Shown here: piece after piece, positions 1 through 64,000 of the stretch
How positions within the stretch are numbered: position 1 is the stretch's first letter
Layout of the letters: the number at the start of each line of letters is the position of its first letter
Source of the DNA: Bradyrhizobium sp. LTSP885
GTDB taxonomy: Bacteria > Pseudomonadota > Alphaproteobacteria > Rhizobiales > Xanthobacteraceae
Length of the DNA: 64,000 nucleotides
Direction of reading: 5' to 3'
Assembly (NCBI RefSeq): GCF_000938305.1
Contig: NZ_JYMT01000032.1
Location: 1-64,000, forward strand
Position numbers and translations under genes: made by a program
Notes under the pieces: generated by a model
The model's database searches: none
Told to the model about the DNA's origin: nothing
The model's input: the letters and a program-made list of their open reading frames with translations, nothing else

Positions 1-2
1 TA

Positions 3-626
3 CGCGTCGATCTTCCGACCGAGGTGGCACGGACAACGATCGTGCCGGCCTTACCGGATTTCATGGCGGCTCATCCAGAGTTGGAGCTGGAGGTGTCGAG
101 TACGGATCGGCAGGTCGATCTGGTTCAAGAGGGGTTCGACTGTGTATTGCGGCTTGGATCCATAAGGGACGAGACGCTGATCGCCCGCCCGCTGGGCCGG
201 TTGCGTATGGTCAACGCTGCCAGTCCCGCCTATCTAGCGCGCTATGGCGTCCCCCGATCGCTAGAAGATCTCCAGCGTCAGGAGCATCGGGCAATTCATT
301 TTTCGACGATGCTGGCCGCAAGACCCTATGGATGGGAATATCCGGACGGCGACGGCTACGCGACGCTTCAGTTGCCAGGTGCGCTACACGTTAACAGTGC
401 GCAGACCTACGAAGCCGCTGCCCTCGCCGGCCTTGGCCTGATTCAGGCGCCACTCTTGGGGATTGGCCGATACCTGGAGAGTGGAGCGCTTGTGGAGATC
501 ATACCCGATTTTCGTCGCCGGGCGCTCGCTGTGTCCCTCGTCGTAGCACATCGAAGCAATCTGTCGCGCCGAGTCCGCGCGTTCATGAAATGGATCGAAA
601 ATGTGCTGACGCCGTATCTGGAATAG
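3..626 (+). CDS. LysR-family regulator, C-terminal part (5' truncated by the window edge)
   Basis: The reading frame is open from the first bases, so the start and the helix-turn-helix lie outside the window. What remains is about 207 residues of a LysR substrate-binding domain. It opens with the RVDLPTEVA strand that follows the linker helix in this family, continues with the VDLVQEGFDCVLRLG stretch, and ends in the two-lobed effector fold. The subgroup resembles LysR proteins that control oxidoreductases or transporters. The target is unknown because the upstream neighbour is not visible. The gene is convergent with the livF-side operon that ends at 813. Confidence 0.85.
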   Translation, partial: RVDLPTEVARTTIVPALPDFMAAHPELELEVSSTDRQVDLVQEGFDCVLRLGSIRDETLIARPLGRLRMVNAASPAYLARYGVPRSLEDLQRQEHRAIHFSTMLAARPYGWEYPDGDGYATLQLPGALHVNSAQTYEAAALAGLGLIQAPLLGIGRYLESGALVEIIPDFRRRALAVSLVVAHRSNLSRRVRAFMKWIENVLTPYLE

Positions 627-812
627 CGAGACGAACATCTTCGTCCGGTCCTCGAAAATCAACGTTTGAAGAGGAGCGAAGCGGACGTAGTCACCAATCA
701 CACGACGCCGTCGGGTTTATAGGTACACGACCTAGTGTGTCCCGATCATGCGAGGCCCCACTCCTACTTTGCATGGGGTTGTTTTCGCAGTTTTTAGTCC
801 CGCTCTTGGTCT
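627..812. other. Convergent intergenic region with a weak hairpin
   Basis: This 186-bp gap separates two convergent genes and I see no credible gene in it. A short dyad (CCCCA at 756-760, TGGGG at 774-778) is followed by T-rich sequence up to about 796, so it may act as a weak terminator for the LysR gene. The motif resembles a short intergenic element I recall from Bradyrhizobium-type genomes, but I cannot check this here. Confidence 0.35.
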
Positions 813-1526
813 CTAATGCCCGCCGAGATAGGCCGCGATCAGCTTCGGGTCGTGGATCAGGGTGTCCGCGGGCCCTGACTGGATGATCTCGCCGGTTTCC
901 AGCACATAGCCGTAGTCGGCGGTCTCCAGCGCAGCCCGCGCGTTCTGCTCGACCAGCAGGACCGATACGCCGAGGCTGCGCAGCGAGGCGATGGTGCGGA
1001 AGATCTCGCGCACGATGAGCGGCGCCAGCCCAAGGCTGGGTTCATCGAGCACGAGCAGTTTCGGCTTCGCCATCAGCGCGCGGCCGAGCGCGAGCATTTG
1101 CCGCTCGCCGCCCGACAACGTGCCGGCGGCCTGCTTGCTGCGCTCCTTGAGCCGCGGGAAGCGGTCGAAGACGTCGTCGAGGCTCTTCCGTGTCGTCGAG
1201 CGATCGCGCAGGCTGTAGGTGCCGAGCAACAGATTGTCGGCGACCGACATGTCGGCGAACAGCTCGCGCTTCTCAGGGACCAAGCAGAGGCCGCGCTCGA
1301 CGCGGCCCTCGACATCGATCTTCGCCAGATTGGCGCCCTGGAACAGCATCCGTCCTGTGGACCGCAGCAAGCCGATCGCCGCCATCAGCAGCGTGGTCTT
1401 GCCGGCGCCGTTCGGGCCGATCACGGTCACAATTTGTCCCTGCTCGACGGACAGCGAGACGTTGCGCACCGCCTCCACCTTGCCGTAAGCGACGGACACA
1501 TTCTCGATCGAGAGCATCTGCGTCAT
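813..1526 (-). CDS. livF: Branched-chain-type ABC importer ATPase LivF
   Basis: This 237-residue cytoplasmic ATPase powers a LIV/HAAT-type ABC importer. Walker A GPNGAGKT lies at residues 37-44, followed by the signature LSGGERQ and Walker B LLVLDEPSLGLAP. The ending, with a short C-terminal tail (LIAAYLGGH), is typical of LivF and distinguishes it from LivG. Its start overlaps the stop of the upstream livMG fusion by 4 bp, so the two are translationally coupled. It is the last gene of the operon binding protein-livH-livMG-livF. The substrate is unknown; the neighbouring CoA ligases and thiolase suggest an organic or aromatic acid rather than an amino acid. Confidence 0.93.
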   Translation of the reverse strand: MTQMLSIENVSVAYGKVEAVRNVSLSVEQGQIVTVIGPNGAGKTTLLMAAIGLLRSTGRMLFQGANLAKIDVEGRVERGLCLVPEKRELFADMSVADNLLLGTYSLRDRSTTRKSLDDVFDRFPRLKERSKQAAGTLSGGERQMLALGRALMAKPKLLVLDEPSLGLAPLIVREIFRTIASLRSLGVSVLLVEQNARAALETADYGYVLETGEIIQSGPADTLIHDPKLIAAYLGGH

Positions 1527-3292
1527 GCGACCCCTCCGAGATAGGCTTCCTGGACCCGGGCGTCGCTGCGGATCGCCGCCGGTCCGCCCTCGCAGAGCTT
1601 TGAACCGAAATCGAGCACGACGATGCGATCGACCAGCGACATGACGAATTCCATGTCGTGCTCGACCAGCAGGATCGTCAGATGGTCCGATCGCAGCGAG
1701 CGCAGCAATTCGGCGAGCTTCTGCTTCTCCTGACGGCGCAGCCCGGCCGCGGGCTCGTCGAGTACGAGCAGCGTCGGATCGGCTGCGAGCGCGCGGGCGA
1801 TTTCAAGCACGCGCTGATTGCCGAGCGGCAGGTTGCCGGCGAACTCGAACGGCTTGTCGCCGAGCCCGACCCGTTCGAGTTGCTGCAACGCCTCGTAGCG
1901 CGCGCTGGCTTCTTCCGCCTGATTCAGGCGCAGGGCGCCGGCGAGCAGGCCGGTCCTGGTGCGCGAGTAGGTGCCGAGCAGCACGTTGTCGAGCAGCGTC
2001 ATGTGCGGGCGCAGCTTGACGTGTTGGAAGGTGCGGGAGATCCCGGACCGCGCGATACGGAATTGCGGGTCGCGGGTGATCGATCGATCAGCGAATTTGA
2101 TCTCGCCGCTGTTGGCGCGAAGCGCACCGGTGAGCAGGTTGAACATCGTGCTCTTGCCGGCACCATTCGGGCCGATCAGGCCGAGGATCTCGCCGGACCG
2201 CACCTCGAAGCTGACATTGTTGACGGCGACCAGGCCGCCGAACCGGCGTTGCACGCTGCTGACCTTGAGAAGCGGGGTGCCGGGTGCCGGCTGCTCGCGG
2301 CGCGGCAACGGGGCGGCCTGCTCCGGGCGGGACAATTTCAGATCCGGCAGCAGGCCGGAAATGAAGGGGACGATGCCTTGCCGCGCGCGTTGCAGGAACA
2401 AGATGAACAGCGCCGAGAATGCCACGATCTCGAGCTGACCCGAGGCACCTTTCGCGATCAGCGGAAGGTAGTCCTGCACGGAGTTCTTCAGCAGCGTGAC
2501 GATCGCAGCGCCGACCACACCGCCCAAAACGCTGCCGGCGCCGCCAACCATCGCCATCATCAGATATTCGATGCCCATGCTGGCATCAAACGGTCCGGGA
2601 CTGACGAAGCGGCCGAGATGGGCGTAGAGCCATCCGGACAGCGCGCCACAGAAAGCGGCGATGACGAACGTCAGGAGCCTGATCTGGAATGCACTGATTC
2701 CGAGGCTTTCCACGAGCGTATTGCCGCCACGAAGTGCCCGCATCGCGCGGCCGATGCGGGAGTCCAAGAGGTTGTAGCAAAGCAGAAGGACCGCAGCGAC
2801 GATCGCCCAGATCAGGAAATAGATCTGCCAGCTCTGGACCAGGGCAACCGGGCCGATCGAGATCGGGGGAAGGCCCGAAATGCCGTTATGTTCGCCAAGC
2901 CCGTCGATGTTGCCGAACAGGAATGCGATCGCCAGCCCCCACGCGACCGTGCTCAGCGACAGGAAATGGCCCTGCAGGCGCAGCGTCACGAGGCCCAGCA
3001 TCGCTGCGATGCTGCAGGTCAGGACAACTGCCAACAGCAGTCCGAGCCAGGGCGAATAGCCGTTCAGCGCCGTCACCCACGCCGTGGAATAGGCTGCAAT
3101 GCCGACGAAAGCGGCCTGGCCGAATGACACGATGCCGCCGACCCCGGTCAACAGCGCAAGCCCGATCGCTGCGAGCGCATAGATGCCGACGTAGTTCAGC
3201 AATGTGATGCTGAACGGATTGAGCACGAAGGGCGCCGCGATGAGACAGGCGACCACTGCTGCAATGATGAGGCGGATTTGCAGCCGGGTCAT
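1523..3292 (-). CDS. Fused LivM permease - LivG ATPase
   Basis: This 589-residue protein joins an inner-membrane permease of the LivM type (about residues 1-305, eight or more hydrophobic helices) to a LivG-type ATPase (about 340-589). The ATPase half shows Walker A GPNGAGKS, the TFQHVKL region, the family-typical degenerate signature LPLGNQRVLEIARAL and Walker B LLVLDEPAAGL. Fusions of this kind are frequent in Bradyrhizobium-like genomes. The gene overlaps livH and livF by 4 bp on either side, which suggests one translationally coupled transcript. It provides half of the membrane channel and one of the two nucleotide-binding domains. Confidence 0.93.
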   Translation of the reverse strand: MTRLQIRLIIAAVVACLIAAPFVLNPFSITLLNYVGIYALAAIGLALLTGVGGIVSFGQAAFVGIAAYSTAWVTALNGYSPWLGLLLAVVLTCSIAAMLGLVTLRLQGHFLSLSTVAWGLAIAFLFGNIDGLGEHNGISGLPPISIGPVALVQSWQIYFLIWAIVAAVLLLCYNLLDSRIGRAMRALRGGNTLVESLGISAFQIRLLTFVIAAFCGALSGWLYAHLGRFVSPGPFDASMGIEYLMMAMVGGAGSVLGGVVGAAIVTLLKNSVQDYLPLIAKGASGQLEIVAFSALFILFLQRARQGIVPFISGLLPDLKLSRPEQAAPLPRREQPAPGTPLLKVSSVQRRFGGLVAVNNVSFEVRSGEILGLIGPNGAGKSTMFNLLTGALRANSGEIKFADRSITRDPQFRIARSGISRTFQHVKLRPHMTLLDNVLLGTYSRTRTGLLAGALRLNQAEEASARYEALQQLERVGLGDKPFEFAGNLPLGNQRVLEIARALAADPTLLVLDEPAAGLRRQEKQKLAELLRSLRSDHLTILLVEHDMEFVMSLVDRIVVLDFGSKLCEGGPAAIRSDARVQEAYLGGVA

Positions 3293-4332
3293 TCCTCGAT
3301 CTCCTCTTCGGAATGCTGCGTGGCGAGTGAGCGCCAGAGCAGGACGGGGATCAGCAGCGAGAACACGATGACGTCCTTCAGGGTGCTGCTTTCGAATGAA
3401 GCGAAGCTTTCGAGAATGCCGACGCCGAACGCCCCGAGCGCGGCTCCGGGGTAGCTGACCAGGCCGCCGACGATGGCGCCGACAAAGGCCTTCAGCCCGA
3501 TCAGGAATCCGGAGTCGTAGAAGATCGTGTTGACCGGCGCGATCAGGATGCCGGAGACGCCCGCCATCAGCGATCCCAACAGATAGGCGATGGTTCCGGC
3601 GCGCGCCGGCCTGATGCCCATCAGCCGCGCGCCGGTCCGATTGAAGGCGGTGGCGCGCAGCGCCTTGCCGAGGAGGGTGAAATCGAAGAACAGGAATAGC
3701 AGGCCGCTGAACACCAGCGCCGCCGTCAGGATCAGCACGGTTTGTCCGGGAACGTGAACGTCGCCGATATCAAGCGCAAGCGAGGTCAGCGGCTCGGTCC
3801 TGACGCCTTCGGGGCCGAAGAACATCAGCCCCAGTCCGACCAGCGCGAAATGCAGGGCGACCGAGACCGTCAGCAGCAGCAGAACCGACGCGTCCGCGAT
3901 CGGGCGAAATACGATCCGGTCCAGCAGCGGCGCGACCGGCAGGATGAGCAGCAGAGCCAGCACGATCCGGATCTGCATCGGTGGGTTGAAGCGCATCGCC
4001 AGCCAGACGATCCCGACCGCGACCAGGGGAAGCACGAGATAGCCGAGCACGGCCTTCGGCATCGCGCGAAGCTCGCCCGCGCGCGCCAGCGACGTCACCT
4101 CCATCAGGCAGGCCATGCAGGCCAGCACGACGACCAGCCCGACCGTCCCGGGCAGCTGCTTGGCGTCGAGCGCAGCCAGCGTCAGCGCGGTGAAGGCCGC
4201 GATGTCGCCGAATGGGATGAAGATCACCCGCGTGACGGTGAAGATCAGCACGGTTCCGATCGCGACCAGGGCATAGATTGCCCCGGTCGCTATTCCATCG
4301 ACCGCGAGGATCGCTGCGATGTCTGCCGTCAT
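3289..4332 (-). CDS. livH: Branched-chain-type ABC importer permease LivH
   Basis: An integral membrane protein of 347 residues with about eight hydrophobic segments, beginning MTADIAAILAVDGIATGAIY as LivH proteins do. It carries the conserved cytoplasmic loop GKALRATAFNRTGARLMGI, which couples to the ATPase. I chose the ATG ending at 4332 because it sits after an AGGA-type ribosome site. A longer frame to 4401 would add 23 unlike residues that run into the preceding binding-protein gene. It pairs with the LivM half of the fusion protein. A hydrophobic stretch around residues 75-130 is longer than in typical LivH. Confidence 0.9.
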   Translation of the reverse strand: MTADIAAILAVDGIATGAIYALVAIGTVLIFTVTRVIFIPFGDIAAFTALTLAALDAKQLPGTVGLVVVLACMACLMEVTSLARAGELRAMPKAVLGYLVLPLVAVGIVWLAMRFNPPMQIRIVLALLLILPVAPLLDRIVFRPIADASVLLLLTVSVALHFALVGLGLMFFGPEGVRTEPLTSLALDIGDVHVPGQTVLILTAALVFSGLLFLFFDFTLLGKALRATAFNRTGARLMGIRPARAGTIAYLLGSLMAGVSGILIAPVNTIFYDSGFLIGLKAFVGAIVGGLVSYPGAALGAFGVGILESFASFESSTLKDVIVFSLLIPVLLWRSLATQHSEEEIEE

Positions 4333-4360
4333 GCCTTTGATCGTCCTTTGGTGCTCTCGC

Positions 4361-5509
4361 TCAGGGCTCGTAGGTCCAGGCGCCATTGACCAGGCGGACA
4401 ATCACCAGCGCGCGTTCGTCGACACCGTGATAGGCGCCGGGCTTGAAGTTGTAGATCGCATGCACGCCCGGCATTTCCTTGGTGTTCAGGATCTCGTCGC
4501 GCAGCGCCTTGTGGAATTCGGCAGTGCCGGGCTTCGCGGTCTTCAACGCGCGCGCCGCGGCTTCTGTGAAGATCTTCCAGCCGTCGAAGGAATAGGCTGA
4601 AAAACCGTCCGTCGACGGCAGGTTGTTGGCCTTCTGGTAGGCCGCACGGAACTCGAGCGCCAGCTTCTTGGCGAAATGAGTGTCTGGAAGCTGCTCGGCC
4701 ACGATGACGGGACCTGCGGAAACCTGAATTCCGTCGGCGGCCTTGCCGCCGACGCGCACGAAATCGGGATTGACCAGCGCCACCGTACCGTAGGTCTTGC
4801 CCTTGAAGCCACGGTCGGCAAGCGCCAATAGCGGCAGCGCGCCCTGCGTGCCCGACCCGCCGTCCAGGACGGCATCGGGACGGGTCGCGAGCACCTTGAG
4901 GATCTGGCCGGTGACCGAGGTATCGACGCGTGCATAGCGTTCGTTGGTCAGCACCTTGATGCCGTCATCGGCTTCGACCGCCTTGGCGCCGTTATAGACG
5001 AGATCGCCCCAGGCGTCGGAGAAGCCGATATAGCCGATGTTCTTCATACCATCGCGCTTCATGCGGTCGGCGACGACCTTGACCAGCAACGAGGCGGGCT
5101 GCGGAACGCAGATGCCCCATTGATCGGCCGGGTCCGGCAGTCCGATGATCGGGGAGACGGCGATCATCGGCACCTTCAGCTCGGTCGCGACCGCCATCAT
5201 GGCGATGGTCGAGGGCGCGGTCGCGGTGCCGATCAACAGATCGACCTTCTCTTCTTCGATGAGCTTGCGGGCGGCGCGGCTCGCGGCGGAGGGATCGGAG
5301 CCGTCGTCGAGTTGGATCAGCCGGATCTTCTCACCGTTGACCTCGCCCTTGTATTCGAGCGCGGCCTGGATACCCCGCCCATAGGGGATGCCGATCGAGG
5401 CGCCGGGTCCACTGAGCGAGGTCACGAACCCGACCGTGATGTCGGCCTGTGCGGTCGAGGCCGCGACGAGGCCGCCGAACAGTGCAGCCAAACTCAAGAT
5501 CTTGCGCAT
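4361..5509 (-). CDS. Periplasmic LIV-type solute-binding protein
   Basis: A 382-residue periplasmic binding protein with a Sec signal peptide (MRKILSLAALFGGLVAASTAQA) and the two-lobed type I fold of LivJ-like receptors (ITVGFVTSLSGPGASIGIPY, SRAARKLIEEEKVDLLIGTA). It is the first gene of the LIV-type operon and presumably defines its substrate. It is clearly related to the second binding protein at 11413-12573: both share the VGFVT-LSGP start and the QLDDGSDP motif. The cluster therefore encodes two receptors for one channel. The 72-bp gap to the divergent hydrolase gene must hold both promoters. Confidence 0.92.
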   Translation of the reverse strand: MRKILSLAALFGGLVAASTAQADITVGFVTSLSGPGASIGIPYGRGIQAALEYKGEVNGEKIRLIQLDDGSDPSAASRAARKLIEEEKVDLLIGTATAPSTIAMMAVATELKVPMIAVSPIIGLPDPADQWGICVPQPASLLVKVVADRMKRDGMKNIGYIGFSDAWGDLVYNGAKAVEADDGIKVLTNERYARVDTSVTGQILKVLATRPDAVLDGGSGTQGALPLLALADRGFKGKTYGTVALVNPDFVRVGGKAADGIQVSAGPVIVAEQLPDTHFAKKLALEFRAAYQKANNLPSTDGFSAYSFDGWKIFTEAAARALKTAKPGTAEFHKALRDEILNTKEMPGVHAIYNFKPGAYHGVDERALVIVRLVNGAWTYEP

Positions 5510-5581
5510 TGCGTTCCCCTTGGTTGAAAACAGCCGCTAGCTGAGCGAAATGTAAGGTTGGATCGAAGTAGGAGCTATGAA

Positions 5582-6406
5582 ATGACCACGAGCAAAGCCG
5601 GCTCTCACGTCGAACGCCGCTTCGTCACGACGCAGCTTGGCCGCATTCACGTGGCCATGACGGGAAATGGGTTTCCCGTCTTGCTGCTGCACCAGACGCC
5701 GCGTTCGTGGGACGAGTATCGCGACGTGCTGCCGTTGCTCGGCCACGATTTTCGCGCGATTGCGATGGACACGCCCGGTTTCGGGGATTCCGACCGGCCG
5801 ACCGGCGAACCTTCGATCGAAGCCTGGGCGCAGACCGCGCTGGCGCTGCTCGACGCGCTTGAATTGCCGCGCGCCGCGATCGTCGGACATCACACCGGCG
5901 CTGTCATCGCTGTGGAAATGGCCGCTTCGGCACCGGCGCGGGTGAGCGCGCTGGTGCTTTCGGCCTGTCCCTTCGTCGATGCGGCGCGCCGCGCCAAGCA
6001 CCAGGGCATGCGGGTCATCGACGATGTCGAGACGCGGAGCGACGGCGCTCATCTCACGGAGCTCTGGGCGCGCCGTCAGCCATTTTATCCGGCCGGCGAT
6101 ACCGATCTGTTGCAGCGCTTCATCATCGACGCGCTGCGGTCTGGCGAGATGGCGGCCGAGGGCCACCGGGTGGTGAATCGCTATCGGATGGAGGACCGTC
6201 TGGGACTCATCCGGTGCCCCACGCTGGTCATTGCTCCGACGGGCGATCCACACGTTCATCCGGTGGCTCCGAAGGTCGCCGGTGCGATCGACGGCAGCAT
6301 CCTGCGCGAGCTCTCAGGAGGCATGGTGCCGCTTCCCGATCAGATGCCGGAGGCATTCGCCGGCTTGGTGCGAGACTTCGTGGCTGCTCACGTCGCCAAA
6401 CCCTGA
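5582..6406 (+). CDS. Alpha/beta-hydrolase-fold protein with a non-canonical nucleophile elbow
   Basis: The 274-residue cytosolic protein has the alpha/beta hydrolase order: oxyanion-loop HQTPRSWDEY, the strand-turn MDTPGFGDSDRP, the nucleophile elbow and a C-terminal cap. The elbow reads GHHTG (residues 102-106) instead of G-x-S/D/C-x-G, so a histidine sits where the nucleophile should be. The usual C-terminal catalytic His also appears replaced (SGGMVPLPDQ). The acid-loop Asp (GDPHVHP) is kept. The ATG at 5582 follows AGGAG at 5570-5574 and is preferred to an upstream TTG. It may use another chemistry (lyase, decarboxylase or cofactor-free oxygenase). This is inference; only the fold is secure. 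Confidence 0.82.
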   Translation: MTTSKAGSHVERRFVTTQLGRIHVAMTGNGFPVLLLHQTPRSWDEYRDVLPLLGHDFRAIAMDTPGFGDSDRPTGEPSIEAWAQTALALLDALELPRAAIVGHHTGAVIAVEMAASAPARVSALVLSACPFVDAARRAKHQGMRVIDDVETRSDGAHLTELWARRQPFYPAGDTDLLQRFIIDALRSGEMAAEGHRVVNRYRMEDRLGLIRCPTLVIAPTGDPHVHPVAPKVAGAIDGSILRELSGGMVPLPDQMPEAFAGLVRDFVAAHVAKP

Positions 6407-6885
6407 CACGACGCGGCCGCGTCGGGCGAGGGGGACCCCGCCGGCAGCACCTGTTGTTCCGAGGTCGATGATCTCAGCCACGCTGGAGAAACCCCTGATC
6501 GACGTCCCTGACGACGCGGCGTGCGCCCACGCGGCGTCGGCCCTGTCAATTATTTGAAGTCTAAAGTATCTGTCGGCCGAACGTCAATACACCCTTTGCG
6601 GAAAAGTTGGTCGCGGCAGGTGCTGTCACGAAAGCCGAATTCGCTTATGCAAAAGGGAAAGGCGCGATCTGCCTGTCGTTTCGGCAAACCGTTGCCGCCA
6701 TGCGCGGCGTGCGTGATCGTGCCGTTCAATTGACGCCAAAATTGTTTTGTGGTTGAAATAATTCGGTCGACGGGACGGTGCCATCGCTACGGCACGCGTT
6801 CACAATGACAGGCATGCGTGTGTCGTCAGCCCCCACTTCGGCGGTTCGAGCATCGGCACGGTTGCCTGTGAACAGGATATCCGCT
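6407..6885. other. Long intergenic region, possible decayed coding remnant
   Basis: This is 479 bp without a convincing gene. It holds an A/T-rich dyad-like site at 6549-6569 that recurs upstream of the CoA ligases. A frame is open from 6565 to the stop at 6754-6756, about 63 codons. It reads plausibly protein-like (FAEKLVAAGAVTKAEF) but has no start codon or ribosome site, so it may be the relic of a lost gene or chance. The last part, from about 6740, should contain the promoter of the racemase-fold gene. Confidence 0.4.
6549..6569. promoter_or_regulatory. A/T-rich operator-like site, copy 1
   Basis: The right half TAAAGTAT is a close copy of the right half (TAAACTAT) of the dyad at 14422-14441, and both are followed by CT. 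The left half (TTATTTGA) is degenerate. It stands out in a GC-rich background. A shared transcription-factor site, for example of MarR type, is an inference. It lies far (about 320 bp) from the start at 6886. Confidence 0.35.
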
Positions 6886-7686
6886 GTGCGCATCTTCTGG
6901 CAGAGCTTCGTCGACCAGGCCACGAGCGCGCCCTACATGGCGCGGCTGGCGACTTATCTGAATGAGATCGCCGCGCCCGGCACGTCAGTCCATGTCGAGG
7001 GCATCACGCCAGCCGATCGCGATTTCGGCCGCTTGAGCGAATTCCGTTGCGCGATCCAGGCGGTCGACAATGGGCTCGCGGCACAGGAGCGCGGCTTCGA
7101 CGCCTATGTCATGGGCCACTTCCAGGATCCCGGATTGTACGAGCTGCGCTCGGCGCTGACTGTGCCGGTGGTCGGCGCCGGCGAGGCGACGCTGCTGGCG
7201 GCGTCGCAGCTTGGACGGCGGCTTGGCCTTATCACGCTCGATCAAGCTTTCGAGGTTTGGCATTACGAGCAGGCCGATCGCTATGGTCTGAGCGGCCGTG
7301 TGGTGCACGTCACCGGCATGGGCTGCCGGCCGGAGGATTTCAGCGCCGCGTTTGCCGGCGATGCGGCTGCGAAAGCGCGTATGCTGAACGACTTTGCGGC
7401 CTGCGCGCAGCCGCTGGTCGATCGCGGCGCCGACGTCATCATTCCGGCCGGTGTGTTGCCCGGCCTGCTGATTGCGAGCGAACAGGGATTCAAGATTGGT
7501 CATGCGCCGGTGGTCAACTGCGCGGCGGTTGCGCTGAAGAGCGCCGAAATGTGGGTGCAGTTGCAGCGCCTTAACGGCACCGAACCGAGCCGGGGGCCGA
7601 GCTTTGCGCTCGCCAATGACCGGGCGCGCCAGGATTTTCGCGCACTCGTGGCGCGCACGCAAGCTACCGACTCCAAGATACGCTGA
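6886..7686 (+). CDS. Asp/Glu/hydantoin-racemase-fold protein lacking both catalytic cysteines
   Basis: The 266-residue protein follows the Asp/Glu/hydantoin racemase pattern, beginning VRIFWQSF, with LTVPVVGAGEATLLAAS marking the first domain. Where family members carry the first catalytic cysteine (ACxSDPG) it reads GHFQDPG, with His near residue 78. Where the second (GCAGM) should be it reads IIPAGVLPG. Both cysteines are therefore absent, unlike in the racemase at 27015-27680. I start at GTG 6886, 8 nt after AGGA and matching the family N-terminus. Upstream in-frame ATGs add unlike residues. It is probably not a two-base racemase; a lyase, isomerase or decarboxylase role in the local pathway is possible. 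Confidence 0.82.
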   Translation: MRIFWQSFVDQATSAPYMARLATYLNEIAAPGTSVHVEGITPADRDFGRLSEFRCAIQAVDNGLAAQERGFDAYVMGHFQDPGLYELRSALTVPVVGAGEATLLAASQLGRRLGLITLDQAFEVWHYEQADRYGLSGRVVHVTGMGCRPEDFSAAFAGDAAAKARMLNDFAACAQPLVDRGADVIIPAGVLPGLLIASEQGFKIGHAPVVNCAAVALKSAEMWVQLQRLNGTEPSRGPSFALANDRARQDFRALVARTQATDSKIR

Positions 7687-7694
7687 GGACAACC

Positions 7695-8123
7695 ATGCTG
7701 CGGCCTGACAAGATCCTGTATGAAGCCGAGGTGATGGCAACCGGCGGACGCGACGGCAAGGCCGTGAGCGACGACGGGCTTCTCGCGGTGTCGCTGTCGC
7801 TGCCGAAATCGCTGGGCGGCCCGGGCGGGCCGGGGACCAATCCAGAGCAGCTCTTTGCTGCCGGCTATGCGGCGTGCTTTCTCGGCGCGGTAAAGCTCGT
7901 CGCGCGCACTCGCAAGGTCATGCCGTCGGCAGAACCGACCGTCACCGCCAGGGTCGGCATGGGTCCGGTCGCAATCGGCTATGCGCTGACCGTCGAACTC
8001 AAGGTGCTGATCCCCGGGGTGGAGAAATCCGTCGCCGAGGAGGTCGTTGCCGGCGCCCACGAACGCTGTCCCTATTCGAATGCGACGCGCGGCAACATCG
8101 ACGTCACGCTGACCGTACTCTGA
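7695..8123 (+). CDS. ohr: Organic hydroperoxide resistance protein (OsmC/Ohr family)
   Basis: The 142-residue cytosolic protein is a thiol peroxidase of the Ohr branch. It has the peroxidatic cysteine in AAGYAACFLGAV and the resolving cysteine in RCPYSNATRGNIDV, both with the Ohr consensus around them. Ohr reduces organic and fatty-acid hydroperoxides using a lipoylated or dithiol partner. It starts 8 bp after the racemase-fold gene, so it is very likely co-transcribed. No adjacent OhrR gene is visible. Its placement inside a catabolic operon is unusual and hints that the pathway produces or meets peroxides, which is inference. Confidence 0.93.
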   Translation: MLRPDKILYEAEVMATGGRDGKAVSDDGLLAVSLSLPKSLGGPGGPGTNPEQLFAAGYAACFLGAVKLVARTRKVMPSAEPTVTARVGMGPVAIGYALTVELKVLIPGVEKSVAEEVVAGAHERCPYSNATRGNIDVTLTVL

Positions 8124-8153
8124 GCAGCCTCACGACAGGAATCCGGCAATCCG

Positions 8154-9332
8154 ATGCAGAACTCCATCCGCACACCTTATGACCGGGTCGTGATGGCGGT
8201 TCCGGTGACGATCCCCTATGTGCGCTACTCGATCGAGAGCGCGCAATGGTGGATCGGCCGGGCCCTGAAATCGCTGGTCGATGGTGCCGGGATCACGCCG
8301 CGCGACATCGACGGGTTCTGTGTGTCGAGCTTCACGGCAGGGCTCGATAGCGGGATCAGCCTGACCCAGCATTTCGGCCTGTGCGTGCGATGGCTCGACA
8401 CCATTCCGCTTGGCGGCGCCAGCGCGATTGCCGCGCTACGGCGTGCCGCGCGGGCCGTGCAGGCAGGCGATGCCCGCATCGTGGCCTGCGTGGCCGGCGA
8501 CACCAACCACGTCGATTCGTTCCGCTTCACGCTGGAGAACTTCTCGCGCTTCAACCAGGACGCGGTCTATCCCTACGGCGCCGGCGGCGCCAATGCGAGC
8601 TTTGCGCTGATCGCGCGCAATTACATGCGCAAATTCGGCGCGCAGCGCGAAGATTTCGGCAAGATCGCCGTCGCGCAGCGCGCAAACGCGCTTCGCAATC
8701 CCCACGCCCTGATGAAAACGCCGCTGACCATCGAGCAATACATGGCGGCACGGCCGATTGCCGACCCGATCCATCTGTTCGACTGCGTGATGCCGTGCGC
8801 TGGCGCGGAGGCATTCCTCGTGATGGGGGAGGATGTCGCGGCGTCGCTGAAGTTGCCTGCCGCCAAAATTCTCGCCACGATCGAGCGGCACAATGCGTTC
8901 GGCGATGACCCTGTTCAGGTGCGTGGCGGCTGGGCGATGGATGTCGACGAGCTCTACGCGATGGCCGGCGTCAAGCCGGACGACCTTGATTTCGTCGAGA
9001 CCTATGATGATTACCCTGTGATCTCGATGATGCAGTTCGAGGATCTCGGCTTCTGCCGCAAGGGCGAAGGGCCGGATTTTGTGCGGCAGCATGACCTGAC
9101 AATCGACGGCACCTTCCCGCATAACACCTCCGGCGGTCAATTGTCGGTCGGGCAGGCCGGCGCTGGCGGTGCCTATCTCGGGGTGGTCGAGGCGATGCGC
9201 CAGGTGCTTGGGCTCGCCGGTCCGACGCAGGTCAAGGATGCGCGCATCGGGTTGGCGTCGGGCTTCGGAATGATCAATTATGATCGCGGCCTCGCCTCGG
9301 GCGCGGCGATCCTCGCGGGACCGGGTATATGA
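8154..9332 (+). CDS. SCP-x-type thiolase-fold protein (lipid-transfer/aldolase-like)
   Basis: The 392-residue protein has the thiolase fold of the SCP-x/lipid-transfer group, with the NTSGGQLSVGQAG region near the C-terminus. The catalytic cysteine of true thiolases is missing; the region reads IPLGGASAIAAL. It has the ETYDDYP stretch seen in thiolase-like enzymes that pair with DUF35 partners. In Ltp2-ChsH2 complexes of steroid side-chain breakdown such a pair acts as a retro-aldolase. Here the next gene encodes a DUF35 protein and overlaps by 4 bp, so a two-protein complex cleaving a beta-hydroxyacyl-CoA or a similar C-C bond is a reasonable inference. The substrate is unknown. Confidence 0.88.
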   Translation: MQNSIRTPYDRVVMAVPVTIPYVRYSIESAQWWIGRALKSLVDGAGITPRDIDGFCVSSFTAGLDSGISLTQHFGLCVRWLDTIPLGGASAIAALRRAARAVQAGDARIVACVAGDTNHVDSFRFTLENFSRFNQDAVYPYGAGGANASFALIARNYMRKFGAQREDFGKIAVAQRANALRNPHALMKTPLTIEQYMAARPIADPIHLFDCVMPCAGAEAFLVMGEDVAASLKLPAAKILATIERHNAFGDDPVQVRGGWAMDVDELYAMAGVKPDDLDFVETYDDYPVISMMQFEDLGFCRKGEGPDFVRQHDLTIDGTFPHNTSGGQLSVGQAGAGGAYLGVVEAMRQVLGLAGPTQVKDARIGLASGFGMINYDRGLASGAAILAGPGI

Positions 9333-10570
9333 TCGAACCGATCGCAAAACCGCGCCGGAAGAACCCGCTCTCGCGGACGCGGCTGCCGATGTCGCCACCG
9401 CGCGCCCGCAGCCGTGCGTCGCACGGCTTCACGCGCGCTGCCGCCGAGGGGCGCTTCGTGCTGCAGTGCTGCGGTGCCTGCAGCACCTTTTGTTATCCCG
9501 CGCGCGATGCGTGCCCTTCGTGTCTGTCCGCCGATCTCGTCTTTGTCGATGCACCGCGGCGCGGCATGCTGTTGAGCGAAACCACCTTGCACGTCCCTGC
9601 CGACGTGTATTTCCGCGAACGCGCGCCGTGGCGCGTCGGCCTGGTCGCGATGGACTGCGGGCCGAAACTGGTCGCGCATCTGCACGCCGACTGCGAAGAG
9701 GGGCGGCCGGTCACGATGTCGTTTCAATTGGACAAGAGCGGGCAGGCCGTGGCCTTTGCGCACCCCGAACGTGAGACCCCCAACATGACTGATGACAGGC
9801 AGTGGCGGGAGATGACCGCCGATCCGAAGTTCCGGCGCGTCCTGGTGACGAACGGGCGGAGCATCGTGGGTCAGGAGGTGGTGACCGCGCTGAAGGCGGC
9901 CGGTGCGTCGATTGTGTTCGTTGGTGTCGCCGAACCGTGGAAGCCGTTCCGCGGTGAGGAAACATTGCGCGCGCTCGAGGGCGTCCAGATCGTACCACTC
10001 GACATCGGCGACGAGAAGTCGGTCGCGGATCTGGCGGCCGATATCGGCGGCAAGGTGGATATCCTCGTCAACACATCAGAGCATGTCCGCGTCGGCGGGC
10101 TGCTCGATCGCCAGGGCACTAGCGTCGTACGTGACGAGATCGACCAGACCTATCTCGGCTTCGTGCACCTGGCGCAGGCGTTCGGGCCGGCGATGCGGAT
10201 GCGGGGCTCCGACGGAGTCAACAGCGCCGCCGCATGGGTCAATATCCTGTCGGTCTATGCGTTGGCGAACTGGCCGGTGTTCGGCGCGTATTCGGCGTCG
10301 CAGGCGGCCTCACTCTCGCTGTCGCACTGCCTGCGCGCGGAGCTGCGGCCCGGCGGCGTTAAGGTGGTGAATGTGTTCACAGGCCCGCTCGATACCGAGT
10401 GGTTCCAGACGGTGCCGCCGCCGAAGGTCGCTCCCCGAATGGTCGCGACCTCGATCGTGTCGGCGCTCAAGCGCGGACTGGAGGATGTGTTCGTGGGCGA
10501 TGTCGCCGAGGATATTCGCCAGCGCCTTGCGGCCAACCCCAAGGCCCTCGAGCGCGAGCTCGGGTCATAG
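9329..10570 (+). CDS. DUF35 zinc-ribbon/OB-fold fused to a degenerate SDR domain
   Basis: The 413-residue protein has two parts. Residues about 35-150 form a DUF35 module: a zinc ribbon with C48-x2-C51 and C62-x2-C65 and then an OB-fold. Residues about 168-413 form a short-chain dehydrogenase/reductase domain. The SDR half is degenerate. The cofactor loop reads TNGRSIVG rather than TGxxxGIG, and the catalytic YxxxK is Y321-SAS-Q325, so the lysine is lost; Ser308 remains. The ATG overlaps the thiolase stop. DUF35 proteins bind acyl-CoA and partner with SCP-x thiolases, so this should be the thiolase's partner. The fused pseudo-SDR may be structural or CoA-binding. Confidence 0.86.
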   Translation: MIEPIAKPRRKNPLSRTRLPMSPPRARSRASHGFTRAAAEGRFVLQCCGACSTFCYPARDACPSCLSADLVFVDAPRRGMLLSETTLHVPADVYFRERAPWRVGLVAMDCGPKLVAHLHADCEEGRPVTMSFQLDKSGQAVAFAHPERETPNMTDDRQWREMTADPKFRRVLVTNGRSIVGQEVVTALKAAGASIVFVGVAEPWKPFRGEETLRALEGVQIVPLDIGDEKSVADLAADIGGKVDILVNTSEHVRVGGLLDRQGTSVVRDEIDQTYLGFVHLAQAFGPAMRMRGSDGVNSAAAWVNILSVYALANWPVFGAYSASQAASLSLSHCLRAELRPGGVKVVNVFTGPLDTEWFQTVPPPKVAPRMVATSIVSALKRGLEDVFVGDVAEDIRQRLAANPKALERELGS

Positions 10571-10599
10571 ACGGAATTGTCGAAAACGGGAGAAGCGCT

Positions 10600-11388
10600 A
10601 TGGACAGCAACAATCTCATGCAGTTTGCCGATGCCGTTGCATCGGGCGCGGTGCGCGTCGTCGATCTGACCTTCACTCTCAGTCCGGACTTCCCGGTCAT
10701 CGTGCTGCCGCCGGAGTTCGGCCAGGCCGCGCCGGTGCGCATCCAGCGGATTTCGCAATACGATGCGGCTGGTCCTGCCTGGTACTGGAATAACCTGACC
10801 TTCGGCGAGCATACCGGCACGCATTTCGACGCGCCGATCCACTGGTTCACCGGCAAGGATCTGCCGAACAATTCAGTCGACACGCTGCCGGTCAGCGACA
10901 TGATCGCGCCGGCCTGCGTGATCGATTGTTCGGCCGAGGCCGCGCAAGACCCGGATTTCTTGCTGACGATTCCCGTCGTCGAGGCCTGGGAGAAGAGCCA
11001 CGGTCGGATTCCGCCGCGTCACTGGGTGCTGCTGCGCACCGACTGGTCGAAGAAGGGCTGGCGCGACTATGCCAATCTGAAGGACGATGGCGCACACACG
11101 CCGGGGCCGGATGCTGCCGTGATGCGGTGGCTCGTCGAGGAGCGCGGCATCATCGGCCTCGGCACCGAGACGATCGGGACCGATGCCGGTCAGGCCGGTC
11201 ATCTCGATCCGCCCTATCCGGCACACCATTTCCTGCACGGCGGCGGGCGCTACGGTCTGCAGTGCCTGTGCAATCTCGATCAGCTTCCTCCGACCGGCGC
11301 GGTGATCGTTGCCGCGCCGCTGAAGATCCAGAACGGCTCCGGCAGTCCGCTGCGCGTGCTCGCGCTGCTGCCCGTCGGGCAGGCTTGA
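10600..11388 (+). CDS. Cyclase/kynurenine-formamidase-family metal hydrolase
   Basis: The 262-residue protein belongs to the cyclase family (PF04199), which includes KynB and isatin hydrolase. The metal motif HTGTHFDAPIH is present near residues 70-80, and a second conserved segment reads GLGTETIGTDAGQ. Members hydrolyse amides, lactams or cyclic esters with divalent metal. The ATG at 10600 follows GGGAGA and gives the usual family length; an upstream in-frame extension would run into the preceding gene. It is in the same operon as the thiolase pair, 29 bp downstream. A ring-opening or amide-cleaving step in the same pathway is likely, but the substrate cannot be read from sequence. Confidence 0.88.
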   Translation: MDSNNLMQFADAVASGAVRVVDLTFTLSPDFPVIVLPPEFGQAAPVRIQRISQYDAAGPAWYWNNLTFGEHTGTHFDAPIHWFTGKDLPNNSVDTLPVSDMIAPACVIDCSAEAAQDPDFLLTIPVVEAWEKSHGRIPPRHWVLLRTDWSKKGWRDYANLKDDGAHTPGPDAAVMRWLVEERGIIGLGTETIGTDAGQAGHLDPPYPAHHFLHGGGRYGLQCLCNLDQLPPTGAVIVAAPLKIQNGSGSPLRVLALLPVGQA

Positions 11389-11412
11389 GCCTTTCCGCCC
11401 ACTTTGAGTGAC

Positions 11413-12573
11413 ATGATGAACAAGAAGAAGACTTTGCTGGTTGGCGCTGCGCTCCTGCTCGGCTTCATGGCGCCGGCACGCGCTGAAATCCTGGTCGGCT
11501 TCGTCACCGGCCTGAGCGGACCGGTGTCGTCGATCGGCGTGCCGAACGCCAAGGGGCTGGCGGCGGGCCAGGCGTATATCGGCGAGGTCGACGGCGAGAA
11601 GGTTCGCGTCATCCAGCTCGACGATGGCTCGGATCCGGCGGCGTCGACGCGCAACGCGCGCAAGCTGGTCGAACAGGAAAAGGTCGACTTCCTGATCGGG
11701 ACGTCAGGCGCGCCGCAGACGTTGGCGATGGCGACTGCGGCGATCGAAATGAAGGTGCCGATGGTGGCGATCTCGCCGATCGCGCCGGTGCCGGCCGGGG
11801 AGGGCGGGCCGTGGGTTGTACAAACACCGCAGCCGACGTCGCTTCTCGTCCAGGGCATCGTCGATCACATGACGAGCCGCGGTGTGAAGACCGTGGCGTT
11901 CATCGGCTTCTCCGACGCGTTCGGCGACCTCTTGTACAATTCGCTGCTGCAAAGCGCCGAGAAGGCCGGGATCAAGGTGATCGCGAACGAGCGCTATGCG
12001 CGTTCCGACAACTCGGTCACCGCGCAGGTGCTGCGCGCGCTGTCCGCACGCCCTGATGCGGTCATGCTGGGTGGTACCGGAACGCCCGGCGCGCTGCCCG
12101 TGATTGCGCTGTCCGAGCGTGGCTATAAAGGCCCGCTCTACGGCAATCACGGCATGATCAGCGCCGACTTCCTGCGGCTTGCCGGCAAGTCGGCAGAGGG
12201 CATCATTTGCCCAACCGGACCAGTGACGGCAGCCGAGCAACTTCCCGAGAGCAATCCGATCCGCAAAGTCGCGCTTGCGTTCCGCGCGGCCTATGAGAAG
12301 GCCAACGGCGAACCGCCAGCCGACGCGTTTTCGCCCTATGCCTTCGATGGCTGGCTGGTGTTCATGGATGCGGCCAAACGCGCAAAGGCGACAGGTGCGA
12401 TGCCGGGCACGCCGGCATTTCGCATCGCGCTGCGCGAGGCGCTGTTCACGACGAAGGATGTGGTCGGCACGCACGGCATCTACACCTACACGCCGGCCGA
12501 CCGTTACGGGGTCGACGAGCGCGCACGGATCCTGGTCCAGATCGAAAACGGAAAGTACAAGCTGCTGCAATAA
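11413..12573 (+). CDS. Periplasmic LIV-type solute-binding protein, paralog of 4361-5509
   Basis: A 386-residue LivJ-like receptor with a signal peptide (KKTLLVGAALLLGFMAPARA). It closely parallels the binding protein at 4361-5509, sharing VGFVTGLSGP, QLDDGSDP and ARKLVEQEKVDFLIG. There is no permease next to it, so it probably feeds the livH-livMG-livF channel at the start of the window. Two ATG codons lie in tandem (11413, 11416) after a weak GAG; I used the first. It ends the plus-strand catabolic run and is followed directly by a strong terminator hairpin. Confidence 0.9.
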   Translation: MMNKKKTLLVGAALLLGFMAPARAEILVGFVTGLSGPVSSIGVPNAKGLAAGQAYIGEVDGEKVRVIQLDDGSDPAASTRNARKLVEQEKVDFLIGTSGAPQTLAMATAAIEMKVPMVAISPIAPVPAGEGGPWVVQTPQPTSLLVQGIVDHMTSRGVKTVAFIGFSDAFGDLLYNSLLQSAEKAGIKVIANERYARSDNSVTAQVLRALSARPDAVMLGGTGTPGALPVIALSERGYKGPLYGNHGMISADFLRLAGKSAEGIICPTGPVTAAEQLPESNPIRKVALAFRAAYEKANGEPPADAFSPYAFDGWLVFMDAAKRAKATGAMPGTPAFRIALREALFTTKDVVGTHGIYTYTPADRYGVDERARILVQIENGKYKLLQ

Positions 12574-12620
12574 AGCGAGATGGTGCTTCTTCGAAGCCTC
12601 ATCTCGCTTTATCTCTTTTG
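12572..12620. terminator. Rho-independent-type terminator after the binding-protein gene
   Basis: A perfect 11-bp inverted repeat (AAAGCGAGATG at 12572-12582, CATCTCGCTTT at 12600-12610) overlaps the stop codon. It contains an inner GCTTC/GAAGC dyad and is followed by the T-rich stretch ATCTCTTTTGTTTT. It ends the plus-strand run before the convergent CoA-ligase gene. Confidence 0.75.
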
Positions 12621-12624
12621 TTTT

Positions 12625-12673
12625 GAGCATGATCTGCTCGGAAAACCGGTTCCCACTTTTCCGGATCATGCTC
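12625..12673. repeat. Intergenic palindromic element (Bradyrhizobium-type)
   Basis: Exact outer arms GAGCATGATC (12625-12634) and GATCATGCTC (12664-12673) enclose inner arms CGGAAAA (12639-12645) and TTTTCCG (12657-12663) around an ACCGGTTCCCA-like core. I recognise this as a dispersed intergenic palindrome common in Bradyrhizobium and relatives; copy number cannot be checked here. It lies between convergent genes and could also act as a terminator for the minus-strand ligase. Confidence 0.75.
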
Positions 12674-12692
12674 GAGGGCAGCAGCCTGCTGC

Positions 12693-14327
12693 TCAGGTGT
12701 GCCGGAGCTTGGCCTTGAGCGCGCGCAGATCGATCGCGCGGTTGGCGCTGACGGCCGCGGCCGCGAGCGTCTTGATCTCGCCCCGGGCGAGTTTGCGCGT
12801 CGACGACAGCGGCAACTCGTCGACGATTGCGACATAGCCGGGCACCTTGTGATAGGCGAGGCGCTCGGCGCAGGTCTTGACGATCGAGGTCGCGAGCGCG
12901 GTTATGTCGTCGACCTCCGCGTTCGGAACGATGAAGACGAAAACCTCTTCGCCGCGGATGTCGTCAGGAACGGGCGTCACCGCGCAGCCGCCGATGCGGG
13001 TGTCCATGTAGAGCGCGCTTTCGACCTCGAGCACGCCGATATTCTCGCCGCTGCGCCGCACGATGGTCTTCTTGCGGTCGAAGAAATACATCAGCCTGTC
13101 TTCGTCGGCGAAGACGAGGTCCCCGGTGTGAAACCAGCCGCCTTGCCAGGCTGTTTCGGTCGCTTCCTCGTCCTTCAGGTAGCCGCTGAAGAATCCGGCC
13201 CTCGCGTCGTCGCCCTTGGCGCGGACCAGCAATTCGCCGGGTTTTCCAGGCGCGACATCGGCGCCCTGATCGTCAACGAGCCGATACTCCATGCCTTCGG
13301 ATGGCCGGCCGACGCAGCGCGCGCCAAACCCGGCCGGCTCGCGCGCCGTGGTCGTGGCCGCGGCACCTCCGGTCTCCGTCATCGCCCAGGCTTCGACGAT
13401 CGGAATGCGATAACGCTCTTCGAAGGTGGCACGGTGGCGGACATCAACCCCAGGCGCAAAGGCGAAACGCACGCGATGCTGCCTTTCAACCTCGGTCACC
13501 GGCAGTTGCAGCAGGATGGCCGGGATCACGCCGAGACAATGCACGACGGTCGCGCCGCTGTCGGCGACGCATTGCCACCAGCGGTTGGCATGAAAGCGGT
13601 CGAGCGGCACCACCGCGCCACCGAGCACCATCATCCCGACGGCGCTGCAGCCGAGTGCGTTCATGTGGAACATCGGCAATGGCGTCAGGTTGATCTCGCT
13701 GCCCGGCTGCAGCTCGGCCACACCGCCCTGCGCGAGATACCAGTCGGCAACCCCGAGAAAATAGCGGTTCGAGAGCATGCACCCTTTCGGCTTGCCGGTG
13801 CTGCCTGACGTGAACAGCAAGGCGCATTCGCCGTTGAAGTCGGGATCCTGGGCCGCGACTTCGCTCTCGCAGGACGGGATGCGGCTGTCGGTGTCGATCA
13901 GGCGGGCGCGCCCGAGTGCGGCACCCTTGGTCACCTGCATGCGATCCGTCGCCGCCACCAGCAGGTCGGCCTGCGACAGCTCGAGCTGGAACGATAGCTC
14001 ATCGGGGCGGACGTCGGGGTTGATTGGGACGATCGAAACCCCGAGCGCATTGAGCGCGAGCCAATGCTGGAAAAAGACCGGGCGATTTTCGAGCAGCAAG
14101 GCGACCCGCGCACCGCGTCCATAGCCGGCAGCGGCGTATTCCGCGCAGAGACGATCGACCTCCGTCTTGAACGGTCCGTACGCAATCGTGAATCCGTCCG
14201 GTGCGTAAGGCAGTCCCGCGCTTGCAGGTGCCAGCAGGAACGGCGCGTCCGGCCGTCTGGCAGCGCTGGCCGCGAAGGCGTCGGATGGCGATCGATAGGG
14301 CAAGCGATCGAGAATGTCGCGACTCAT
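12693..14327 (-). CDS. Acyl-CoA ligase (AMP-dependent synthetase family)
   Basis: The 544-residue protein is an ANL-superfamily adenylate-forming enzyme that should activate a carboxylic acid to its CoA thioester. The P-loop LLFTSGSTGKPKG, the motif AWAMTETGG, the hinge segment GDLVFADEDRLMYFFDRKK and the C-terminal lysine region (STRKLARGEIK) are all present. I start at MSRDILDRLPYRSP (14327); an ATG three codons upstream is nearly as good because AGGAG lies just before it. The gene is divergent from another CoA ligase, with a palindromic operator-like site between them. It resembles crotonobetaine/carnitine- and long-chain-type ligases in general form; the substrate is unknown. Confidence 0.9.
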   Translation of the reverse strand: MSRDILDRLPYRSPSDAFAASAARRPDAPFLLAPASAGLPYAPDGFTIAYGPFKTEVDRLCAEYAAAGYGRGARVALLLENRPVFFQHWLALNALGVSIVPINPDVRPDELSFQLELSQADLLVAATDRMQVTKGAALGRARLIDTDSRIPSCESEVAAQDPDFNGECALLFTSGSTGKPKGCMLSNRYFLGVADWYLAQGGVAELQPGSEINLTPLPMFHMNALGCSAVGMMVLGGAVVPLDRFHANRWWQCVADSGATVVHCLGVIPAILLQLPVTEVERQHRVRFAFAPGVDVRHRATFEERYRIPIVEAWAMTETGGAAATTTAREPAGFGARCVGRPSEGMEYRLVDDQGADVAPGKPGELLVRAKGDDARAGFFSGYLKDEEATETAWQGGWFHTGDLVFADEDRLMYFFDRKKTIVRRSGENIGVLEVESALYMDTRIGGCAVTPVPDDIRGEEVFVFIVPNAEVDDITALATSIVKTCAERLAYHKVPGYVAIVDELPLSSTRKLARGEIKTLAAAAVSANRAIDLRALKAKLRHT

Positions 14328-14421
14328 TGCGGGCATAGCTCCTGTTGATGCCTCCAGCCTGCCGCGCCGGACGGCGGCCGGAACCCGCACGCAGCGCTTG
14401 CTGTGGCGGCAGCTTTGGTGA

Positions 14422-14441
14422 ATACTTTAAGCCTAAACTAT
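14422..14441. promoter_or_regulatory. Palindromic operator-like site between divergent CoA ligases, copy 2
   Basis: ATACTTTA-AGCC-TAAACTAT is an inverted repeat with 7 of 8 matching positions per arm in a GC-rich background. It lies about 57 bp before the GTG at 14498 and about 95 bp from the divergent start at 14327, so it could control both ligases. A degenerate copy sits at 6549-6569. A/T-rich dyads like this are typical of MarR-family catabolic repressors; no MarR gene is in the window. Confidence 0.5.
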
Positions 14442-14497
14442 CTCGCTGGCCAGTAGTGATCTCAGCGGATCGGCGCAGCAAATCGGTGGAGGCGCAT

Positions 14498-16129
14498 GTG
14501 CAGGCAGGTGACAGCAGTGCGGCCGGGCAACGGCCGGGCCGACCGATCTGGCCGCAGGCAGCAGAACGCTTTCCGCCGGCGGACCGGATCCTCTCGACCA
14601 TTCTGACGCGGCAGGCCGCGCAATACGGCGACCGCACGCTTCTCGTCTTTGGCGAAGTCAGATGGAGCTATGCCGAGACGGCCGAGATTGCCGCCGCGTC
14701 GGCCGCGCGGTTGATGCGGGCCGGAATTCGCGCCGGCGATCGTGTCGCGTTGATGTGCTCGAACCGGCCTGAATTCCTCGAGGTCTATCTCGGCTGTGCC
14801 TGGATGGGGGCCGTCAGCGTGCCGATCAACACGGCATTGCGCGGCATTCAGTTGAGCCACATCCTGCGCAACTCCAGGCCGAAGTTGCTGGTGATCGACG
14901 TGGTCTTCAGGCCGGCCCTGGCAACGCTGGAGAGCGATGTCGCACCGCCGGATGTGATCTGGACGCTCGGAGGCGGCGCCTTGCCGCAATTGGTTGCGCC
15001 ACCGCCAACGCTCGGGGAGGGCGCACCGCCTGCGCAGGCGCGGCCCGGCGACACCGTCGCGATCCTCTACACGTCGGGCACAACGGGTCCCTCCAAGGGC
15101 GTCTGCTGCCCGCAGGCGCAGATGTTCTGGTGGGGCGTCTATTCGGCGCGCGCGCTCGGCATCGTTGAGGGCGATATCCTGTTCACGACGCTGCCGCTGT
15201 TCCACACCAACGCGTTGAATGCGTTCTATCAGGCGCTCCTCAACGGCTGCACTTATGTGCTAGAGCCGAAATTCTCTGCGTCCGGCTTTTGGGCCGCGGC
15301 GCGACGGCACCAGGCGACCGTCGGCTATCTGCTGGGCGCGATGGCCGTGATGCTGCTCGCGCAGCCGCCGTCCGCCGATGACGAAGCGCACCGCCTTCGC
15401 GTTGCGCTCGGCGGCGGCGTCCCCGGCCAGTTTCACGCACCGTTTCTCGCGCGCTTCGGCGTGCCGCTGCTCGACGGCTACGGTTCGACGGAGACCAATT
15501 TCGTATTCGCAAGCTCGATCCCGTCCGACCGCCCCGGCACCATGGGCTACCTCGCCGACGGCGTGGACGCATGTATCGCCGATCCCGACGATGCGGCTTT
15601 GCCTGACGGTGTGGCCGGCGAATTGCTGCTTCGCGCGCGCGAGCCATTCGCGTTTGCGACGGGCTATTTCGGGATGCCTGACAAGACGGTCGAGGCCTGG
15701 CGGAATCTCTGGTTTCACACTGGCGACAGGGTCGTGCGCGACGCGGACGGCCACTACCGTTTCGTCGATCGAATGAAGGATTCGATCCGCCGGCGCGGCG
15801 AGAACGTTTCGTCCTGGGAAGTGGAGCAGGTCCTGCTGAAGCATCCGGCGATCGCCGCCTGTGCCGTCTATCCGTTACCGTCCGAACTCGGCGAGGACGA
15901 AGTTGCCGCCGCCATTCAGCTCGAAGGTGGCCATGCGCTCGATGCCGTCGACGTGGTCAGGCACTGCGAGGGACGGATGGCCTACTTCGCCGTTCCCCGC
16001 TTTGTCCGGATCGTCGCCGCAATGCCACTCACCGAGAACGGCAAGATTCGAAAGGTTGCGCTGCGCGAAGCCGGCATGACACCCGACACCTGGGATCGCG
16101 ATGCCGCCGGATACAAGCTGCGCCGCTAG
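14498..16129 (+). CDS. Acyl-CoA ligase (AMP-dependent synthetase family)
   Basis: A 543-residue ANL-family adenylate-forming enzyme. The P-loop ILYTSGTTGPSKG, the motif GYGSTETNFV, the hinge HTGDRVVRDADGHYRFVDR and the catalytic lysine region ENGKIRKVAL are intact, so it should be active as an acid-CoA ligase. It has the form of crotonobetaine/carnitine-CoA ligases (CaiC-like). I prefer GTG 14498, which has GGAGG 5 nt upstream. The frame is open further up to 14345, but that would place the start across the operator-like site. It is divergent from a second ligase. Two ligases suggest activation of two related acids or of a substrate and a later intermediate. Confidence 0.9.
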   Translation: MQAGDSSAAGQRPGRPIWPQAAERFPPADRILSTILTRQAAQYGDRTLLVFGEVRWSYAETAEIAAASAARLMRAGIRAGDRVALMCSNRPEFLEVYLGCAWMGAVSVPINTALRGIQLSHILRNSRPKLLVIDVVFRPALATLESDVAPPDVIWTLGGGALPQLVAPPPTLGEGAPPAQARPGDTVAILYTSGTTGPSKGVCCPQAQMFWWGVYSARALGIVEGDILFTTLPLFHTNALNAFYQALLNGCTYVLEPKFSASGFWAAARRHQATVGYLLGAMAVMLLAQPPSADDEAHRLRVALGGGVPGQFHAPFLARFGVPLLDGYGSTETNFVFASSIPSDRPGTMGYLADGVDACIADPDDAALPDGVAGELLLRAREPFAFATGYFGMPDKTVEAWRNLWFHTGDRVVRDADGHYRFVDRMKDSIRRRGENVSSWEVEQVLLKHPAIAACAVYPLPSELGEDEVAAAIQLEGGHALDAVDVVRHCEGRMAYFAVPRFVRIVAAMPLTENGKIRKVALREAGMTPDTWDRDAAGYKLRR

Positions 16130-16183
16130 CCAGCTTAAATTCCCTGTGATGGATTGGAGCCAGAGTTCAAGAGCAGTCGCAGG

Positions 16184-17101
16184 TCAAGTGATCTGCGGAC
16201 GCCCCGCGCCGGCCGGGCCCAGAGCGCGGCTTGCCTGCCGGACTTCGTCCAGGAACGCCTTGGCCAGGCGCGACAGAGGTTCTGCCTCCGACCAAAGCAT
16301 GTGGGCGACAGCCGGTGTTCTCGGTGTAAAGGGCCGGATAACCAGGTCGTGGTTGCCGCCTTGGCGCGGCGAAAACGGATCGACGACTGCGGCGCCGACG
16401 CCGGCGGCTGCGAGCACACAGGCCGTATTGCAGTATCGCACCTCCACGGTCGGCTGGAACGGTGCACCGGCCTGGGCAAAACTCTCGCGCACGGCTTCGC
16501 CCAATCGCGTTCCGCGCTCGAGCCCGATGAAAGGCAAGCCGACAAGGTCGGAGGCGGAAATGACGGGACGCTCAGCCAGCGGATGCTTCGGCGGCAGGAC
16601 GCAGACCATTTCGCCGGTGTGGACCACCTCATGGGCGATGCCTGGATGATGCGACAGGCCGAGCACGAAGCCCAGTTCGGCGACCCGGCTCGTCACCCCT
16701 TCGATGATTCCTTCATAGCGACGAACGTCGAAGAAGACCCGGGTCTGCTGCCGGTGACGCAGGAAATCCGACAGCGCGGGCGGAATGATGCTGTAGGCCA
16801 GCGGCGGGGTCGCGACGATCGACAACAGTCCCGAGCGACACTCCCGCAAATCGCGCACGCGGTTTTCAAGCTTGGCGTGGAGCGCAAAGATCGCCTCGCT
16901 CTCCTTGTAAAGCGCCATCGCCTCCGATGTCGGGAACAGCCGGTTGTTGACACGTTCGAACAATGCAAAGCCGGCCTGCGCTTCCATTGCCTTGAGCGCA
17001 TTGCTGATCGCGGGCTGCGACAGGGCCAGTTCGTCCGCGGCCGCGACCGTGGTCCGGTGGCGGATGACCGCACGCAAAATCTCCAACTGGCGAAGGTTCA
17101 T
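16184..17101 (-). CDS. LysR-family transcriptional regulator
   Basis: A 305-residue LysR regulator. The N-terminal winged helix-turn-helix begins MNLRQLEILRAVIRHRTTVA and includes LSQPAISNALKAME as recognition helix. The effector domain follows (LSIVATPPLAYSIIPPALSDF, GLPFIGLERGTRLGEAV). The ATG ending at 17101 gives the canonical N-terminus; an extension to 17251 would be unlike the family. It is divergent from the N-carbamoyl-amino-acid hydrolase gene at 17254, so it is the best candidate activator of the downstream long operon. It is convergent with the CoA ligase at its other end. The effector is unknown. Confidence 0.93.
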   Translation of the reverse strand: MNLRQLEILRAVIRHRTTVAAADELALSQPAISNALKAMEAQAGFALFERVNNRLFPTSEAMALYKESEAIFALHAKLENRVRDLRECRSGLLSIVATPPLAYSIIPPALSDFLRHRQQTRVFFDVRRYEGIIEGVTSRVAELGFVLGLSHHPGIAHEVVHTGEMVCVLPPKHPLAERPVISASDLVGLPFIGLERGTRLGEAVRESFAQAGAPFQPTVEVRYCNTACVLAAAGVGAAVVDPFSPRQGGNHDLVIRPFTPRTPAVAHMLWSEAEPLSRLAKAFLDEVRQASRALGPAGAGRPQIT

Positions 17102-17253
17102 ATCACTGCCGGTTATTGTCTCGCCCGAAATATCATAGCACGGGTGATTGCAATTAGCGGGCCGTTTTCGCGTAATGGGCGGCGCACCGGAGCGCTGACG
17201 GAGCGGGGGCATTCGCCTCTTGCCTAGGCAATCCGCACAGGTTGGAGGCAAAC
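17102..17253. promoter_or_regulatory. Divergent promoter region between LysR and the hydrolase operon
   Basis: The 152-bp gap is A/T-enriched on the LysR side (17111-17156) and includes ATTGCAAT at 17147-17154 and an ATC(17132-17134)/GAT(17146-17148) pair with 11 bp between. A canonical T-N11-A LysR box is not clear. GGAGG at 17244-17248 serves the TTG start at 17254. Confidence 0.45.
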
Positions 17254-18210
17254 TTGGTACGCATACTCCGCGCCGCCGTCGCCCAGATGGGCCCGACGCA
17301 GAAAGCGGATTCGCGAGAGCATACGCTTGGCCGGATGCTCGAGCTTCTGGAAACGGCTGCCACGCGCGGCGCGAGCCTGGTCGTGTTTCCCGAACTCGCC
17401 TTCACGACCTTTTTCCCGCGATGGTACCTCGAAGGCGATGCGCTCGATCAATATTTCGAGCGCGGCATGCCCAATCCGGCGGTGCAGCGCCTGTTCGATC
17501 GCGCACGCGCGCTTCGCGTCGGATTTTATGTCGGTTACGCCGAACAGACCCCGGACGGCCGACGCTACAACTGCTCGATCCTGGTCGACCGTGACGGCGA
17601 GATCCTCGGGCGCTATCGCAAGGTGCATCTGCCGGGTTCGGTCGAACCGCGCGCCGGCGCGCGCTACCAGCAGCTGGAAAAGCGCTATTTCGGCTATGGC
17701 GACCTCGGATTTCCTGCGTTTCGCGCCGGACCCGATTGGGGTCACGCGATCATGGGTATGATGATCTGCAACGACCGCCGCTGGCCCGAGTCCTGGCGCG
17801 TTCTGGGCCTGCAGGGTGTCGAACTGGTCTGCGTCGGTTACAATTCGGCCGCCTACGACCCCAACGGCGGCGCCACGGAAGACGCCGCGCTGCGGACCTT
17901 CCATTCAACGCTGGTGACGCAGGCCAACGCCTATATGAACGCGACCTGGGCGATCGCGGTCGCCAAGGCGGGGGACGAGGACGGTTCCGGACTGATCGGC
18001 GGCTCCTGCATCGTCGATCCCAATGGCCGCATCGTCGCCGAGGCCGAGACGCTGGGGGATGAGGTCGTCGTCGCCGACCTCGATCTCGACCTCTGCCGCC
18101 AGGGCAAGGACAAGATGTTCAATTTTGGCGCTCATCGGCGGCCCGAGCAGTACGCCGTCATCACTGAACGCGCCGGTGTTGTCGAACCGGCTGCGCTCGA
18201 TGCGGTTTGA
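17254..18210 (+). CDS. N-carbamoyl-D-amino-acid hydrolase-like (carbon-nitrogen hydrolase)
   Basis: The 318-residue nitrilase-superfamily protein carries the Glu-Lys-Cys triad: E47 (VVFPELAFTTFFPRW), K123 (YRKVHLPG) and C172 (MMICNDRRWPE). The surrounding sequence follows bacterial N-carbamoyl-D-amino-acid amidohydrolases, which convert N-carbamoyl amino acids to the amino acid, CO2 and ammonia. TTG 17254 is chosen because GGAGG lies 5 nt upstream and the N-terminus then matches the second copy at 25445. It opens a run of ten co-directional genes ending at 27021. The two homologues probably differ in substrate; a ureidopropionase-like role is an alternative. Confidence 0.88.
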   Translation: MVRILRAAVAQMGPTQKADSREHTLGRMLELLETAATRGASLVVFPELAFTTFFPRWYLEGDALDQYFERGMPNPAVQRLFDRARALRVGFYVGYAEQTPDGRRYNCSILVDRDGEILGRYRKVHLPGSVEPRAGARYQQLEKRYFGYGDLGFPAFRAGPDWGHAIMGMMICNDRRWPESWRVLGLQGVELVCVGYNSAAYDPNGGATEDAALRTFHSTLVTQANAYMNATWAIAVAKAGDEDGSGLIGGSCIVDPNGRIVAEAETLGDEVVVADLDLDLCRQGKDKMFNFGAHRRPEQYAVITERAGVVEPAALDAV

Positions 18211-18249
18211 CTTGACCAAGCCGATCGTGGCGTTCTGGAAGGAGGAGAG

Positions 18250-19074
18250 ATGATGCGCTTTTTGTTCTCCGTCGGTTTCGCTGCCCTTGTCACCGTCGCG
18301 GCGGCTCAGGCCGGTGAATTGCCTGAGGCGATCGTGAAAGCGGGTGAATTGCGGCTGACCGTCAATTCGACCTACGCTCCGATGGAGTATCGCGATCCGA
18401 CGACGAACCAGCTCGTCGGACTCGACATTGATCTCGCCGACGAACTTGCGAAGCGGCTGGGCACCAAGATCGTGTGGAGCGAAACGCCGTTCGCCGAGCT
18501 CATTCCCTCGCTGCAGACCCGGCGGGCCGATTTCGTCATCAGCGGCATTTCGGACCGCAGTTCGCGGCGCGAAACAGCTGACTTCGTCGACTACCTGACC
18601 ACAGGTCCGCAGTTTTTTGTTCTGGCGGAGAGTGCGGCGACGTCGGCCGTCGATCTCTGCGGCAAGAAGGTCGGAACGACGCGCAGCACCAGCTTCCCGG
18701 CCGAGATCGAAAAATGGAGCAAGCAGAACTGCGAGGCCGGCGGCAAGCCGGCCATTCAATTTGTTCCGGGCGAGAACAGCATCGACGTCCGCAACCAGCT
18801 CAAGCAGGGCCGCATCGATGCGGCCGTGCAGGGCAGCGAGACGCTGCCCTACGCCCAGCAGCAGGAAGCCGGGAAATACCGCGTGGTCGGAGAGCCGTTC
18901 TCCACGGGTTACCAGGGCATCATGTTCCGGAAGGACGACGCTGCCCTCCGCGAGGTCGTGACGCAACACCTTGCGGCAATGATAGCCGACGGTTCCTACA
19001 AGGCCATTCTCGCCAAATACGGATTGGGTGCGAACGCGGTGCCGCAGCCCATGTTGAACGCGGCCACGCAATGA
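18250..19074 (+). CDS. Polar-amino-acid-type (family 3) solute-binding protein A
   Basis: A 274-residue periplasmic receptor with a signal peptide (FLFSVGFAALVTVAAAQAG) and the family-3 fold: the TVNSTYAPMEYRDP N-terminal strand, GLDIDLADELAKRLG, and DFVISGISDRSSRR. The family binds amino acids and related polar compounds. It has a paralog at 20703-21518; both share DLCGKKVG-like and QLKQGRIDAAVQGSETLPY segments, the latter identical in the two proteins. The permease and ATPase lie between them, so both probably serve one channel. The adjacent carbamoyl hydrolase suggests N-carbamoyl or cyclic amino-acid derivatives as cargo. Confidence 0.92.
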   Translation: MMRFLFSVGFAALVTVAAAQAGELPEAIVKAGELRLTVNSTYAPMEYRDPTTNQLVGLDIDLADELAKRLGTKIVWSETPFAELIPSLQTRRADFVISGISDRSSRRETADFVDYLTTGPQFFVLAESAATSAVDLCGKKVGTTRSTSFPAEIEKWSKQNCEAGGKPAIQFVPGENSIDVRNQLKQGRIDAAVQGSETLPYAQQQEAGKYRVVGEPFSTGYQGIMFRKDDAALREVVTQHLAAMIADGSYKAILAKYGLGANAVPQPMLNAATQ

Positions 19075-19928
19075 GGGTGGCACCTGTTCTCGCCGAAGGC
19101 TTTCCCGACATTTCAGGGATGTCGGTCGCGCGGCGGGTTCACTGGGGGCGATGGCTTGCGGCGGCCGCGATTGTCGTCATCCTGGCCGCAATCGGGCGTG
19201 CTTTCGTCAACGGCCAGATCGAATGGAGTTATGTCAGCCGCTTCCTGACCGCGAAGGTGATCCTCGAGGGCATCGTCAACACCATGGTGATGGCGATACT
19301 CGCGATGGTGCTCGGCATCGCTTTGGGCGTCGTCGCCGCCATCATGAGGCTCTCGCCCAATCCGGTGCTCAGGTCCGTGGCCGCCGGTTATACATGGCTG
19401 TTCCGAGGCACTCCGTTAATTCTGCAATTGCTGTTGTGGTTCAACCTCGCGCTGGTGTTTCCGACGATCGGTATTCCCGGCCTGTGGTCGGCGCGTGCCG
19501 TCGACGTCATGACGCCGTTCCTGTCCGCGCTGCTCGGCCTCGGCATCAACCAGGGCGCCTACACGTCGGAAGTGATGCGGGCGGGCATGTTGTCGGTCGA
19601 CATCGGGCAATATGAAGCCGCGCAGGCGATCGGCATGGGACGGCTGCGCGCGCTGCGCCGGATCATCCTGCCGCAGGCGATGCGGGTTGTGATCCCGCCG
19701 CTCGGCAATGAATTCATCGGCATGGTCAAGGCGACCTCGCTTGCTAGCGTCATCCAGTATCCGGAGGTGCTGCACAACGCCGAGAATATCTATTACGCGA
19801 ACTCGCGCGTGATCGAACTTCTGATCGTCGCCGGCTTCTGGTACCTGCTCGTCGTCTCGGTCTTGACGCCGTTGCAGATGCTGCTGGAGCGACGCTTTGC
19901 CCGCGGCTCATCGCAGATGGCCCGATGA
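19071..19928 (+). CDS. Polar-amino-acid-type ABC permease
   Basis: A 285-residue inner-membrane permease of the HisM/GlnP type. A single N-terminal helix ([18 protein letters not shown]) precedes the five-helix core. It carries the [13 protein letters not shown] motif and the coupling loop [22 protein letters not shown]. The ATG overlaps the stop of the binding-protein gene by 4 bp, and the ATPase gene overlaps its own end by 4 bp, which implies translational coupling. Only one permease gene is present, so the channel is presumably a homodimer. Confidence 0.93.
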
Positions 19929-20689
19929 CCCATCCCCTCGTCGCGATCCGTTCGGTCAGCAAGAACTTCGGCGAGTTTCAGGCTCTCAACGGTGTCTCGC
20001 TGGACGTCAGGGCGGGCGAGGTGCTTTGCCTGATCGGGGCGTCGGGATCGGGCAAGACGACGTTGCTGCGCTGTATCAATCAGCTGACTTCCGTCGACAG
20101 CGGCGGCATCTGGCTGAATGGCGAGCTGCTTGGCTTACGCGAGCAGGGCGGACGATTGCACCGCCTCACCGCCGGGCAGATCGCGCAGCAGCGCCTGAAG
20201 ACCGGGATGGTATTCCAGCGCTTCAACCTGTTCCCGCACAAGACGGCGCTGGAAAATATCACCGAAGGTCCGGTGCAGGTCCAGGGCCGCAAGCGGGACG
20301 ACGCGCGGGCGGAGGCCATCGAGCTGCTGCGGCGCGTCGGACTGGCGGCAAAAGCCGATGCCTACCCGTCGCAGCTCTCGGGTGGACAACAGCAGCGGGT
20401 GGCGATCGCCCGGGCACTGGCGATGAAGCCGATGCTGATGCTGTTCGATGAACCGACCAGCGCGCTCGATCCGGAACTGGTCGGAGAGGTGCTCTCGGTG
20501 ATGAAGGAACTCGCCCGCAGCGGAATGACCATGATGGTGGTGACCCACGAGCTCGGCTTCGCACGCGAGGTCGCGGATACGGTCGTCTATATGGACCAGG
20601 GTGCCATCGTGGAATCCGGGCCCGCGGCAGAGGTGCTCGGCAGGCCGCGGGAAGTGCGCACCCAATCCTTTCTCTCGGCGGTGATTTGA
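19925..20689 (+). CDS. Polar-amino-acid-type ABC ATPase
   Basis: A 254-residue ATPase of the GlnQ/HisP group with Walker [15 protein letters not shown]-loop [19 protein letters not shown], signature [15 protein letters not shown] and Walker [17 protein letters not shown], followed by the switch histidine ([17 protein letters not shown]). A segment of about 12 residues ([12 protein letters not shown]) between Walker A and the Q-loop is somewhat expanded, as in transporters of opine- and histidine-like compounds. It energises the single permease of this cluster. Confidence 0.94.
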
Positions 20690-20702
20690 TGAGGCGACCT
20701 TC

Positions 20703-21518
20703 ATGATGAAGCTCCTTCTCGCGGCAGCGCTGATCGGTGCTGCGACTGTTACGGTCGGGGCGGTGGAACTGCCGCCCGACATCGCCAAGCAGGGCAGCAT
20801 CAAGGTCGCCATCGTGCCGAACTATCCGCCGATGGAGTTCCGCGATCCGGCCACCAGTGCGTTGACGGGCTTCGACGTCGAGCTTGGCGAGGCGCTCGGC
20901 CGCAAGCTCGGCATTAAGATCGTCTGGCAGGAAACCAGCTTCGACCAGTTCATGCCGTCGATCGCGACGGGCCGTGTGGACGCCATTCTGTCCGGCATGA
21001 CCGACTATGCGAGCCGGCACGAGGCCGCGACCTTCGTCGACTATTTGCGCAGCGGGCCTCATTTCTTCGTGCAGCAATCGCGGGCGGCGGAGTTCAAGGA
21101 CGCGGCCGCGCTCTGCGGCAAGAAGGTCGGGGCCAGCCGCCGCACCTCGTTCCCCGCGCAGGTCGCCGCCTGGAGCGAAGCGCATTGCGTCAGCAATCCG
21201 ATCCAGTTCGTCGGCACCGACGGTTCGGCCGATGCCCGCACCCAGCTCAAGCAGGGGCGCATCGACGCCGCCGTTCAGGGCAGCGAGACGCTGCCCTACA
21301 TCATGGATCTCGAGCCTGGCGCCTACACGCCGGTCGGCGAGACCTTCACGCCCGGGTTTACGGCGATTGCGCTGCCGGTCAAGGAAAAGGCGCTTCAGCA
21401 GGCGATGGTGGAAGCGGTGGATGCGCTGATCGCGGACGGCACCTATCGCATCCTGCTTGCCAAGTGGAAGTTGAACGACAACGGAATAGAGAAGGCGACC
21501 ATCAATGCTGGACAGTAA
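20703..21518 (+). CDS. Polar-amino-acid-type (family 3) solute-binding protein B
   Basis: A 271-residue periplasmic receptor with a Sec signal (MKLLLAAALIGAATVTVGA), paralogous to 18250-19074. It shows the same family-3 landmarks (VAIVPNYPPMEFRDP, GFDVELGEALGRKLG, VDAILSGMTDYASRH). It lies 13 bp after the ATPase gene and its end overlaps the next gene by 14 bp, so all are one transcript. Two receptors around one permease/ATPase pair widen or switch the substrate range. Which ligands differ cannot be read from the sequence. Confidence 0.92.
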   Translation: MMKLLLAAALIGAATVTVGAVELPPDIAKQGSIKVAIVPNYPPMEFRDPATSALTGFDVELGEALGRKLGIKIVWQETSFDQFMPSIATGRVDAILSGMTDYASRHEAATFVDYLRSGPHFFVQQSRAAEFKDAAALCGKKVGASRRTSFPAQVAAWSEAHCVSNPIQFVGTDGSADARTQLKQGRIDAAVQGSETLPYIMDLEPGAYTPVGETFTPGFTAIALPVKEKALQQAMVEAVDALIADGTYRILLAKWKLNDNGIEKATINAGQ

Positions 21519-22416
21519 GGCGCTTGCGAGCATTCCCCTGGTTCCGGCGAATACGGCGCCGCCGGCCCCGCATTATCCCTGGCCCGAGCCCTATACGTCC
21601 GCGATGTTCCTGTCGTTTGACGTGGATGCGGAGAGTGCCTGGACCAGCAAGGATGCGCTGCATGCGCAGCGCCTGATCACCATGAGTTACGGCGGCTTCG
21701 AAGCGCGCGTCGGTACGCCGAAGCTTCTGGAGCTGCTCGATCAGCTTGATCTCAAGGCGACGTTCTTCGTCACCGGCTGGTCGGTCGATGCGCATCCGGC
21801 CATGGTCGAGTCCATCCTCAAGGCCGGTCACGAGATCGGCCATCACGGCTACCACCATCTGCTGCCGGATCCGGGCGATCCGTGGATCGAGGAGGAGCTG
21901 GAGCGTGGTTTCGAGGCGCTCAAGCGTCGGCTCGGCGTCAGGCCGATCGGCTATCGCGCGCCTTACGGTGAGTTTACCGAGCAGTTGCGCGTGGCATTGG
22001 TGCGCCACGGCATCGTCTATACCTCGTCATTTCGCGACGACGTGCGGCCCTATCGCCATCGCCTCGCTGACGGCCGGCCGGGCACGATCGAACTTCCGGT
22101 GACGGCCAGCTACGACGACTGGATGCACGGACTGTCCGCCCGATTCAGCCCGCGGCCGATCTTTCCCAAGGAGCATGTGCTCTCGATCTGGAAGGACGAG
22201 CTCGACGAGACCAGGGACTGGGGCGCGCTGGTCACCACTGTGTTGCATCCGCAATGCAGCGGCCGTCCGATGCGGCTTCGCCTGCTGCGGGAGTTTCTCA
22301 CCTACGCGAAATCCTGCCCCGACCTTTGGATCACGACCGGCGAGGCCATCGCGGCGAATTTCCGCAAGCATGAAGCCGCCGTTTCCGAGAACGAGGCCGA
22401 TCGCTTGTCCCGATGA
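21505..22416 (+). CDS. Polysaccharide-deacetylase-fold hydrolase, possibly cyclic imidase/allantoinase-like
   Basis: The 303-residue protein has the NodB/polysaccharide-deacetylase fold: FLSFDVDAESAW with the metal Asp, KATFFVTGWSVDAHP, and the metal histidines in GHEIGHHGYHH. There is no signal peptide or transmembrane anchor, so it is cytosolic and unlikely to act on cell-wall glycan. Cytosolic relatives such as PuuE-type allantoinase and cyclic imide hydrolases open cyclic amides with the same metal site. Surrounded by carbamoyl hydrolases and amidohydrolases, it is best read as a cyclic-imide or ureide hydrolase (inference). It overlaps the upstream gene by 14 bp and the next by 4 bp. Confidence 0.85.
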   Translation: MLDSKALASIPLVPANTAPPAPHYPWPEPYTSAMFLSFDVDAESAWTSKDALHAQRLITMSYGGFEARVGTPKLLELLDQLDLKATFFVTGWSVDAHPAMVESILKAGHEIGHHGYHHLLPDPGDPWIEEELERGFEALKRRLGVRPIGYRAPYGEFTEQLRVALVRHGIVYTSSFRDDVRPYRHRLADGRPGTIELPVTASYDDWMHGLSARFSPRPIFPKEHVLSIWKDELDETRDWGALVTTVLHPQCSGRPMRLRLLREFLTYAKSCPDLWITTGEAIAANFRKHEAAVSENEADRLSR

Positions 22417-24023
22417 GCAGCTCCGTCATGCCGCCAAAGATGCTTGTTTCCCGCCGTTCGCTGTTGCGGGCCGCAGCCGTCGCGCCGGCGCTTGCGTTGC
22501 CGGGCGTCCTGCGCGCCGAGCAGCAGACCACGCTTCGATTCATCCCGGTGATCGATCTGAGTTTCATCGATCCGATTTATTCCACCGCGCAGGTGTCGCG
22601 AAACCATGGTTTCATGGTCTATGACACGCTCTACGGCATGAACTCCGCCCTCGAGATCTCGCCGCAGATGGTGTCCGGCCATGTCGTCTCCAACGACGAT
22701 CGACAATGGGACCTCAGCTTGCGCGACGGCCTGCTATGGCATGACGGCGAGCGCGTGCTGGCGCGCGATTGTGTCGCGAGCATACGCCGGTGGGCGGCCC
22801 GCGACGGGTTTGGCGCCGAACTGATGGCGGCGACCGACGAATTGTCGGCGCCGGATGATCGCACCGTCCGCTTTCGCTTGAAGCGGCCGTTCCCCTTGTT
22901 GCCCGCGGCGCTCGGCAAGTCCGCGGTCCAGGCGGCGTTCATGATGCCGGAGCGGCTGGCGAGCCAGGATGCGTTCAAGCCGCTCGCTGAAGCAATCGGC
23001 AGCGGTCCTTTCCGCTACGTCGCGGACGAGCGCGTGCAGGGCGCCCGCAACGTCTACGCTCGCTTCGATCGCTATCGTCCCCGCGAGGACGGCAAGCCGG
23101 ACTGGACGGCCGGCCCCAAGCTCGTGCATTACGATCGCGTGGTCTGGACCACGATGCCGGATGCGGCGACCGGCGTCGCCGCACTGCAGACCGGCGAGCA
23201 GGATTGGCAGGAAACGACGCCACACGATCTTTTGCCGATCCTGACGCGGGTCGCCAAGGTCGCCACCCGGATTCTCGACCCGCGCGGCTACACCTGCATG
23301 ATGCGGCTCAATCACCTGCAGCCGCCGTTCGACAATCCGGCGATCCGCCGGGCGCTCTTGGGCGCGATCGATCAGTCCGCCTTCATGACGGCGGTGGCGG
23401 GTGAGGATCCCGCCCATCAGACCTCGCCGATCGGCTTCTTCGCGCCGGATACGCCGATGGCGAGCGATGTCGGCCTGGATGTGTTCCGGGGGCCACGCGA
23501 CATGGCGAAGGTCAAGGCCGATCTGAAGGCGGCCGGCTACAATGGCGAGAAGGTGGTGCTGCTGGTTCCCACCAACTCGCAGGCACAGAAGCCGCTTGGC
23601 GATGTGGCCGCCGACATGCTGCAGCAGTGCGGCATCAATGTGGACTATGCCGGAATGGAGTTCGGCGCGGTGTTGCAGCGACAGTTGAAGAAGGATCCGA
23701 TCGCCCAGGGCGGATGGAGCGCCGGCGTCGGCAATTGGCAGGGGATCGACTGGCTCAATCCGGCCGGCAACACCAATCTGCGCGGCGATGGCAAGGCTGC
23801 CGGCTGGTACAGCAGCGAGAAGATGCAGGCGTTGCGCGGCCAGTGGCTCGCCGCCCCCAATCTTGCCGAGCAGCAGCGCATCTGCCGTGATATTCAGGCG
23901 TTGTCGTTCGAGGAGATTCCATATCTGCCGATCGGCCAATACAAGCAGCCGACCGCGTACCGCACCAGCATTACCGGTATCCTCGACGGCACGGCCGTCT
24001 TCTGGAATGTGCGCCCGACATGA
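22413..24023 (+). CDS. Family-5 (dipeptide/nickel-type) solute-binding protein, orphan
   Basis: A 536-residue periplasmic receptor with a twin-arginine-like signal (VSRRSLLRAAAVAPALALPG) and the family-5 fold (LRFIPVIDLSFIDPIY, LRDGLLWHDGERV, PPFDNPAIRRALLGAID). No permease or ATPase for this class is adjacent; the nearest dipeptide-type channels are at 34284 and 45800. It resembles the receptor at 44178, including the LRFxP start and the DTLYG motif, so it may share that channel. Its overlaps with both neighbours tie its expression to the hydrolase operon. Confidence 0.9.
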   Translation: MSSSVMPPKMLVSRRSLLRAAAVAPALALPGVLRAEQQTTLRFIPVIDLSFIDPIYSTAQVSRNHGFMVYDTLYGMNSALEISPQMVSGHVVSNDDRQWDLSLRDGLLWHDGERVLARDCVASIRRWAARDGFGAELMAATDELSAPDDRTVRFRLKRPFPLLPAALGKSAVQAAFMMPERLASQDAFKPLAEAIGSGPFRYVADERVQGARNVYARFDRYRPREDGKPDWTAGPKLVHYDRVVWTTMPDAATGVAALQTGEQDWQETTPHDLLPILTRVAKVATRILDPRGYTCMMRLNHLQPPFDNPAIRRALLGAIDQSAFMTAVAGEDPAHQTSPIGFFAPDTPMASDVGLDVFRGPRDMAKVKADLKAAGYNGEKVVLLVPTNSQAQKPLGDVAADMLQQCGINVDYAGMEFGAVLQRQLKKDPIAQGGWSAGVGNWQGIDWLNPAGNTNLRGDGKAAGWYSSEKMQALRGQWLAAPNLAEQQRICRDIQALSFEEIPYLPIGQYKQPTAYRTSITGILDGTAVFWNVRPT

Positions 24024-25393
24024 GCACGATCGCAATCTTTGGCAGTTATGTCTTGTCCCGCAAGGATGGTGCGCAGCACGTGCTGCGCGATCATTGGGTG
24101 TTGCTTGAAGGCAAGCGGATCGCTGCCGTCACGCCCGACCGGCCGTCCGCCGCCGAGGTCTTCGATCGGCCGGGCCGCTTCGTGTTGCCCGGCCTGATGA
24201 ACCTGCACAACCACTGCTTCAGCGAAGCCGTTGCCCGGACCCATACCGAGGACGGCAATGGCCGCCGCAACAACCAGAGCATCGTCTACACCGTGCTGCT
24301 GCCGCTGACCAAGCGTGGCGCCGAAATGCTGTCGCCGGCCGAACGGCTCGCGATCGCGCGGCTCGGGATCCTGCAACTGCTGAAGGGCGGCGCCACCACG
24401 GTGATGGAGCCTTTCCGCAACACGATCCCCGAGATGTTCGATGCGGCCGAGGAGATGGGCATCCGTTTCTACGGCGCGCCCTATCTGTTCTCGACCTCGG
24501 ACGCCAAGGCCGGTCCGGATGGCGTCGTGCGCTATGCCGGCGATGATGGCCATGCCGATATGGACACCTGGAACGCGCTATATGAGCGCTGGAATGGGCG
24601 CGGCGACGGCCGGATCGGCCTTGCGATGAGCCCGCACGCGACCGACACATGCGGGCCTGATTTGCTGCGCGCATGCGCCGCGCGGGCCCGTGAACTGGAT
24701 GTTCCGATCACGACCCATCTGGCGCAGAGCCAGGCCGAGGTCGCCACGATAGGCGCCCGCTACGGCGGTCGCACGCCCGCCGAATATCTCGACTGGCTCG
24801 GCTTGCTCGCGCCAGACCTGCTCGCCGCACACTGCATCGCCAGTACTGACAGCGATCTGAAGCTGATGGCGGCGCGAGGTGCCACGGTGCTGAACTGCCC
24901 GCGCGTATTCGCGCGCGCCGGCGTCACGGCGGCGTTCAGCCGCTTTGCCGCCCACGGCGTCAGCACGGTGATCGGAACCGACGGCTACAACATGGACTTT
25001 CTCGGCGAACTCAACGCCGCCTCGATGATCTCGAAGATCGCGTCCGGTCGCGCCGACGTAGCCAACGCGCCCGAGCTGATCGAGGCGGTGACCGCAACTG
25101 CCGCGGCGCTGATCAAGCGGCCGGACCTCGGAACGATCACGCCGGGCGCGACCGCCGACCTTACCGTCGTCGACCTGACGCATCCGCATCTGCAGCCGCT
25201 GTTCGATCCGCGCCGCGGACTGATCGCGCTCGCGAACCGCGCCAATATCGACCAGGTCGTCGTCGATGGACGCGTGCTGATCGACGCCGGCCGCTACATC
25301 CACCGCGACGAGGCGGCGATCATTTCGGCGGGAACGGCGGCGATCGGCAAGATCTGGGATCTGCCGGAAGCACAGGCAGCCTTCAATGGCTGA
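24020..25393 (+). CDS. Amidohydrolase (cytosine/chlorohydrolase-type metal deaminase family)
   Basis: The 457-residue protein is an amidohydrolase-superfamily member. The metal motif HNH occurs in PGLMNLHNHCFSEA, the third His in ITTHLAQSQAE, a fourth in LLAAHCIAS, and the Asp in VIGTDGYNMD. Its layout (short N-terminal beta-sandwich, TIM barrel, C-terminal beta segment VDGRVLIDAG) matches the deaminase/chlorohydrolase group (AtzA, TrzN, SsnA, guanine deaminase). The operon context suggests deamination or ring cleavage of a heterocycle that feeds the carbamoyl hydrolases. The precise reaction is not predictable. It overlaps the preceding gene by 4 bp. Confidence 0.88.
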   Translation: MSTIAIFGSYVLSRKDGAQHVLRDHWVLLEGKRIAAVTPDRPSAAEVFDRPGRFVLPGLMNLHNHCFSEAVARTHTEDGNGRRNNQSIVYTVLLPLTKRGAEMLSPAERLAIARLGILQLLKGGATTVMEPFRNTIPEMFDAAEEMGIRFYGAPYLFSTSDAKAGPDGVVRYAGDDGHADMDTWNALYERWNGRGDGRIGLAMSPHATDTCGPDLLRACAARARELDVPITTHLAQSQAEVATIGARYGGRTPAEYLDWLGLLAPDLLAAHCIASTDSDLKLMAARGATVLNCPRVFARAGVTAAFSRFAAHGVSTVIGTDGYNMDFLGELNAASMISKIASGRADVANAPELIEAVTATAAALIKRPDLGTITPGATADLTVVDLTHPHLQPLFDPRRGLIALANRANIDQVVVDGRVLIDAGRYIHRDEAAIISAGTAAIGKIWDLPEAQAAFNG

Positions 25394-25444
25394 CGGCTCG
25401 ACGATGCTCCAACGCAACACCAAATAAAGCAATCAGGAAAACTC

Positions 25445-26377
25445 ATGCGCGTCATCAATGTTGCCGCCGCCCAGATGGGCCCGATCCAGAAAGCCGACAG
25501 CCGCGAAGCGGTCGTCAAGCGCATGATCGCGCTGATGGATCAAGCCAAGGCTGGGGGGGCCGATCTGATCGTCTATCCGGAGCTGGCGCTCACCACGTTC
25601 TTTCCGCGCTGGTACATGACGGATCAGGCCGAGGTCGATGCCTGGTTCGAACGCGAGATGCCGAATGCGGCGACCATGCCGCTATTCGAGCGCGCCGCGC
25701 ATCACCAGATCGGCATGAACTTCGGCTATGCCGAGCTGACGCCAGACGGACACCATTTCAACACCAGCATCCTGACTGACAAATCCGGGCGGATCGTCGG
25801 CAAGTACCGCAAAATCCATCTGCCCGGTCATTCGGAGTTCGATACCGAACGCGCCTTCCAGCACCTGGAGAAGCGCTACTTCGAACCCGGCGATCTCGGC
25901 TTCAGCGTCTGGCGCGCGCTTGGCGGTATCCTCGGCATGGCGATCTGCAACGACCGGCGTTGGCCGGAAACCTATCGCGTGATGGGCCTGCAGGGCGTCG
26001 AGATGGTGATGATCGGTTACAACACGCCGTCGGTGAACGCCGAGAAGAGCGAGGAGGGACCCGCGAAGCGGTTGTTCCACAACCGGCTCTCCGCGCAGGC
26101 CGGCGCCTACCAGAACTCGACATGGGTCGTGTGCGTGGCCAAGGCCGGCGTCGAGGATGGTCACCCCCTGATCGGGGGCACCCTGATCGTCAATCCCGAC
26201 GGTGAGATCGTCGTCGAAGCCAAGACCGAGGAGGACGAACTGCTGGTTCATCCCTGCGATCTCGACGCCACCGCGTTCGGCAAGGACACGATCTTCAATT
26301 TTGCTCAGCACCGCCGTATCGAGCATTATGGACTGATCACCAGCCGTACCGGCGCGCAGCCGCCTCCGGAAAACTAA
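25445..26377 (+). CDS. N-carbamoyl-D-amino-acid hydrolase (carbon-nitrogen hydrolase)
   Basis: A 310-residue nitrilase-superfamily enzyme with triad E46 (IVYPELALTTFFPRW), K123 (YRKIHLPGHSEF) and C168 (MAICNDRRWPET). Segments such as FQHLEKRYFEPGDLGF and GYNTPS follow the Agrobacterium D-carbamoylase closely, more so than the copy at 17254. It should release D-amino acids from N-carbamoyl-D-amino acids, completing hydantoin breakdown with the racemase at 27015 and the hydantoinase at 27875. It begins 51 bp after the amidohydrolase gene and its stop overlaps the next ATG by 1 bp. Confidence 0.91.
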   Translation: MRVINVAAAQMGPIQKADSREAVVKRMIALMDQAKAGGADLIVYPELALTTFFPRWYMTDQAEVDAWFEREMPNAATMPLFERAAHHQIGMNFGYAELTPDGHHFNTSILTDKSGRIVGKYRKIHLPGHSEFDTERAFQHLEKRYFEPGDLGFSVWRALGGILGMAICNDRRWPETYRVMGLQGVEMVMIGYNTPSVNAEKSEEGPAKRLFHNRLSAQAGAYQNSTWVVCVAKAGVEDGHPLIGGTLIVNPDGEIVVEAKTEEDELLVHPCDLDATAFGKDTIFNFAQHRRIEHYGLITSRTGAQPPPEN

Positions 26378-27021
26378 TGTCCGGCATCGCCTTCAACGAG
26401 CTCGATCCGCACACCCGATACAAGCTGTTGTGTGGGGTCGTCGTGCCACGGCCGATCGCGCTCGTCACGACGCTCGATGAGAACGGCAAGGTCAATGCCG
26501 CGCCCTTCAGCTTCTTCAACGTGTTCTCGGAAGATCCCCCGCTCGTGGTGCTCGGCCTGCAGCACAAGGCCGATCTCAGTCCGAAGGACACCACGCGCAA
26601 CATCCGTCGCAGCGGACAGTTCGTCGTGCACATGGTGGATGAGGCACTCGCGGCCGCCATGAACGAATGCGCGGTGGATTTTCCCGCCGGAAGCAGCGAA
26701 GTGGAGGCAGCGGGCTTGGCCACGCTGCCGTCGATCGACGTTGCCGTGCCTCGACTGGCAGCGGCGCCCTTTGCACTGGAGTGCCGACAACAGGTCGCGC
26801 TCGCGTTCGGGCCGGGGCGCGAGCTGCTGGTCGGCGAGGTGCTGCGCCTGCACGCACGGGATGGTCTGATCGACCATGCCAGGATGCATGTCGATTTCGA
26901 CGCCTACCGTCCGATCGGACGCCTGTTCGGCAATCTCTACGCCAATCAGCGGGATACATTCGCGCTAACGCGCGAAAGCCATGCGCAGTGGCTTGCACGC
27001 GTCGAGAATGGGGATCAGTGA
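26377..27021 (+). CDS. Flavin reductase-like (FMN-binding split-barrel) protein
   Basis: The 214-residue protein has the flavin-reductase-like split barrel: VVPRPIALVTTLDENGKVNAAPFSFFNVFSEDPPL at about residues 22-57, and LVGEVLRLHARDGLI near residue 150. Members bind FMN and reduce flavin, or act as FMN-dependent oxidoreductases and flavin donors. No partner monooxygenase is adjacent; the FAD protein at 31110 is not a reduced-flavin-dependent type. The ATG shares a base with the previous stop. It converges with the racemase gene, the two overlapping by 7 bp. Its role in the amide pathway is unclear. Confidence 0.87.
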   Translation: MSGIAFNELDPHTRYKLLCGVVVPRPIALVTTLDENGKVNAAPFSFFNVFSEDPPLVVLGLQHKADLSPKDTTRNIRRSGQFVVHMVDEALAAAMNECAVDFPAGSSEVEAAGLATLPSIDVAVPRLAAAPFALECRQQVALAFGPGRELLVGEVLRLHARDGLIDHARMHVDFDAYRPIGRLFGNLYANQRDTFALTRESHAQWLARVENGDQ

Positions 27022-27680
27022 TGGGCGAACTGCACCGTGCCCAACGCCATCGTCACGGCGGCCTGCGTCGGGTCGATCACGGGAATCCCGAGCGCCTCTT
27101 CCAGCGATCGGCGGTGGCGCGCCATGCCGGCGCAGCCCATCACGATGGCGCCGGCACCGTCCTCGTCCTTCAGCGTGCGCCCGACCTCGATCATCCGCGC
27201 CAGCGTTCCTTCGCCCGATGCCGTCTCCGCCACGCTCATGTTGAGCGGCCGCTCGCCGGACAGGCGATCCATCAGGCCCATCTGGCGGAGGTAGCGCATA
27301 TGACGCCGGATCGAGCGTTGCGCGATCGCGATAACGCCGAACGTGTCGGCGCGCGCCAGCGCCGTCAGCACGCCGCACTCGGCGATACCGAACACCGGCC
27401 GGTCCGTTGCCTCGCGGCAGACATGCAGTCCAGGATCGCTGTAGCAGGCAATGATGAAGGCCGCCGAGCTGTTGTCGCTCTCCACCATTCGGCGCAGCGG
27501 CATCGTGACGCTTTCGGCATCCGCCTGGCTCTCGATCCCGTAAGGGCCCTCAGCCAGCGTCTTGCAGATGATCTCGGGTCCGCCTGCGAAGCCAAGCGGC
27601 TTCAAGGCGTCCTCGAGGCCCCGGGTCACGAGCTGGTTGGAATTGGGATTGATCACGAGGATGCTTGGCCGGGACATCAT
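27015..27680 (-). CDS. Hydantoin/Asp-Glu racemase
   Basis: The 221-residue protein matches hydantoin racemases: ILVINPNSNQLVTRGLEDAL at the N-terminus, the first catalytic cysteine in AFIIACYSDPGLHV and the second in IVMGCAGMARHR. These form the two-base Cys/Cys pair, so it should racemise 5-substituted hydantoins and let a D-specific hydantoinase and carbamoylase use both isomers. The start MMSRPS (27680) follows AGGA; an upstream frame to 27722 adds 14 unlikely residues. It is divergent from the hydantoinase gene at 27875 and may share its control region. Confidence 0.88.
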   Translation of the reverse strand: MMSRPSILVINPNSNQLVTRGLEDALKPLGFAGGPEIICKTLAEGPYGIESQADAESVTMPLRRMVESDNSSAAFIIACYSDPGLHVCREATDRPVFGIAECGVLTALARADTFGVIAIAQRSIRRHMRYLRQMGLMDRLSGERPLNMSVAETASGEGTLARMIEVGRTLKDEDGAGAIVMGCAGMARHRRSLEEALGIPVIDPTQAAVTMALGTVQFAHH

Positions 27681-27738
27681 GTTTTCCTGCAGGACGACAC
27701 TTCGCGAGATGCCGTGAGACAAAGGTATAACGCGGTTA

Positions 27739-27753
27739 CGATTGAAGCAATCG
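27739..27753. promoter_or_regulatory. Dyad in the racemase-hydantoinase divergent region
   Basis: CGATTG-AAG-CAATCG is a perfect 6-bp inverted repeat with a 3-bp spacer, 59 bp from the racemase start and about 120 bp from the hydantoinase start. It is a plausible operator for a regulator of both genes; none is adjacent. Confidence 0.4.
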
Positions 27754-27810
27754 ATGTGCCATCAGTAATGCGTGGTCAGCTGTCTGCTGCGACAGCGCGA
27801 GGCGGCATGG

Positions 27811-27826
27811 CGGCACGATCTGTGCC
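27811..27826 (+). promoter_or_regulatory. Possible sigma-54-type promoter of the hydantoinase gene
   Basis: CGGCACGATCTGTGCC has GG (27812-27813) and GC (27824-27825) exactly 10 bp apart, as sigma-54 promoters need, plus the CACG after GG. It misses the T before GG and the T before TGC. Transcription would begin near 27837, leaving a leader of about 38 nt. Confidence 0.33.
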
Positions 27827-27874
27827 TTCACTGGGTTGATGCCGGACGTAAGAGCCAGAATTCAGGAGTTTGCC

Positions 27875-29344
27875 ATGACCGAGCCCGTTTATGACCTCGT
27901 AATTCGCGGTGGACGCGTTGCGACTGCGAGTGACGTGTTCGAGGCTGATGTCGCCATTTCCGGTGAGACGATCGCGGCGATCGGACGTGGATTGGCGGTT
28001 GGGCGGCGCGAGATCGACGCACGCGGCAAGCTGGTTCTTCCCGGCGGCGTCGACAGCCACGCTCACATCGAGCAGCTTTCGGCCGCGGGAATCGTCAACG
28101 CCGACACATTCGAGAGTGCGACCGTCTCGGCCGCGTTCGGTGGCACCACCACCGTGATCCCGTTCGCGGCTCAGCATGTCGGCATGAAGCTGCCCCAGGT
28201 GCTCGAGGACTACCACGCGCTGGCCAGAAAGGGCGCCGTCATCGACTATGCCTTTCACATGATCATCGCCGATCCGACCCGGGAGACACTGGAAACCGAT
28301 CTGCCTCATCTGATCAAGCAGGGGCATGGCTCGATCAAGATCTTCATGACCTACGATCTCCTGAAGATTGATGATGAGCCACTGCTGGACATTCTGCTGG
28401 CGGCGCGTGACGGCGGCGCGATGCTGTGCGCCCATGCCGAAAATCACGGGATCATTTCCTGGATGGTGAAGCGGCTGCTCGCGCGCGGCTACACCGATCC
28501 GAAATATCACGCCATCAGCCATGCGCGCGTCTCGGAAGCCGAGGCTTTCAATCGCCTGATCGGCATGGCCGCCCTGATCGATCAGCCGATCATGATCTTT
28601 CACGTGTCGACGGCCGAGGGCGCCAAGGTGATCCGCGATGCGCGCGGGCAGGGGCTGAAGGTATTCGCGGAAACCTGTCCGCAATATCTCTTCCTCACCG
28701 CCGACGATCTCGACAAGCCAGGCGTGGAAGGCGCGAAATGGATGTGCAGCCCGCCGCCACGGCGTGCGTCCGATCAGGAAGCGCTGTGGCAGGCGCTGGC
28801 GCTCGGCGATCTCCAGACCGTTTCGTCCGATCATGCGCCGTATCGATTCGATGAGACCGGCAAGCTGCGGGCGGGCCCCAATCCCAATTTCAAGCAGGTC
28901 GCGAACGGCTTGCCGGGACTGGAGGTGCGCCTGCCCTTGCTGTTCGACGCCATGGTTTCCAGGGGGCGCCTCGGGCTCGGGAAATTCGTCGAGTTGACGG
29001 CGACCGCACCGGCCAAGATCTACAATCTGCATCCGCGCAAAGGCTCGATTGCAATCGGCGCCGATGCCGACATCGGCATCTGGGACCCGCAGCGCGAGGT
29101 CACCCTGAGCGACGCAATGATGCATGATCTCGCCGGCTACACGCCGTTCGCCGGCCGCAAGCTGCGTGGCTGGCCGGTCACCGTGCTGTCGCGCGGCCGG
29201 GTGATCGTGAGCGACGGCAAACGTTCGGTCGAAGCCGGCTCCGGCCGCTTCCTTGCACGCAGCGGCGGTGAAGCGGCGAAGCCGACCGGGCGGCTGATGC
29301 CGGACATGGATCCCGAGCAGAATTTCGGGGCGAGATTACTGTGA
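27875..29344 (+). CDS. Hydantoinase/dihydropyrimidinase
   Basis: The 489-residue amidohydrolase has the dihydropyrimidinase pattern: the metal pair in VDSHAHIEQ, the carbamylated lysine in GSIKIFMTYD, histidines in CAHAENHG and FHVSTAEGA, and the Asp in VSSDHAPYRFDE. It opens hydantoin or dihydropyrimidine rings to N-carbamoyl acids, the substrates of the carbamoylases at 17254 and 25445. ATG 27875 with AGGAG at 27864-27868 gives the usual N-terminus (MTEPVYDLVIRGG). It heads a run with an epimerase, an SDR and a flavoprotein. Dihydropyrimidine versus hydantoin preference is open; the divergent racemase favours hydantoins. Confidence 0.9.
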   Translation: MTEPVYDLVIRGGRVATASDVFEADVAISGETIAAIGRGLAVGRREIDARGKLVLPGGVDSHAHIEQLSAAGIVNADTFESATVSAAFGGTTTVIPFAAQHVGMKLPQVLEDYHALARKGAVIDYAFHMIIADPTRETLETDLPHLIKQGHGSIKIFMTYDLLKIDDEPLLDILLAARDGGAMLCAHAENHGIISWMVKRLLARGYTDPKYHAISHARVSEAEAFNRLIGMAALIDQPIMIFHVSTAEGAKVIRDARGQGLKVFAETCPQYLFLTADDLDKPGVEGAKWMCSPPPRRASDQEALWQALALGDLQTVSSDHAPYRFDETGKLRAGPNPNFKQVANGLPGLEVRLPLLFDAMVSRGRLGLGKFVELTATAPAKIYNLHPRKGSIAIGADADIGIWDPQREVTLSDAMMHDLAGYTPFAGRKLRGWPVTVLSRGRVIVSDGKRSVEAGSGRFLARSGGEAAKPTGRLMPDMDPEQNFGARLL

Positions 29345-29375
29345 TTGGGCTTCGGCCATGTGCCCGGATTGAACG

Positions 29376-30353
29376 ATGAGAAGTCTTCTGTTCGGCGGCA
29401 CCGGCTTCGTGGGGCTCAATATCGCGGCCGCGCTGCTGGCGCGCGGCCATACGGTGACGCTATTTGATCGCGCTGGTTTGCCGGCCGCTGCGGAGAGGGA
29501 TTTTGCGCGCCATGCGGGTCGGCTGACGACCATTCGCGGCGACATTACCAATCGTGAGCTCGTTGAGCAGGTGATCGCCGCGGGCCACGAGGCGATCATT
29601 CTCGGAGCCGCTATCACCGCCGGCCCGGAGCGCGAAGCGGCGGATCCCGAGACCATTCTCCGGGTCAACCTGTTGGCTCAGATACCTGTCCTGAAGGCGG
29701 CGCGGCGTAGCGGCGTTGCGCGCATCATCAATCTCTCATCCGCCGCTGCCTATGGCACGAGCGCGTTTCGCAACTTGCCGCTCGATGAAGAGACGGCCTG
29801 CGATCCTGTCACGCTCTACGCCATCACCAAGTTCGCGTCCGAGAAGATTGCGGCGCGGATGGCTGCGCTCTGGGAGTGCGTGATCATCAGCGTGCGGCTC
29901 AGTGCGGTGTTCGGGCCGTGGGAGCGGATCAACGACGCCCGCGATACGCCGAGCCCGCAAGTGCAGATTCTGGCCGCGATGCAAGAGGGGCGCGAAGCCG
30001 TTCTGCTGCGTCCAGGCGTCAGGGACTGGATTTACGCGCTGGATGTCGCGGAAGCCATAACCGTGCTGGTCGAGACGGCAAAGCCAAAGCACCGGCTTTA
30101 TAACATTTCGACCGGTGTGGAATGGGCGGCGTTGAAGTGGGGACAGGCGCTGGCGGCTTTGCATCCCGGCTTCATTTGCCGACTGGCGGACGGCGATGAA
30201 GCGCCGACGGTTGACCTGCATAGTCCAACCGACCGTGCACCGCTTTCGATCGCGCGCCTTGAGCAGGAATTCGGCTGGCGCGCACGGTTCGGATGCGCCG
30301 AGTCCGCGGCCGATCTGAGCCGCTGGTGGACCGCACATCGGGGAGAGACCTGA
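29376..30353 (+). CDS. NAD-dependent epimerase/dehydratase-family protein (extended SDR)
   Basis: A 325-residue extended SDR with the nucleotide motif FGGTGFVGLNIAAAL at the N-terminus, DITNRELVEQ, Ser in INLSSAAAYG, and the catalytic YAITK (residues about 148-152). It should bind NAD(P) and act on a nucleotide-sugar-like or other hydroxy substrate. It lies 31 bp after the hydantoinase and 1 bp before another SDR, so it is likely in one transcript. Its link to hydantoin breakdown is unclear, and it may belong to the oxidoreductase trio 29376-32546. Confidence 0.87.
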   Translation: MRSLLFGGTGFVGLNIAAALLARGHTVTLFDRAGLPAAAERDFARHAGRLTTIRGDITNRELVEQVIAAGHEAIILGAAITAGPEREAADPETILRVNLLAQIPVLKAARRSGVARIINLSSAAAYGTSAFRNLPLDEETACDPVTLYAITKFASEKIAARMAALWECVIISVRLSAVFGPWERINDARDTPSPQVQILAAMQEGREAVLLRPGVRDWIYALDVAEAITVLVETAKPKHRLYNISTGVEWAALKWGQALAALHPGFICRLADGDEAPTVDLHSPTDRAPLSIARLEQEFGWRARFGCAESAADLSRWWTAHRGET

Positions 30354-30354
30354 C

Positions 30355-31113
30355 ATGAGACTGGCGGGGCGGATCGCGATTATCACGGGAGCCGGGTCCG
30401 GCATTGGCCGGGCCAGCGCGGTGCTGTTCGCGAGAGAAGGTGCATGGGTCGAACTGGTCGATCGCGACAGCGCCGTGCAGGAGACCTTGGAGGCGATCGA
30501 GGACGCGGATAGCAAGACCTCGATGCACGTCGGCGACGTCGGCGAGGCCGATTTTGCGCGAACGGTCGTCGGCGATGTCATGGCGCGCCGCGGCCGGCTC
30601 GATGTGCTGATGACCGCTGCCGGCTTTTCCTGTGGCGGGACGGTGCTGACGACCGATCCGGCCGATTGGGACGCCGTGTTCCGCACCAATGTCGGCGGAA
30701 CCCGGCTTTGGTCGCGCGCCGCGGTGCCTGCGATGCAACGCCAGGGCAGCGGTTCGATCATCACGCTCGCCTCGCAGCTTGCGATCGCCGGCGGCCGGAA
30801 CAACAGCGCCTATATCGCCGCCAAGGGCGCGATCATCAGCCTGACGCGGACGATGGCGTTGGACTTCGCAACCGACGGCATCCGCGTCAATGCGATCGCG
30901 CCCGGCGCCATCGATACGCCGATGCTGCGGCGAAGTTTTGCCCGTCATGCCGATCCCGAGCCGGTGCGCGAAGCGTCGCGCAACCGCCATCCGATGCGGC
31001 GATTTGGCAAAGCGGAGGAGGTGGCCGAGGCCGCGCTCCACCTCGCCAGCGATGCGTCTTCCTTTACGACCGGCACGGTGATGGCGGTGGACGGCGGTTG
31101 GCTCGCAGCATGA
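30355..31113 (+). CDS. Short-chain dehydrogenase/reductase
   Basis: A 252-residue classical SDR with the complete cofactor motif TGAGSGIGRA, the structural segment DVLMTAAGFSC (an AAG variant of NNAG), Ser in TLASQLAIAGG, and the catalytic YIAAK. The C-terminal GTVMAVDGGWLAA is typical. It should oxidise a hydroxyl or reduce a ketone with NAD(P). Its ATG follows the previous stop almost directly, and its end overlaps the flavoprotein gene by 4 bp. Confidence 0.92.
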   Translation: MRLAGRIAIITGAGSGIGRASAVLFAREGAWVELVDRDSAVQETLEAIEDADSKTSMHVGDVGEADFARTVVGDVMARRGRLDVLMTAAGFSCGGTVLTTDPADWDAVFRTNVGGTRLWSRAAVPAMQRQGSGSIITLASQLAIAGGRNNSAYIAAKGAIISLTRTMALDFATDGIRVNAIAPGAIDTPMLRRSFARHADPEPVREASRNRHPMRRFGKAEEVAEAALHLASDASSFTTGTVMAVDGGWLAA

Positions 31114-32546
31114 ACAGCGCCCTTGTCGCCCTCGAAGCCCGCGTTCGCACCGATCTTGCCAGGATCGCGCATCCGGATGCCGCATGGTTGACGCCGAGAC
31201 CGGGGCCGGACGGCAGGCCGGCGCTGGACGTGCTCGTGATCGGCGCTGGCCAATCGGGCCTCGCCACGGCCTTTGGGCTGCTGCGATCGCAGGTGACCAA
31301 CATCCTCGTCCTCGATAAATCCGCCGCGGGGCAGGAAGGGCCGTGGCTCACCTATGCCCGCATGCACACGCTGCGCAGTCCGAAGCACTTCACCGGCCCC
31401 GACCTCGATATTCCGAGCCTGACCTACCAGTCCTGGCATGAAGCACGGTTCGGAGAGGACGCCTGGCAAGAACTCGATCTCATTCCTCGCGATCTCTGGG
31501 CCGAATACCTGCTCTGGTTCAGACGCATCGTGGATATTCCCGTGCGCAATGGCTGCGAGGTCGTCGAGATCGGACCTGCCGCAGGCGGATTGCTTGCGGC
31601 GAAGGTTGAGAGCGCTGACGGCATCGACATCATCCTTGCGCGCAAGATTGTGCTGGCGACGGGACAGGAGGGCATGGGCGACTGGACCATCCCGGAGCCG
31701 CTGCGCCATCTGCCGTCTTCGCTGTGCGCGCACGCGGCCGATGCAATCGACTTCACGACGCTGCGCGGCAAACGCGTTGCGGTGATCGGCGCCGGCGCTT
31801 CCGCCTTCGACAATGCCGCAACCGCGCTGGAGGCAGGAGCGGCGGAGGTGGATTTGCTTTGTCGCCGGGCGGAGATCCAGGTGATCCAGCCCTACCGCTG
31901 GCTCACCTTCCGCGGCTTCCTGCGGCATTTCTCTGATCTGGGTGATGACTGGCGCTGGCGTTTCATGCGCGCCGTCCTCGAGATGCGCGAAGGTTTTCCG
32001 CAAGCGACTTACGATCGTTGCGCGCGCCACGCCAACTTTCGATTGCGTGAAGGCGCACCGATCGAGGCTGCGAGAGCGAAGGATCATGGCGTCGAACTGC
32101 AGACGCCGAATGGTGCATTCCTGGCCGACTTCGTGATTTGCGGCACCGGCATCGACATGAACTTTGCGGGCCGGCCCGAGTTGCGAAACTGTGCCGCCAA
32201 CATCGCGACTTGGGCCGATCGCTACCAGCCGCCACCCGACGAGCGCAATTCGCGTCTCGGCCGCTTTCCCTATCTCGCCGACGACTACGCGCTGACCGAG
32301 CGCGTCACTGGCGCAACACCGTGGATCGCGGACGTGCATGTGTTTGCGATCGCATCGACCATGAGCTTCGGCGCGTCGGGCTCGTCGATCAATGCGATGA
32401 CCACGGCGGTGCCGAAGCTCGTGCATGGGCTGACACGTGGCCTGTTTTGCGCGGACATCGAGCGTCACTGGGCGTCGTTCAGGGCATATGACGTGCCGCA
32501 GGCGACCGTCGCACGACAAACGCGATCCACGGGCGAAAAGCGATGA
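31110..32546 (+). CDS. FAD/NAD(P)-binding flavoprotein, monooxygenase-like
   Basis: The 478-residue protein has two dinucleotide-binding motifs: GAGQSGLATA near residue 42 for FAD and GAGASAFDNA near residue 225 for NAD(P). This is the layout of class B flavoprotein monooxygenases and related lysine/ornithine hydroxylases. I do not see the Baeyer-Villiger FxGxxxHxxxW signature; the comparable place reads SPKHFTGPDL. It may hydroxylate or dehydrogenate a small acid or amine. The ATG overlaps the SDR stop. The 121 bp after it contain a sigma-54-type promoter for the ABC importer genes. Confidence 0.85.
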   Translation: MNSALVALEARVRTDLARIAHPDAAWLTPRPGPDGRPALDVLVIGAGQSGLATAFGLLRSQVTNILVLDKSAAGQEGPWLTYARMHTLRSPKHFTGPDLDIPSLTYQSWHEARFGEDAWQELDLIPRDLWAEYLLWFRRIVDIPVRNGCEVVEIGPAAGGLLAAKVESADGIDIILARKIVLATGQEGMGDWTIPEPLRHLPSSLCAHAADAIDFTTLRGKRVAVIGAGASAFDNAATALEAGAAEVDLLCRRAEIQVIQPYRWLTFRGFLRHFSDLGDDWRWRFMRAVLEMREGFPQATYDRCARHANFRLREGAPIEAARAKDHGVELQTPNGAFLADFVICGTGIDMNFAGRPELRNCAANIATWADRYQPPPDERNSRLGRFPYLADDYALTERVTGATPWIADVHVFAIASTMSFGASGSSINAMTTAVPKLVHGLTRGLFCADIERHWASFRAYDVPQATVARQTRSTGEKR

Positions 32547-32597
32547 AGGCTATCGTCGACGGCGACATGCTCGGACCACCATCGCGGGCATGCCGGT

Positions 32598-32613
32598 TGG
32601 CATACCCCTTGCT
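32598..32613 (+). promoter_or_regulatory. Sigma-54-type (-24/-12) promoter of the ABC importer at 32668
   Basis: TGGCAT-ACCCC-TTGCT has GG at 32599-32600 and GC at 32611-32612 with 10 bp between, close to the consensus TGGCAC-N5-TTGC. It lies 55 bp before the ATG. The same layout occurs at 44047 before the other dipeptide-type importer. An enhancer-binding activator would be needed; none is in the window. Confidence 0.68.
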
Positions 32614-32667
32614 TAAATATTCGGCGCCCACCTCCGAAAACAGTCGTAAAAAACAGGGATACGATCG

Positions 32668-34284
32668 ATGAGCGTTACCGGATCGAAACGTCTGCTTTCG
32701 GTGGTTGCCTTTGCCGTGTTTTCGCTGCTGGCCGGATCGGCGCAGGCGCAAACCCGGGCCGAAACGCTGCGCTATGTGACCGGCGCAACGGTCAATACGC
32801 TGGACCCGAATATTCCGGGTTCGACCCGTGAAGCCTTTGCGGTCAGCCTTTCCACTTACGACCGGCTGGTGTCCTTCGGCCGCAAGCAGCTCAATGGCAA
32901 ATGGGTGTTCGATCTCGACACGATCACGGGTGAATTGGCCGAATCCTTTGACGTCAGCCCGGACGGACTGAAGCTGACGTTTCACCTGCGCAAGGACGCC
33001 AAGTTCCAGGACGGCACGCCGGTCTCCGCCGAAGACGTGAAATGGTCGCTTGACCGTGCCGTCACAGCGCCGGTCCTCGGCAAGGCGCAATTGCTTACGG
33101 GGTCGATGACGTCACCCGATCAATTCAAGGTGGTCGATCCCCTGACGTTCGAGGTGACGCTGCCGAAACCGGACAAGCTCGCATTGCCCAATCTCGCCAC
33201 CGTCTATCCGATCATCATCAACGCCAAGGTCGCCAAGGAGCATGCCACCGCCGACGATCCCTGGGCGACGGCGTGGCTGAAGGAGCACACCGCCGGCAGC
33301 GGCGCCTATCGGATCGACATGTTCAAGCCGGGCGAACAGGTGATCATGACCCGCAATGACACCTGGAACCGCGGCACGACCGACAAGTCGGCGTCCTTCA
33401 AGCGGATCATCGTGCAATCGGTGCCGGAGCCGGCGACCCGCGCCAATCTGGTCGAGCGTGGCGATGCCGATATCGTCATCGATCTGCAGGCCAGCGACGT
33501 CCAGTCGCTCGAGGCCAAGGGCAAGCTGAAAGTGATCTCGACGCCGCAATATAATGCGGTCACGTTCGTTTCGATGAACAATCTGATTCCACCGTTCGAC
33601 AACGTCAATGTGCGCCGCGCGGTCGCTTTCGCACTGCCTTATGATGACATGTTCAAGGCAGCACTGTTCGGGCGCGGTGCGCCGCTGTTCGGCGCGACCT
33701 GGGCGGATGGAAGGCCTGCGAGCGGTGCTTACCCAATTCCACAACCGGTGAAGCTCGATCTTGAAAAGGCCAGGGACTATCTCAAGGCGGCGGGCTTGCC
33801 GGACGGGTTCTCGACCACGTTCAGCTTCAACGTCGGTCAGGCGTCGACGGCCGAGCCGATGGCTGCGCTGATCAAGGAATCGCTGGCCAAAATTGGCATC
33901 AAGGTCGATATCCAGAAGCTGCCGGATGCGCAGATGTCGACGCAGATCAATGAGAAGAAGCTTCCCTTCTTCACCGAGGGCATCGTCGCCTGGTTGCCCT
34001 CGACGGATTATTTTTACCGCAATTTTTATACCGGCAATCAGCGCTGGAACTACTCGTCGATCGACAATCCCGAGCTGGTGGCGATTGCGCAGGAAGCCCG
34101 TTTCGAACCCGACAAGGCCAAATACGAGGAAGACGGCAGGAAGCTCAACGCCATCCATTTCAATGAGATTCCGCAGATACCGCTCTGGCAGCCCAACCAG
34201 GACGCCGTGATGGCGCCCTCGATCGAAGGATACACCTATCAGTTCCACCGCCAGGTCGATTACCGCGATCTTAGTCGCAAGTAA
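32668..34284 (+). CDS. Family-5 (dipeptide-type) solute-binding protein
   Basis: A 538-residue periplasmic receptor with a Sec signal (LLSVVAFAVFSLLAGSAQAQ) and the family-5 fold: VTGATVNTLDPNIPGSTREA, LTFHLRKDAKFQDGTPVSAEDVKWSLDR and PPFDNVNVRRAVAFALPYDD. It delivers peptides or other amine- or amide-containing solutes to the permeases that follow. The stop codon shares a base with the ATG of the first permease gene. A sigma-54-type promoter stands 55 bp upstream, so expression probably depends on nitrogen status or a dedicated enhancer-binding protein. Confidence 0.93.
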   Translation: MSVTGSKRLLSVVAFAVFSLLAGSAQAQTRAETLRYVTGATVNTLDPNIPGSTREAFAVSLSTYDRLVSFGRKQLNGKWVFDLDTITGELAESFDVSPDGLKLTFHLRKDAKFQDGTPVSAEDVKWSLDRAVTAPVLGKAQLLTGSMTSPDQFKVVDPLTFEVTLPKPDKLALPNLATVYPIIINAKVAKEHATADDPWATAWLKEHTAGSGAYRIDMFKPGEQVIMTRNDTWNRGTTDKSASFKRIIVQSVPEPATRANLVERGDADIVIDLQASDVQSLEAKGKLKVISTPQYNAVTFVSMNNLIPPFDNVNVRRAVAFALPYDDMFKAALFGRGAPLFGATWADGRPASGAYPIPQPVKLDLEKARDYLKAAGLPDGFSTTFSFNVGQASTAEPMAALIKESLAKIGIKVDIQKLPDAQMSTQINEKKLPFFTEGIVAWLPSTDYFYRNFYTGNQRWNYSSIDNPELVAIAQEARFEPDKAKYEEDGRKLNAIHFNEIPQIPLWQPNQDAVMAPSIEGYTYQFHRQVDYRDLSRK

Positions 34285-35327
34285 TGGCCGGCGGGATGGC
34301 AGCTTTCGGCGTAACCATGGCCAGGGCAGGAAAGCGTTTCCTGTCCTCGCTCCCGGTGCTGCTCGGCGTGCTCGTTTTCACGTTCCTGCTGATGCGCGTG
34401 CTGCCGGGCGATCCGGCGGTGTTCTTCGCCTCCGGGCCGAATGCCGGCAAGGAGGAGATCGAGGTCATCCGCAAGCAGATGGGCCTCGACAAGCCGGTGC
34501 CCGAGCAGCTGATGCTCTATCTCTACGATGTCGGTCGCGGCAACCTCGGCCGGTCGATGACGACCGGACAGCCGGTCACGACCGATCTGCGCGCGCGGCT
34601 GCCGGCCTCGCTCGAGCTCACCTTCGCGGCATTGTTGATCGCACTGGTTTCGGCGGTACCGCTCGGCGTGCTCGCAGCGCTGAGGCCGGGCTCGATCATC
34701 GACCACGGGGTGCGATTGTTCTGCGCGCTCGGCGTCTGCGTGCCGACCTTCGTTTCCGGCCTGCTACTGATCTACGTGTTCTATTACCTGCTCGGCGTTG
34801 CGCCTGACCCGACCGGCCGGGTCGATATCTTCGCGTCGCTGCCGCCGTCGCGGACCGGCTTTCTGCTGATCGACTTCCTGCTCGCCGGCGATATCGATGG
34901 ATGGTGGGCCGCCTTCAGGCAACTGATCCTGCCGGCGCTGAGCATGGCGCTGTTCGTGATCGCGCCGCTGGCGCGCATCACCCGCGCCTCGATGCTGGTC
35001 TCGCTTGGCAGCGACTTTATCCGTACCGCGCGTTCGGTCGGCCTTCCCTGGTGGCGCGTCGTCGTCACCTATGCGTTGCGCAACGCCATCCTGCCGGTCA
35101 TCACCATCACCGGCATCGTGTTCTCGACCATGCTCGGCGCCAATGTGCTGGTGGAGAAGGTGTTCTCCTGGCCGGGCGTCGCCTCCTATGCGCTCGATGC
35201 GCTGCTCTCGTCGGACTATGCGCCGGTGCAGGGTTTCGTGCTGCTGATGGCGAGCGTCTTCGTGATCGTCAATCTGGTCGTGGACGTTCTCTACGGCATC
35301 GCTGATCCGCGGGTGACAGTCGGATGA
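34284..35327 (+). CDS. Dipeptide-type ABC permease (DppB-like)
   Basis: A 347-residue inner-membrane permease of the DppB/OppB class: an N-terminal helix (FLSSLPVLLGVLVFTFLLMR), the conserved RVLPGDPA and RKQMGLDKPV segments, and the coupling loop RTARSVGLPWWRVVVTYALRNAILPV. It carries a longer periplasmic or loop region (GVAPDPTGRVDIFASLPPSRTG) than usual. An alternative in-frame ATG lies at residue 6, where MAAFGVTMA begins. It forms the channel with the DppC-like protein that starts 7 bp after its end. Confidence 0.92.
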   Translation: MAGGMAAFGVTMARAGKRFLSSLPVLLGVLVFTFLLMRVLPGDPAVFFASGPNAGKEEIEVIRKQMGLDKPVPEQLMLYLYDVGRGNLGRSMTTGQPVTTDLRARLPASLELTFAALLIALVSAVPLGVLAALRPGSIIDHGVRLFCALGVCVPTFVSGLLLIYVFYYLLGVAPDPTGRVDIFASLPPSRTGFLLIDFLLAGDIDGWWAAFRQLILPALSMALFVIAPLARITRASMLVSLGSDFIRTARSVGLPWWRVVVTYALRNAILPVITITGIVFSTMLGANVLVEKVFSWPGVASYALDALLSSDYAPVQGFVLLMASVFVIVNLVVDVLYGIADPRVTVG

Positions 35328-35334
35328 CGATCGG

Positions 35335-36183
35335 ATGACCAGCGCGACGCTTCGCCATGCCGGCTGGATCTTGCGCGGCAATCCGCTCACGGCGGTTGCT
35401 GCCGCCGGCGTCGTGCTGCTTGCACTCGTCGGCATCTTCGGGCCGTGGATTGCGCCGTACGACCCGATTGTCTCGAACGTGTCGCAGGCGCTGTCGCCGC
35501 CGAGCGCGGCCCATATCGCCGGCACGGATCAGCTCGGCCGTGACGTCTTTAGCCGTCTCATCGTGGCGACCCGGCTCGACCTTGCGATTGCGGTCTCGGC
35601 GGTCGGAATCTCGTTCGCGCTTGGCGCCGTGATCGGCGCGATCTGCGGCTATGCCGGTGGCCGGCTCGATCGTGCCGTCGGTCGTTTCGTCGACGTGCTG
35701 ATGGCCTTTCCGCTGTTCGTGCTGGCCATGGCGATGGTCGCCGCGCTCGGTAACCGGGTCGAGAACATCGTCATCGCGACCGCCATCATCAATCTGCCGT
35801 TCTACATCCGCTTTGCCCGGGCCGAGGTGAATGTCCGCCGCAATCTCGGCTGGGTCGAGGCGGCGCGCGCCTGCGGCGACAGCCACATCTCGGTCGTGCT
35901 GCGCTTCCTGCTACCGAACGTGCTGCCGGCGATGGCGGTACAAATGTCGCTCAATCTCGGCTGGGCGATCCTCAACGCCGCCGGGCTGTCCTTCATCGGC
36001 CTCGGGGTCAAGCCGCCGACGCCGGAGTGGGGCATCATGGTTGCGGAGGGCGCGCGATTCATTTCGACCGGCAAGTGGTGGCTGGTCGCCTTTCCCGGCC
36101 TCGCGTTGATGCTGGCAGTGCTCTGCTTCAACCTGCTCGGCGATGGAATCCGCGATATCCTCGACCCCCGCATGCGAACATGA
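35335..36183 (+). CDS. Dipeptide-type ABC permease (DppC-like)
   Basis: A 282-residue inner-membrane permease with the DppC/OppC landmarks: an N-terminal helix after GWILRGNPLTAVAA, the GTDQLGRDVFSR segment, and the coupling loop EAARACGDSHISVVLRFLLPNVL. It ends with the family C-terminus GDGIRDILDPRMR. Its stop overlaps the ATG of the fused ATPase gene by 4 bp, which implies coupling. With the DppB-like partner it forms the heterodimeric channel. Confidence 0.93.
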   Translation: MTSATLRHAGWILRGNPLTAVAAAGVVLLALVGIFGPWIAPYDPIVSNVSQALSPPSAAHIAGTDQLGRDVFSRLIVATRLDLAIAVSAVGISFALGAVIGAICGYAGGRLDRAVGRFVDVLMAFPLFVLAMAMVAALGNRVENIVIATAIINLPFYIRFARAEVNVRRNLGWVEAARACGDSHISVVLRFLLPNVLPAMAVQMSLNLGWAILNAAGLSFIGLGVKPPTPEWGIMVAEGARFISTGKWWLVAFPGLALMLAVLCFNLLGDGIRDILDPRMRT

Positions 36184-37847
36184 TCCATTCGCTGCTGACA
36201 TTGAACGACCTGCACGTGACCTTCTCGACGCGGCGCGGCTTGGTCGAGGCGGTACGCGGCGTATCGCTGTCGCTCGGTGAGGGCGAGATGCTCGGCCTCG
36301 TCGGCGAGAGCGGCTCGGGCAAATCCGTCACCGGCTTTGCGATCACGGGGCTGCTCGATGCCGCCGGGCGGATCACGGCGGGCAGCATTCAGTTTCGTGG
36401 CCGGGACATCACGAAAATGTCGGGAAGCGACGCCCGCAACCTGCACGGCGCCGCGATGGCGATGATCTTCCAGAATCCGCGCGCCGCGCTCAATCCGATC
36501 CGTGCCGTCGGCGAGCAGATTGCCGACGCCATTCTGGCGCACAAGCGAATGTCGCGCGATGAGGCACGCGCCGAGGCGCTGAAGCTGTTGCGGGCCGTGC
36601 AGATTCGCGAGCCCGAGAAACGCATGGCGGCCTATCCGCATGAGCTTTCCGGCGGCATGTGCCAGCGCGTGATGATCGCGATGGCGATTTCCTGCAACCC
36701 GGCGCTATTGATCGCGGACGAGCCGACCACCGGCCTCGACGTGACGACGCAGAAGGTGGTGATGGATCTGCTGGCCGGGATATCAGCCGAACGCGGCATG
36801 GCGACCATCCTGATCACCCACGATCTGGGTCTCGCCGCCCGTTACTGCCGCCGCGTCGTGGTGATGGAGCAGGGCCGCCTGGTCGAGGAGGCCGAACCGA
36901 GGACGCTATTCCACGCTCCGCAGCACGCCTATACCAAGCGCCTGGTGGCGGCGTCGCCGACGGCGAGTTCCCGGATCGCGGATCTGGTGACGGACGAGGA
37001 GAGCGGACGCTCCGTTGCGATCAAGGTCGCACCCAGACCGCCGCCAGCGCCGGGCACGCCGCCGCTGCTTGAGGTGCACAAACTCGCGAAGCGCTTCGAC
37101 CTGGGGGCGGCCGCGGTCGCCGACTTTTCGATGATGATCAGGGCCGGCGAGAGTGTGGGTCTGGTCGGCGAATCCGGCTCCGGAAAAACCACCACATCGC
37201 GCATGATCTGCCGGCTGATTGATCCGAGCGAGGGAGAGATATCGTTCGAGGGCCAAGCGATCGGCCATATCCCGGCCCGCGATTTTCACCGGTCACCGTT
37301 TCGCAAGGATATCCAGATCGTCTTTCAGGATCCGAACGACAGCCTCAACCCGCGCTTTACCGCCTTTGACTGCATTGCTCATCCACTGCTGCGGCTTGGC
37401 GGCATGCGCGCGGGTACCGCGCTGCGGCAGCGGGTCGAGCAGTGCGCCGATCGCGTCGGATTGGCGGTCGAGTTGCTGACGCGTTTTCCGCATCAGCTCT
37501 CCGGCGGCCAGAAGGCGCGCGTCGGCATCGCGCGGGCGATCGCGTGCCGGCCGCGTCTGTTGGTGCTGGATGAACCGACGGCGGCGCTCGACGTCTCGGT
37601 CCAGGCCGTGGTGCTGCAATTGCTCGATCGGTTGAGGCGCGAGGACGACCTCGCATTTCTCTTTGTCAGCCACGACCTCAACGTCGTTCGCATGATGTGC
37701 GATCGTACCATCGTGCTGCGAAACGGCCGTATCGTCGAGCAGGGCGCAAGCCGGGCCATGTTCGACAATCCGCAGACCGATTACACGCGGGAGTTGGTCG
37801 AGGCCGTGCCGCATATCGAGACTATATTTGCCGCCGCCGTGAATTGA
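36180..37847 (+). CDS. Dipeptide-type ABC ATPase, DppD-DppF fusion
   Basis: A 555-residue cytosolic protein with two complete ATPase domains. The first has Walker A GESGSGKSVTGFA, signature LSGGMCQRVMIA and Walker [14 protein letters not shown]. The second has Walker A GESGSGKTTTSRM, signature LSGGQKARVGIARAI and Walker B LLVLDEPTAALDV. Between them lies the oligopeptide-type linker. Both subunits that are separate genes in the cluster at 47695-49679 are fused here. The start ATG at 36180 overlaps the permease stop. It ends the sigma-54-linked operon and is convergent with the GntR gene 44 bp away. Confidence 0.93.
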   Translation: MIHSLLTLNDLHVTFSTRRGLVEAVRGVSLSLGEGEMLGLVGESGSGKSVTGFAITGLLDAAGRITAGSIQFRGRDITKMSGSDARNLHGAAMAMIFQNPRAALNPIRAVGEQIADAILAHKRMSRDEARAEALKLLRAVQIREPEKRMAAYPHELSGGMCQRVMIAMAISCNPALLIADEPTTGLDVTTQKVVMDLLAGISAERGMATILITHDLGLAARYCRRVVVMEQGRLVEEAEPRTLFHAPQHAYTKRLVAASPTASSRIADLVTDEESGRSVAIKVAPRPPPAPGTPPLLEVHKLAKRFDLGAAAVADFSMMIRAGESVGLVGESGSGKTTTSRMICRLIDPSEGEISFEGQAIGHIPARDFHRSPFRKDIQIVFQDPNDSLNPRFTAFDCIAHPLLRLGGMRAGTALRQRVEQCADRVGLAVELLTRFPHQLSGGQKARVGIARAIACRPRLLVLDEPTAALDVSVQAVVLQLLDRLRREDDLAFLFVSHDLNVVRMMCDRTIVLRNGRIVEQGASRAMFDNPQTDYTRELVEAVPHIETIFAAAVN

Positions 37848-37891
37848 TGTCGTTGAACGCGATGTGCGCGGCTACGTGCCGATGCTGGCCG

Positions 37892-38791
37892 TCACTTGCC
37901 GTTCTCTTGCGCAGATGGCGCCGCGGCGAGGGCGTGTTCAAGGTGCATGCGCATTTTGGTGGAGGCGTGGGCGAAATCCCCTGCCGCTATCGCCTCGATG
38001 ATCGCCACGTGCTCGCGGCACCAGTCCTGGACCCGGCGGCTGTTGACGTAGCTGCCGAATTCCAAGAGTCGTCTCAGCCGGTTCTGGTGCTGGACCGCCT
38101 GGACGAAGAAGGCATTGCCGCAAAATTCGGCGCACATTTCGTGAAACGCCGCATCGGTCTCGAACAGTTGCGCGCCGCTGACCGTTGCGATGTCGGGATG
38201 CGAGATCAGATACAAATGCTGCAGCCGCATCCGTTCGATGGCCGCGAGATCCGGCCTGAATGTCGGCAGCAGAAAACCGGCAGGTTCGAGCGTCAGGCGA
38301 AACTGGTAGCTGGCCTTGAGCGAGACCACCGAATCGAGCGTTGGAAGGAAGGTCCATCCGTGACCCTTGTTCCTCGCGATCAAACCGTCCTCGGCGAGCC
38401 GCGACAGGGTGCGCGTCAGCGCGGCCCGGTCGACGCCATAGCGGCGCGCGATTTCGCTTTGGGTCATGGAATTCGGAACAGCGTTGTCGAGGCGGTCGCG
38501 AACCAGAAGCTGGTAGAGCCTCTCGTCGGCCGTCGAAGGAACCTCGATCTCGATGCGATGCAACGAGTCGAACGGCTTTCGCACGAAGTATCCGCGGTTC
38601 TTCCGCGTCTCGACGATGCCGCGCTCGGCAAGCAACTCCAGCGCCGAGCGGATCGGTGTGCGTGAGACGCCGATCAGATCGGCGAGCTGTTGCTCGCGCA
38701 GATGGTGGCCCGGCTCCATCCTGGCGTCGCGGATGACGTCGAGAAGCTGGTTGGCCAGATGGAAGCTGCTCTGACGGGAGGGAGATGCCAT
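37892..38791 (-). CDS. GntR-family regulator with two winged helices and an FCD domain
   Basis: A 299-residue regulator. The first winged helix-turn-helix (about residues 10-70) has the GntR signature LREQQLADLIGVSRTPIRSAL and the wing YFVRKP. A second one (about 105-150) reads MTQSEIARRYGVDRAALTRTL with its own wing HGWTFLP. The C-terminal FCD domain keeps the metal-type residues: D and H in ETDAAFHEM, and later H in CREHVAII and MRMHLEH. GntR/FCD proteins normally have one DNA-binding head. It is divergent from the aldolase-SBP-pxpABC genes, which it probably controls through the repeats at 38845 and 38942. Confidence 0.9.
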   Translation of the reverse strand: MASPSRQSSFHLANQLLDVIRDARMEPGHHLREQQLADLIGVSRTPIRSALELLAERGIVETRKNRGYFVRKPFDSLHRIEIEVPSTADERLYQLLVRDRLDNAVPNSMTQSEIARRYGVDRAALTRTLSRLAEDGLIARNKGHGWTFLPTLDSVVSLKASYQFRLTLEPAGFLLPTFRPDLAAIERMRLQHLYLISHPDIATVSGAQLFETDAAFHEMCAEFCGNAFFVQAVQHQNRLRRLLEFGSYVNSRRVQDWCREHVAIIEAIAAGDFAHASTKMRMHLEHALAAAPSAQENGK

Positions 38792-39053
38792 GGGCTAACG
38801 AGATATCCGAGAGGTCATCATGAAAGTACCGTGGGTTACGGACAGTACAATCGCCTGCCGGTGCGTTTCCAGGCAAGACGGAAGTGCAAAAGGCTTGAGC
38901 ATCGGCTGCCTGCCAATCGCGCTTGACGAAGGGTACCGCAACGATTGTACATTAGGCATCAATAAAACAATACTGGCTGACTGTCAGGCAAGCCTCGACG
39001 GCTGATCCGTTCGTCGCTGCCAAGGTCCACCGGCACTTGAAGGACCCGCGATC
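38792..39053. promoter_or_regulatory. GntR-aldolase divergent control region with a dispersed inverted repeat
   Basis: The 262-bp gap contains GTACAATCG (38845-38853) and its exact inverse CGATTGTAC (38942-38950), 97 bp apart, plus an 11-bp palindrome CTGAC-T-GTCAG at 38977-38987. Such TTGTAC-type half sites fit GntR/FCD operators, and two far-apart sites fit a looped or doubly bound regulator. Direct evidence of binding is lacking. Confidence 0.5.
38923..38951 (+). promoter_or_regulatory. Possible sigma-70-type promoter of the aldolase-pxp genes
   Basis: TTGACG (38923-38928) is followed 17 bp later by TGTACA (38946-38951), a weak -10. The -10 overlaps the CGATTGTAC repeat, so a bound GntR protein there would block transcription. 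The start would be near 38958, about 95 nt before the ATG. Confidence 0.38.
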
Positions 39054-39977
39054 ATGAAAGACGTCACCGAGTGCCACGCGCGATTGCGAGGCTTGTTCAA
39101 CATCGCGATCACGCCCTTCAAGGCGGATGGCGCGTTCGACTATGCGGGCCTGGCGCGGAATATCGAACGGGTCATCAGCCTCGGCTTCGATGGCGTCCTG
39201 ATCGGCGGCACATATGGCGAGTTTCCGGCGATGTCGGGCGAGGAGCGGGCCGGCCTGTTCCTCCGTGTCATGGACATTGTCGGCGATCGCGTTCCGGTGA
39301 TGCTGTGCAGCGCCGGCTCCGATGTCCGTACCGTCAATGAACTGACATCGCTCGCCGGCGATCTCGGCGGCTTGCCGATGGTGACCCCGCCTTTCGTCTC
39401 TGAGGTCACCGATTCGCAGATCGTTGCGTTCTTTCGCGACATGGTCCCGCGCTCGCGGACCGGGGTGCTGGTCTACAATGCGCCCGGCATCGGCATCACC
39501 CTGTCGCCGTCGACACTGGAGCAGCTTGCCGATATTCCCGGCGTTGTCGGCGTGAAGCAGGGCGACCTGGCTCCGACGGCGATCGATCAGATTGCGAACC
39601 GGATCGGCGGACGAATCCGGTTGTTCTGCGCTTCCGACCTGGCCTTCCTCGGTCCGATGATGTGCGGATTCGACGGCATCAGCTCGACCAACAGCTGCGC
39701 GCTGCCGGAACTGATTCTGGCGGCCTATCGGGCGCTGGAGGCCGGCGACGCAGGGGCCGCGCGCGACCTGCACCGGCTTTGGTACCCGTTTCGGGCGCTC
39801 GCACGTGAGTTCGGGCAGCCGCAGACCACCAAGGCCGCCATGAACCTGCGCGGCTTCGATGGCGGCTCGGTACGCCCACCGTTGCGGAATCTCGTGGACA
39901 GCCAGATCGAGGACGTTGCCGAGGTGCTGCAAGAGCTCGCCGCGGATCGGCGTTCCAGCGTTGCTCTCGCGGCCTGA
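39054..39977 (+). CDS. Dihydrodipicolinate-synthase-family aldolase/lyase
   Basis: A 307-residue TIM-barrel class I aldolase of the DHDPS/NanA family. The Schiff-base lysine is K168 in VVGVKQGD and the catalytic Tyr is Y141 in GVLVYNAP; the first loop reads GGTYGEFPAMS rather than GTTGE. Members cleave or form pyruvate-linked C-C bonds in keto acids, so this need not be lysine biosynthesis. It heads an operon-like set with a LIV-type receptor and 5-oxoprolinase subunits, which suggests breakdown of a cyclic amino-acid derivative (inference). A GntR gene is divergent. Confidence 0.88.
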   Translation: MKDVTECHARLRGLFNIAITPFKADGAFDYAGLARNIERVISLGFDGVLIGGTYGEFPAMSGEERAGLFLRVMDIVGDRVPVMLCSAGSDVRTVNELTSLAGDLGGLPMVTPPFVSEVTDSQIVAFFRDMVPRSRTGVLVYNAPGIGITLSPSTLEQLADIPGVVGVKQGDLAPTAIDQIANRIGGRIRLFCASDLAFLGPMMCGFDGISSTNSCALPELILAAYRALEAGDAGAARDLHRLWYPFRALAREFGQPQTTKAAMNLRGFDGGSVRPPLRNLVDSQIEDVAEVLQELAADRRSSVALAA

Positions 39978-40046
39978 CGACGCGGCCGCTGCCGAGCCAT
40001 CGAAATTGAAACCGACGGGCGCAAGCCCACACAGAGGAGCAATCAG

Positions 40047-41306
40047 ATGAATCGCAGGCAAGTGCTGATGAGCGGCGCGTCGATACTGTCCTTCGCGGCG
40101 CTGTCAGGTGTGGCGGGGCCCGCGATTGCCCAGGCCGGTCAGGACGTTGTGATCGGGGTGTTGTTCCCGATGTCGGGTGCGAACGCGCAAGTCGGTATCG
40201 ATGCCCGTCATGCAATGGAAACGGCGGCTGACATCGTCAATAATTCGTACGATCTCGATTTGCCGACGGCAAAGAACGCGGGCCTGGCCGGGCTCGGCAA
40301 TGCCAAGATCAGACTGGTGTTCGCCGACCATCAGTCCGATCCGCAAAAGGGCCGCGCGGAGGCCGAGCGCCTGATCACCCAGGAGAAGGCCTGTGCCCTG
40401 ATCGGCTGCTATCTGTCGTCCGTTTCCTCGACGGTCAGTGGGGTCGCCGAGCGCTATGGCCTGCCGTTCCTGTGTGCGGATTCCTCATCGCCGAGCCTGG
40501 CGCGCCACGAGCTGAAGTTCTTCTTCCGTCCGGCCGCACAGGACGAAATGTTCTCGGCCGCGATGTTCGATTTTCTCGACGCCCAGAAGGCGAAAGGCAA
40601 GAAGGTCGAGACTGTTGGCCTGTTTTTCGAGGACACGATCTTCGGGACCGATTCATCGAACACCCAGCGCAAGCTGGCGGCCGAGCGCGGCTACAAGGTT
40701 GTCGCCGACATCAAATACAAATCGAACTCGCCGTCCCTGGGCGTTGAAGTGCAGCAGATCAAGGCTGCCGATCCCGACGTGTTGATGCCGTCGAGCTATA
40801 TCACCGATGCGATTCTCCTGATGCGGACGATGGGCGAACTCGGCTACAAGCCCAAGAATATCGTCGCCCAGGCGAGCGGCTTTTCCGACAAGGCATTTTT
40901 CGACGCCGTTGGCGACAAGGCAACCGGCATCATCTCACGCGCGAGCTTCTCGCTCGACATGGCCCAGAAACGGCCGAGCGTTCTCAAGGTCAACAACATG
41001 TTCAAGGCGCGTTCCAGCCGCGACCTGAACGACAGCACCTCGCGCGAGCTGATGGGGCTGCTCGTCCTCGCCGACGCGATCGATCGCGCCAAATCGACCG
41101 ACGGCGACGAGATTCGCGAGGCGCTGGTGGCTACCGACATTCCTGGCGAGCGCACCATCATGCCGTGGAAGCGCGTCAAATTCGAAGCTGACGGTCAGAA
41201 TGTGGATGCCGATCCGGTGCTGGTCCAGTACATTAATGGCGCGTTCGTCACGATCTTTCCGGCGGCGGTCGCACTTGCCGAACCGCTCTGGCCGATGAAC
41301 GCCTGA
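40047..41306 (+). CDS. LIV-type periplasmic binding protein, orphan
   Basis: A 419-residue type I receptor with a twin-arginine-like signal (MNRRQVLMSGASILSFAALS, cleavage after GPAIAQA). The mature protein starts VIGVLFPMSGANAQVGID and has the ligand-cleft segment ALIGCYLSSVSSTVSGVAERYGLP. No LIV-type permease or ATPase is nearby (the closest is at 813-4332), so it must share a channel encoded elsewhere or at the window's start. It lies 69 bp after the aldolase gene and 29 bp before pxpA, hence probably brings in the substrate of that pathway. Confidence 0.88.
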   Translation: MNRRQVLMSGASILSFAALSGVAGPAIAQAGQDVVIGVLFPMSGANAQVGIDARHAMETAADIVNNSYDLDLPTAKNAGLAGLGNAKIRLVFADHQSDPQKGRAEAERLITQEKACALIGCYLSSVSSTVSGVAERYGLPFLCADSSSPSLARHELKFFFRPAAQDEMFSAAMFDFLDAQKAKGKKVETVGLFFEDTIFGTDSSNTQRKLAAERGYKVVADIKYKSNSPSLGVEVQQIKAADPDVLMPSSYITDAILLMRTMGELGYKPKNIVAQASGFSDKAFFDAVGDKATGIISRASFSLDMAQKRPSVLKVNNMFKARSSRDLNDSTSRELMGLLVLADAIDRAKSTDGDEIREALVATDIPGERTIMPWKRVKFEADGQNVDADPVLVQYINGAFVTIFPAAVALAEPLWPMNA

Positions 41307-41335
41307 CCGGCGTCAAGAACCTCAAGGAGGCGATC

Positions 41336-42106
41336 ATGCCGTCCGTCGATCTCAATTCCGATCTTGGCGAAGGCTTTGGGACCTATCGCTGCGGCGACGA
41401 TGACGCCATGCTCGCCATCGTCACCTCGGCCAATGTGGCGTGCGGGCTTCATGCCGGTGATCCCGAGGTGATGGCGCGGACCTTTGCTATCGCTCGCGAG
41501 CGCGGCGTTGCGGTCGGAGCCCATCCCGGATTCCCGGATCTGTGGGGCTTCGGCCGCCGCCGTCTTCCGTTCTCCAATGGTGAGATCGAGAGGCTGGTGG
41601 CCTATCAAATCGGCGCGGCGAGCGCGCTCGCGGCTTACGCCGGCCATCGCATTACCTATGTGAAGACCCACGGCGCGCTCGGTAACATCGCCTGCGAGGA
41701 ACGCGGCGTCGCCGACGCGGTGGCGCGGGCGGTGCGCGCGGTCGATCCCGGCCTCGCCGTGCTCGGGATCGCATTGACGGAGATGGTCGCGGCCGCCGAC
41801 GGCGCGGGTCTCGAAGTCTATCAGGAGATCTATGCCGATCGCGGCTACACCGACACCGGGCAGTTGATTGCGCGCGGCCAGCCCGGCGCGATGATCGAAG
41901 GCGCGGAGGAGGCTGCCGCGCGCGTGCTTGAGATGGTCGAAACCGGGGCGGTGATCACCGCAAGCGGCAAGCGCCTGCCGACATCGATCCGCTCGATTTG
42001 CGTCCATGGCGATTCCGACTATGCGGTCGCGACCGCCCGCTGCGTCCGCGAACGTCTGGAACAGGCCGGTATTGTCTTGAAGCCGTTCCGCCCAGTTGCG
42101 ACATGA
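41336..42106 (+). CDS. pxpA: 5-oxoprolinase subunit A (LamB/YcsF family)
   Basis: A 256-residue LamB/YcsF protein: the N-terminus VDLNSDLGEGFGTYRCGDDD, VTSANVACGLHAGDPEVM, and VKTHGALGN are family-specific. With PxpB and PxpC it forms the ATP-dependent bacterial 5-oxoprolinase that turns 5-oxo-L-proline (pyroglutamate) into glutamate; A is thought to act on the phosphorylated lactam. The downstream pxpB overlaps by 4 bp. An AAGGAGG-type ribosome site (GAGG before GATC-ATG) precedes the start. Other lactams or cyclic imides are possible substrates. Confidence 0.93.
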   Translation: MPSVDLNSDLGEGFGTYRCGDDDAMLAIVTSANVACGLHAGDPEVMARTFAIARERGVAVGAHPGFPDLWGFGRRRLPFSNGEIERLVAYQIGAASALAAYAGHRITYVKTHGALGNIACEERGVADAVARAVRAVDPGLAVLGIALTEMVAAADGAGLEVYQEIYADRGYTDTGQLIARGQPGAMIEGAEEAAARVLEMVETGAVITASGKRLPTSIRSICVHGDSDYAVATARCVRERLEQAGIVLKPFRPVAT

Positions 42107-42858
42107 GACGTCACGCCGATCTCGATCCAGCGCCTGGGTTGTCCGATCCGCGTTTCCTTGATGCGGGAGAAGCCGCGCTGGTCGTCCAGTTCGGCGAGAT
42201 TGTCGATCCCGCGATCAACGACAGGGTGCTCGCGCTCGATGCGGCGCTGCGCGCCGATCCTCCAGCGGGAACGCGCGAGTTCGTGCCGACCTACCGCTCG
42301 CTGATGATCCACTACGATCCACTGGAGATCGATAGGGCTACGCTGGTTGCCACCGTGCGCCGTGCGATGGAAGCCGCCGTGGAAGGGCGCGGACAAGCCA
42401 CCATTTGGACATTGCCTTGCTGCTACGATCCGGCTTTGGCTGAGGATCTCGACGAGGCTGCGCAGCTTCTCAAGCTGACCCGGGACCGGGCGGTCGCGTT
42501 GCATCACAAAGCGACCTATCGGGTCTACATGTGCGGCTTCACGCCCGGTCAGCCCTATCTCGGCGGTGTGCCGGAGGCGCTGAAGATATCGCGCCGTCCG
42601 ACACCCAGGCCGCCGCATGCCGCAGGCGCGGTGCTGATCGGCGGCGGCCTCTGCGTTGTCGCGCCTTTCGTGATGCCGACCGGCTGGTACGTCATCGGCC
42701 GGACTCCGGAGCGTCTTTACGCAGCCGAGCGCAAGGATGCCTTTCTGATCCAGGCCGGCGATATGCTGCGCTTCGACCCGATCGATCTGACGACCTTTCG
42801 GGATCTGGAGCAGCGCGCGGCGAGCGGCGAGATCGTCGCCCGCAAGAGTGCCGCATGA
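42103..42858 (+). CDS. pxpB: 5-oxoprolinase subunit B (KipI family)
   Basis: A 251-residue KipI-type (carboxyltransferase domain, subdomain C/D) protein. It shows LDAGEAALVVQFGEIVDPAIND, VPTYRSLMIHYDP, the CGFTPGQPYLGGVPEAL motif and VLIGGGLCVVAPF. It pairs with PxpC to carry the ATP-dependent activation in 5-oxoprolinase. The ATG at 42103 overlaps pxpA's stop and the end overlaps pxpC by 4 bp. A longer frame upstream would be inside pxpA. The 20-odd residues before LDAGEAAL are more than in many KipI proteins. Confidence 0.92.
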   Translation: MRRHADLDPAPGLSDPRFLDAGEAALVVQFGEIVDPAINDRVLALDAALRADPPAGTREFVPTYRSLMIHYDPLEIDRATLVATVRRAMEAAVEGRGQATIWTLPCCYDPALAEDLDEAAQLLKLTRDRAVALHHKATYRVYMCGFTPGQPYLGGVPEALKISRRPTPRPPHAAGAVLIGGGLCVVAPFVMPTGWYVIGRTPERLYAAERKDAFLIQAGDMLRFDPIDLTTFRDLEQRAASGEIVARKSAA

Positions 42859-43895
42859 TCGCTGTCACGCCGGAAGCGATCCTTCGCGTGCTCTCTGCCG
42901 GACCGGGCGTGACGCTGCAGGATGCCGGCCGTCACGGCTATCTGCGGTTTGGCGTCACTGCGGCAGGCCCGATGGATCGGTTGGCGCATGCGGCGGCAAA
43001 TCTGGCCGTCGGCAATCCTGCAGGCGCCACCGCGCTCGAAGTCTCCGTGGGTGGTGTTGAAGTGACCGCCCAGTCCGCGCCGCTCCATGTTGCCGTTGCC
43101 GGCGGCGAATTTTCACTCAGCCTCGACGGTAGGCCGCTGCCGCCTGCGATGGTTCTCAACCTGGATGAAGGCGCGGTGCTGAGAATTCGCGCCGGTGGTC
43201 GCGGCTCGTGGTGCTATCTGGCGGTGGCGGGCCGCTTCGCCGTGCCAAAAGTGCTTGGCTCGCACGCCACCCACACCCGTACCGGCTTCGGCGGCGTGAA
43301 CGGGCGGGCGGTCGTCGCCGGCGATCGCCTCGGAATCGAACCGTCGGGGTCGTCAGCGCCGTCGCCGGGCGCCATCATCGCGCCCTGGCTCGACCGCCCG
43401 ATCGATGCGGTTCGTGTGGTGCTTGGTCCTCAACAGGACTACTTCGCCGACGATCAGATCTCTGCGTTTCTGGCCGGGCCATGGACCGTCTCGGCCAAGG
43501 GCGATCGCATGGCGTGCTTTCTCGACGGACCCCAACTGACGCATGCACGCGGCTACAATATCGTTTCCGACGGGATCGCGATGGGTGCGATCCAGGTGCC
43601 GGGAGATGGCCGTCCGATCGTTCTGATGGCCGATCGTCAATCGACTGGCGGGTATCCGAAGATTGCCACCGTCATCGGTCCCGATCTTGGCCGGCTGGCG
43701 CAGGCGAGGCCGGGAACGACGTTCCGCTTCGAGGCGGTATCGATCGAGCAGGCGGTCGCCGCGCGTCGCGACGAGGCCGCGGAGCTGGCGCGCGGCATTG
43801 TCGTCGAGCCGCTGTTGCGCACGGACTTCAGTTCTGAATTCCTGCTCGGCCTCAATCTGATCGACGGCGTCGTCAGCGTCGAGCCTTCCGGATAA
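42855..43895 (+). CDS. pxpC: 5-oxoprolinase subunit C (KipA family)
   Basis: A 346-residue KipA-type protein (carboxyltransferase domain, subdomain A/B). It has VLSAGPGVTLQDAGRHGY, GVTAAGPMDRLAHAAANLAVGN, the SHATHTRTGFGG loop and the RPIVLMADRQSTGGYPKIA segment. Together with PxpB it forms the ATP-dependent half of 5-oxoprolinase. It is the last gene of the aldolase-SBP-pxpABC set. The next 280 bp hold control elements for the following ABC importer. Confidence 0.93.
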   Translation: MIAVTPEAILRVLSAGPGVTLQDAGRHGYLRFGVTAAGPMDRLAHAAANLAVGNPAGATALEVSVGGVEVTAQSAPLHVAVAGGEFSLSLDGRPLPPAMVLNLDEGAVLRIRAGGRGSWCYLAVAGRFAVPKVLGSHATHTRTGFGGVNGRAVVAGDRLGIEPSGSSAPSPGAIIAPWLDRPIDAVRVVLGPQQDYFADDQISAFLAGPWTVSAKGDRMACFLDGPQLTHARGYNIVSDGIAMGAIQVPGDGRPIVLMADRQSTGGYPKIATVIGPDLGRLAQARPGTTFRFEAVSIEQAVAARRDEAAELARGIVVEPLLRTDFSSEFLLGLNLIDGVVSVEPSG

Positions 43896-43961
43896 CGTCC
43901 CGACCGACAACATACCTTTGTCGCAGGTGTCGGTGGGCACCTCATCGGCGCCCGCAAGCCC

Positions 43962-43973
43962 ATGTGATCACAT
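43962..43973. promoter_or_regulatory. 12-bp perfect palindrome upstream of a sigma-54-type promoter
   Basis: ATGTGATCACAT is fully self-complementary and lies about 85 bp upstream of the -24 element, the usual distance for an enhancer-binding-protein site. It also resembles TGTGA-TCACA sites of the CRP/FNR and GntR types without the usual spacer. The regulator is not identifiable here. Confidence 0.4.
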
Positions 43974-44046
43974 TGAAAATGCGCCCGATCGAATTTGCCC
44001 CGTCGTTGCCGCCGCGCCAACCCGCCGCTGGCGCCGTGGACCGCGC

Positions 44047-44062
44047 TGGCATACCATTTGCA
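44047..44062 (+). promoter_or_regulatory. Sigma-54-type (-24/-12) promoter of the dipeptide-type ABC operon
   Basis: TGGCAT-ACCAT-TTGCA has GG at 44048-44049 and GC at 44060-44061 with 10 bp between, differing from TGGCAC-N5-TTGCA by one base. Transcription would start near 44073. It is nearly the same sequence as the promoter at 32598, so the two importers are likely co-regulated. Confidence 0.7.
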
Positions 44063-44177
44063 CGCAAAATAATCAGTCATCATCGATCCGACCGTCCGTT
44101 TCACCTCACTTGGCGCCGAACCCCCGGCCTCTGAAACGGACGGAATCGCCACATCAACCCGACGCTTGGAGAGTTTC

Positions 44178-45782
44178 ATGGATCGCAGGACCCTGTTGAA
44201 AGGATTGGCCGGGGTGGGCAGCCTGGCGGCGACCGGCGGTGTTTCGATGCCGGCCCTTTCCCAGAATGCTGCGGCGCGCACCTTGCGCTTCGTGCCGCAG
44301 GCCAACCTTGCGAATTTCGATCCGATCTGGGGGACCCAGTATGTCGTGCGCAACGCCGCCGCGCTGGTGTGGGACACGCTCTATGGCGTCGACGCGACGC
44401 TGCAGCCGCAGCGCCAGATGGTCGAGTCCGAGGAAGTCACCGATGACGGGCTGACCTGGACCTTTCGCCTCCGGCCGGGGCTGAAGTTCCACGATGGCGA
44501 GCCGGTACGGAGCAAGGACGTCGTCGCAAGCATCGCGCGCTGGTCGGTGCGCGATCCGATGGGGCTGATGATCAAGGCGATCCAGCAGGAACTGACCGCC
44601 GTCGACGACAAGACCTTCAAATTGGTGCTGAAGGCGCCTTATCCGAAGCTGCTCTATGCGCTCGGCAAGAACAACACGCCGATCGCCTTCATCATGCCGG
44701 AACGCATCGCGCAGACCGACCCGTTCAAGCAGATCACCGACTATGTCGGTTCGGGGCCGATGAAGTTCGCGAAGGCCGAGTGGGTCCCTGGCGCCAAGGC
44801 GGTGTTCGAGAAATTCACCGACTATGTGCCGCGGCAGGAGAAGGCGTCCTGGCTCGCCGGCGGCAAGCAGATCTTGATTGATCGCCTGGAATGGGTCGTC
44901 ATCCCGGATCCCGCCACGGCAGCGGCCGCATTGCAGAACGGCGAGGTCGATTGGTGGGAGAGCCCGATCACCGATCTCGTGCCGGTGCTCAAGAGCAACC
45001 GCAACATCAATGTCGACATCGCCGACCCGCTCGGCAACGTCGGTTCGTTCAGGATGAACCACCTCTATCCGCCCTTCAACGACGTGAGGGCGCGGCGTGC
45101 CGTGCTGATGGCGATGAGCCAGGAAGATTACATGCGGGCGTTGGTTGGGGACGACACCTCGCTCTGGAAGGAACTGCCGGGCTTCTTCACGCCGGGTACG
45201 CCGCTCTATTCGGAGGCGGGCGGCGAGATCCTCAAAGGCAAGCGCGATCTCGACGCGGCCAAGAAGCTGTTGGCCGAGAGCGGTTATTCGGGCCAGCCGG
45301 TCACCTGCCTGGTGGCGCAGGATCAACCGATCACCAAGGCGCAGGGCGACGTCACGGCGGATTTGCTAAAGAAGCTCGGCATGAATGTCGATTTCGTCGC
45401 GACCGATTGGGGCACGGTCGGCTCCCGCCGCGCCGTGAAGACGCCTCCGGGGCAGGGCGGTTGGAGTATGTTCCACACCTGGCACGCTGGCGCGGACTGC
45501 ATCAATCCCGCGCCCTACAACGCCATTCGCGCCAACGGCGACAAGGCGTGGTTCGGCTGGCCGTCGAGCGAGGCCGTGGAGAAGGATGTCGTGGCATGGT
45601 TCGACGCCAAGAATCTCGATGAAGAGAAGGCCGCGATCAATAATCTCAACAAGGCGGCACTCGATGACGTGGTCTATGCGCCGACCGGATTCTTCCTCGG
45701 CTACACAGCGTGGCGCAAGAACGTTGCCGGTGTCACGAAGGGGCCGCTGCCGTTCTTCTGGGGCGTGTCGAAGACCGCATGA
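44178..45782 (+). CDS. Family-5 (dipeptide-type) solute-binding protein
   Basis: A 534-residue periplasmic receptor with a twin-arginine signal (MDRRTLLKGLAGVGSLAATG). The mature fold shows LRFVPQANLANFDPIWGTQY, FRLRPGLKFHDGEPVRSKDV and PPFNDVRARRAVLMAM. The ATG at 44178 follows GGAGAG at 44168-44173; a TTG four codons upstream is less likely. It begins the operon receptor-DppB-DppC-DppD-DppF and resembles the orphan receptor at 22413, which may use the same channel. The substrate is probably a peptide- or amide-like compound. Confidence 0.93.
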   Translation: MDRRTLLKGLAGVGSLAATGGVSMPALSQNAAARTLRFVPQANLANFDPIWGTQYVVRNAAALVWDTLYGVDATLQPQRQMVESEEVTDDGLTWTFRLRPGLKFHDGEPVRSKDVVASIARWSVRDPMGLMIKAIQQELTAVDDKTFKLVLKAPYPKLLYALGKNNTPIAFIMPERIAQTDPFKQITDYVGSGPMKFAKAEWVPGAKAVFEKFTDYVPRQEKASWLAGGKQILIDRLEWVVIPDPATAAAALQNGEVDWWESPITDLVPVLKSNRNINVDIADPLGNVGSFRMNHLYPPFNDVRARRAVLMAMSQEDYMRALVGDDTSLWKELPGFFTPGTPLYSEAGGEILKGKRDLDAAKKLLAESGYSGQPVTCLVAQDQPITKAQGDVTADLLKKLGMNVDFVATDWGTVGSRRAVKTPPGQGGWSMFHTWHAGADCINPAPYNAIRANGDKAWFGWPSSEAVEKDVVAWFDAKNLDEEKAAINNLNKAALDDVVYAPTGFFLGYTAWRKNVAGVTKGPLPFFWGVSKTA

Positions 45783-45799
45783 CGGCACGGTAAACCGAC

Positions 45800-46741
45800 A
45801 TGGTCTCGTATATCCTGCGGCGCATTCTCTCGACGTTGCCCGTGATGGCAATCGTCGCGCTGTTCGTCTTCAGTCTGCTCTACATTGCGCCGGGCGATCC
45901 GGCGGTGGTGATCGCCGGCGATCAGGCCAGTCCCGCCGACGTTGAACGGATTCGCCAGAGCCTCGGTCTCGACCGGCCGTTCCTGGTGCAGTTTGGCTCG
46001 TGGCTCTGGCACATCCTTCATGGCGACCTCGGCACCTCGATCTTTACCAGCCTGCCGGTCTCGAAATTGATCGCGCAGCGCATCGAGCCGACGCTCTCGC
46101 TGATGGTGCTCACGCTGCTGCTGACAATCCTTATCGCGGTCCCGCTCGGGGTGGTGGCGGCGTGGAAAGCGGGCAGCTGGATCGATCGCACCATCATGGC
46201 GTTCGCCGTGTTCGGCTTCTCGCTTCCCGTCTTCGTGGTCGGATACATGCTGGCCTACGTGTTCGCGCTCAAGTTCGAGTGGCTTCCCGTGCAGGGCTAC
46301 ACGCCGCTGGCCGAGGGTTTCTGGCCGTGGCTGCAGAATCTGATCCTGCCGTCGGTCGCGCTCGGCTGCGTCTACATCGCGCTGATCGCGCGCATTACCC
46401 GGGCCTCGATGCTTGAAGTGCTGCAGCAGGATTACATCCGCACCGCCCGCGCCAAGGGCCTTGGCATGCCCAGCATCCTGTTCGTTCATGCGCTGAAGAA
46501 CGCCGCCGTCCCGATTGTGACGGTGATTGGTATCGGCATTGCCCTGCTGATCGGCGGCGCGGTCGTGACCGAAAGCGTGTTCGCGATCCCGGGCCTTGGC
46601 CGACTGACGATCGACGCGATCCTGCGCCGCGACTATCCGGTCATCCAGGGCATCGTGCTGCTGTTCAGCTTCCTCTACGTGATCGTCAATCTGATGGTTG
46701 ACGTCATTTACACACTGGTCGACCCGAGGATCCGCTATTGA
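45800..46741 (+). CDS. Dipeptide-type ABC permease (DppB-like)
   Basis: A 313-residue inner-membrane permease. The N-terminus MVSYILRRILSTLPVMAIVA, the segment LLYIAPGDPAVV, and the coupling loop RTARAKGLGMPSILFVHALKNA are standard for DppB/OppB. It lies 17 bp after the receptor gene, and the DppC-like gene overlaps its stop by 4 bp. Unlike its counterpart at 34284 it lacks an expanded loop and is of normal length. Confidence 0.94.
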   Translation: MVSYILRRILSTLPVMAIVALFVFSLLYIAPGDPAVVIAGDQASPADVERIRQSLGLDRPFLVQFGSWLWHILHGDLGTSIFTSLPVSKLIAQRIEPTLSLMVLTLLLTILIAVPLGVVAAWKAGSWIDRTIMAFAVFGFSLPVFVVGYMLAYVFALKFEWLPVQGYTPLAEGFWPWLQNLILPSVALGCVYIALIARITRASMLEVLQQDYIRTARAKGLGMPSILFVHALKNAAVPIVTVIGIGIALLIGGAVVTESVFAIPGLGRLTIDAILRRDYPVIQGIVLLFSFLYVIVNLMVDVIYTLVDPRIRY

Positions 46742-47661
46742 CCGTATCGAGCATCAGCACCGCAGCCCTGCCGCCCGGCCTCGTGATCGCACCGCAGCTG
46801 CCTGATCTGCTGCAGCCGGTGAAAATCCGCCACGGCGTATCAGGCTTTCTCCGCAGCCATCCGACCGTTGCGATCGGTGGCGCATTGCTGCTCTGCCTGG
46901 TATTGATCGCGATCTTCGCGCCCTATCTCGGGACCGTCGACCCGACGGCGCTTGCGCCTGCCAAGCGGACACGCGCGCCTTCCGCGGACTTCTGGTTCGG
47001 CAGCGACATGCTGGGCCGCGACATCTATTCACGCGTGCTTTACGGGGCGCGGGTCTCGCTCACCGTTGGCCTTTCGGTGGCAATCCTGGCCTCGCTCGCA
47101 GGTCTTGCCATCGGCCTCGTCTCGGGCTTCGTGCGGTGGGCAGACGGCATCCTGATGCGATTCATCGACGGGTTGATGTCGATACCGCCGATCCTGCTCG
47201 CGGTTGCGCTGATGGCCTTGACGCGCGGCAGCGTCGGCAACGTCATCCTGGCCATCACCGTCGCCGAGATCCCGCGCGTTACGCGCCTCGTGCGCAGCGT
47301 GGTGCTGTCGCTGCGCGAGCAGCCTTATGTGGACGCCGCCGTCGCCTCCGGAACGCGAACGCCGATGATCATCGTGCGTCACATCCTGCCCAATACGCTG
47401 GCGCCGATGCTGGTCCAGGCCACCTATATCTGCGCCAGTGCCATGATCGTGGAGTCCATTCTCTCCTTCATCGGCGCGGGTACGCCGCCGACCATTCCAT
47501 CCTGGGGCAACATCATGGCCGAGGGCAGGGCACTGTGGCAGGTCAAGCCTTACATCGTGTTCTTTCCTTCCGCGTTCCTGTCTGTCACCGTGCTCGCCGT
47601 CAACCTGCTCGGCGACGGTCTTCGTGATGCGCTCGATCCGCGCATGGCCAAGAGCCTGTAG
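46738..47661 (+). CDS. Dipeptide-type ABC permease (DppC-like)
   Basis: A 307-residue inner-membrane permease with the DppC features: a cytosolic N-terminal segment of about 45 residues, a first helix ([20 protein letters not shown]), [20 protein letters not shown], and the coupling loop [21 protein letters not shown]. It appears to start at TTG 46738 in a TTGA overlap with the previous stop; no better start is in frame nearby. It ends [16 protein letters not shown] like its relatives. Confidence 0.91.
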
Positions 47662-47694
47662 AGAGCCTGTAGGCCAGGCGAGGGTTTTGATCCA

Positions 47695-48680
<986 letters not shown>

Positions 48681-48684
<4 letters not shown>

Positions 48685-49679
48685 GCGTCCCGCTGCTCCA
48701 GGTCAACGACCTCAAGAAGCACTTCCCGGTTCGCGGCGGCCTGTTCGGCCGCCGCTCCGGTTTGGTCCACGCCGTGGATGGCGTGTCCTTTGAGGTCGAA
48801 CGTGGCGAGACCCTGTCGCTTGTCGGTGAATCCGGCTGCGGAAAGTCGACGGTCGGCCGGGCCATCCTGCGTCTGTTCGACATCACCGCCGGCCAGGTGG
48901 TGCTTGATGGCCAGCGAATCGACGATGCTTCACCTGCCGGGCTGCGTGTCATGCGCCGCCGCGTGCAGGTGGTGTTCCAGGATCCGTTCTCCAGTCTCAA
49001 TCCGCGGATGCGCGTGCGCGATATCCTGGCCGAGCCGATCCGCAATTTTGGACTTGCCAAATCCTCTGCCGACCTCGAGGCGCGCGTTGTCGCGCTGATG
49101 GACACCGTGCGCCTGCCGCGCGACGCGCTGAACCGGCGGCCGCACGAATTCTCCGGCGGTCAGCGCCAGCGCATCGGGATCGCCCGCGCGCTTGCGGCGG
49201 AGCCCGACCTGATCGTTTGTGACGAGGCGGTGTCGGCGCTCGACGTCTCGGTCAAGGCCCAGATCGTCAATTTGCTGCAGGATCTGCAGCAGCAATTCGG
49301 TCTTGCGCTGCTCTTCATCAGCCATGACCTGGCTATCGTCGAACACATGACGCACCGGGTCGCCGTGATGTATCTCGGCAAGATCGTCGAGATGGCGCCG
49401 AGGCAGCAAATCTTCACCGCGCCGGGGCATCCCTACACCAAGGCCTTGCTCTCGGCCGTGCCGGTGCCGGAGCCTGGCGCTATCAGAAACCCGATCATCC
49501 TGAAGGGTGATGTGCCGAGCCCGATCAACCCACCGAGCGGCTGCCGTTTCAACACCAGGTGTCCATTCGTGTTCGATCGTTGCAGAGCAGAGGAGCCGGA
49601 GCTTCGGTTGGCCGGAGACAATCAGTGGGTAGCGTGTCATCTCGAAACCCTTCCGGAGGCATCGGCCTCCGCCGGGTAA
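48681..49679 (+). CDS. Dipeptide-type ABC ATPase (DppF-like)
   Basis: A 332-residue ATPase: [20 protein letters not shown] at the start, Walker [15 protein letters not shown]-loop [15 protein letters not shown], signature [15 protein letters not shown] and Walker [14 protein letters not shown]. The Walker B region has DEAV in place of the usual DEPT or DEPV, a variant common in DppF. The Cys-rich tail ([16 protein letters not shown]) is present. The start overlaps the stop of the DppD-like gene. It ends the five-gene sigma-54-linked operon and is convergent with the histidine kinase. Confidence 0.94.
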
Positions 49680-49712
49680 TAAAAGTCGGCGTTGCGATGC
49701 GAGCGGGTGAGC

Positions 49713-51128
49713 TCAGTCGTCCACGGCGTCCGCAGGAAAATTGAGTGTGACAGTCAGGCCGCGACCGTCGATGCCTTCCGTTAGCGTTATCGTGCCGGCA
49801 CTTTGCTCCACCAAGGCGCGGACGATGGAGAGCCCGAGCCCGGAGCCGGGAGGACGGGTGGCCGCAGGTATGCGGTAAAAGCGATCGAATACTCGCTCGC
49901 GGTACTCTCGCGCAATGCCCGGGCCGTTGTCTGCGATCTTCACGCCATACTGGCCAGGGCTAGCGACGACACCGACAATCACGCTACCACCCTCGCGATT
50001 GTACCTGATCGCGTTGTCGATCAGGTTGGTCAGAATGTCGTGCAGCGCCGATGGATCTGCGTGGAGCGGTGCATTGTCGATCTCGCAGTCAAACGCCAGC
50101 TCGACATTCTTCGCGGCCGCGAAGGGCGCCATGGTGACGATGGCCTCGCTTGTGCTCGCGACGAGATCGGTGGAAGGCGTATCCTCAGTTGGCGTGGCAA
50201 CCGCAGCCTGCTCCACCCGCGCCATCACGATGAGCTGGGCGACCAGCCGATCCAGATGTTTGGTCGATCTCTCGATCTCGGCGATGGTCTCGACATTGGT
50301 TGGCAGTTGGCTGGTGTCGCGTTGCAGCAGCGCCAGATGGACGCGCAGTGAAGCGAGCGGCGTCTTCATCTGGTGCGAAGCATCGGCGATGAAGTCCCGG
50401 ATCACCTCGATCGCGACCTCGAGACGGGCGAACAGCTCGTTCATCGCCCGCACCGGCGGATGTGCTTCGATCGGGATGCGTTCGAGCTCGAGCCGGTCCA
50501 GGCTTGCTCCCGTTCCCAATTGCCGCGTATCGATCTCGCGTCCAAGATCGACCAGCGGCGAAAGCGCCCGCCGGACAGCAAACCAGACCAGGATGGCGGC
50601 GGTGGCGATGATGGCGACTTCCAGCGCCGCCAGCGCGAGCAGGAGCTGACGCTGCACTGCCGTTCGTCCGTTCATGGTCTCCGCGACCTCGATCAGGACC
50701 GGGTGCGGTTTGCCGTAAGCCGCTTGGGTCATCGCCGCGACGCGGACCGCAACTCCCCGATAGAGGGAATCGAAATGCTTGACGCTCCCGACCGGGATCG
50801 CGGCGGCGTCGGAACGTGGCAGATCCTGATAGCCCGTGATGAGCACCTCGCCGTGGGATACACTATAATAGACGCTGTCGTTAGCTCTGCTCTCGAGCAT
50901 CCCAAGCGCGACCTGAGGCAGGTCGACCGTGATTTCTCCGTCTTCGACGGCGACCTTTTCAGCGATCGCCTTCACCGAGCCGTCGAGAACGCGATCATAG
51001 GCGCTTTCGATCGTTTTGCTGATCAGCAGCAAACCGGCGAGCCCAAACGCAACGGCGAGCGCGCTGGTTGGAACCAGCAGATTGAGAAGCAGCGCGCGGC
51101 GTAGTGAAGGGACTCGCTTTGCGGTCAC
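49713..51128 (-). CDS. TctE-like sensor histidine kinase
   Basis: A 471-residue inner-membrane sensor kinase. An N-terminal helix (LLNLLVPTSALAVAFGLAGLL) and a second one near residues 160-185 flank a periplasmic domain. Then come a HAMP-like linker, the phospho-acceptor H252 in DASHQMKTPLAS, the N-box LTNLIDNAIRYN, the DNGPGI motif and GSGLGLSIV. The architecture and the N-terminal sensor domain match the TctE group that controls tricarboxylate transport. Its start overlaps the response-regulator gene by 4 bp. Neighbouring transporters, aconitase and isocitrate dehydrogenase suggest citrate or a related acid as signal. Confidence 0.9.
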   Translation of the reverse strand: MTAKRVPSLRRALLLNLLVPTSALAVAFGLAGLLLISKTIESAYDRVLDGSVKAIAEKVAVEDGEITVDLPQVALGMLESRANDSVYYSVSHGEVLITGYQDLPRSDAAAIPVGSVKHFDSLYRGVAVRVAAMTQAAYGKPHPVLIEVAETMNGRTAVQRQLLLALAALEVAIIATAAILVWFAVRRALSPLVDLGREIDTRQLGTGASLDRLELERIPIEAHPPVRAMNELFARLEVAIEVIRDFIADASHQMKTPLASLRVHLALLQRDTSQLPTNVETIAEIERSTKHLDRLVAQLIVMARVEQAAVATPTEDTPSTDLVASTSEAIVTMAPFAAAKNVELAFDCEIDNAPLHADPSALHDILTNLIDNAIRYNREGGSVIVGVVASPGQYGVKIADNGPGIAREYRERVFDRFYRIPAATRPPGSGLGLSIVRALVEQSAGTITLTEGIDGRGLTVTLNFPADAVDD

Positions 51129-51790
51129 TTGTTCTCCATCAGATAGCCAAGGCCCCGTATCGTCTTGATTGTGGGTCCCCTGGGTCCGAGTTTATGCCTG
51201 AGCCGCCCGATATAGAGTTCGATGGCGTTCGGCGCGACCGCTTCGTCGAAGCCGAAGATTTCCGAGATCAGCCGCTCCTTGCGCACCAGCCGGCCGGCAT
51301 GTGACATCAGGATCTCGAGAACGGTGACTTCGCGGCGGCGCAGCAACAATGGCTGGTCGTCGATGATGGCCGTTGCGGAAGAGGTGTCCAGCAACAAGGA
51401 TCCGCATCGCAAGATCGGATCGAGGCGGCCTTTGCCGCGCCGCACCAAAGCCTTGACCCTCGCCTCGAATTCATCCAGGTCGAACGGCTTTGTAAGGTAA
51501 TCATCGGCTCCAAGGTTGAGACATTTGACCTTGTCCCTCACGTCGCTGAGCGCTGTGAGGATGAGGATCGGTACCTCGCAGCCATTGCTGCGCAGCCTGC
51601 GAAGCACCTCCTGGCCCGGCAGGTCCGGCAGACCGAGATCGAGCACGATCAGCGAGTAGGCTTCGGATGGGACGATCCCGATTGCGTCCGATCCGCTCGT
51701 CTCGTGGTCGACGGCGATGCCCGACGGTGCCAACGCCTTCCTGAGGCCTTCGACCAGCGACGTGTCATCCTCAACGACCAGGATACGCAA
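51125..51790 (-). CDS. OmpR-family response regulator (TctD-like)
   Basis: A 221-residue response regulator. The receiver domain has acidic residues E7, D8 and D9, phospho-acceptor D51 in LIVLDLGLPD, and the conserved T79 and K101 (ADDYLTKPFD). The C-terminal winged helix ends with AVAPNAIELYIGRLRHKLG and IKTIRGLGYLM. It is coupled to the kinase gene by a 4-bp overlap. It should bind the tandem TGACAG repeats before the two transporter genes, since OmpR-type regulators bind direct repeats with about 11-bp period. A 58-bp gap to the divergent receptor gene holds its promoter. Confidence 0.92.
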   Translation of the reverse strand: MRILVVEDDTSLVEGLRKALAPSGIAVDHETSGSDAIGIVPSEAYSLIVLDLGLPDLPGQEVLRRLRSNGCEVPILILTALSDVRDKVKCLNLGADDYLTKPFDLDEFEARVKALVRRGKGRLDPILRCGSLLLDTSSATAIIDDQPLLLRRREVTVLEILMSHAGRLVRKERLISEIFGFDEAVAPNAIELYIGRLRHKLGPRGPTIKTIRGLGYLMENK

Positions 51791-51848
51791 GACGATGAAC
51801 CTCGAGTCAGGGCCGCGGGCGTTGCCAAACGCGGCAATGTAAGTTCAG

Positions 51849-52976
51849 ATGCTCCACGAGGTCAAAAGATTGCGTATCGTCCATGCGAACTTGTCGCCAC
51901 GCTTGCCGGCGTACCATCGAGCCGCCGGCCTGTGTGGGCTTGTATTGTATCTTCTGTTCGGCGCTACCGCGCCTCGCGCCGAAACCCTGGTCGACGGCAA
52001 CGCCAACGCCGGTCGCCCGCAGGTTCATCTTGCAGTGCACGGTACGACCGACAGGTCCGAAGTCGCCGATCTCCTGACCGAATTCATGAATCGGAACCCT
52101 GACGTTCTGGTTCAGTATTCAAAGGTGTTGTCGACGGACCTGTTCGACGATGCAGTGAAGCATTCCGGGACAAAGGGCACGGCCGATGTGATCTGGAGTT
52201 CGTCCATGGACCTCCAGATCAAGCTTGCCAATGATGGGTACGCGGCTGAATATCGCTCGCCTGAAGCCGACGGGATTTTCGACTGGGCGCGTTGGAAAGA
52301 TCGCGCTTACGGCGTCACCGCCGAACCGGTGGTGATCGTCTACAACAAGCGCCTGCTGCAGGGCGGTCTGGTGCCGAAAGACCATGCCGACCTGCTACGC
52401 CTGCTGACGGATCACCTGGCGGTGTTCCGCGGCAAGATCGCGACCTACGATCCCGAACTGAGCGGCACCGGTCTGCTGTTCATCACCCAGGACGTGCGCG
52501 TCACGACCCAGACCTGGAAGCTGGTGGCGGCGATGGGACAGGCAGGGGTCAAGCTTTATGCCTCGTCGGACCCGATGATCAACCGCGTCAGTAGCGGCGA
52601 GCTGCTGCTGGCATACAATGTGCTGGGTTCCTACGCGCTGGAGCGCGCCAAGCACGATCCAGATCTCGGCGTCGTCTTTCCGAGCGATTACATGCTGTTG
52701 CTGTCGCGGATCGCACTGATTCCGCAGTCGGCGCCGCAACCGGAACTGGCCCGTCGCTTCGTCGATTTCTTGCTGTCACGCGGTGGCCAGACCGCGTTGG
52801 CCGGGCATTCCCTGGGATCCGTTCGTGACGATATGAAGCCGGCCATTCCCGGCTATGTCGATGCGGCCAAGGCGCTGCGGCCGATCGCGTTGAGCATCGA
52901 CCTGATGACCTATCTTGATCAGGCCAAGCGTCAGCGATTCCTGAAGGACTGGAGAGAGTCCCTTCAGGCGCGCTGA
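51849..52976 (+). CDS. Periplasmic ABC-type solute-binding protein without a permease
   Basis: A 375-residue extracellular solute-binding protein of the iron/thiamine (AfuA-like) fold: after a hydrophobic signal (AAGLCGLVLYLLFGATAPRA), it has VHLAVHGTTDRSEVADLLTE, VIWSSSMDLQIKLANDGYAAEY and AEPVVIVYNKRLL. No permease or ATPase gene is adjacent. It is divergent from the TctDE-like pair, an arrangement in which the receptor often serves as ligand sensor for the kinase rather than for uptake (inference). The start codon is in-frame with an upstream charged stretch; a start further in (near MLHEVKRLR or the later ATG-less region) is possible but unresolved. Confidence 0.85.
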   Translation: MLHEVKRLRIVHANLSPRLPAYHRAAGLCGLVLYLLFGATAPRAETLVDGNANAGRPQVHLAVHGTTDRSEVADLLTEFMNRNPDVLVQYSKVLSTDLFDDAVKHSGTKGTADVIWSSSMDLQIKLANDGYAAEYRSPEADGIFDWARWKDRAYGVTAEPVVIVYNKRLLQGGLVPKDHADLLRLLTDHLAVFRGKIATYDPELSGTGLLFITQDVRVTTQTWKLVAAMGQAGVKLYASSDPMINRVSSGELLLAYNVLGSYALERAKHDPDLGVVFPSDYMLLLSRIALIPQSAPQPELARRFVDFLLSRGGQTALAGHSLGSVRDDMKPAIPGYVDAAKALRPIALSIDLMTYLDQAKRQRFLKDWRESLQAR

Positions 52977-52995
52977 ACGCCGCAAGCGAAGCGGA

Positions 52996-53012
52996 TGACA
53001 GCTTGTTGACAG
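52996..53012 (+). promoter_or_regulatory. Tandem TGACAG repeat before the MFS gene
   Basis: TGACAG (52996-53001) and TGACAG (53007-53012) are direct repeats with an 11-bp period, followed by GTTA and a CTATCCT -10-like stretch at 53022-53028. The block TGACAGCTTGTTGACAGGTT differs by one base from that at 54437. An OmpR-type response-regulator box is the best reading. Confidence 0.62.
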
Positions 53013-53074
53013 GTTAGGCGGCTATCCTCTTGCCAAAATCAAGCAAGAACAACTTCCCGGGAGGAACATTGATC

Positions 53075-54388
53075 ATGGCGACAACTGAAGCGCAACTCGA
53101 AGCGGTGACGATGAAGCGTGTTACGCTGCGCATCATTCCCTTCCTGATGATCTGTTACTTCATTGCCTTCGTTGACCGGGTCAATGTGGGCTTCGCCGCC
53201 TTGCAGATGAATAGTGACATCGGGCTGTCGGCGGCAGCGTTCGGGCTTGGCGGTGGCCTGTTCTACATCACCTACGTCCTGTTCGAGGTGCCGAGTAATC
53301 TTGCGATGGCGAAGGTCGGCGCGAAGATCTGGATCGCACGGATCATGGTGTCGTGGGGACTAGTCTCCGCCTGCATGGCATTTGTGGTGGGACCGTATTC
53401 ATTCTTCGCGGTCCGCCTCCTCCTCGGCGCCGCGGAGGCCGGCTTCTTTCCGGGCGTGATTCTGTACCTGACATATTGGTTCCCTAAAGAATACCGCGGC
53501 CGCATCGTCGCGCTCTTCATGGTAGCGATCCCTCTCTCGAGCTTCTTCGGCTCGCCGATTTCGGCCAGCTTGCTTCAGTTTAACGGCTTGCTGGGGTTTC
53601 ACGGCTGGCAGTGGATGTTCGTGCTTGAGGCGGTTCCGGCTGTCATTCTCGGCATCGTCGCGTTCTTCTTTCTGGTCGATCGGCCTGAGGGGGCGCGATG
53701 GTTGAGCGAGGAGCAGCGACAGTGGCTCTCGGGCCGTCTAGCCCAGGAGAATTCATCGCCGGAAGCGAAGGTCGGCCATCTCTCGCTCTGGCAGGTCTTC
53801 TCCAACAAATATGTCCTGGCCGCTTCCCTGATCTACGCCGGGGCTTCCGGCGCGAGCCAGTGTCTGTCGCTGTGGCAGCCGCAGATCATCAAATCCTTCG
53901 GTCTGAGCGATATCCAGACCGGGCTGTTGAACTCGATACCGTTCGGCGTCGCGTCGGTGCTGATGCTGCTCTGGGGGCGCAATTCAGATCGGACCGGCGA
54001 ACGCAAATGGCACACGGCCATTCCGCTGGCGCTGCTGGCCGGAAGCCTTGCTGCGGCCGGTCTGACCGGCGCGCTGGTGCCGACGATCGCCATCCTGTGT
54101 GTAGCCGTAACGGCGACCTACATCATGAAGGGGCCGTTCTGGGCGCTGTCGACCGAATGGATGTCGGCAGGTGTCGCAGCCGCAGCGATCGCGCAGATCA
54201 ATGCGATTGGCAATCTGGGCGGGTTCTTCGGAAGCTATCTGCTCGGCACCATCAAGGACGCGACTGGAAGCTTCGCGCTCGGGCTGCTCCCGCTCGCCGG
54301 CTTGTCGGCCGTTGGATTTGTACTGGTCGTGTCGCTCAGCCGGCAGCAGATGCCATCAGGGTCACCGGCCGCGAGCGCCGCGCATTGA
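53075..54388 (+). CDS. MFS transporter (anion:cation symporter family)
   Basis: A 437-residue twelve-helix MFS protein. The N-terminal half shows the ACS-type YFIAFVDRVNVGFAALQMN and the loop NLAMAKVGAKIWIARIMVSWG; the middle has the WFPKEYRGRIVALF segment. The ACS family imports tartrate, phthalate, glucarate, and other small organic anions with protons. GGGAGG about 10 nt upstream of ATG 53075 supports the start over an in-frame codon at 53030. A TGACAG direct repeat lies 63 bp upstream. It probably imports a carboxylate sensed by the TctDE-like pair. Confidence 0.9.
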   Translation: MATTEAQLEAVTMKRVTLRIIPFLMICYFIAFVDRVNVGFAALQMNSDIGLSAAAFGLGGGLFYITYVLFEVPSNLAMAKVGAKIWIARIMVSWGLVSACMAFVVGPYSFFAVRLLLGAAEAGFFPGVILYLTYWFPKEYRGRIVALFMVAIPLSSFFGSPISASLLQFNGLLGFHGWQWMFVLEAVPAVILGIVAFFFLVDRPEGARWLSEEQRQWLSGRLAQENSSPEAKVGHLSLWQVFSNKYVLAASLIYAGASGASQCLSLWQPQIIKSFGLSDIQTGLLNSIPFGVASVLMLLWGRNSDRTGERKWHTAIPLALLAGSLAAAGLTGALVPTIAILCVAVTATYIMKGPFWALSTEWMSAGVAAAAIAQINAIGNLGGFFGSYLLGTIKDATGSFALGLLPLAGLSAVGFVLVVSLSRQQMPSGSPAASAAH

Positions 54389-54436
54389 TCGTGGTTTTCC
54401 GTATGCCACGAGGTATCCATCGCAGACGACGCGACG

Positions 54437-54453
54437 TGACAGCTTGCTGACAG
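54437..54453 (+). promoter_or_regulatory. Tandem TGACAG repeat before the 2-hydroxycarboxylate transporter gene
   Basis: TGACAG (54437-54442) and TGACAG (54448-54453) repeat with an 11-bp period; a CTAGGCT -10-like stretch follows at 54464. The first 20 bases equal those at 52996 except for one C/T change. The gene start is 116 bp downstream. This is probably a second binding site of the TctD-like regulator. Confidence 0.62.
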
Positions 54454-54568
54454 GTTGAGTGATCTAGGCTGTCGCCCGATAAGACGACCGGAACGGCGTT
54501 CGCCCCTCGGCCCACACGGCACAGGCGATTGTTGATATCTGGCAAAAAATACCGGGAGGAGAGCGGAC

Positions 54569-55972
54569 ATGGCCTCGCAGGACGCAGGCGGGATTGCTTC
54601 GCATCACGAGAGCACGGCGCGGTCGGTCGGTGAGAATTCGACGGGCGTCATCAGCCGTTTCTGGCCTGAGGGGTGGTGGCGTCTCACCGATATCCGGATC
54701 GGAATTGTCCCGGTTCCGATTTATGCCTTGCTCGTCGCTCTCGTCGCCGCACTGGTCTATACCGGCGAGATCAAGTCGGACGGGCCGACAATGATCGTGG
54801 TGCTGGTGCTTGGTGGCTTCACCTGCGCCGAGATCGGCAAGCGGATCCCGGTGCTGCGCAGCATCGGCGCCGGTGCGATCTTCGCCACCTTCATTCCGTC
54901 GGCGCTGGCCTTCTATCACCTGATCCCGGCGCAGGTCGAGACATCCATCATCGACTTCACCAAGTCGACCAATTTCCTCTACCTCTTCATCGCATCCATC
55001 ATTGTCGGCAGCATCTTTGCGATGGACCGCGATGTCCTGATCCGCGGCTTTCTGAAGATCTTCGTGCCGCTCGCGGTCGGCTCCGTCGTGGCCGCAATTG
55101 TCGGGACCGCGGTCGGCACCGCGCTCGGACTTGGCGCCTCGCATACGTTCTTCTACGTGGTCATCCCCATCATGGCCGGTGGCGTTGGTGAAGGTGCGAT
55201 TCCGCTGTCGATCGGGTACGCCGCGCTGACGGGCGTACCACAGGGCGAAGTCTTTGCGCAGGTCCTTCCGCCGGTCATGCTGGGGAGCCTAACGGCGATC
55301 ATTCTCGCTGGCACGCTCAATTTCGTCGGCAAGAAATATCCGAGCCTCACCGGTGAGGGCCGACTTCAGCCGCATCAAGACGGTGACATCGATGTCCAGG
55401 CGGTGCATGAGGAAGGCGGCGCCGAGCAGGGTGTCGGCCATGTCGGCGTGACCACGATCGCAGCCGCCGGGCTGACCGCGATCACGCTCTATCTCCTCGG
55501 CGTGCTCTGCCATCATTTGATCGGCTTGCCGGCGCCGGTCGCGATGCTGTTCCTGGCAGTGCTGGCCAAGCTGACCCGCGCAGTATCGCCGGAGCTGCAG
55601 CGCGGCGGATTGGTGGTCTACGAGTTCGTACGGACCAACATGACCTATCCGCTGCTGTTCGCAATCGGTGTCGCGTTGACGCCATGGGACAAGCTGGTCG
55701 CGGCGTTTCATTTCGCCAACATCATCACCATCGTGTCGACCGTGGTCACGATCATGGCGACCGGATTCGCGGTCGGCAAGTTTATGAATCTGTATCCGAT
55801 CGAAACAGCGATCGTGAACGCTTGCCACAGCGGACAAGGTGGAACCGGAGACGTCGCCATTCTGACCGCGGCCAACCGCATGCAGCTGATGCCGTTTGCC
55901 CAGATCGCGACCCGGATCGGCGGCGCGATCACCATCACGCTGGTCCTCATCATCATGGGTTACCTGAAATGA
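54569..55972 (+). CDS. 2-hydroxycarboxylate transporter (CitS/CimH type)
   Basis: A 467-residue membrane protein of the 2HCT family, which moves citrate, malate and similar acids with Na+ or H+. The two family reentrant-loop motifs are visible: GGVGEGAIPLS in the first half and GQGGTGDVAIL in the second. About eleven hydrophobic segments are present and the N-terminus is charged and cytosolic. GGGAGGAGAG precedes the ATG. The tandem TGACAG repeat upstream links it to the TctDE-like system. Aconitase and isocitrate dehydrogenase follow, which fits citrate use. Confidence 0.92.
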   Translation: MASQDAGGIASHHESTARSVGENSTGVISRFWPEGWWRLTDIRIGIVPVPIYALLVALVAALVYTGEIKSDGPTMIVVLVLGGFTCAEIGKRIPVLRSIGAGAIFATFIPSALAFYHLIPAQVETSIIDFTKSTNFLYLFIASIIVGSIFAMDRDVLIRGFLKIFVPLAVGSVVAAIVGTAVGTALGLGASHTFFYVVIPIMAGGVGEGAIPLSIGYAALTGVPQGEVFAQVLPPVMLGSLTAIILAGTLNFVGKKYPSLTGEGRLQPHQDGDIDVQAVHEEGGAEQGVGHVGVTTIAAAGLTAITLYLLGVLCHHLIGLPAPVAMLFLAVLAKLTRAVSPELQRGGLVVYEFVRTNMTYPLLFAIGVALTPWDKLVAAFHFANIITIVSTVVTIMATGFAVGKFMNLYPIETAIVNACHSGQGGTGDVAILTAANRMQLMPFAQIATRIGGAITITLVLIIMGYLK

Positions 55973-56036
55973 CCTCGTGGCACGGATCACCGCAATACCC
56001 GTCGAAGATCGTCTGCCCGAAAGGATCGTTGACCCC

Positions 56037-58733
<2,697 letters not shown>

Positions 58734-58782
58734 CGTGGGCTGATCCTATTGAACGCTTCACGATAATTCTGGAGAAACAGAG

Positions 58783-59808
58783 ATGTCAGGCAAAATTCCG
58801 GCGACGTTGATACCCGGTGACGGGATCGGTCCAGAGATCACGGAAGCGGTGACGCGCATCCTCGATGCAATGGGCGCACCATTCGAGTGGGATGTGCAGC
58901 AGGGCGGCATGGCCGGTATCCAGAGCGGCGGCGATCCGCTGCCGGGGACATTGATCGACAGCATCCGCCGCACCAAGCTGGCGCTGAAGGGGCCGCTGAC
59001 GACGCCTGTCGGTGGCGGCTTTCGCTCGGTGAACGTACGACTGCGCGAGGAGTTCGAGCTCTATGCCAATTTGCGGCCGGTGAAGACCATGGTGCCCGGC
59101 GGGCGCTATGAGGACATCGACCTCGTTCTGGTCCGGGAGAATATCGAAGGCCTTTACGTGGCGTTCGAGCATTTCATCGCCGTCGGCGACGATCCGCATG
59201 CGGTCGCGATCTCCTCGGGCGTCAACACGCACGCGGAGGCGCGGCGGATTGTCCGCTTTGCATTCGAGTATGCGCTGGCTCACGGCCGGAAAAAGGTCAC
59301 CGTGGTGCATAAGGCGAATGTGCTGAAGGCGCTGACCGGGCTGTTCCTGCAGGCCGGCCGCGAGATCGCCAAGGAATATGAGGGGCGTGTCGCGATGGAC
59401 GACCGCATCGTCGATGCCTGCGCCATGCAGCTCGTGATGAATCCCTGGCAGTTCGATGTCATCGTCACCACCAATTTGTTCGGCGATATCCTGTCCGACC
59501 TGATGTCAGGCCTCGTCGGCGGACTCGGCATGGCACCGGGCGCCAATATCGGCGAAAAGGCTGCGATCTTCGAGGCGGTGCACGGCTCAGCCCCGGATAT
59601 CGCGGGCAAGGGGATCGCCAATCCGCTCGCGCTGCTGCTGGCGGCCGCGTTGATGCTCAAGCACGTCAACAAGGACGATCAGGCCGTCAGGTTGCGGACC
59701 GCGATCGAGCAGACCTTACAGATCGACAATGTGCGGACGGCGGATCTTGGCGGCAAGGTCTCGACAGCCGATTTTGCCAGCGCGGTGATCAAACGCCTCG
59801 CGGCGTGA
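58783..59808 (+). CDS. NAD-type isocitrate dehydrogenase-like beta-decarboxylating dehydrogenase
   Basis: A 341-residue metal-dependent decarboxylating dehydrogenase. PGDGIGPEI at the start, SVNVRLREEFELYANLRPVKT and the VREN-IEGLYV loop favour isocitrate dehydrogenase over isopropylmalate or tartrate dehydrogenase. The catalytic Lys-Asp segments (VVHKANVLK, DRIVDACAMQLV, NLFGDILSDL) are intact. It should convert isocitrate to 2-oxoglutarate. It follows acnA directly, so citrate entering by the 2HCT protein could be taken to 2-oxoglutarate by these three genes. The gene is distinct from the larger NADP-type enzyme usual in alphaproteobacteria. Confidence 0.88.
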   Translation: MSGKIPATLIPGDGIGPEITEAVTRILDAMGAPFEWDVQQGGMAGIQSGGDPLPGTLIDSIRRTKLALKGPLTTPVGGGFRSVNVRLREEFELYANLRPVKTMVPGGRYEDIDLVLVRENIEGLYVAFEHFIAVGDDPHAVAISSGVNTHAEARRIVRFAFEYALAHGRKKVTVVHKANVLKALTGLFLQAGREIAKEYEGRVAMDDRIVDACAMQLVMNPWQFDVIVTTNLFGDILSDLMSGLVGGLGMAPGANIGEKAAIFEAVHGSAPDIAGKGIANPLALLLAAALMLKHVNKDDQAVRLRTAIEQTLQIDNVRTADLGGKVSTADFASAVIKRLAA

Positions 59809-59837
59809 CCGCCCGGACAGGGGATGATGGGCTCGGC

Positions 59838-59882
59838 TCGTGCCGCCGTTCGAGGCACCGGCACGAAGCAAAACTGTTTTTT
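59838..59882 (+). terminator. Terminator after isocitrate dehydrogenase
   Basis: TCGTGCCG (59838-59845) and CGGCACGA (59859-59866) form an 8-bp stem, followed by AGCAAAACTG and a T6 run at 59877-59882; GCAAAA and TTTTGC form a second small dyad. It separates the citrate genes from the acetolactate-synthase-like gene. Confidence 0.6.
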
Positions 59883-59957
59883 GCAATTGACGAAACCGTT
59901 GGTCGAAGCACCGGCGTCTCGCCGTAGGCAGATCGATCGACAGCAGGGAGTGGATAG

Positions 59958-61607
59958 ATGGTTAAGGGTTCTGACCTGTTGGTCGCGGCATTGGAGCATG
60001 AGGGCGTCGACCGCATCTTTGGCGTGCCGGGCGAGGAAAACCTTGATGTTGTCGAGTCGCTTCGGAATTCGAAGATCGAGCTGGTGCTGACCCGGCACGA
60101 GCAGGCCGCAGCGTTCATGGCGGCGACCCACGGCCGGCTTACTGGCCGTCCGGGCGTGTGCATCGCGACGCTCGGCCCCGGCGCGCTGAATTTCTCGACC
60201 GGCGCGGCCTACGCGCATCTCGGCGCCATGCCGATGCTGATGCTCACGGGGCAAAAGGCGATCATGAGCAGCCGCCAGGCGCGCTTCCAGATCGTCGACG
60301 TCATTGCTGCGATGAAGCCGCTGACCAAGATGTCGCGGCAGATCGTCAGCGCTGCGAGCATTCCGACGTTGGTCCGCGATGCGTTTCGGGTTGCGATGGA
60401 GGAACGGCCGGGGCCGGTTCTTCTCGAACTCCCGGAAGACATTGCCGGAGACGAGGTCGAGCCGGTCCCGATGGTGCCGATCCACCCCATCGATATCCCG
60501 GTGGCGCATCGCGCCGCGCTCGATCGTGCCGCGGCGATCATTCTGGCCGCGAAGAGGCCGCTGATCATGCTGGGCGCGGCGGCGAGCCGGCCGCGTTCGA
60601 CGTTCGGTATTGCCAGCTTCGTGCGGCGCACCGGCATCCCGTTCTTCACGACCCAGATGGGCAAGGGGACGGTACCCGGCGGCACCAGTCTCTATATGGG
60701 AACAACCGCGCTTTCCGAGCGCGATTATGTCCATGAGGCGATCGACCAGGCCGACCTGATCATCGCGATCGGCCATGATACCGTGGAGAAGCCGCCATTC
60801 ATCATGGGACCGCAGGGTCCCCAGGTGATCCACGTCAGCTATACGCCGGCGACGGTGGAGCAGGTCTATTTCCCGGATGCCGAGGTCGTCGGTGACGTCG
60901 GACCGAGCCTCGAGGTGCTGGCCGACCGGGTCGAGGGCAAGCTGCCGAACGCCAAGGCGCTGCTGCCGTTGCGCGAGGGCATTCTTGGCCGCATCGCGGA
61001 TCGCGCCACCGAAAGCCGCTGGCCGGTGACGCCGCAGCGGCTGGTGCACGATATCCGCCAGGTGATTCCGGAGAACGGCATCGTTGCGCTCGACAACGGC
61101 ATGTACAAGATCTGGTTCGCGCGCAATTACCGGACCTATGTGGCTAACACGCTGCTGCTCGACAATGCGCTCGCCACCATGGGCGCCGGCCTGCCGTCGG
61201 CGATGATGGCGGCGATGCTGCATCCGGACCGTCGCGTGATGGCGATCTGCGGCGACGGTGGTTTCATGATGAACAGCCAGGAATTGGAGACTGCGGTCCG
61301 CCTCAAGCTCAACCTGGTCGTGTTGGTCCTCAATGATGGCGCCTACGGCATGATCCGCTGGAAGCAGGCGGTCGACGCGTTCCCGGATTTCGGCCTCACC
61401 TTCGGCAATCCCGACTTCGTCCGTTATGCCGAGTCCTATGGTGCCAAGGGCTCACGCGTCACTTCGATAGACGGGCTGCTGCCGACGCTGGAAGCCGCCT
61501 TCAAGGGCGGCGGCGTCCATCTCGTCGACGTGGCAATCGATTATTCCGAGAATACCCGCGTGCTGGTCGATGAACTTCAGGCCGCGGCGCAGCATCGGCG
61601 GGCATAA
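59958..61607 (+). CDS. Acetolactate-synthase-like ThDP enzyme (large subunit)
   Basis: A 549-residue thiamine-diphosphate enzyme. The catalytic Glu lies in RHEQAAAFMAA. The ThDP/Mg motif is GDGGFMMNSQELETAVRLKLN...ND. The overall pattern (IFGVPGEENLDVVES start, MLTGQKAIMSSRQARFQ, TTQMGKGTVP) matches the catabolic, non-FAD-regulated acetolactate synthase group. No small regulatory subunit gene follows, which fits a catabolic enzyme. It decarboxylates pyruvate or another 2-keto acid and joins it to an acceptor; the real substrate is open (benzoylformate- or glyoxylate-type activity is possible). It is 45 bp before an alcohol dehydrogenase gene. Confidence 0.88.
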   Translation: MVKGSDLLVAALEHEGVDRIFGVPGEENLDVVESLRNSKIELVLTRHEQAAAFMAATHGRLTGRPGVCIATLGPGALNFSTGAAYAHLGAMPMLMLTGQKAIMSSRQARFQIVDVIAAMKPLTKMSRQIVSAASIPTLVRDAFRVAMEERPGPVLLELPEDIAGDEVEPVPMVPIHPIDIPVAHRAALDRAAAIILAAKRPLIMLGAAASRPRSTFGIASFVRRTGIPFFTTQMGKGTVPGGTSLYMGTTALSERDYVHEAIDQADLIIAIGHDTVEKPPFIMGPQGPQVIHVSYTPATVEQVYFPDAEVVGDVGPSLEVLADRVEGKLPNAKALLPLREGILGRIADRATESRWPVTPQRLVHDIRQVIPENGIVALDNGMYKIWFARNYRTYVANTLLLDNALATMGAGLPSAMMAAMLHPDRRVMAICGDGGFMMNSQELETAVRLKLNLVVLVLNDGAYGMIRWKQAVDAFPDFGLTFGNPDFVRYAESYGAKGSRVTSIDGLLPTLEAAFKGGGVHLVDVAIDYSENTRVLVDELQAAAQHRRA

Positions 61608-61651
61608 GCCGGACGCATGAGCCAGTTTGGCGGGACCAAAGGATCGGGAAC

Positions 61652-62848
61652 ATGATCGGAAAATTCACCTTTCAGGCGCCGTCGAACATCTTGTTCGAGC
61701 CGGGCGCCTCGCAAAAAATCGACGAACTGGTCGCCGGCTATGGTGCGCGGCGCGTCATGCTGGTGACCGATAAGGGCGTGCGCGGGGCAGGGCTGACGCG
61801 GGGCGCCGAGGCTGCGCTGGCGGCGGCCGGCATCGAGGTCAGCGTCTTCGACGACGTTGTCGCCGATCCGCCGTCGCATGTCGTGGAAGCCGCTGTTGCG
61901 GCAGCTCGGGCCAACCAGACCGAACTTGTGCTGTCGATCGGCGGCGGCAGCGCGTTGGATACCGCCAAGCTCGTGGCCTATCTTGCCAAGACTCCGGACC
62001 GTCTTGACGACATCTATGGCGTCGGACTGGCGAAAGGCAAGCGCCTGCCGTTGCTGCTGGCGCCGACCACGGCCGGCACAGGCTCGGAAGTCACGCCGAT
62101 CGCGATCGTCACCACGCCAACCACCGAGAAGAAAGGCGTCGTCTCGCCGGTGCTGATTCCGGACTGGGCGATCCTCGATCCCGAACTGACGCTGGGCCTT
62201 CCGGCGCCGGTTACGGCGGCGACCGGCATCGACGCCATGGTGCATGCGATCGAGGCCTATACCAGCAAGGTCAGGAAGAACCCGATGTCCGACCAACTGG
62301 CGCGGCAGGCGCTCGGGCTGCTGTCGGCCAACATCCGCCGCGCCTGCCAGAACGGCGGCGACCTGGCGGCGCGCTCGCAGATGCTGCTGGGATCGATGCT
62401 TGCGGGAATGGCGTTCGCCAATGCGCCGGTCGCTGCCGTCCATGCACTGGCCTATCCGATCGGCGCGATCTTCCATGTTCCGCACGGGCTGTCCAACGCG
62501 CTGGTGCTGCGCCACGTGCTCGAGTTCAATCTTTCGGCGGCCGAAGCGCTCTATGCGGAACTCGCCGAGATCGTCAGGCCCGGCCTGCATGCGACCACCC
62601 AGGCGGAAAAGGCGCGTGCCTTCATCGACGAGATGACGTCGATCGGTCGCGATTGCCAGGTCCCGGCGTCGCTGGCGGCGGTCGGCATCGGCCGGGACGA
62701 CCTGAAAAGACTCGCCGAGGACGCGATGAAGCAGACGCGCCTTCTGGTCAACAATCCCCGGGAGCTGACGCTGGAAGACGCCTACGCGATCTACAGCGCC
62801 GCTTTCGACGATAGCAGCAATCGCTACGTGCAGGCCTCCCATGGCTGA
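61652..62848 (+). CDS. Iron-containing alcohol dehydrogenase
   Basis: A 398-residue group III (iron-type) alcohol dehydrogenase. It has the NAD motif GGGSALDTAK near residues 95-104, the metal Asp and His in TGIDAMVHAIEAY, and the later histidines in AAVHALAYPIGAIFHVPHGLSN. It should oxidise or reduce a small alcohol or aldehyde. It overlaps the PhaE-like gene by 8 bp, so it is in the same transcript as the PHA synthase subunits. Reduction of an aldehyde to a hydroxyacid monomer, for example 4-hydroxybutyrate from succinate semialdehyde, would fit but is not shown by the sequence. Confidence 0.9.
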   Translation: MIGKFTFQAPSNILFEPGASQKIDELVAGYGARRVMLVTDKGVRGAGLTRGAEAALAAAGIEVSVFDDVVADPPSHVVEAAVAAARANQTELVLSIGGGSALDTAKLVAYLAKTPDRLDDIYGVGLAKGKRLPLLLAPTTAGTGSEVTPIAIVTTPTTEKKGVVSPVLIPDWAILDPELTLGLPAPVTAATGIDAMVHAIEAYTSKVRKNPMSDQLARQALGLLSANIRRACQNGGDLAARSQMLLGSMLAGMAFANAPVAAVHALAYPIGAIFHVPHGLSNALVLRHVLEFNLSAAEALYAELAEIVRPGLHATTQAEKARAFIDEMTSIGRDCQVPASLAAVGIGRDDLKRLAEDAMKQTRLLVNNPRELTLEDAYAIYSAAFDDSSNRYVQASHG

Positions 62849-63518
62849 GCAAAGTGACGCCAGCCCGTTTGGGCCGGTCGCTGCGCAGTGGATGGAGTCC
62901 TGGCGCGCGATGCTTGGCACCGGCGCCGGGATCAGCGAGAGCTGGTCGAATTCGATGCTGCCCTTCATCATGAAGCGCGCCGCCGAGAGCGGCTTCGGCA
63001 TGGCGGCGGGCAACGATCTCGCCGAAGCCATCGAGCGGATGGCGGGAGGACCGCGGCTGGCCGACGTTCTGGATTTTGACCGGAAGCTTGCCAGCGTTGC
63101 GGTGGCCTGGAGCGAGTTGCAGAGCAAGCTTGCGGCCTATCACGTCGTCGCCGCGCGGCCCTGGATGCGCGCTGCCGAGCAGTACAATGCGCGCCGGCCG
63201 CAGCCCGGTGGCGCCGAGCCGAACGCCGGCTGGCGCGAGCAACTCGGCGCCTGGAACCAGCTTGCCAATGAGGAACTGATCGCCAACCAGCGCACCGAGG
63301 ACTTCCTGGTCGCGCAAAAGCAATTGTTGCAGGCGGCGACGGAATTCCGCGCCCGGCAATCCGACATCGCCGACACGATCGCGGCCGTGCTGGGAGTTCC
63401 AACCCAACGCGATTTCGACGACGTCACCCGCCAGCTCACCGAACTCAGGCGCGAGATGCGTGCTCTGGAACGCCGGATCGGTACGTCCGGCGAGCCACCA
63501 CCGCGAGGTGACGCATGA
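62841..63518 (+). CDS. phaE: PHA synthase subunit E-like protein
   Basis: A 225-residue protein directly before phaC, matching the PhaE type of class III polyhydroxyalkanoate synthase: a mostly alpha-helical acidic protein with a C-terminal coiled-coil-like helix (QRDFDDVTRQLTELRREMRALERRIG). The N-terminal WMESWRAMLGTGAG helix and the middle FLVAQKQLLQAATEFRARQ are typical of this loosely conserved family. It forms a complex with PhaC that polymerises hydroxyacyl-CoA. The start overlaps the alcohol dehydrogenase stop, and its own stop overlaps the phaC ATG. Sequence divergence in the family is high, so the name rests partly on context. Confidence 0.8.
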   Translation: MAEQSDASPFGPVAAQWMESWRAMLGTGAGISESWSNSMLPFIMKRAAESGFGMAAGNDLAEAIERMAGGPRLADVLDFDRKLASVAVAWSELQSKLAAYHVVAARPWMRAAEQYNARRPQPGGAEPNAGWREQLGAWNQLANEELIANQRTEDFLVAQKQLLQAATEFRARQSDIADTIAAVLGVPTQRDFDDVTRQLTELRREMRALERRIGTSGEPPPRGDA

Positions 63519-64000
63519 GCAGCCAGACGCCGAACAAGGGGGCGGCCGGCGGGTTCGCCGACATGACGGACAAGCTGCTCAAGGCCGGCAAGCTGCTGTC
63601 TGATATCAAGGACCGGGACGTCGATGTCGGAGCGACGCCGAAGAAGCTCGTGATGCGTCGCGACAAGGTCGAGCTGTTTCGCTATGAGCCGCTGACCGAA
63701 CAGAAGGTCAGGACGCCGGTGCTGCTGGCCTATGGCCTGATCGGCCGCTATACCATGGCGGACCTGCAGGAAGACCGCTCGCTGGTCCGCAGCCTGCTGT
63801 CGCAGGGGTTGGACCTCTGGCTGATCGACTGGGGCCAGCCCACCCGTACCGAGCGCTGGCTGACGATCGACGATTACGTCGACGACTATATCCACGCCGC
63901 GGTGGAGCGCGTCTGCCGCGAGACCGGGCATGACCGGATCACGCTGCTCGGCATCTGCGAAGGTGGCGTGTTCACGACCTGCTACGCCGCGCTTCACCCG
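63515..64000 (+). CDS. phaC: PHA synthase subunit C, N-terminal part (cut by the window end)
   Basis: The first 162 residues of a class III-type PhaC are present. The catalytic cysteine lies in the lipase-like box GICEGG (C148), and LLAYGLIGRYTMADLQEDRSLVRSL and DLWLIDWGQPT precede it. The enzyme polymerises (R)-3-hydroxyacyl-CoA together with PhaE. The catalytic Asp and His lie beyond the window. The ATG at 63515 overlaps the previous stop by 4 bp. Linkage to an iron-type alcohol dehydrogenase and an acetolactate-synthase-like gene is unusual for PHA loci. Confidence 0.92.
   Translation, partial: MSSQTPNKGAAGGFADMTDKLLKAGKLLSDIKDRDVDVGATPKKLVMRRDKVELFRYEPLTEQKVRTPVLLAYGLIGRYTMADLQEDRSLVRSLLSQGLDLWLIDWGQPTRTERWLTIDDYVDDYIHAAVERVCRETGHDRITLLGICEGGVFTTCYAALHP

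Follow-up and report, generated by a model that had tools for sequence, protein, structure and literature searches.

The window, the whole stretch of 64,000 nucleotides of the soil bacterium Bradyrhizobium sp. LTSP885 that we analysed, contains a pair of overlapping genes that most likely encodes the step by which the side chain of the plant hormone auxin (indole-3-acetic acid, IAA) is removed. From sequence comparisons and predicted models, we consider it likely that the two proteins are IadG and IadH of the iad route, that they act as an aldolase on the CoA thioester of dioxindole-3-acetic acid (DOAA-CoA), and that the SDR domain of IadH has been retained in a non-catalytic capacity.

A thiolase-fold gene followed by a DUF35-SDR fusion

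The two open reading frames share 4 bp (ATGA, 9329-9332), in agreement with a preliminary description of this DNA, which had called them overlapping. The pair is made up as follows.

8154-9332, plus strand: iadG, thiolase-fold aldolase candidate (392 aa; Gly88, Y284-D-D286-Y287, Gln329, Gln334)
9329-10570, plus strand: iadH, fusion of DUF35 with a degenerate SDR (413 aa)
9419-9766, plus strand: DUF35 part of iadH, residues 31-146 (zinc ribbon Cys48/51/62/65 and OB fold)
9827-10567, plus strand: pseudo-SDR part of iadH, residues 167-413 (motif losses, dN/dS)

In Pfam, the first protein matched Thiolase_C_1, with Thiolase_N below its cut-off, and the second matched zf-ChsH2 (37-70), OB_ChsH2_C (73-133) and adh_short (171-362), both DUF35 models being above cut-off. 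The fusion that had been proposed was recovered by a search of genome contigs in 80 of 80 loci, more than half of which are from Bradyrhizobium, so that this and the other conservation counts are not independent; two of the loci (L059 and L062) are partial because of contig ends and one (L085) aligns from residue 11. At E≤1e-30, IadH matched 34 plasmid records, and the match spans 80% or more of the protein in every one of them. Among 369 genomes of the class to which genome G379 belongs, only G379 itself carried the fusion. A thiolase gene adjoins the fused iadH in 77 of the 80 loci, and it is on this gene order that the partnership is based.

IadG has a thiolase fold and lacks the nucleophilic Cys

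The best solved matches of IadG, in the sequence and fold lists alike, were Sal-Shy, a bile-acid aldolase of Comamonas testosteroni (9myr; PMC12329534), and Ltp2-ChsH2, a cholesterol aldolase (6ok1), in which Shy and ChsH2 are DUF35 partners. The predicted IadG model, which has the SCP2-thiolase fold of these retro-aldolases, aligned with 9myr with a Z of 42.9 (rmsd 2.7, 369 residues) and with 6ok1 with a Z of 41.0 (rmsd 3.0, 364 residues), though these aldolases were only slightly ahead of other thiolase folds, the putative thiolase 4u4e (Z 40.5) being tied with 6ok1.

The absence of the thiolase Cys, already remarked on in the preliminary description, was borne out. Counted along the sequence alignment, Gly88 of IadG aligns with Gly89 of CtSal, which is reported to stand at the position of the catalytic Cys of SCP-2 thiolases (PMC12329534). 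Gly occupied this position in 87 of 88 IadG sequences; the exception was L119, where the match to the thiolase is broken in two (306 aa used). The alignments thus give IadG no equivalent of the nucleophilic Cys of thiolases (EC 2.3.1.9/16). Sal-Shy, which likewise has Gly for Cys in an SCP2-thiolase fold, also resembles IadG-IadH in its DUF35 partner, in a pair of conserved Gln and in a YD-x-Y motif that contains the catalytic Tyr (PMC12329534). Ltp2 is a thiolase-fold retro-aldolase with a YD-x-F motif. IadG has both the Gly and the base Tyr in the YDxF/Y motif of Sal/Ltp2-type enzymes. Y284-D285 and, with them, the complete YDDY motif, Gln329 and Gln334 were present in 88 of 88 IadG sequences and correspond to Y302-D-C304-Y, Q347 and Q352 of CtSal. 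The L118 entry in these counts is a second thiolase of that locus, not the one beside its IadH; the latter, inspected by eye, also shows YDDY.

As judged from the alignment, the active site of IadG differs from that of CtSal in that Asp286 takes the place of the acid Cys304 and that Ala146 and Met373 stand opposite the oxyanion residues Gln161 and Gly391. Compared with Ltp2, the motif changes from YDHF to YDDY and the second catalytic Tyr344 is replaced by Gln334. Neither the acid Cys of Sal proper nor the second Tyr of Ltp2 proper was found in any of the 88 sequences, and because Asp286 and Gln334 occur in all of them, IadG is best set apart as a separate subgroup, neither Sal nor Ltp2 proper.

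A thiolase fold with a DUF35 partner is also described for the benzoylsuccinyl-CoA thiolase BbsAB (7pxp), PhlABC and the archaeal thiolase/HMG-CoA synthase (6esq) (PMC12329534). The chemistry of these enzymes is that of a thiolase or an acyl transfer, and differs from that proposed for IadG. To our knowledge, none of them has an SDR fused to DUF35.

IadH joins a DUF35 partner to a degenerate SDR domain

IadH has the zinc ribbon and OB fold of a DUF35/ChsH2-type partner, and the four zinc Cys are kept in 94 of 95 IadH sequences; the exception is truncated where its contig ends. The assignment of the DUF35 fold rests on Pfam and on a phmmer match to 6ok1_B (E 2.4e-8), because the best 50 Foldseek matches of the IadH model were SDR chains only. 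The zinc site is Cys4 in IadH and Cys3His1 in Sal-Shy, where DUF35 is fused to MaoC rather than to an SDR (PMC12329534). In ChsH2, too, DUF35 is linked to a domain without catalytic activity, which is MaoC there (PMC11321319) and an SDR in IadH.

For the residue counts in both IadG and IadH, the proteins of the loci were taken to begin at the tblastn match and to end at the first stop after it, with annotated starts for some plasmid genes; one of the IadH sequences counted, L121_H, aligns poorly (about 32%). The preliminary description had noted a degenerate cofactor loop and a Gln in place of the catalytic Lys (Y321-SAS-Q325). The Lys is indeed lost, while the Gln itself varies across the family (Q 62, H 13, E 10, A 4, N 2, C 1, K 1, G 1 and L 1; n=95), so that it is the loss that matters and not the Gln. 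The position of the catalytic Tyr is occupied by Y in 63, H in 13, F in 8 and other residues in 11 of the 95 sequences; the only one with Lys has Phe for Tyr, and the Tyr+Lys dyad (YxxxK) was found in none. The loop, TNGRSIVG in the window, is degenerate throughout: the first Gly of TGxxxGxG is replaced in all 95 sequences (Asn in 57, Asp in 37, Ser in 1), and none of 91 has all three Gly. The term pseudo-SDR, used from the start, is therefore warranted by the lack of both the dyad and the first loop Gly in 95 of 95. Some residues that never vary in the alignment of 91 sequences do change in the four that were added to it: L122 and L123 lack Trp358, and L121 differs throughout.

The SDR fold is retained in the predicted IadH model, which matched 5u4s_B with a TM score of 0.86 (normalised by target); 5u4s is the closest solved structure to this domain. 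Median dN/dS values, calculated as pairwise Nei-Gojobori comparisons of the window with 16 close relatives (16 non-independent pairs), were 0.084 for the SDR part, 0.105 for the DUF35 part and 0.055 for IadG. By this estimate the degenerate SDR domain is under purifying selection, and a decaying pseudo-domain is ruled out, since its dN/dS is as low as that of DUF35.

Related loci show other arrangements of these domains. In Caballeronia (L126 and L127), a YDDY thiolase is accompanied by a separate DUF35-like protein and by a 5u4s-type SDR that is a gene of its own, in contrast with the IadH fusion. These free SDRs are 32-34% identical to the SDR domain of IadH and, unlike it, have the cofactor loop and the Lys intact; the Tyr is missing there too. 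In Sulfitobacter THAF37 (L118), the second thiolase, 66% identical to IadG, is paired with a free DUF35 protein of 135 aa that has no SDR, which weakens the idea that the SDR domain is indispensable. This thiolase groups with that of L072 (support 0.94) inside the thiolases with fused partners in a FastTree tree of which several deeper nodes are below 0.6, suggesting that the SDR was probably lost from the second DUF35. It is possible that the fused IadH next door supplies the SDR in trans.

Gene context points to the iad pathway

The pair is surrounded by the following genes.

1523-5509, minus strand: branched-chain-amino-acid-type ABC importer comprising a fused permease-ATPase, a permease and a binding protein (Pfam)
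6778-7686, plus strand: Asp/Glu/hydantoin-racemase-family protein, conserved neighbour (PF01177)
7695-8123, plus strand: Ohr-family organic hydroperoxide reductase, conserved neighbour (TIGR03561 above cut-off)
10600-11388, plus strand: iadI, isatin hydrolase of the cyclase family PF04199 (PDB matches, Pfam Cyclase)
11416-12573, plus strand: iadK2-like ABC substrate-binding protein (best PDB match 7ylt_B, 477 bits)
12693-14345, minus strand: iadF-like AMP-forming acyl-CoA ligase (match to the Ruegeria pomeroyi ligase)

The closest characterised relatives of the 10600-11388 product are isatin hydrolases (best PDB matches isatin hydrolase A, 5nna/5nnb, E 1.5e-113; kynurenine formamidase, 9.7e-7). 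We take 7ylt to be IadK2 of Variovorax. The ligase is 47% identical to that of R. pomeroyi, the best of 48 places in the genome; among the 25 matches listed for it, all NCBIfam ligase models were below cut-off. The neighbour counts were taken from separate comparisons, as one gene clustering of the loci mixed antisense open reading frames. They gave an isatin hydrolase homologue in 78 of 80 loci, a ligase at least 40% identical to the R. pomeroyi one in 33 (at least 30% in 67), an Ohr-family homologue (at least 55% identity) in 58 and a racemase-family homologue (at least 35%) in 71. The binding protein of the 1523-5509 importer is 52% identical to that at 11416, and this importer is a possible uptake system.

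Homologues of iadA, B, C, D, E and J and a MarR gene are contiguous on another contig (C25) of the same genome, the IadD-like protein matching 7yls_B with 635 bits. A TGA flagged inside the iadD match is, by its coordinates, the gene's own stop (open reading frame 9037-10506 of L114). The iad genes of this genome thus form two blocks; in the one with the pair, iadF lies past iadI and is read in the opposite direction. In R. pomeroyi DSS-3, an IAA degrader in the tests of PMC9613470, C-D-E-F-G-H-I-J lie in a row, with G and H between iadF and iadI, and the same contiguous order was found in L112, from a genome of another class. The C25 MarR protein is closest to 3boq and not to 3CDH, given as the R. 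pomeroyi iad regulator (PMC9613470); by eye, the 2.8 kb before R. pomeroyi iadC contained no MarR-like open reading frame of at least 110 aa. IadG and IadH of Variovorax likewise lie between iadF and iadI and have the same annotation classes (PMC12633357); identity of our pair with them is likely, and rests on gene order and annotation. For V. paradoxus CL14, PMC10374108 lists IadH-J as IMG genes 2643613663-2643613665.

Judged by this context, the pair is assigned to auxin (IAA) catabolism as IadG/IadH. The preliminary description had compared it with the steroid side-chain retro-aldolase Ltp2-ChsH2, which was right in kind, as DUF35-partnered aldolases are the top matches; nothing points to a steroid, and we dropped this role because the neighbours are an isatin hydrolase and iad genes. 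The proposed substrate is an oxindole, as opposed to the steroid of Sal-Shy (PMC12329534). The layout had also been thought unfamiliar and perhaps a new complex. By its gene context the system is the known IadG/IadH; what appears new is its interpretation as an aldolase and the recognition of IadH as a DUF35-pseudo-SDR protein. In the text of PMC12633357, no word beginning with 'DUF35' or 'thiolase' was found, and section 5 has 'ketothiolase'.

Proposed reaction and alternatives

We infer the chemistry, the roles of individual residues and that of the SDR domain from the motifs and comparisons above. IadF would make the CoA thioester of DOAA, a tertiary β-hydroxy acid. With IadG docked on the DUF35 domain of IadH, its Tyr284 would take the proton of the C3-hydroxyl, the C-C bond would break and isatin would leave; the acetyl-CoA enolate would be protonated, probably by Asp286, with Gln329 and Gln334 beside it, and IadI would then open isatin to isatinate. 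The conversion of dioxindole-3-acetyl-CoA to isatin and acetyl-CoA would be a redox-neutral retro-aldol cleavage by a relative of Sal/Ltp2 with YDDY. It would need no redox cofactor, because DOAA (C10H9NO4) equals isatin (C8H5NO2) plus acetic acid (C2H4O2). In IadH, the SDR domain would not act as a dehydrogenase and would be retained for assembly or substrate binding. Against this reading stand the active-site differences from CtSal, the small lead over other thiolase folds, the product C8H7NO2 given in a preprint (see below), the scarcity of close iadD homologues among carriers of the pair, the location of iadA-E and iadJ on another contig and a MarR gene closest to a protein other than 3CDH. 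More tentatively, IadG-IadH may be a new auxin aldolase complex in which the dead dehydrogenase serves as a permanent docking or substrate-gripping domain, possibly in partnership with the active dehydrogenase IadJ, much as ChsH2 is paired with ChsH1 through its dead MaoC domain, to give one assembly for DOAA formation, activation and cleavage.

It is rather unlikely that the pair cleaves some other β-hydroxyacyl-CoA, perhaps another 3-substituted 3-hydroxyoxindole, IAA use being one case among several. An iadD homologue (E≤1e-60) was found in only 7 of 20 genomes with the pair, one of them at only 39% identity, and was missing at this cut-off from the other 13, the completeness of the genomes not being reported; within the 80 loci, iadD (at least 60%) occurred in 4 and iadJ (at least 40%) in 5. 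The claim that all carriers are IAA degraders is thus unsupported. Related YDDY thiolases (L125-L127) also lie in other gene settings, one with a 3-hydroxyanthranilate dioxygenase. However, the genome of the window has a full set of iad homologues, and the isatin hydrolase homologue in nearly all loci ties the product to isatin even where iadD is lacking.

The aldolase reading contradicts a 2025 preprint (PMC12633357), according to which a ketothiolase (IadG) and an alcohol dehydrogenase (IadH) remove the acetyl side chain reductively to give dioxindole (C8H7NO2). The preprint reports, in support of our assignment of the pair, that iadG and iadH are needed for auxin breakdown in Variovorax and that loss of iadF, G, H or I leads to accumulation of C10H9NO4 and lowers anthranilate. 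Besides its annotations, it offers C8H7NO2, given as the IadF-G-H product, which accumulated when iadI was deleted and also in the iadCDEFGH_JK2 strain; plasmid records, too, name IadH an SDR oxidoreductase. This compound has two H more than isatin, and we take it to be dioxindole presumably formed by reduction of isatin. We find the reductive route improbable in view of the Gly at the thiolase Cys position of IadG, the motif losses of IadH and the neighbouring hydrolase, whose expected substrate is isatin. Cultures of V. paradoxus are reported to have contained isatin and isatinic acid, but also dioxindole (PMC9613470).

An intact predicted fold, strong purifying selection, Ser308 in 87 of 91 sequences and a closest solved SDR (5u4s) crystallised with NADP would be compatible with a redox step catalysed by unusual residues of IadH. 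With the first loop Gly replaced throughout, a variable Tyr and a single Lys accompanied by Phe, we regard this as very improbable, and an SDR active in the usual way is ruled out on its motifs (dyad, cofactor loop). A sequencing or assembly error joining two genes has a negligible probability and is ruled out by the recurrence of the fusion in every locus and plasmid record; we found no support for it, the free SDR of related loci showing only that the domains can exist apart.

Significance

Bacteria with iad loci are reported to revert the inhibition of root growth caused by auxin (PMC9613470). For the side-chain cleavage step, the genes are known and the enzymology is unsettled. If a redox-neutral aldolase catalyses the step, the pathway would be a simple one, with DOAA-CoA giving isatin and acetyl-CoA; the current gene names ketothiolase, alcohol dehydrogenase and SDR oxidoreductase would be wrong; and strains engineered to degrade auxin would gain a defined two-gene part. 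Thiolase-DUF35 aldolases would then occur outside steroid breakdown, and IadH would join ChsH2 as an example of a DUF35 protein that carries a dead enzyme domain.

The gene pair

The preliminary description had reported two overlapping open reading frames in the window, and their coordinates and overlap (four bases, ATGA) proved correct. They are listed here with two neighbours.

8154-9332, + strand: iadG, thiolase-fold ORF, 392 aa, Pfam Thiolase_C_1 above cut-off
9329-10570, + strand: iadH, ORF of 413 aa, Pfam zf-ChsH2, OB_ChsH2_C and adh_short, all above cut-off
10600-11388: iadI, isatin hydrolase gene, next after iadH, closest solved relatives isatin hydrolases (E 1.5e-113)
12693-14345: iadF-like ligase gene, matching the ligase of the R. 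pomeroyi cluster better than any other place in the window's genome

The database search that had been proposed for the fused layout found the DUF35-SDR fusion in all 80 relatives (the best 80 of 85 in genome contigs, two of them cut by contig ends), the nearest loci being from Bradyrhizobium. The thiolase gene lay immediately upstream in 77 of the 80 loci, and in the other three (L038, L059, L062) the contig ended at its position. The fusion also occurred in 34 plasmid records (E<=1e-30), from Roseibium, Sulfitobacter, Paracoccus, Ruegeria, Novosphingobium and others, and in 8 of 398 genomes drawn evenly from the phylum, the window's own counted (E<=1e-60).

Probable assignment to the auxin degradation pathway

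The pair is probably IadG and IadH of the indole-3-acetic acid (IAA) degradation (iad) pathway, because neighbours, cluster order and the Variovorax annotation series agree, with the reservation that the match to Variovorax was made through gene names and annotations. The 10600-11388 product matched kynurenine formamidase only at E 9.7e-7. The gene following it encodes a protein closest to the substrate-binding protein 7ylt, which we take to be Variovorax IadK2. Another contig of the same genome carries the rest of the pathway, with two indolepyruvate-oxidoreductase-like subunits, a reductase, Rieske alpha and beta subunits, a dehydrogenase and a MarR gene. The Rieske alpha subunit matched 7yls, presumably Variovorax IadD, with 635 bits. 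The order C-D-E-F-G-H-I-J was found, by product names, in R. pomeroyi DSS-3 and likewise in Roseibium, Paracoccus, Sulfitobacter and a genome from a different class (L112). The iad cluster of L112 (3003-16800) holds two Rieske alpha/beta gene sets and is matched by the binding protein at three places.

According to PMC9613470, R. pomeroyi was assayed as an IAA degrader and its MarR_3CDH counted among iad regulators; no MarR-like ORF was seen in the 2.8 kb preceding R. pomeroyi iadC, and MarR_3CDH accordingly could not be assigned to this cluster. In the preprint PMC12633357, Variovorax IadF is annotated as acyl-CoA synthase, IadG as acetyltransferase, IadH as alcohol dehydrogenase, IadI as kynurenine formamidase and IadJ as dehydrogenase, and these names and annotations run in the same series as the C-J clusters.

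Immediately upstream of iadG lies an Ohr-type organic hydroperoxide reductase gene (7695-8123; homologue in 58 of 80 loci), and it is pure speculation that its product reduces 3-hydroperoxy-oxindole-acetate to dioxindole-3-acetic acid (DOAA). An Asp/Glu/hydantoin-racemase family gene (6778-7686) is kept near the pair in 71 of 80 loci. A second CoA ligase gene (14345-16129; NF004808, 854 bits vs a cut-off of 722) adjoins the iadF-like gene. Two nitrilase-like genes (17242-18210, NCBIfam match; 25445-26377, by eye), a D-hydantoinase gene (27836-29344, NCBIfam match) and an Asp/Glu-racemase-like gene (27015-27722, by eye) suggest that 17242-29344 is a separate region for degradation of N-compounds.

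Active site of IadG and proposed reaction

The predicted IadG model (mean pLDDT 80.9) was closest to Sal-Shy(DUF35) and Ltp2-ChsH2(DUF35), with other thiolase folds close behind in Z and 4u4e tying with Ltp2. Numbering of Comamonas testosteroni Sal (CtSal) was anchored on residues named in PMC12329534 (Gly89, Gln161, Tyr302, Gln347, Gln352; constant offset 24). On this numbering, IadG Gly88 aligns to CtSal Gly89, the place of the lost cysteine, in agreement with the absence of the thiolase cysteine noticed initially. The base Tyr302 corresponds to Tyr284, and Gln347 and Gln352 to Gln329 and Gln334, whereas the acid Cys304 is matched by Asp286 and the oxyanion residues Gln161 and Gly391 by Ala146 and Met373. 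The YDDY motif and both glutamines were present in 88 of 88 sequences, and also in three sister thiolases (L125-L127).

DOAA, a beta-hydroxy acid, would as its CoA ester yield isatin and acetyl-CoA by redox-neutral retro-aldol cleavage, and we infer this chemistry for IadG-IadH. Isatin plus water would give C8H7NO3, a formula observed in PMC12633357. The chief datum in conflict with isatin as product is C8H7NO2 in the same preprint, which we read as reduced isatin (dioxindole).

In the literature on iadG/iadH, on DOAA-CoA or aldolases in auxin degradation and on DUF35 fused with an SDR and a thiolase, no title or abstract start among the matches listed (a coverage outside which most subscription papers fall) offered the present interpretation. 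Deeper comparison drew on parts of PMC12633357, PMC10374108, PMC9613470, PMC8383072, PMC12329534 and PMC11321319. We regard the pair as a putative and apparently novel form of the known thiolase-DUF35 aldolases, distinguished by an active-site motif of its own, a fused dead SDR and a proposed role in the auxin pathway.

State and origin of the SDR part

The SDR domain had been described as a pseudo-SDR, and this held throughout 95 family members (the window, the 80 loci and 14 more distant ones). Catalytic Tyr and Lys were together in 0 of 95, Lys being found once (L112), where the Tyr position is Phe. The first Gly position of the cofactor loop was Asn, Asp or Ser in all 95, and the three loop glycines never occurred together (0/91). 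Asn248, Gly352, Pro353, Trp358, Gln360, Pro365 and Lys366 were invariant in the 91-sequence IadH alignment, and four sequences added afterwards did not keep every one of these seven. The SDR part is under constraint despite the loss of catalytic residues, since its median pairwise dN/dS between the window and 16 close relatives was low (0.084, vs 0.105 for DUF35 and 0.055 for IadG). Unlike it, the IadJ homologue of the window's genome is a normal SDR (SGGNTGIG, YSATK).

Among solved structures, 5u4s, whose crystals contained NADP, is the nearest to the SDR part (31% identity). Free SDRs of this type were found in two Caballeronia loci.

L126, 2870-13112: separate genes for a YDDY thiolase, a small DUF35-like protein, a CoA ligase and a Tyr-less SDR
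L127, 2823-11164: the same four, as separate genes

Both SDRs retain the cofactor loop and Lys. The DUF35-like protein of L126 has a zinc ribbon above the Pfam cut-off and an OB fold narrowly below it, and that of L127 a sub-threshold zinc ribbon only. These loci suggest that thiolase, DUF35 and Tyr-less SDR were associated already before the fusion. L126 additionally encodes 3-hydroxyanthranilate 3,4-dioxygenase and RidA; the two loci are possibly a sister pathway for a different aromatic acid. Sulfitobacter sp. THAF37 probably represents one instance of later loss of the SDR part. Next to a complete iadC-J cluster, its plasmid (L118, 9529-11129) encodes a second thiolase (66% to IadG) and, after it, a DUF35 protein of 135 aa that stands free. 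A precedent for a dead domain on DUF35 is ChsH2, whose dead MaoC domain, according to PMC11321319, binds the steroid and leaves catalysis to ChsH1.

Pathway genes among the carriers

An iadD homologue was sought at E<=1e-60 in the pair-carrying genomes of 20 of the 80 loci (completeness unreported) and was absent from 13, including Bradyrhizobium barranii and all nine genomes examined from Rhizobium, Neorhizobium, Xaviernesmea and Shinella. These nine (L065, L067, L069, L073, L076, L077, L080, L082, L085) each have iadG-H-I homologues, and eight have the ligase at the locus. On an Agrobacterium pusense plasmid (L116, 2323-5222), genes for a TPP-dependent decarboxylase-like protein and a zinc dehydrogenase, both below NCBIfam cut-offs among the matches listed, adjoin the pair; the TPP enzyme could decarboxylate isatinate instead of the IOR subunits. 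The record named Frankia sp. RB7 (L051) has a Bradyrhizobium-type locus (80% identity, identical gene order) and is probably mislabelled or contaminated.

Within the 80 loci, the ligase matched that of R. pomeroyi at 40% or more in 33 and at 30% or more in 67. An isatin hydrolase homologue was present in 78 of the 80, and iadD (60% or more), iadC (40% or more) and iadJ (40% or more) in 4, 2 and 5, respectively. Thus, the carriers may share the product and differ in how the substrate is supplied.
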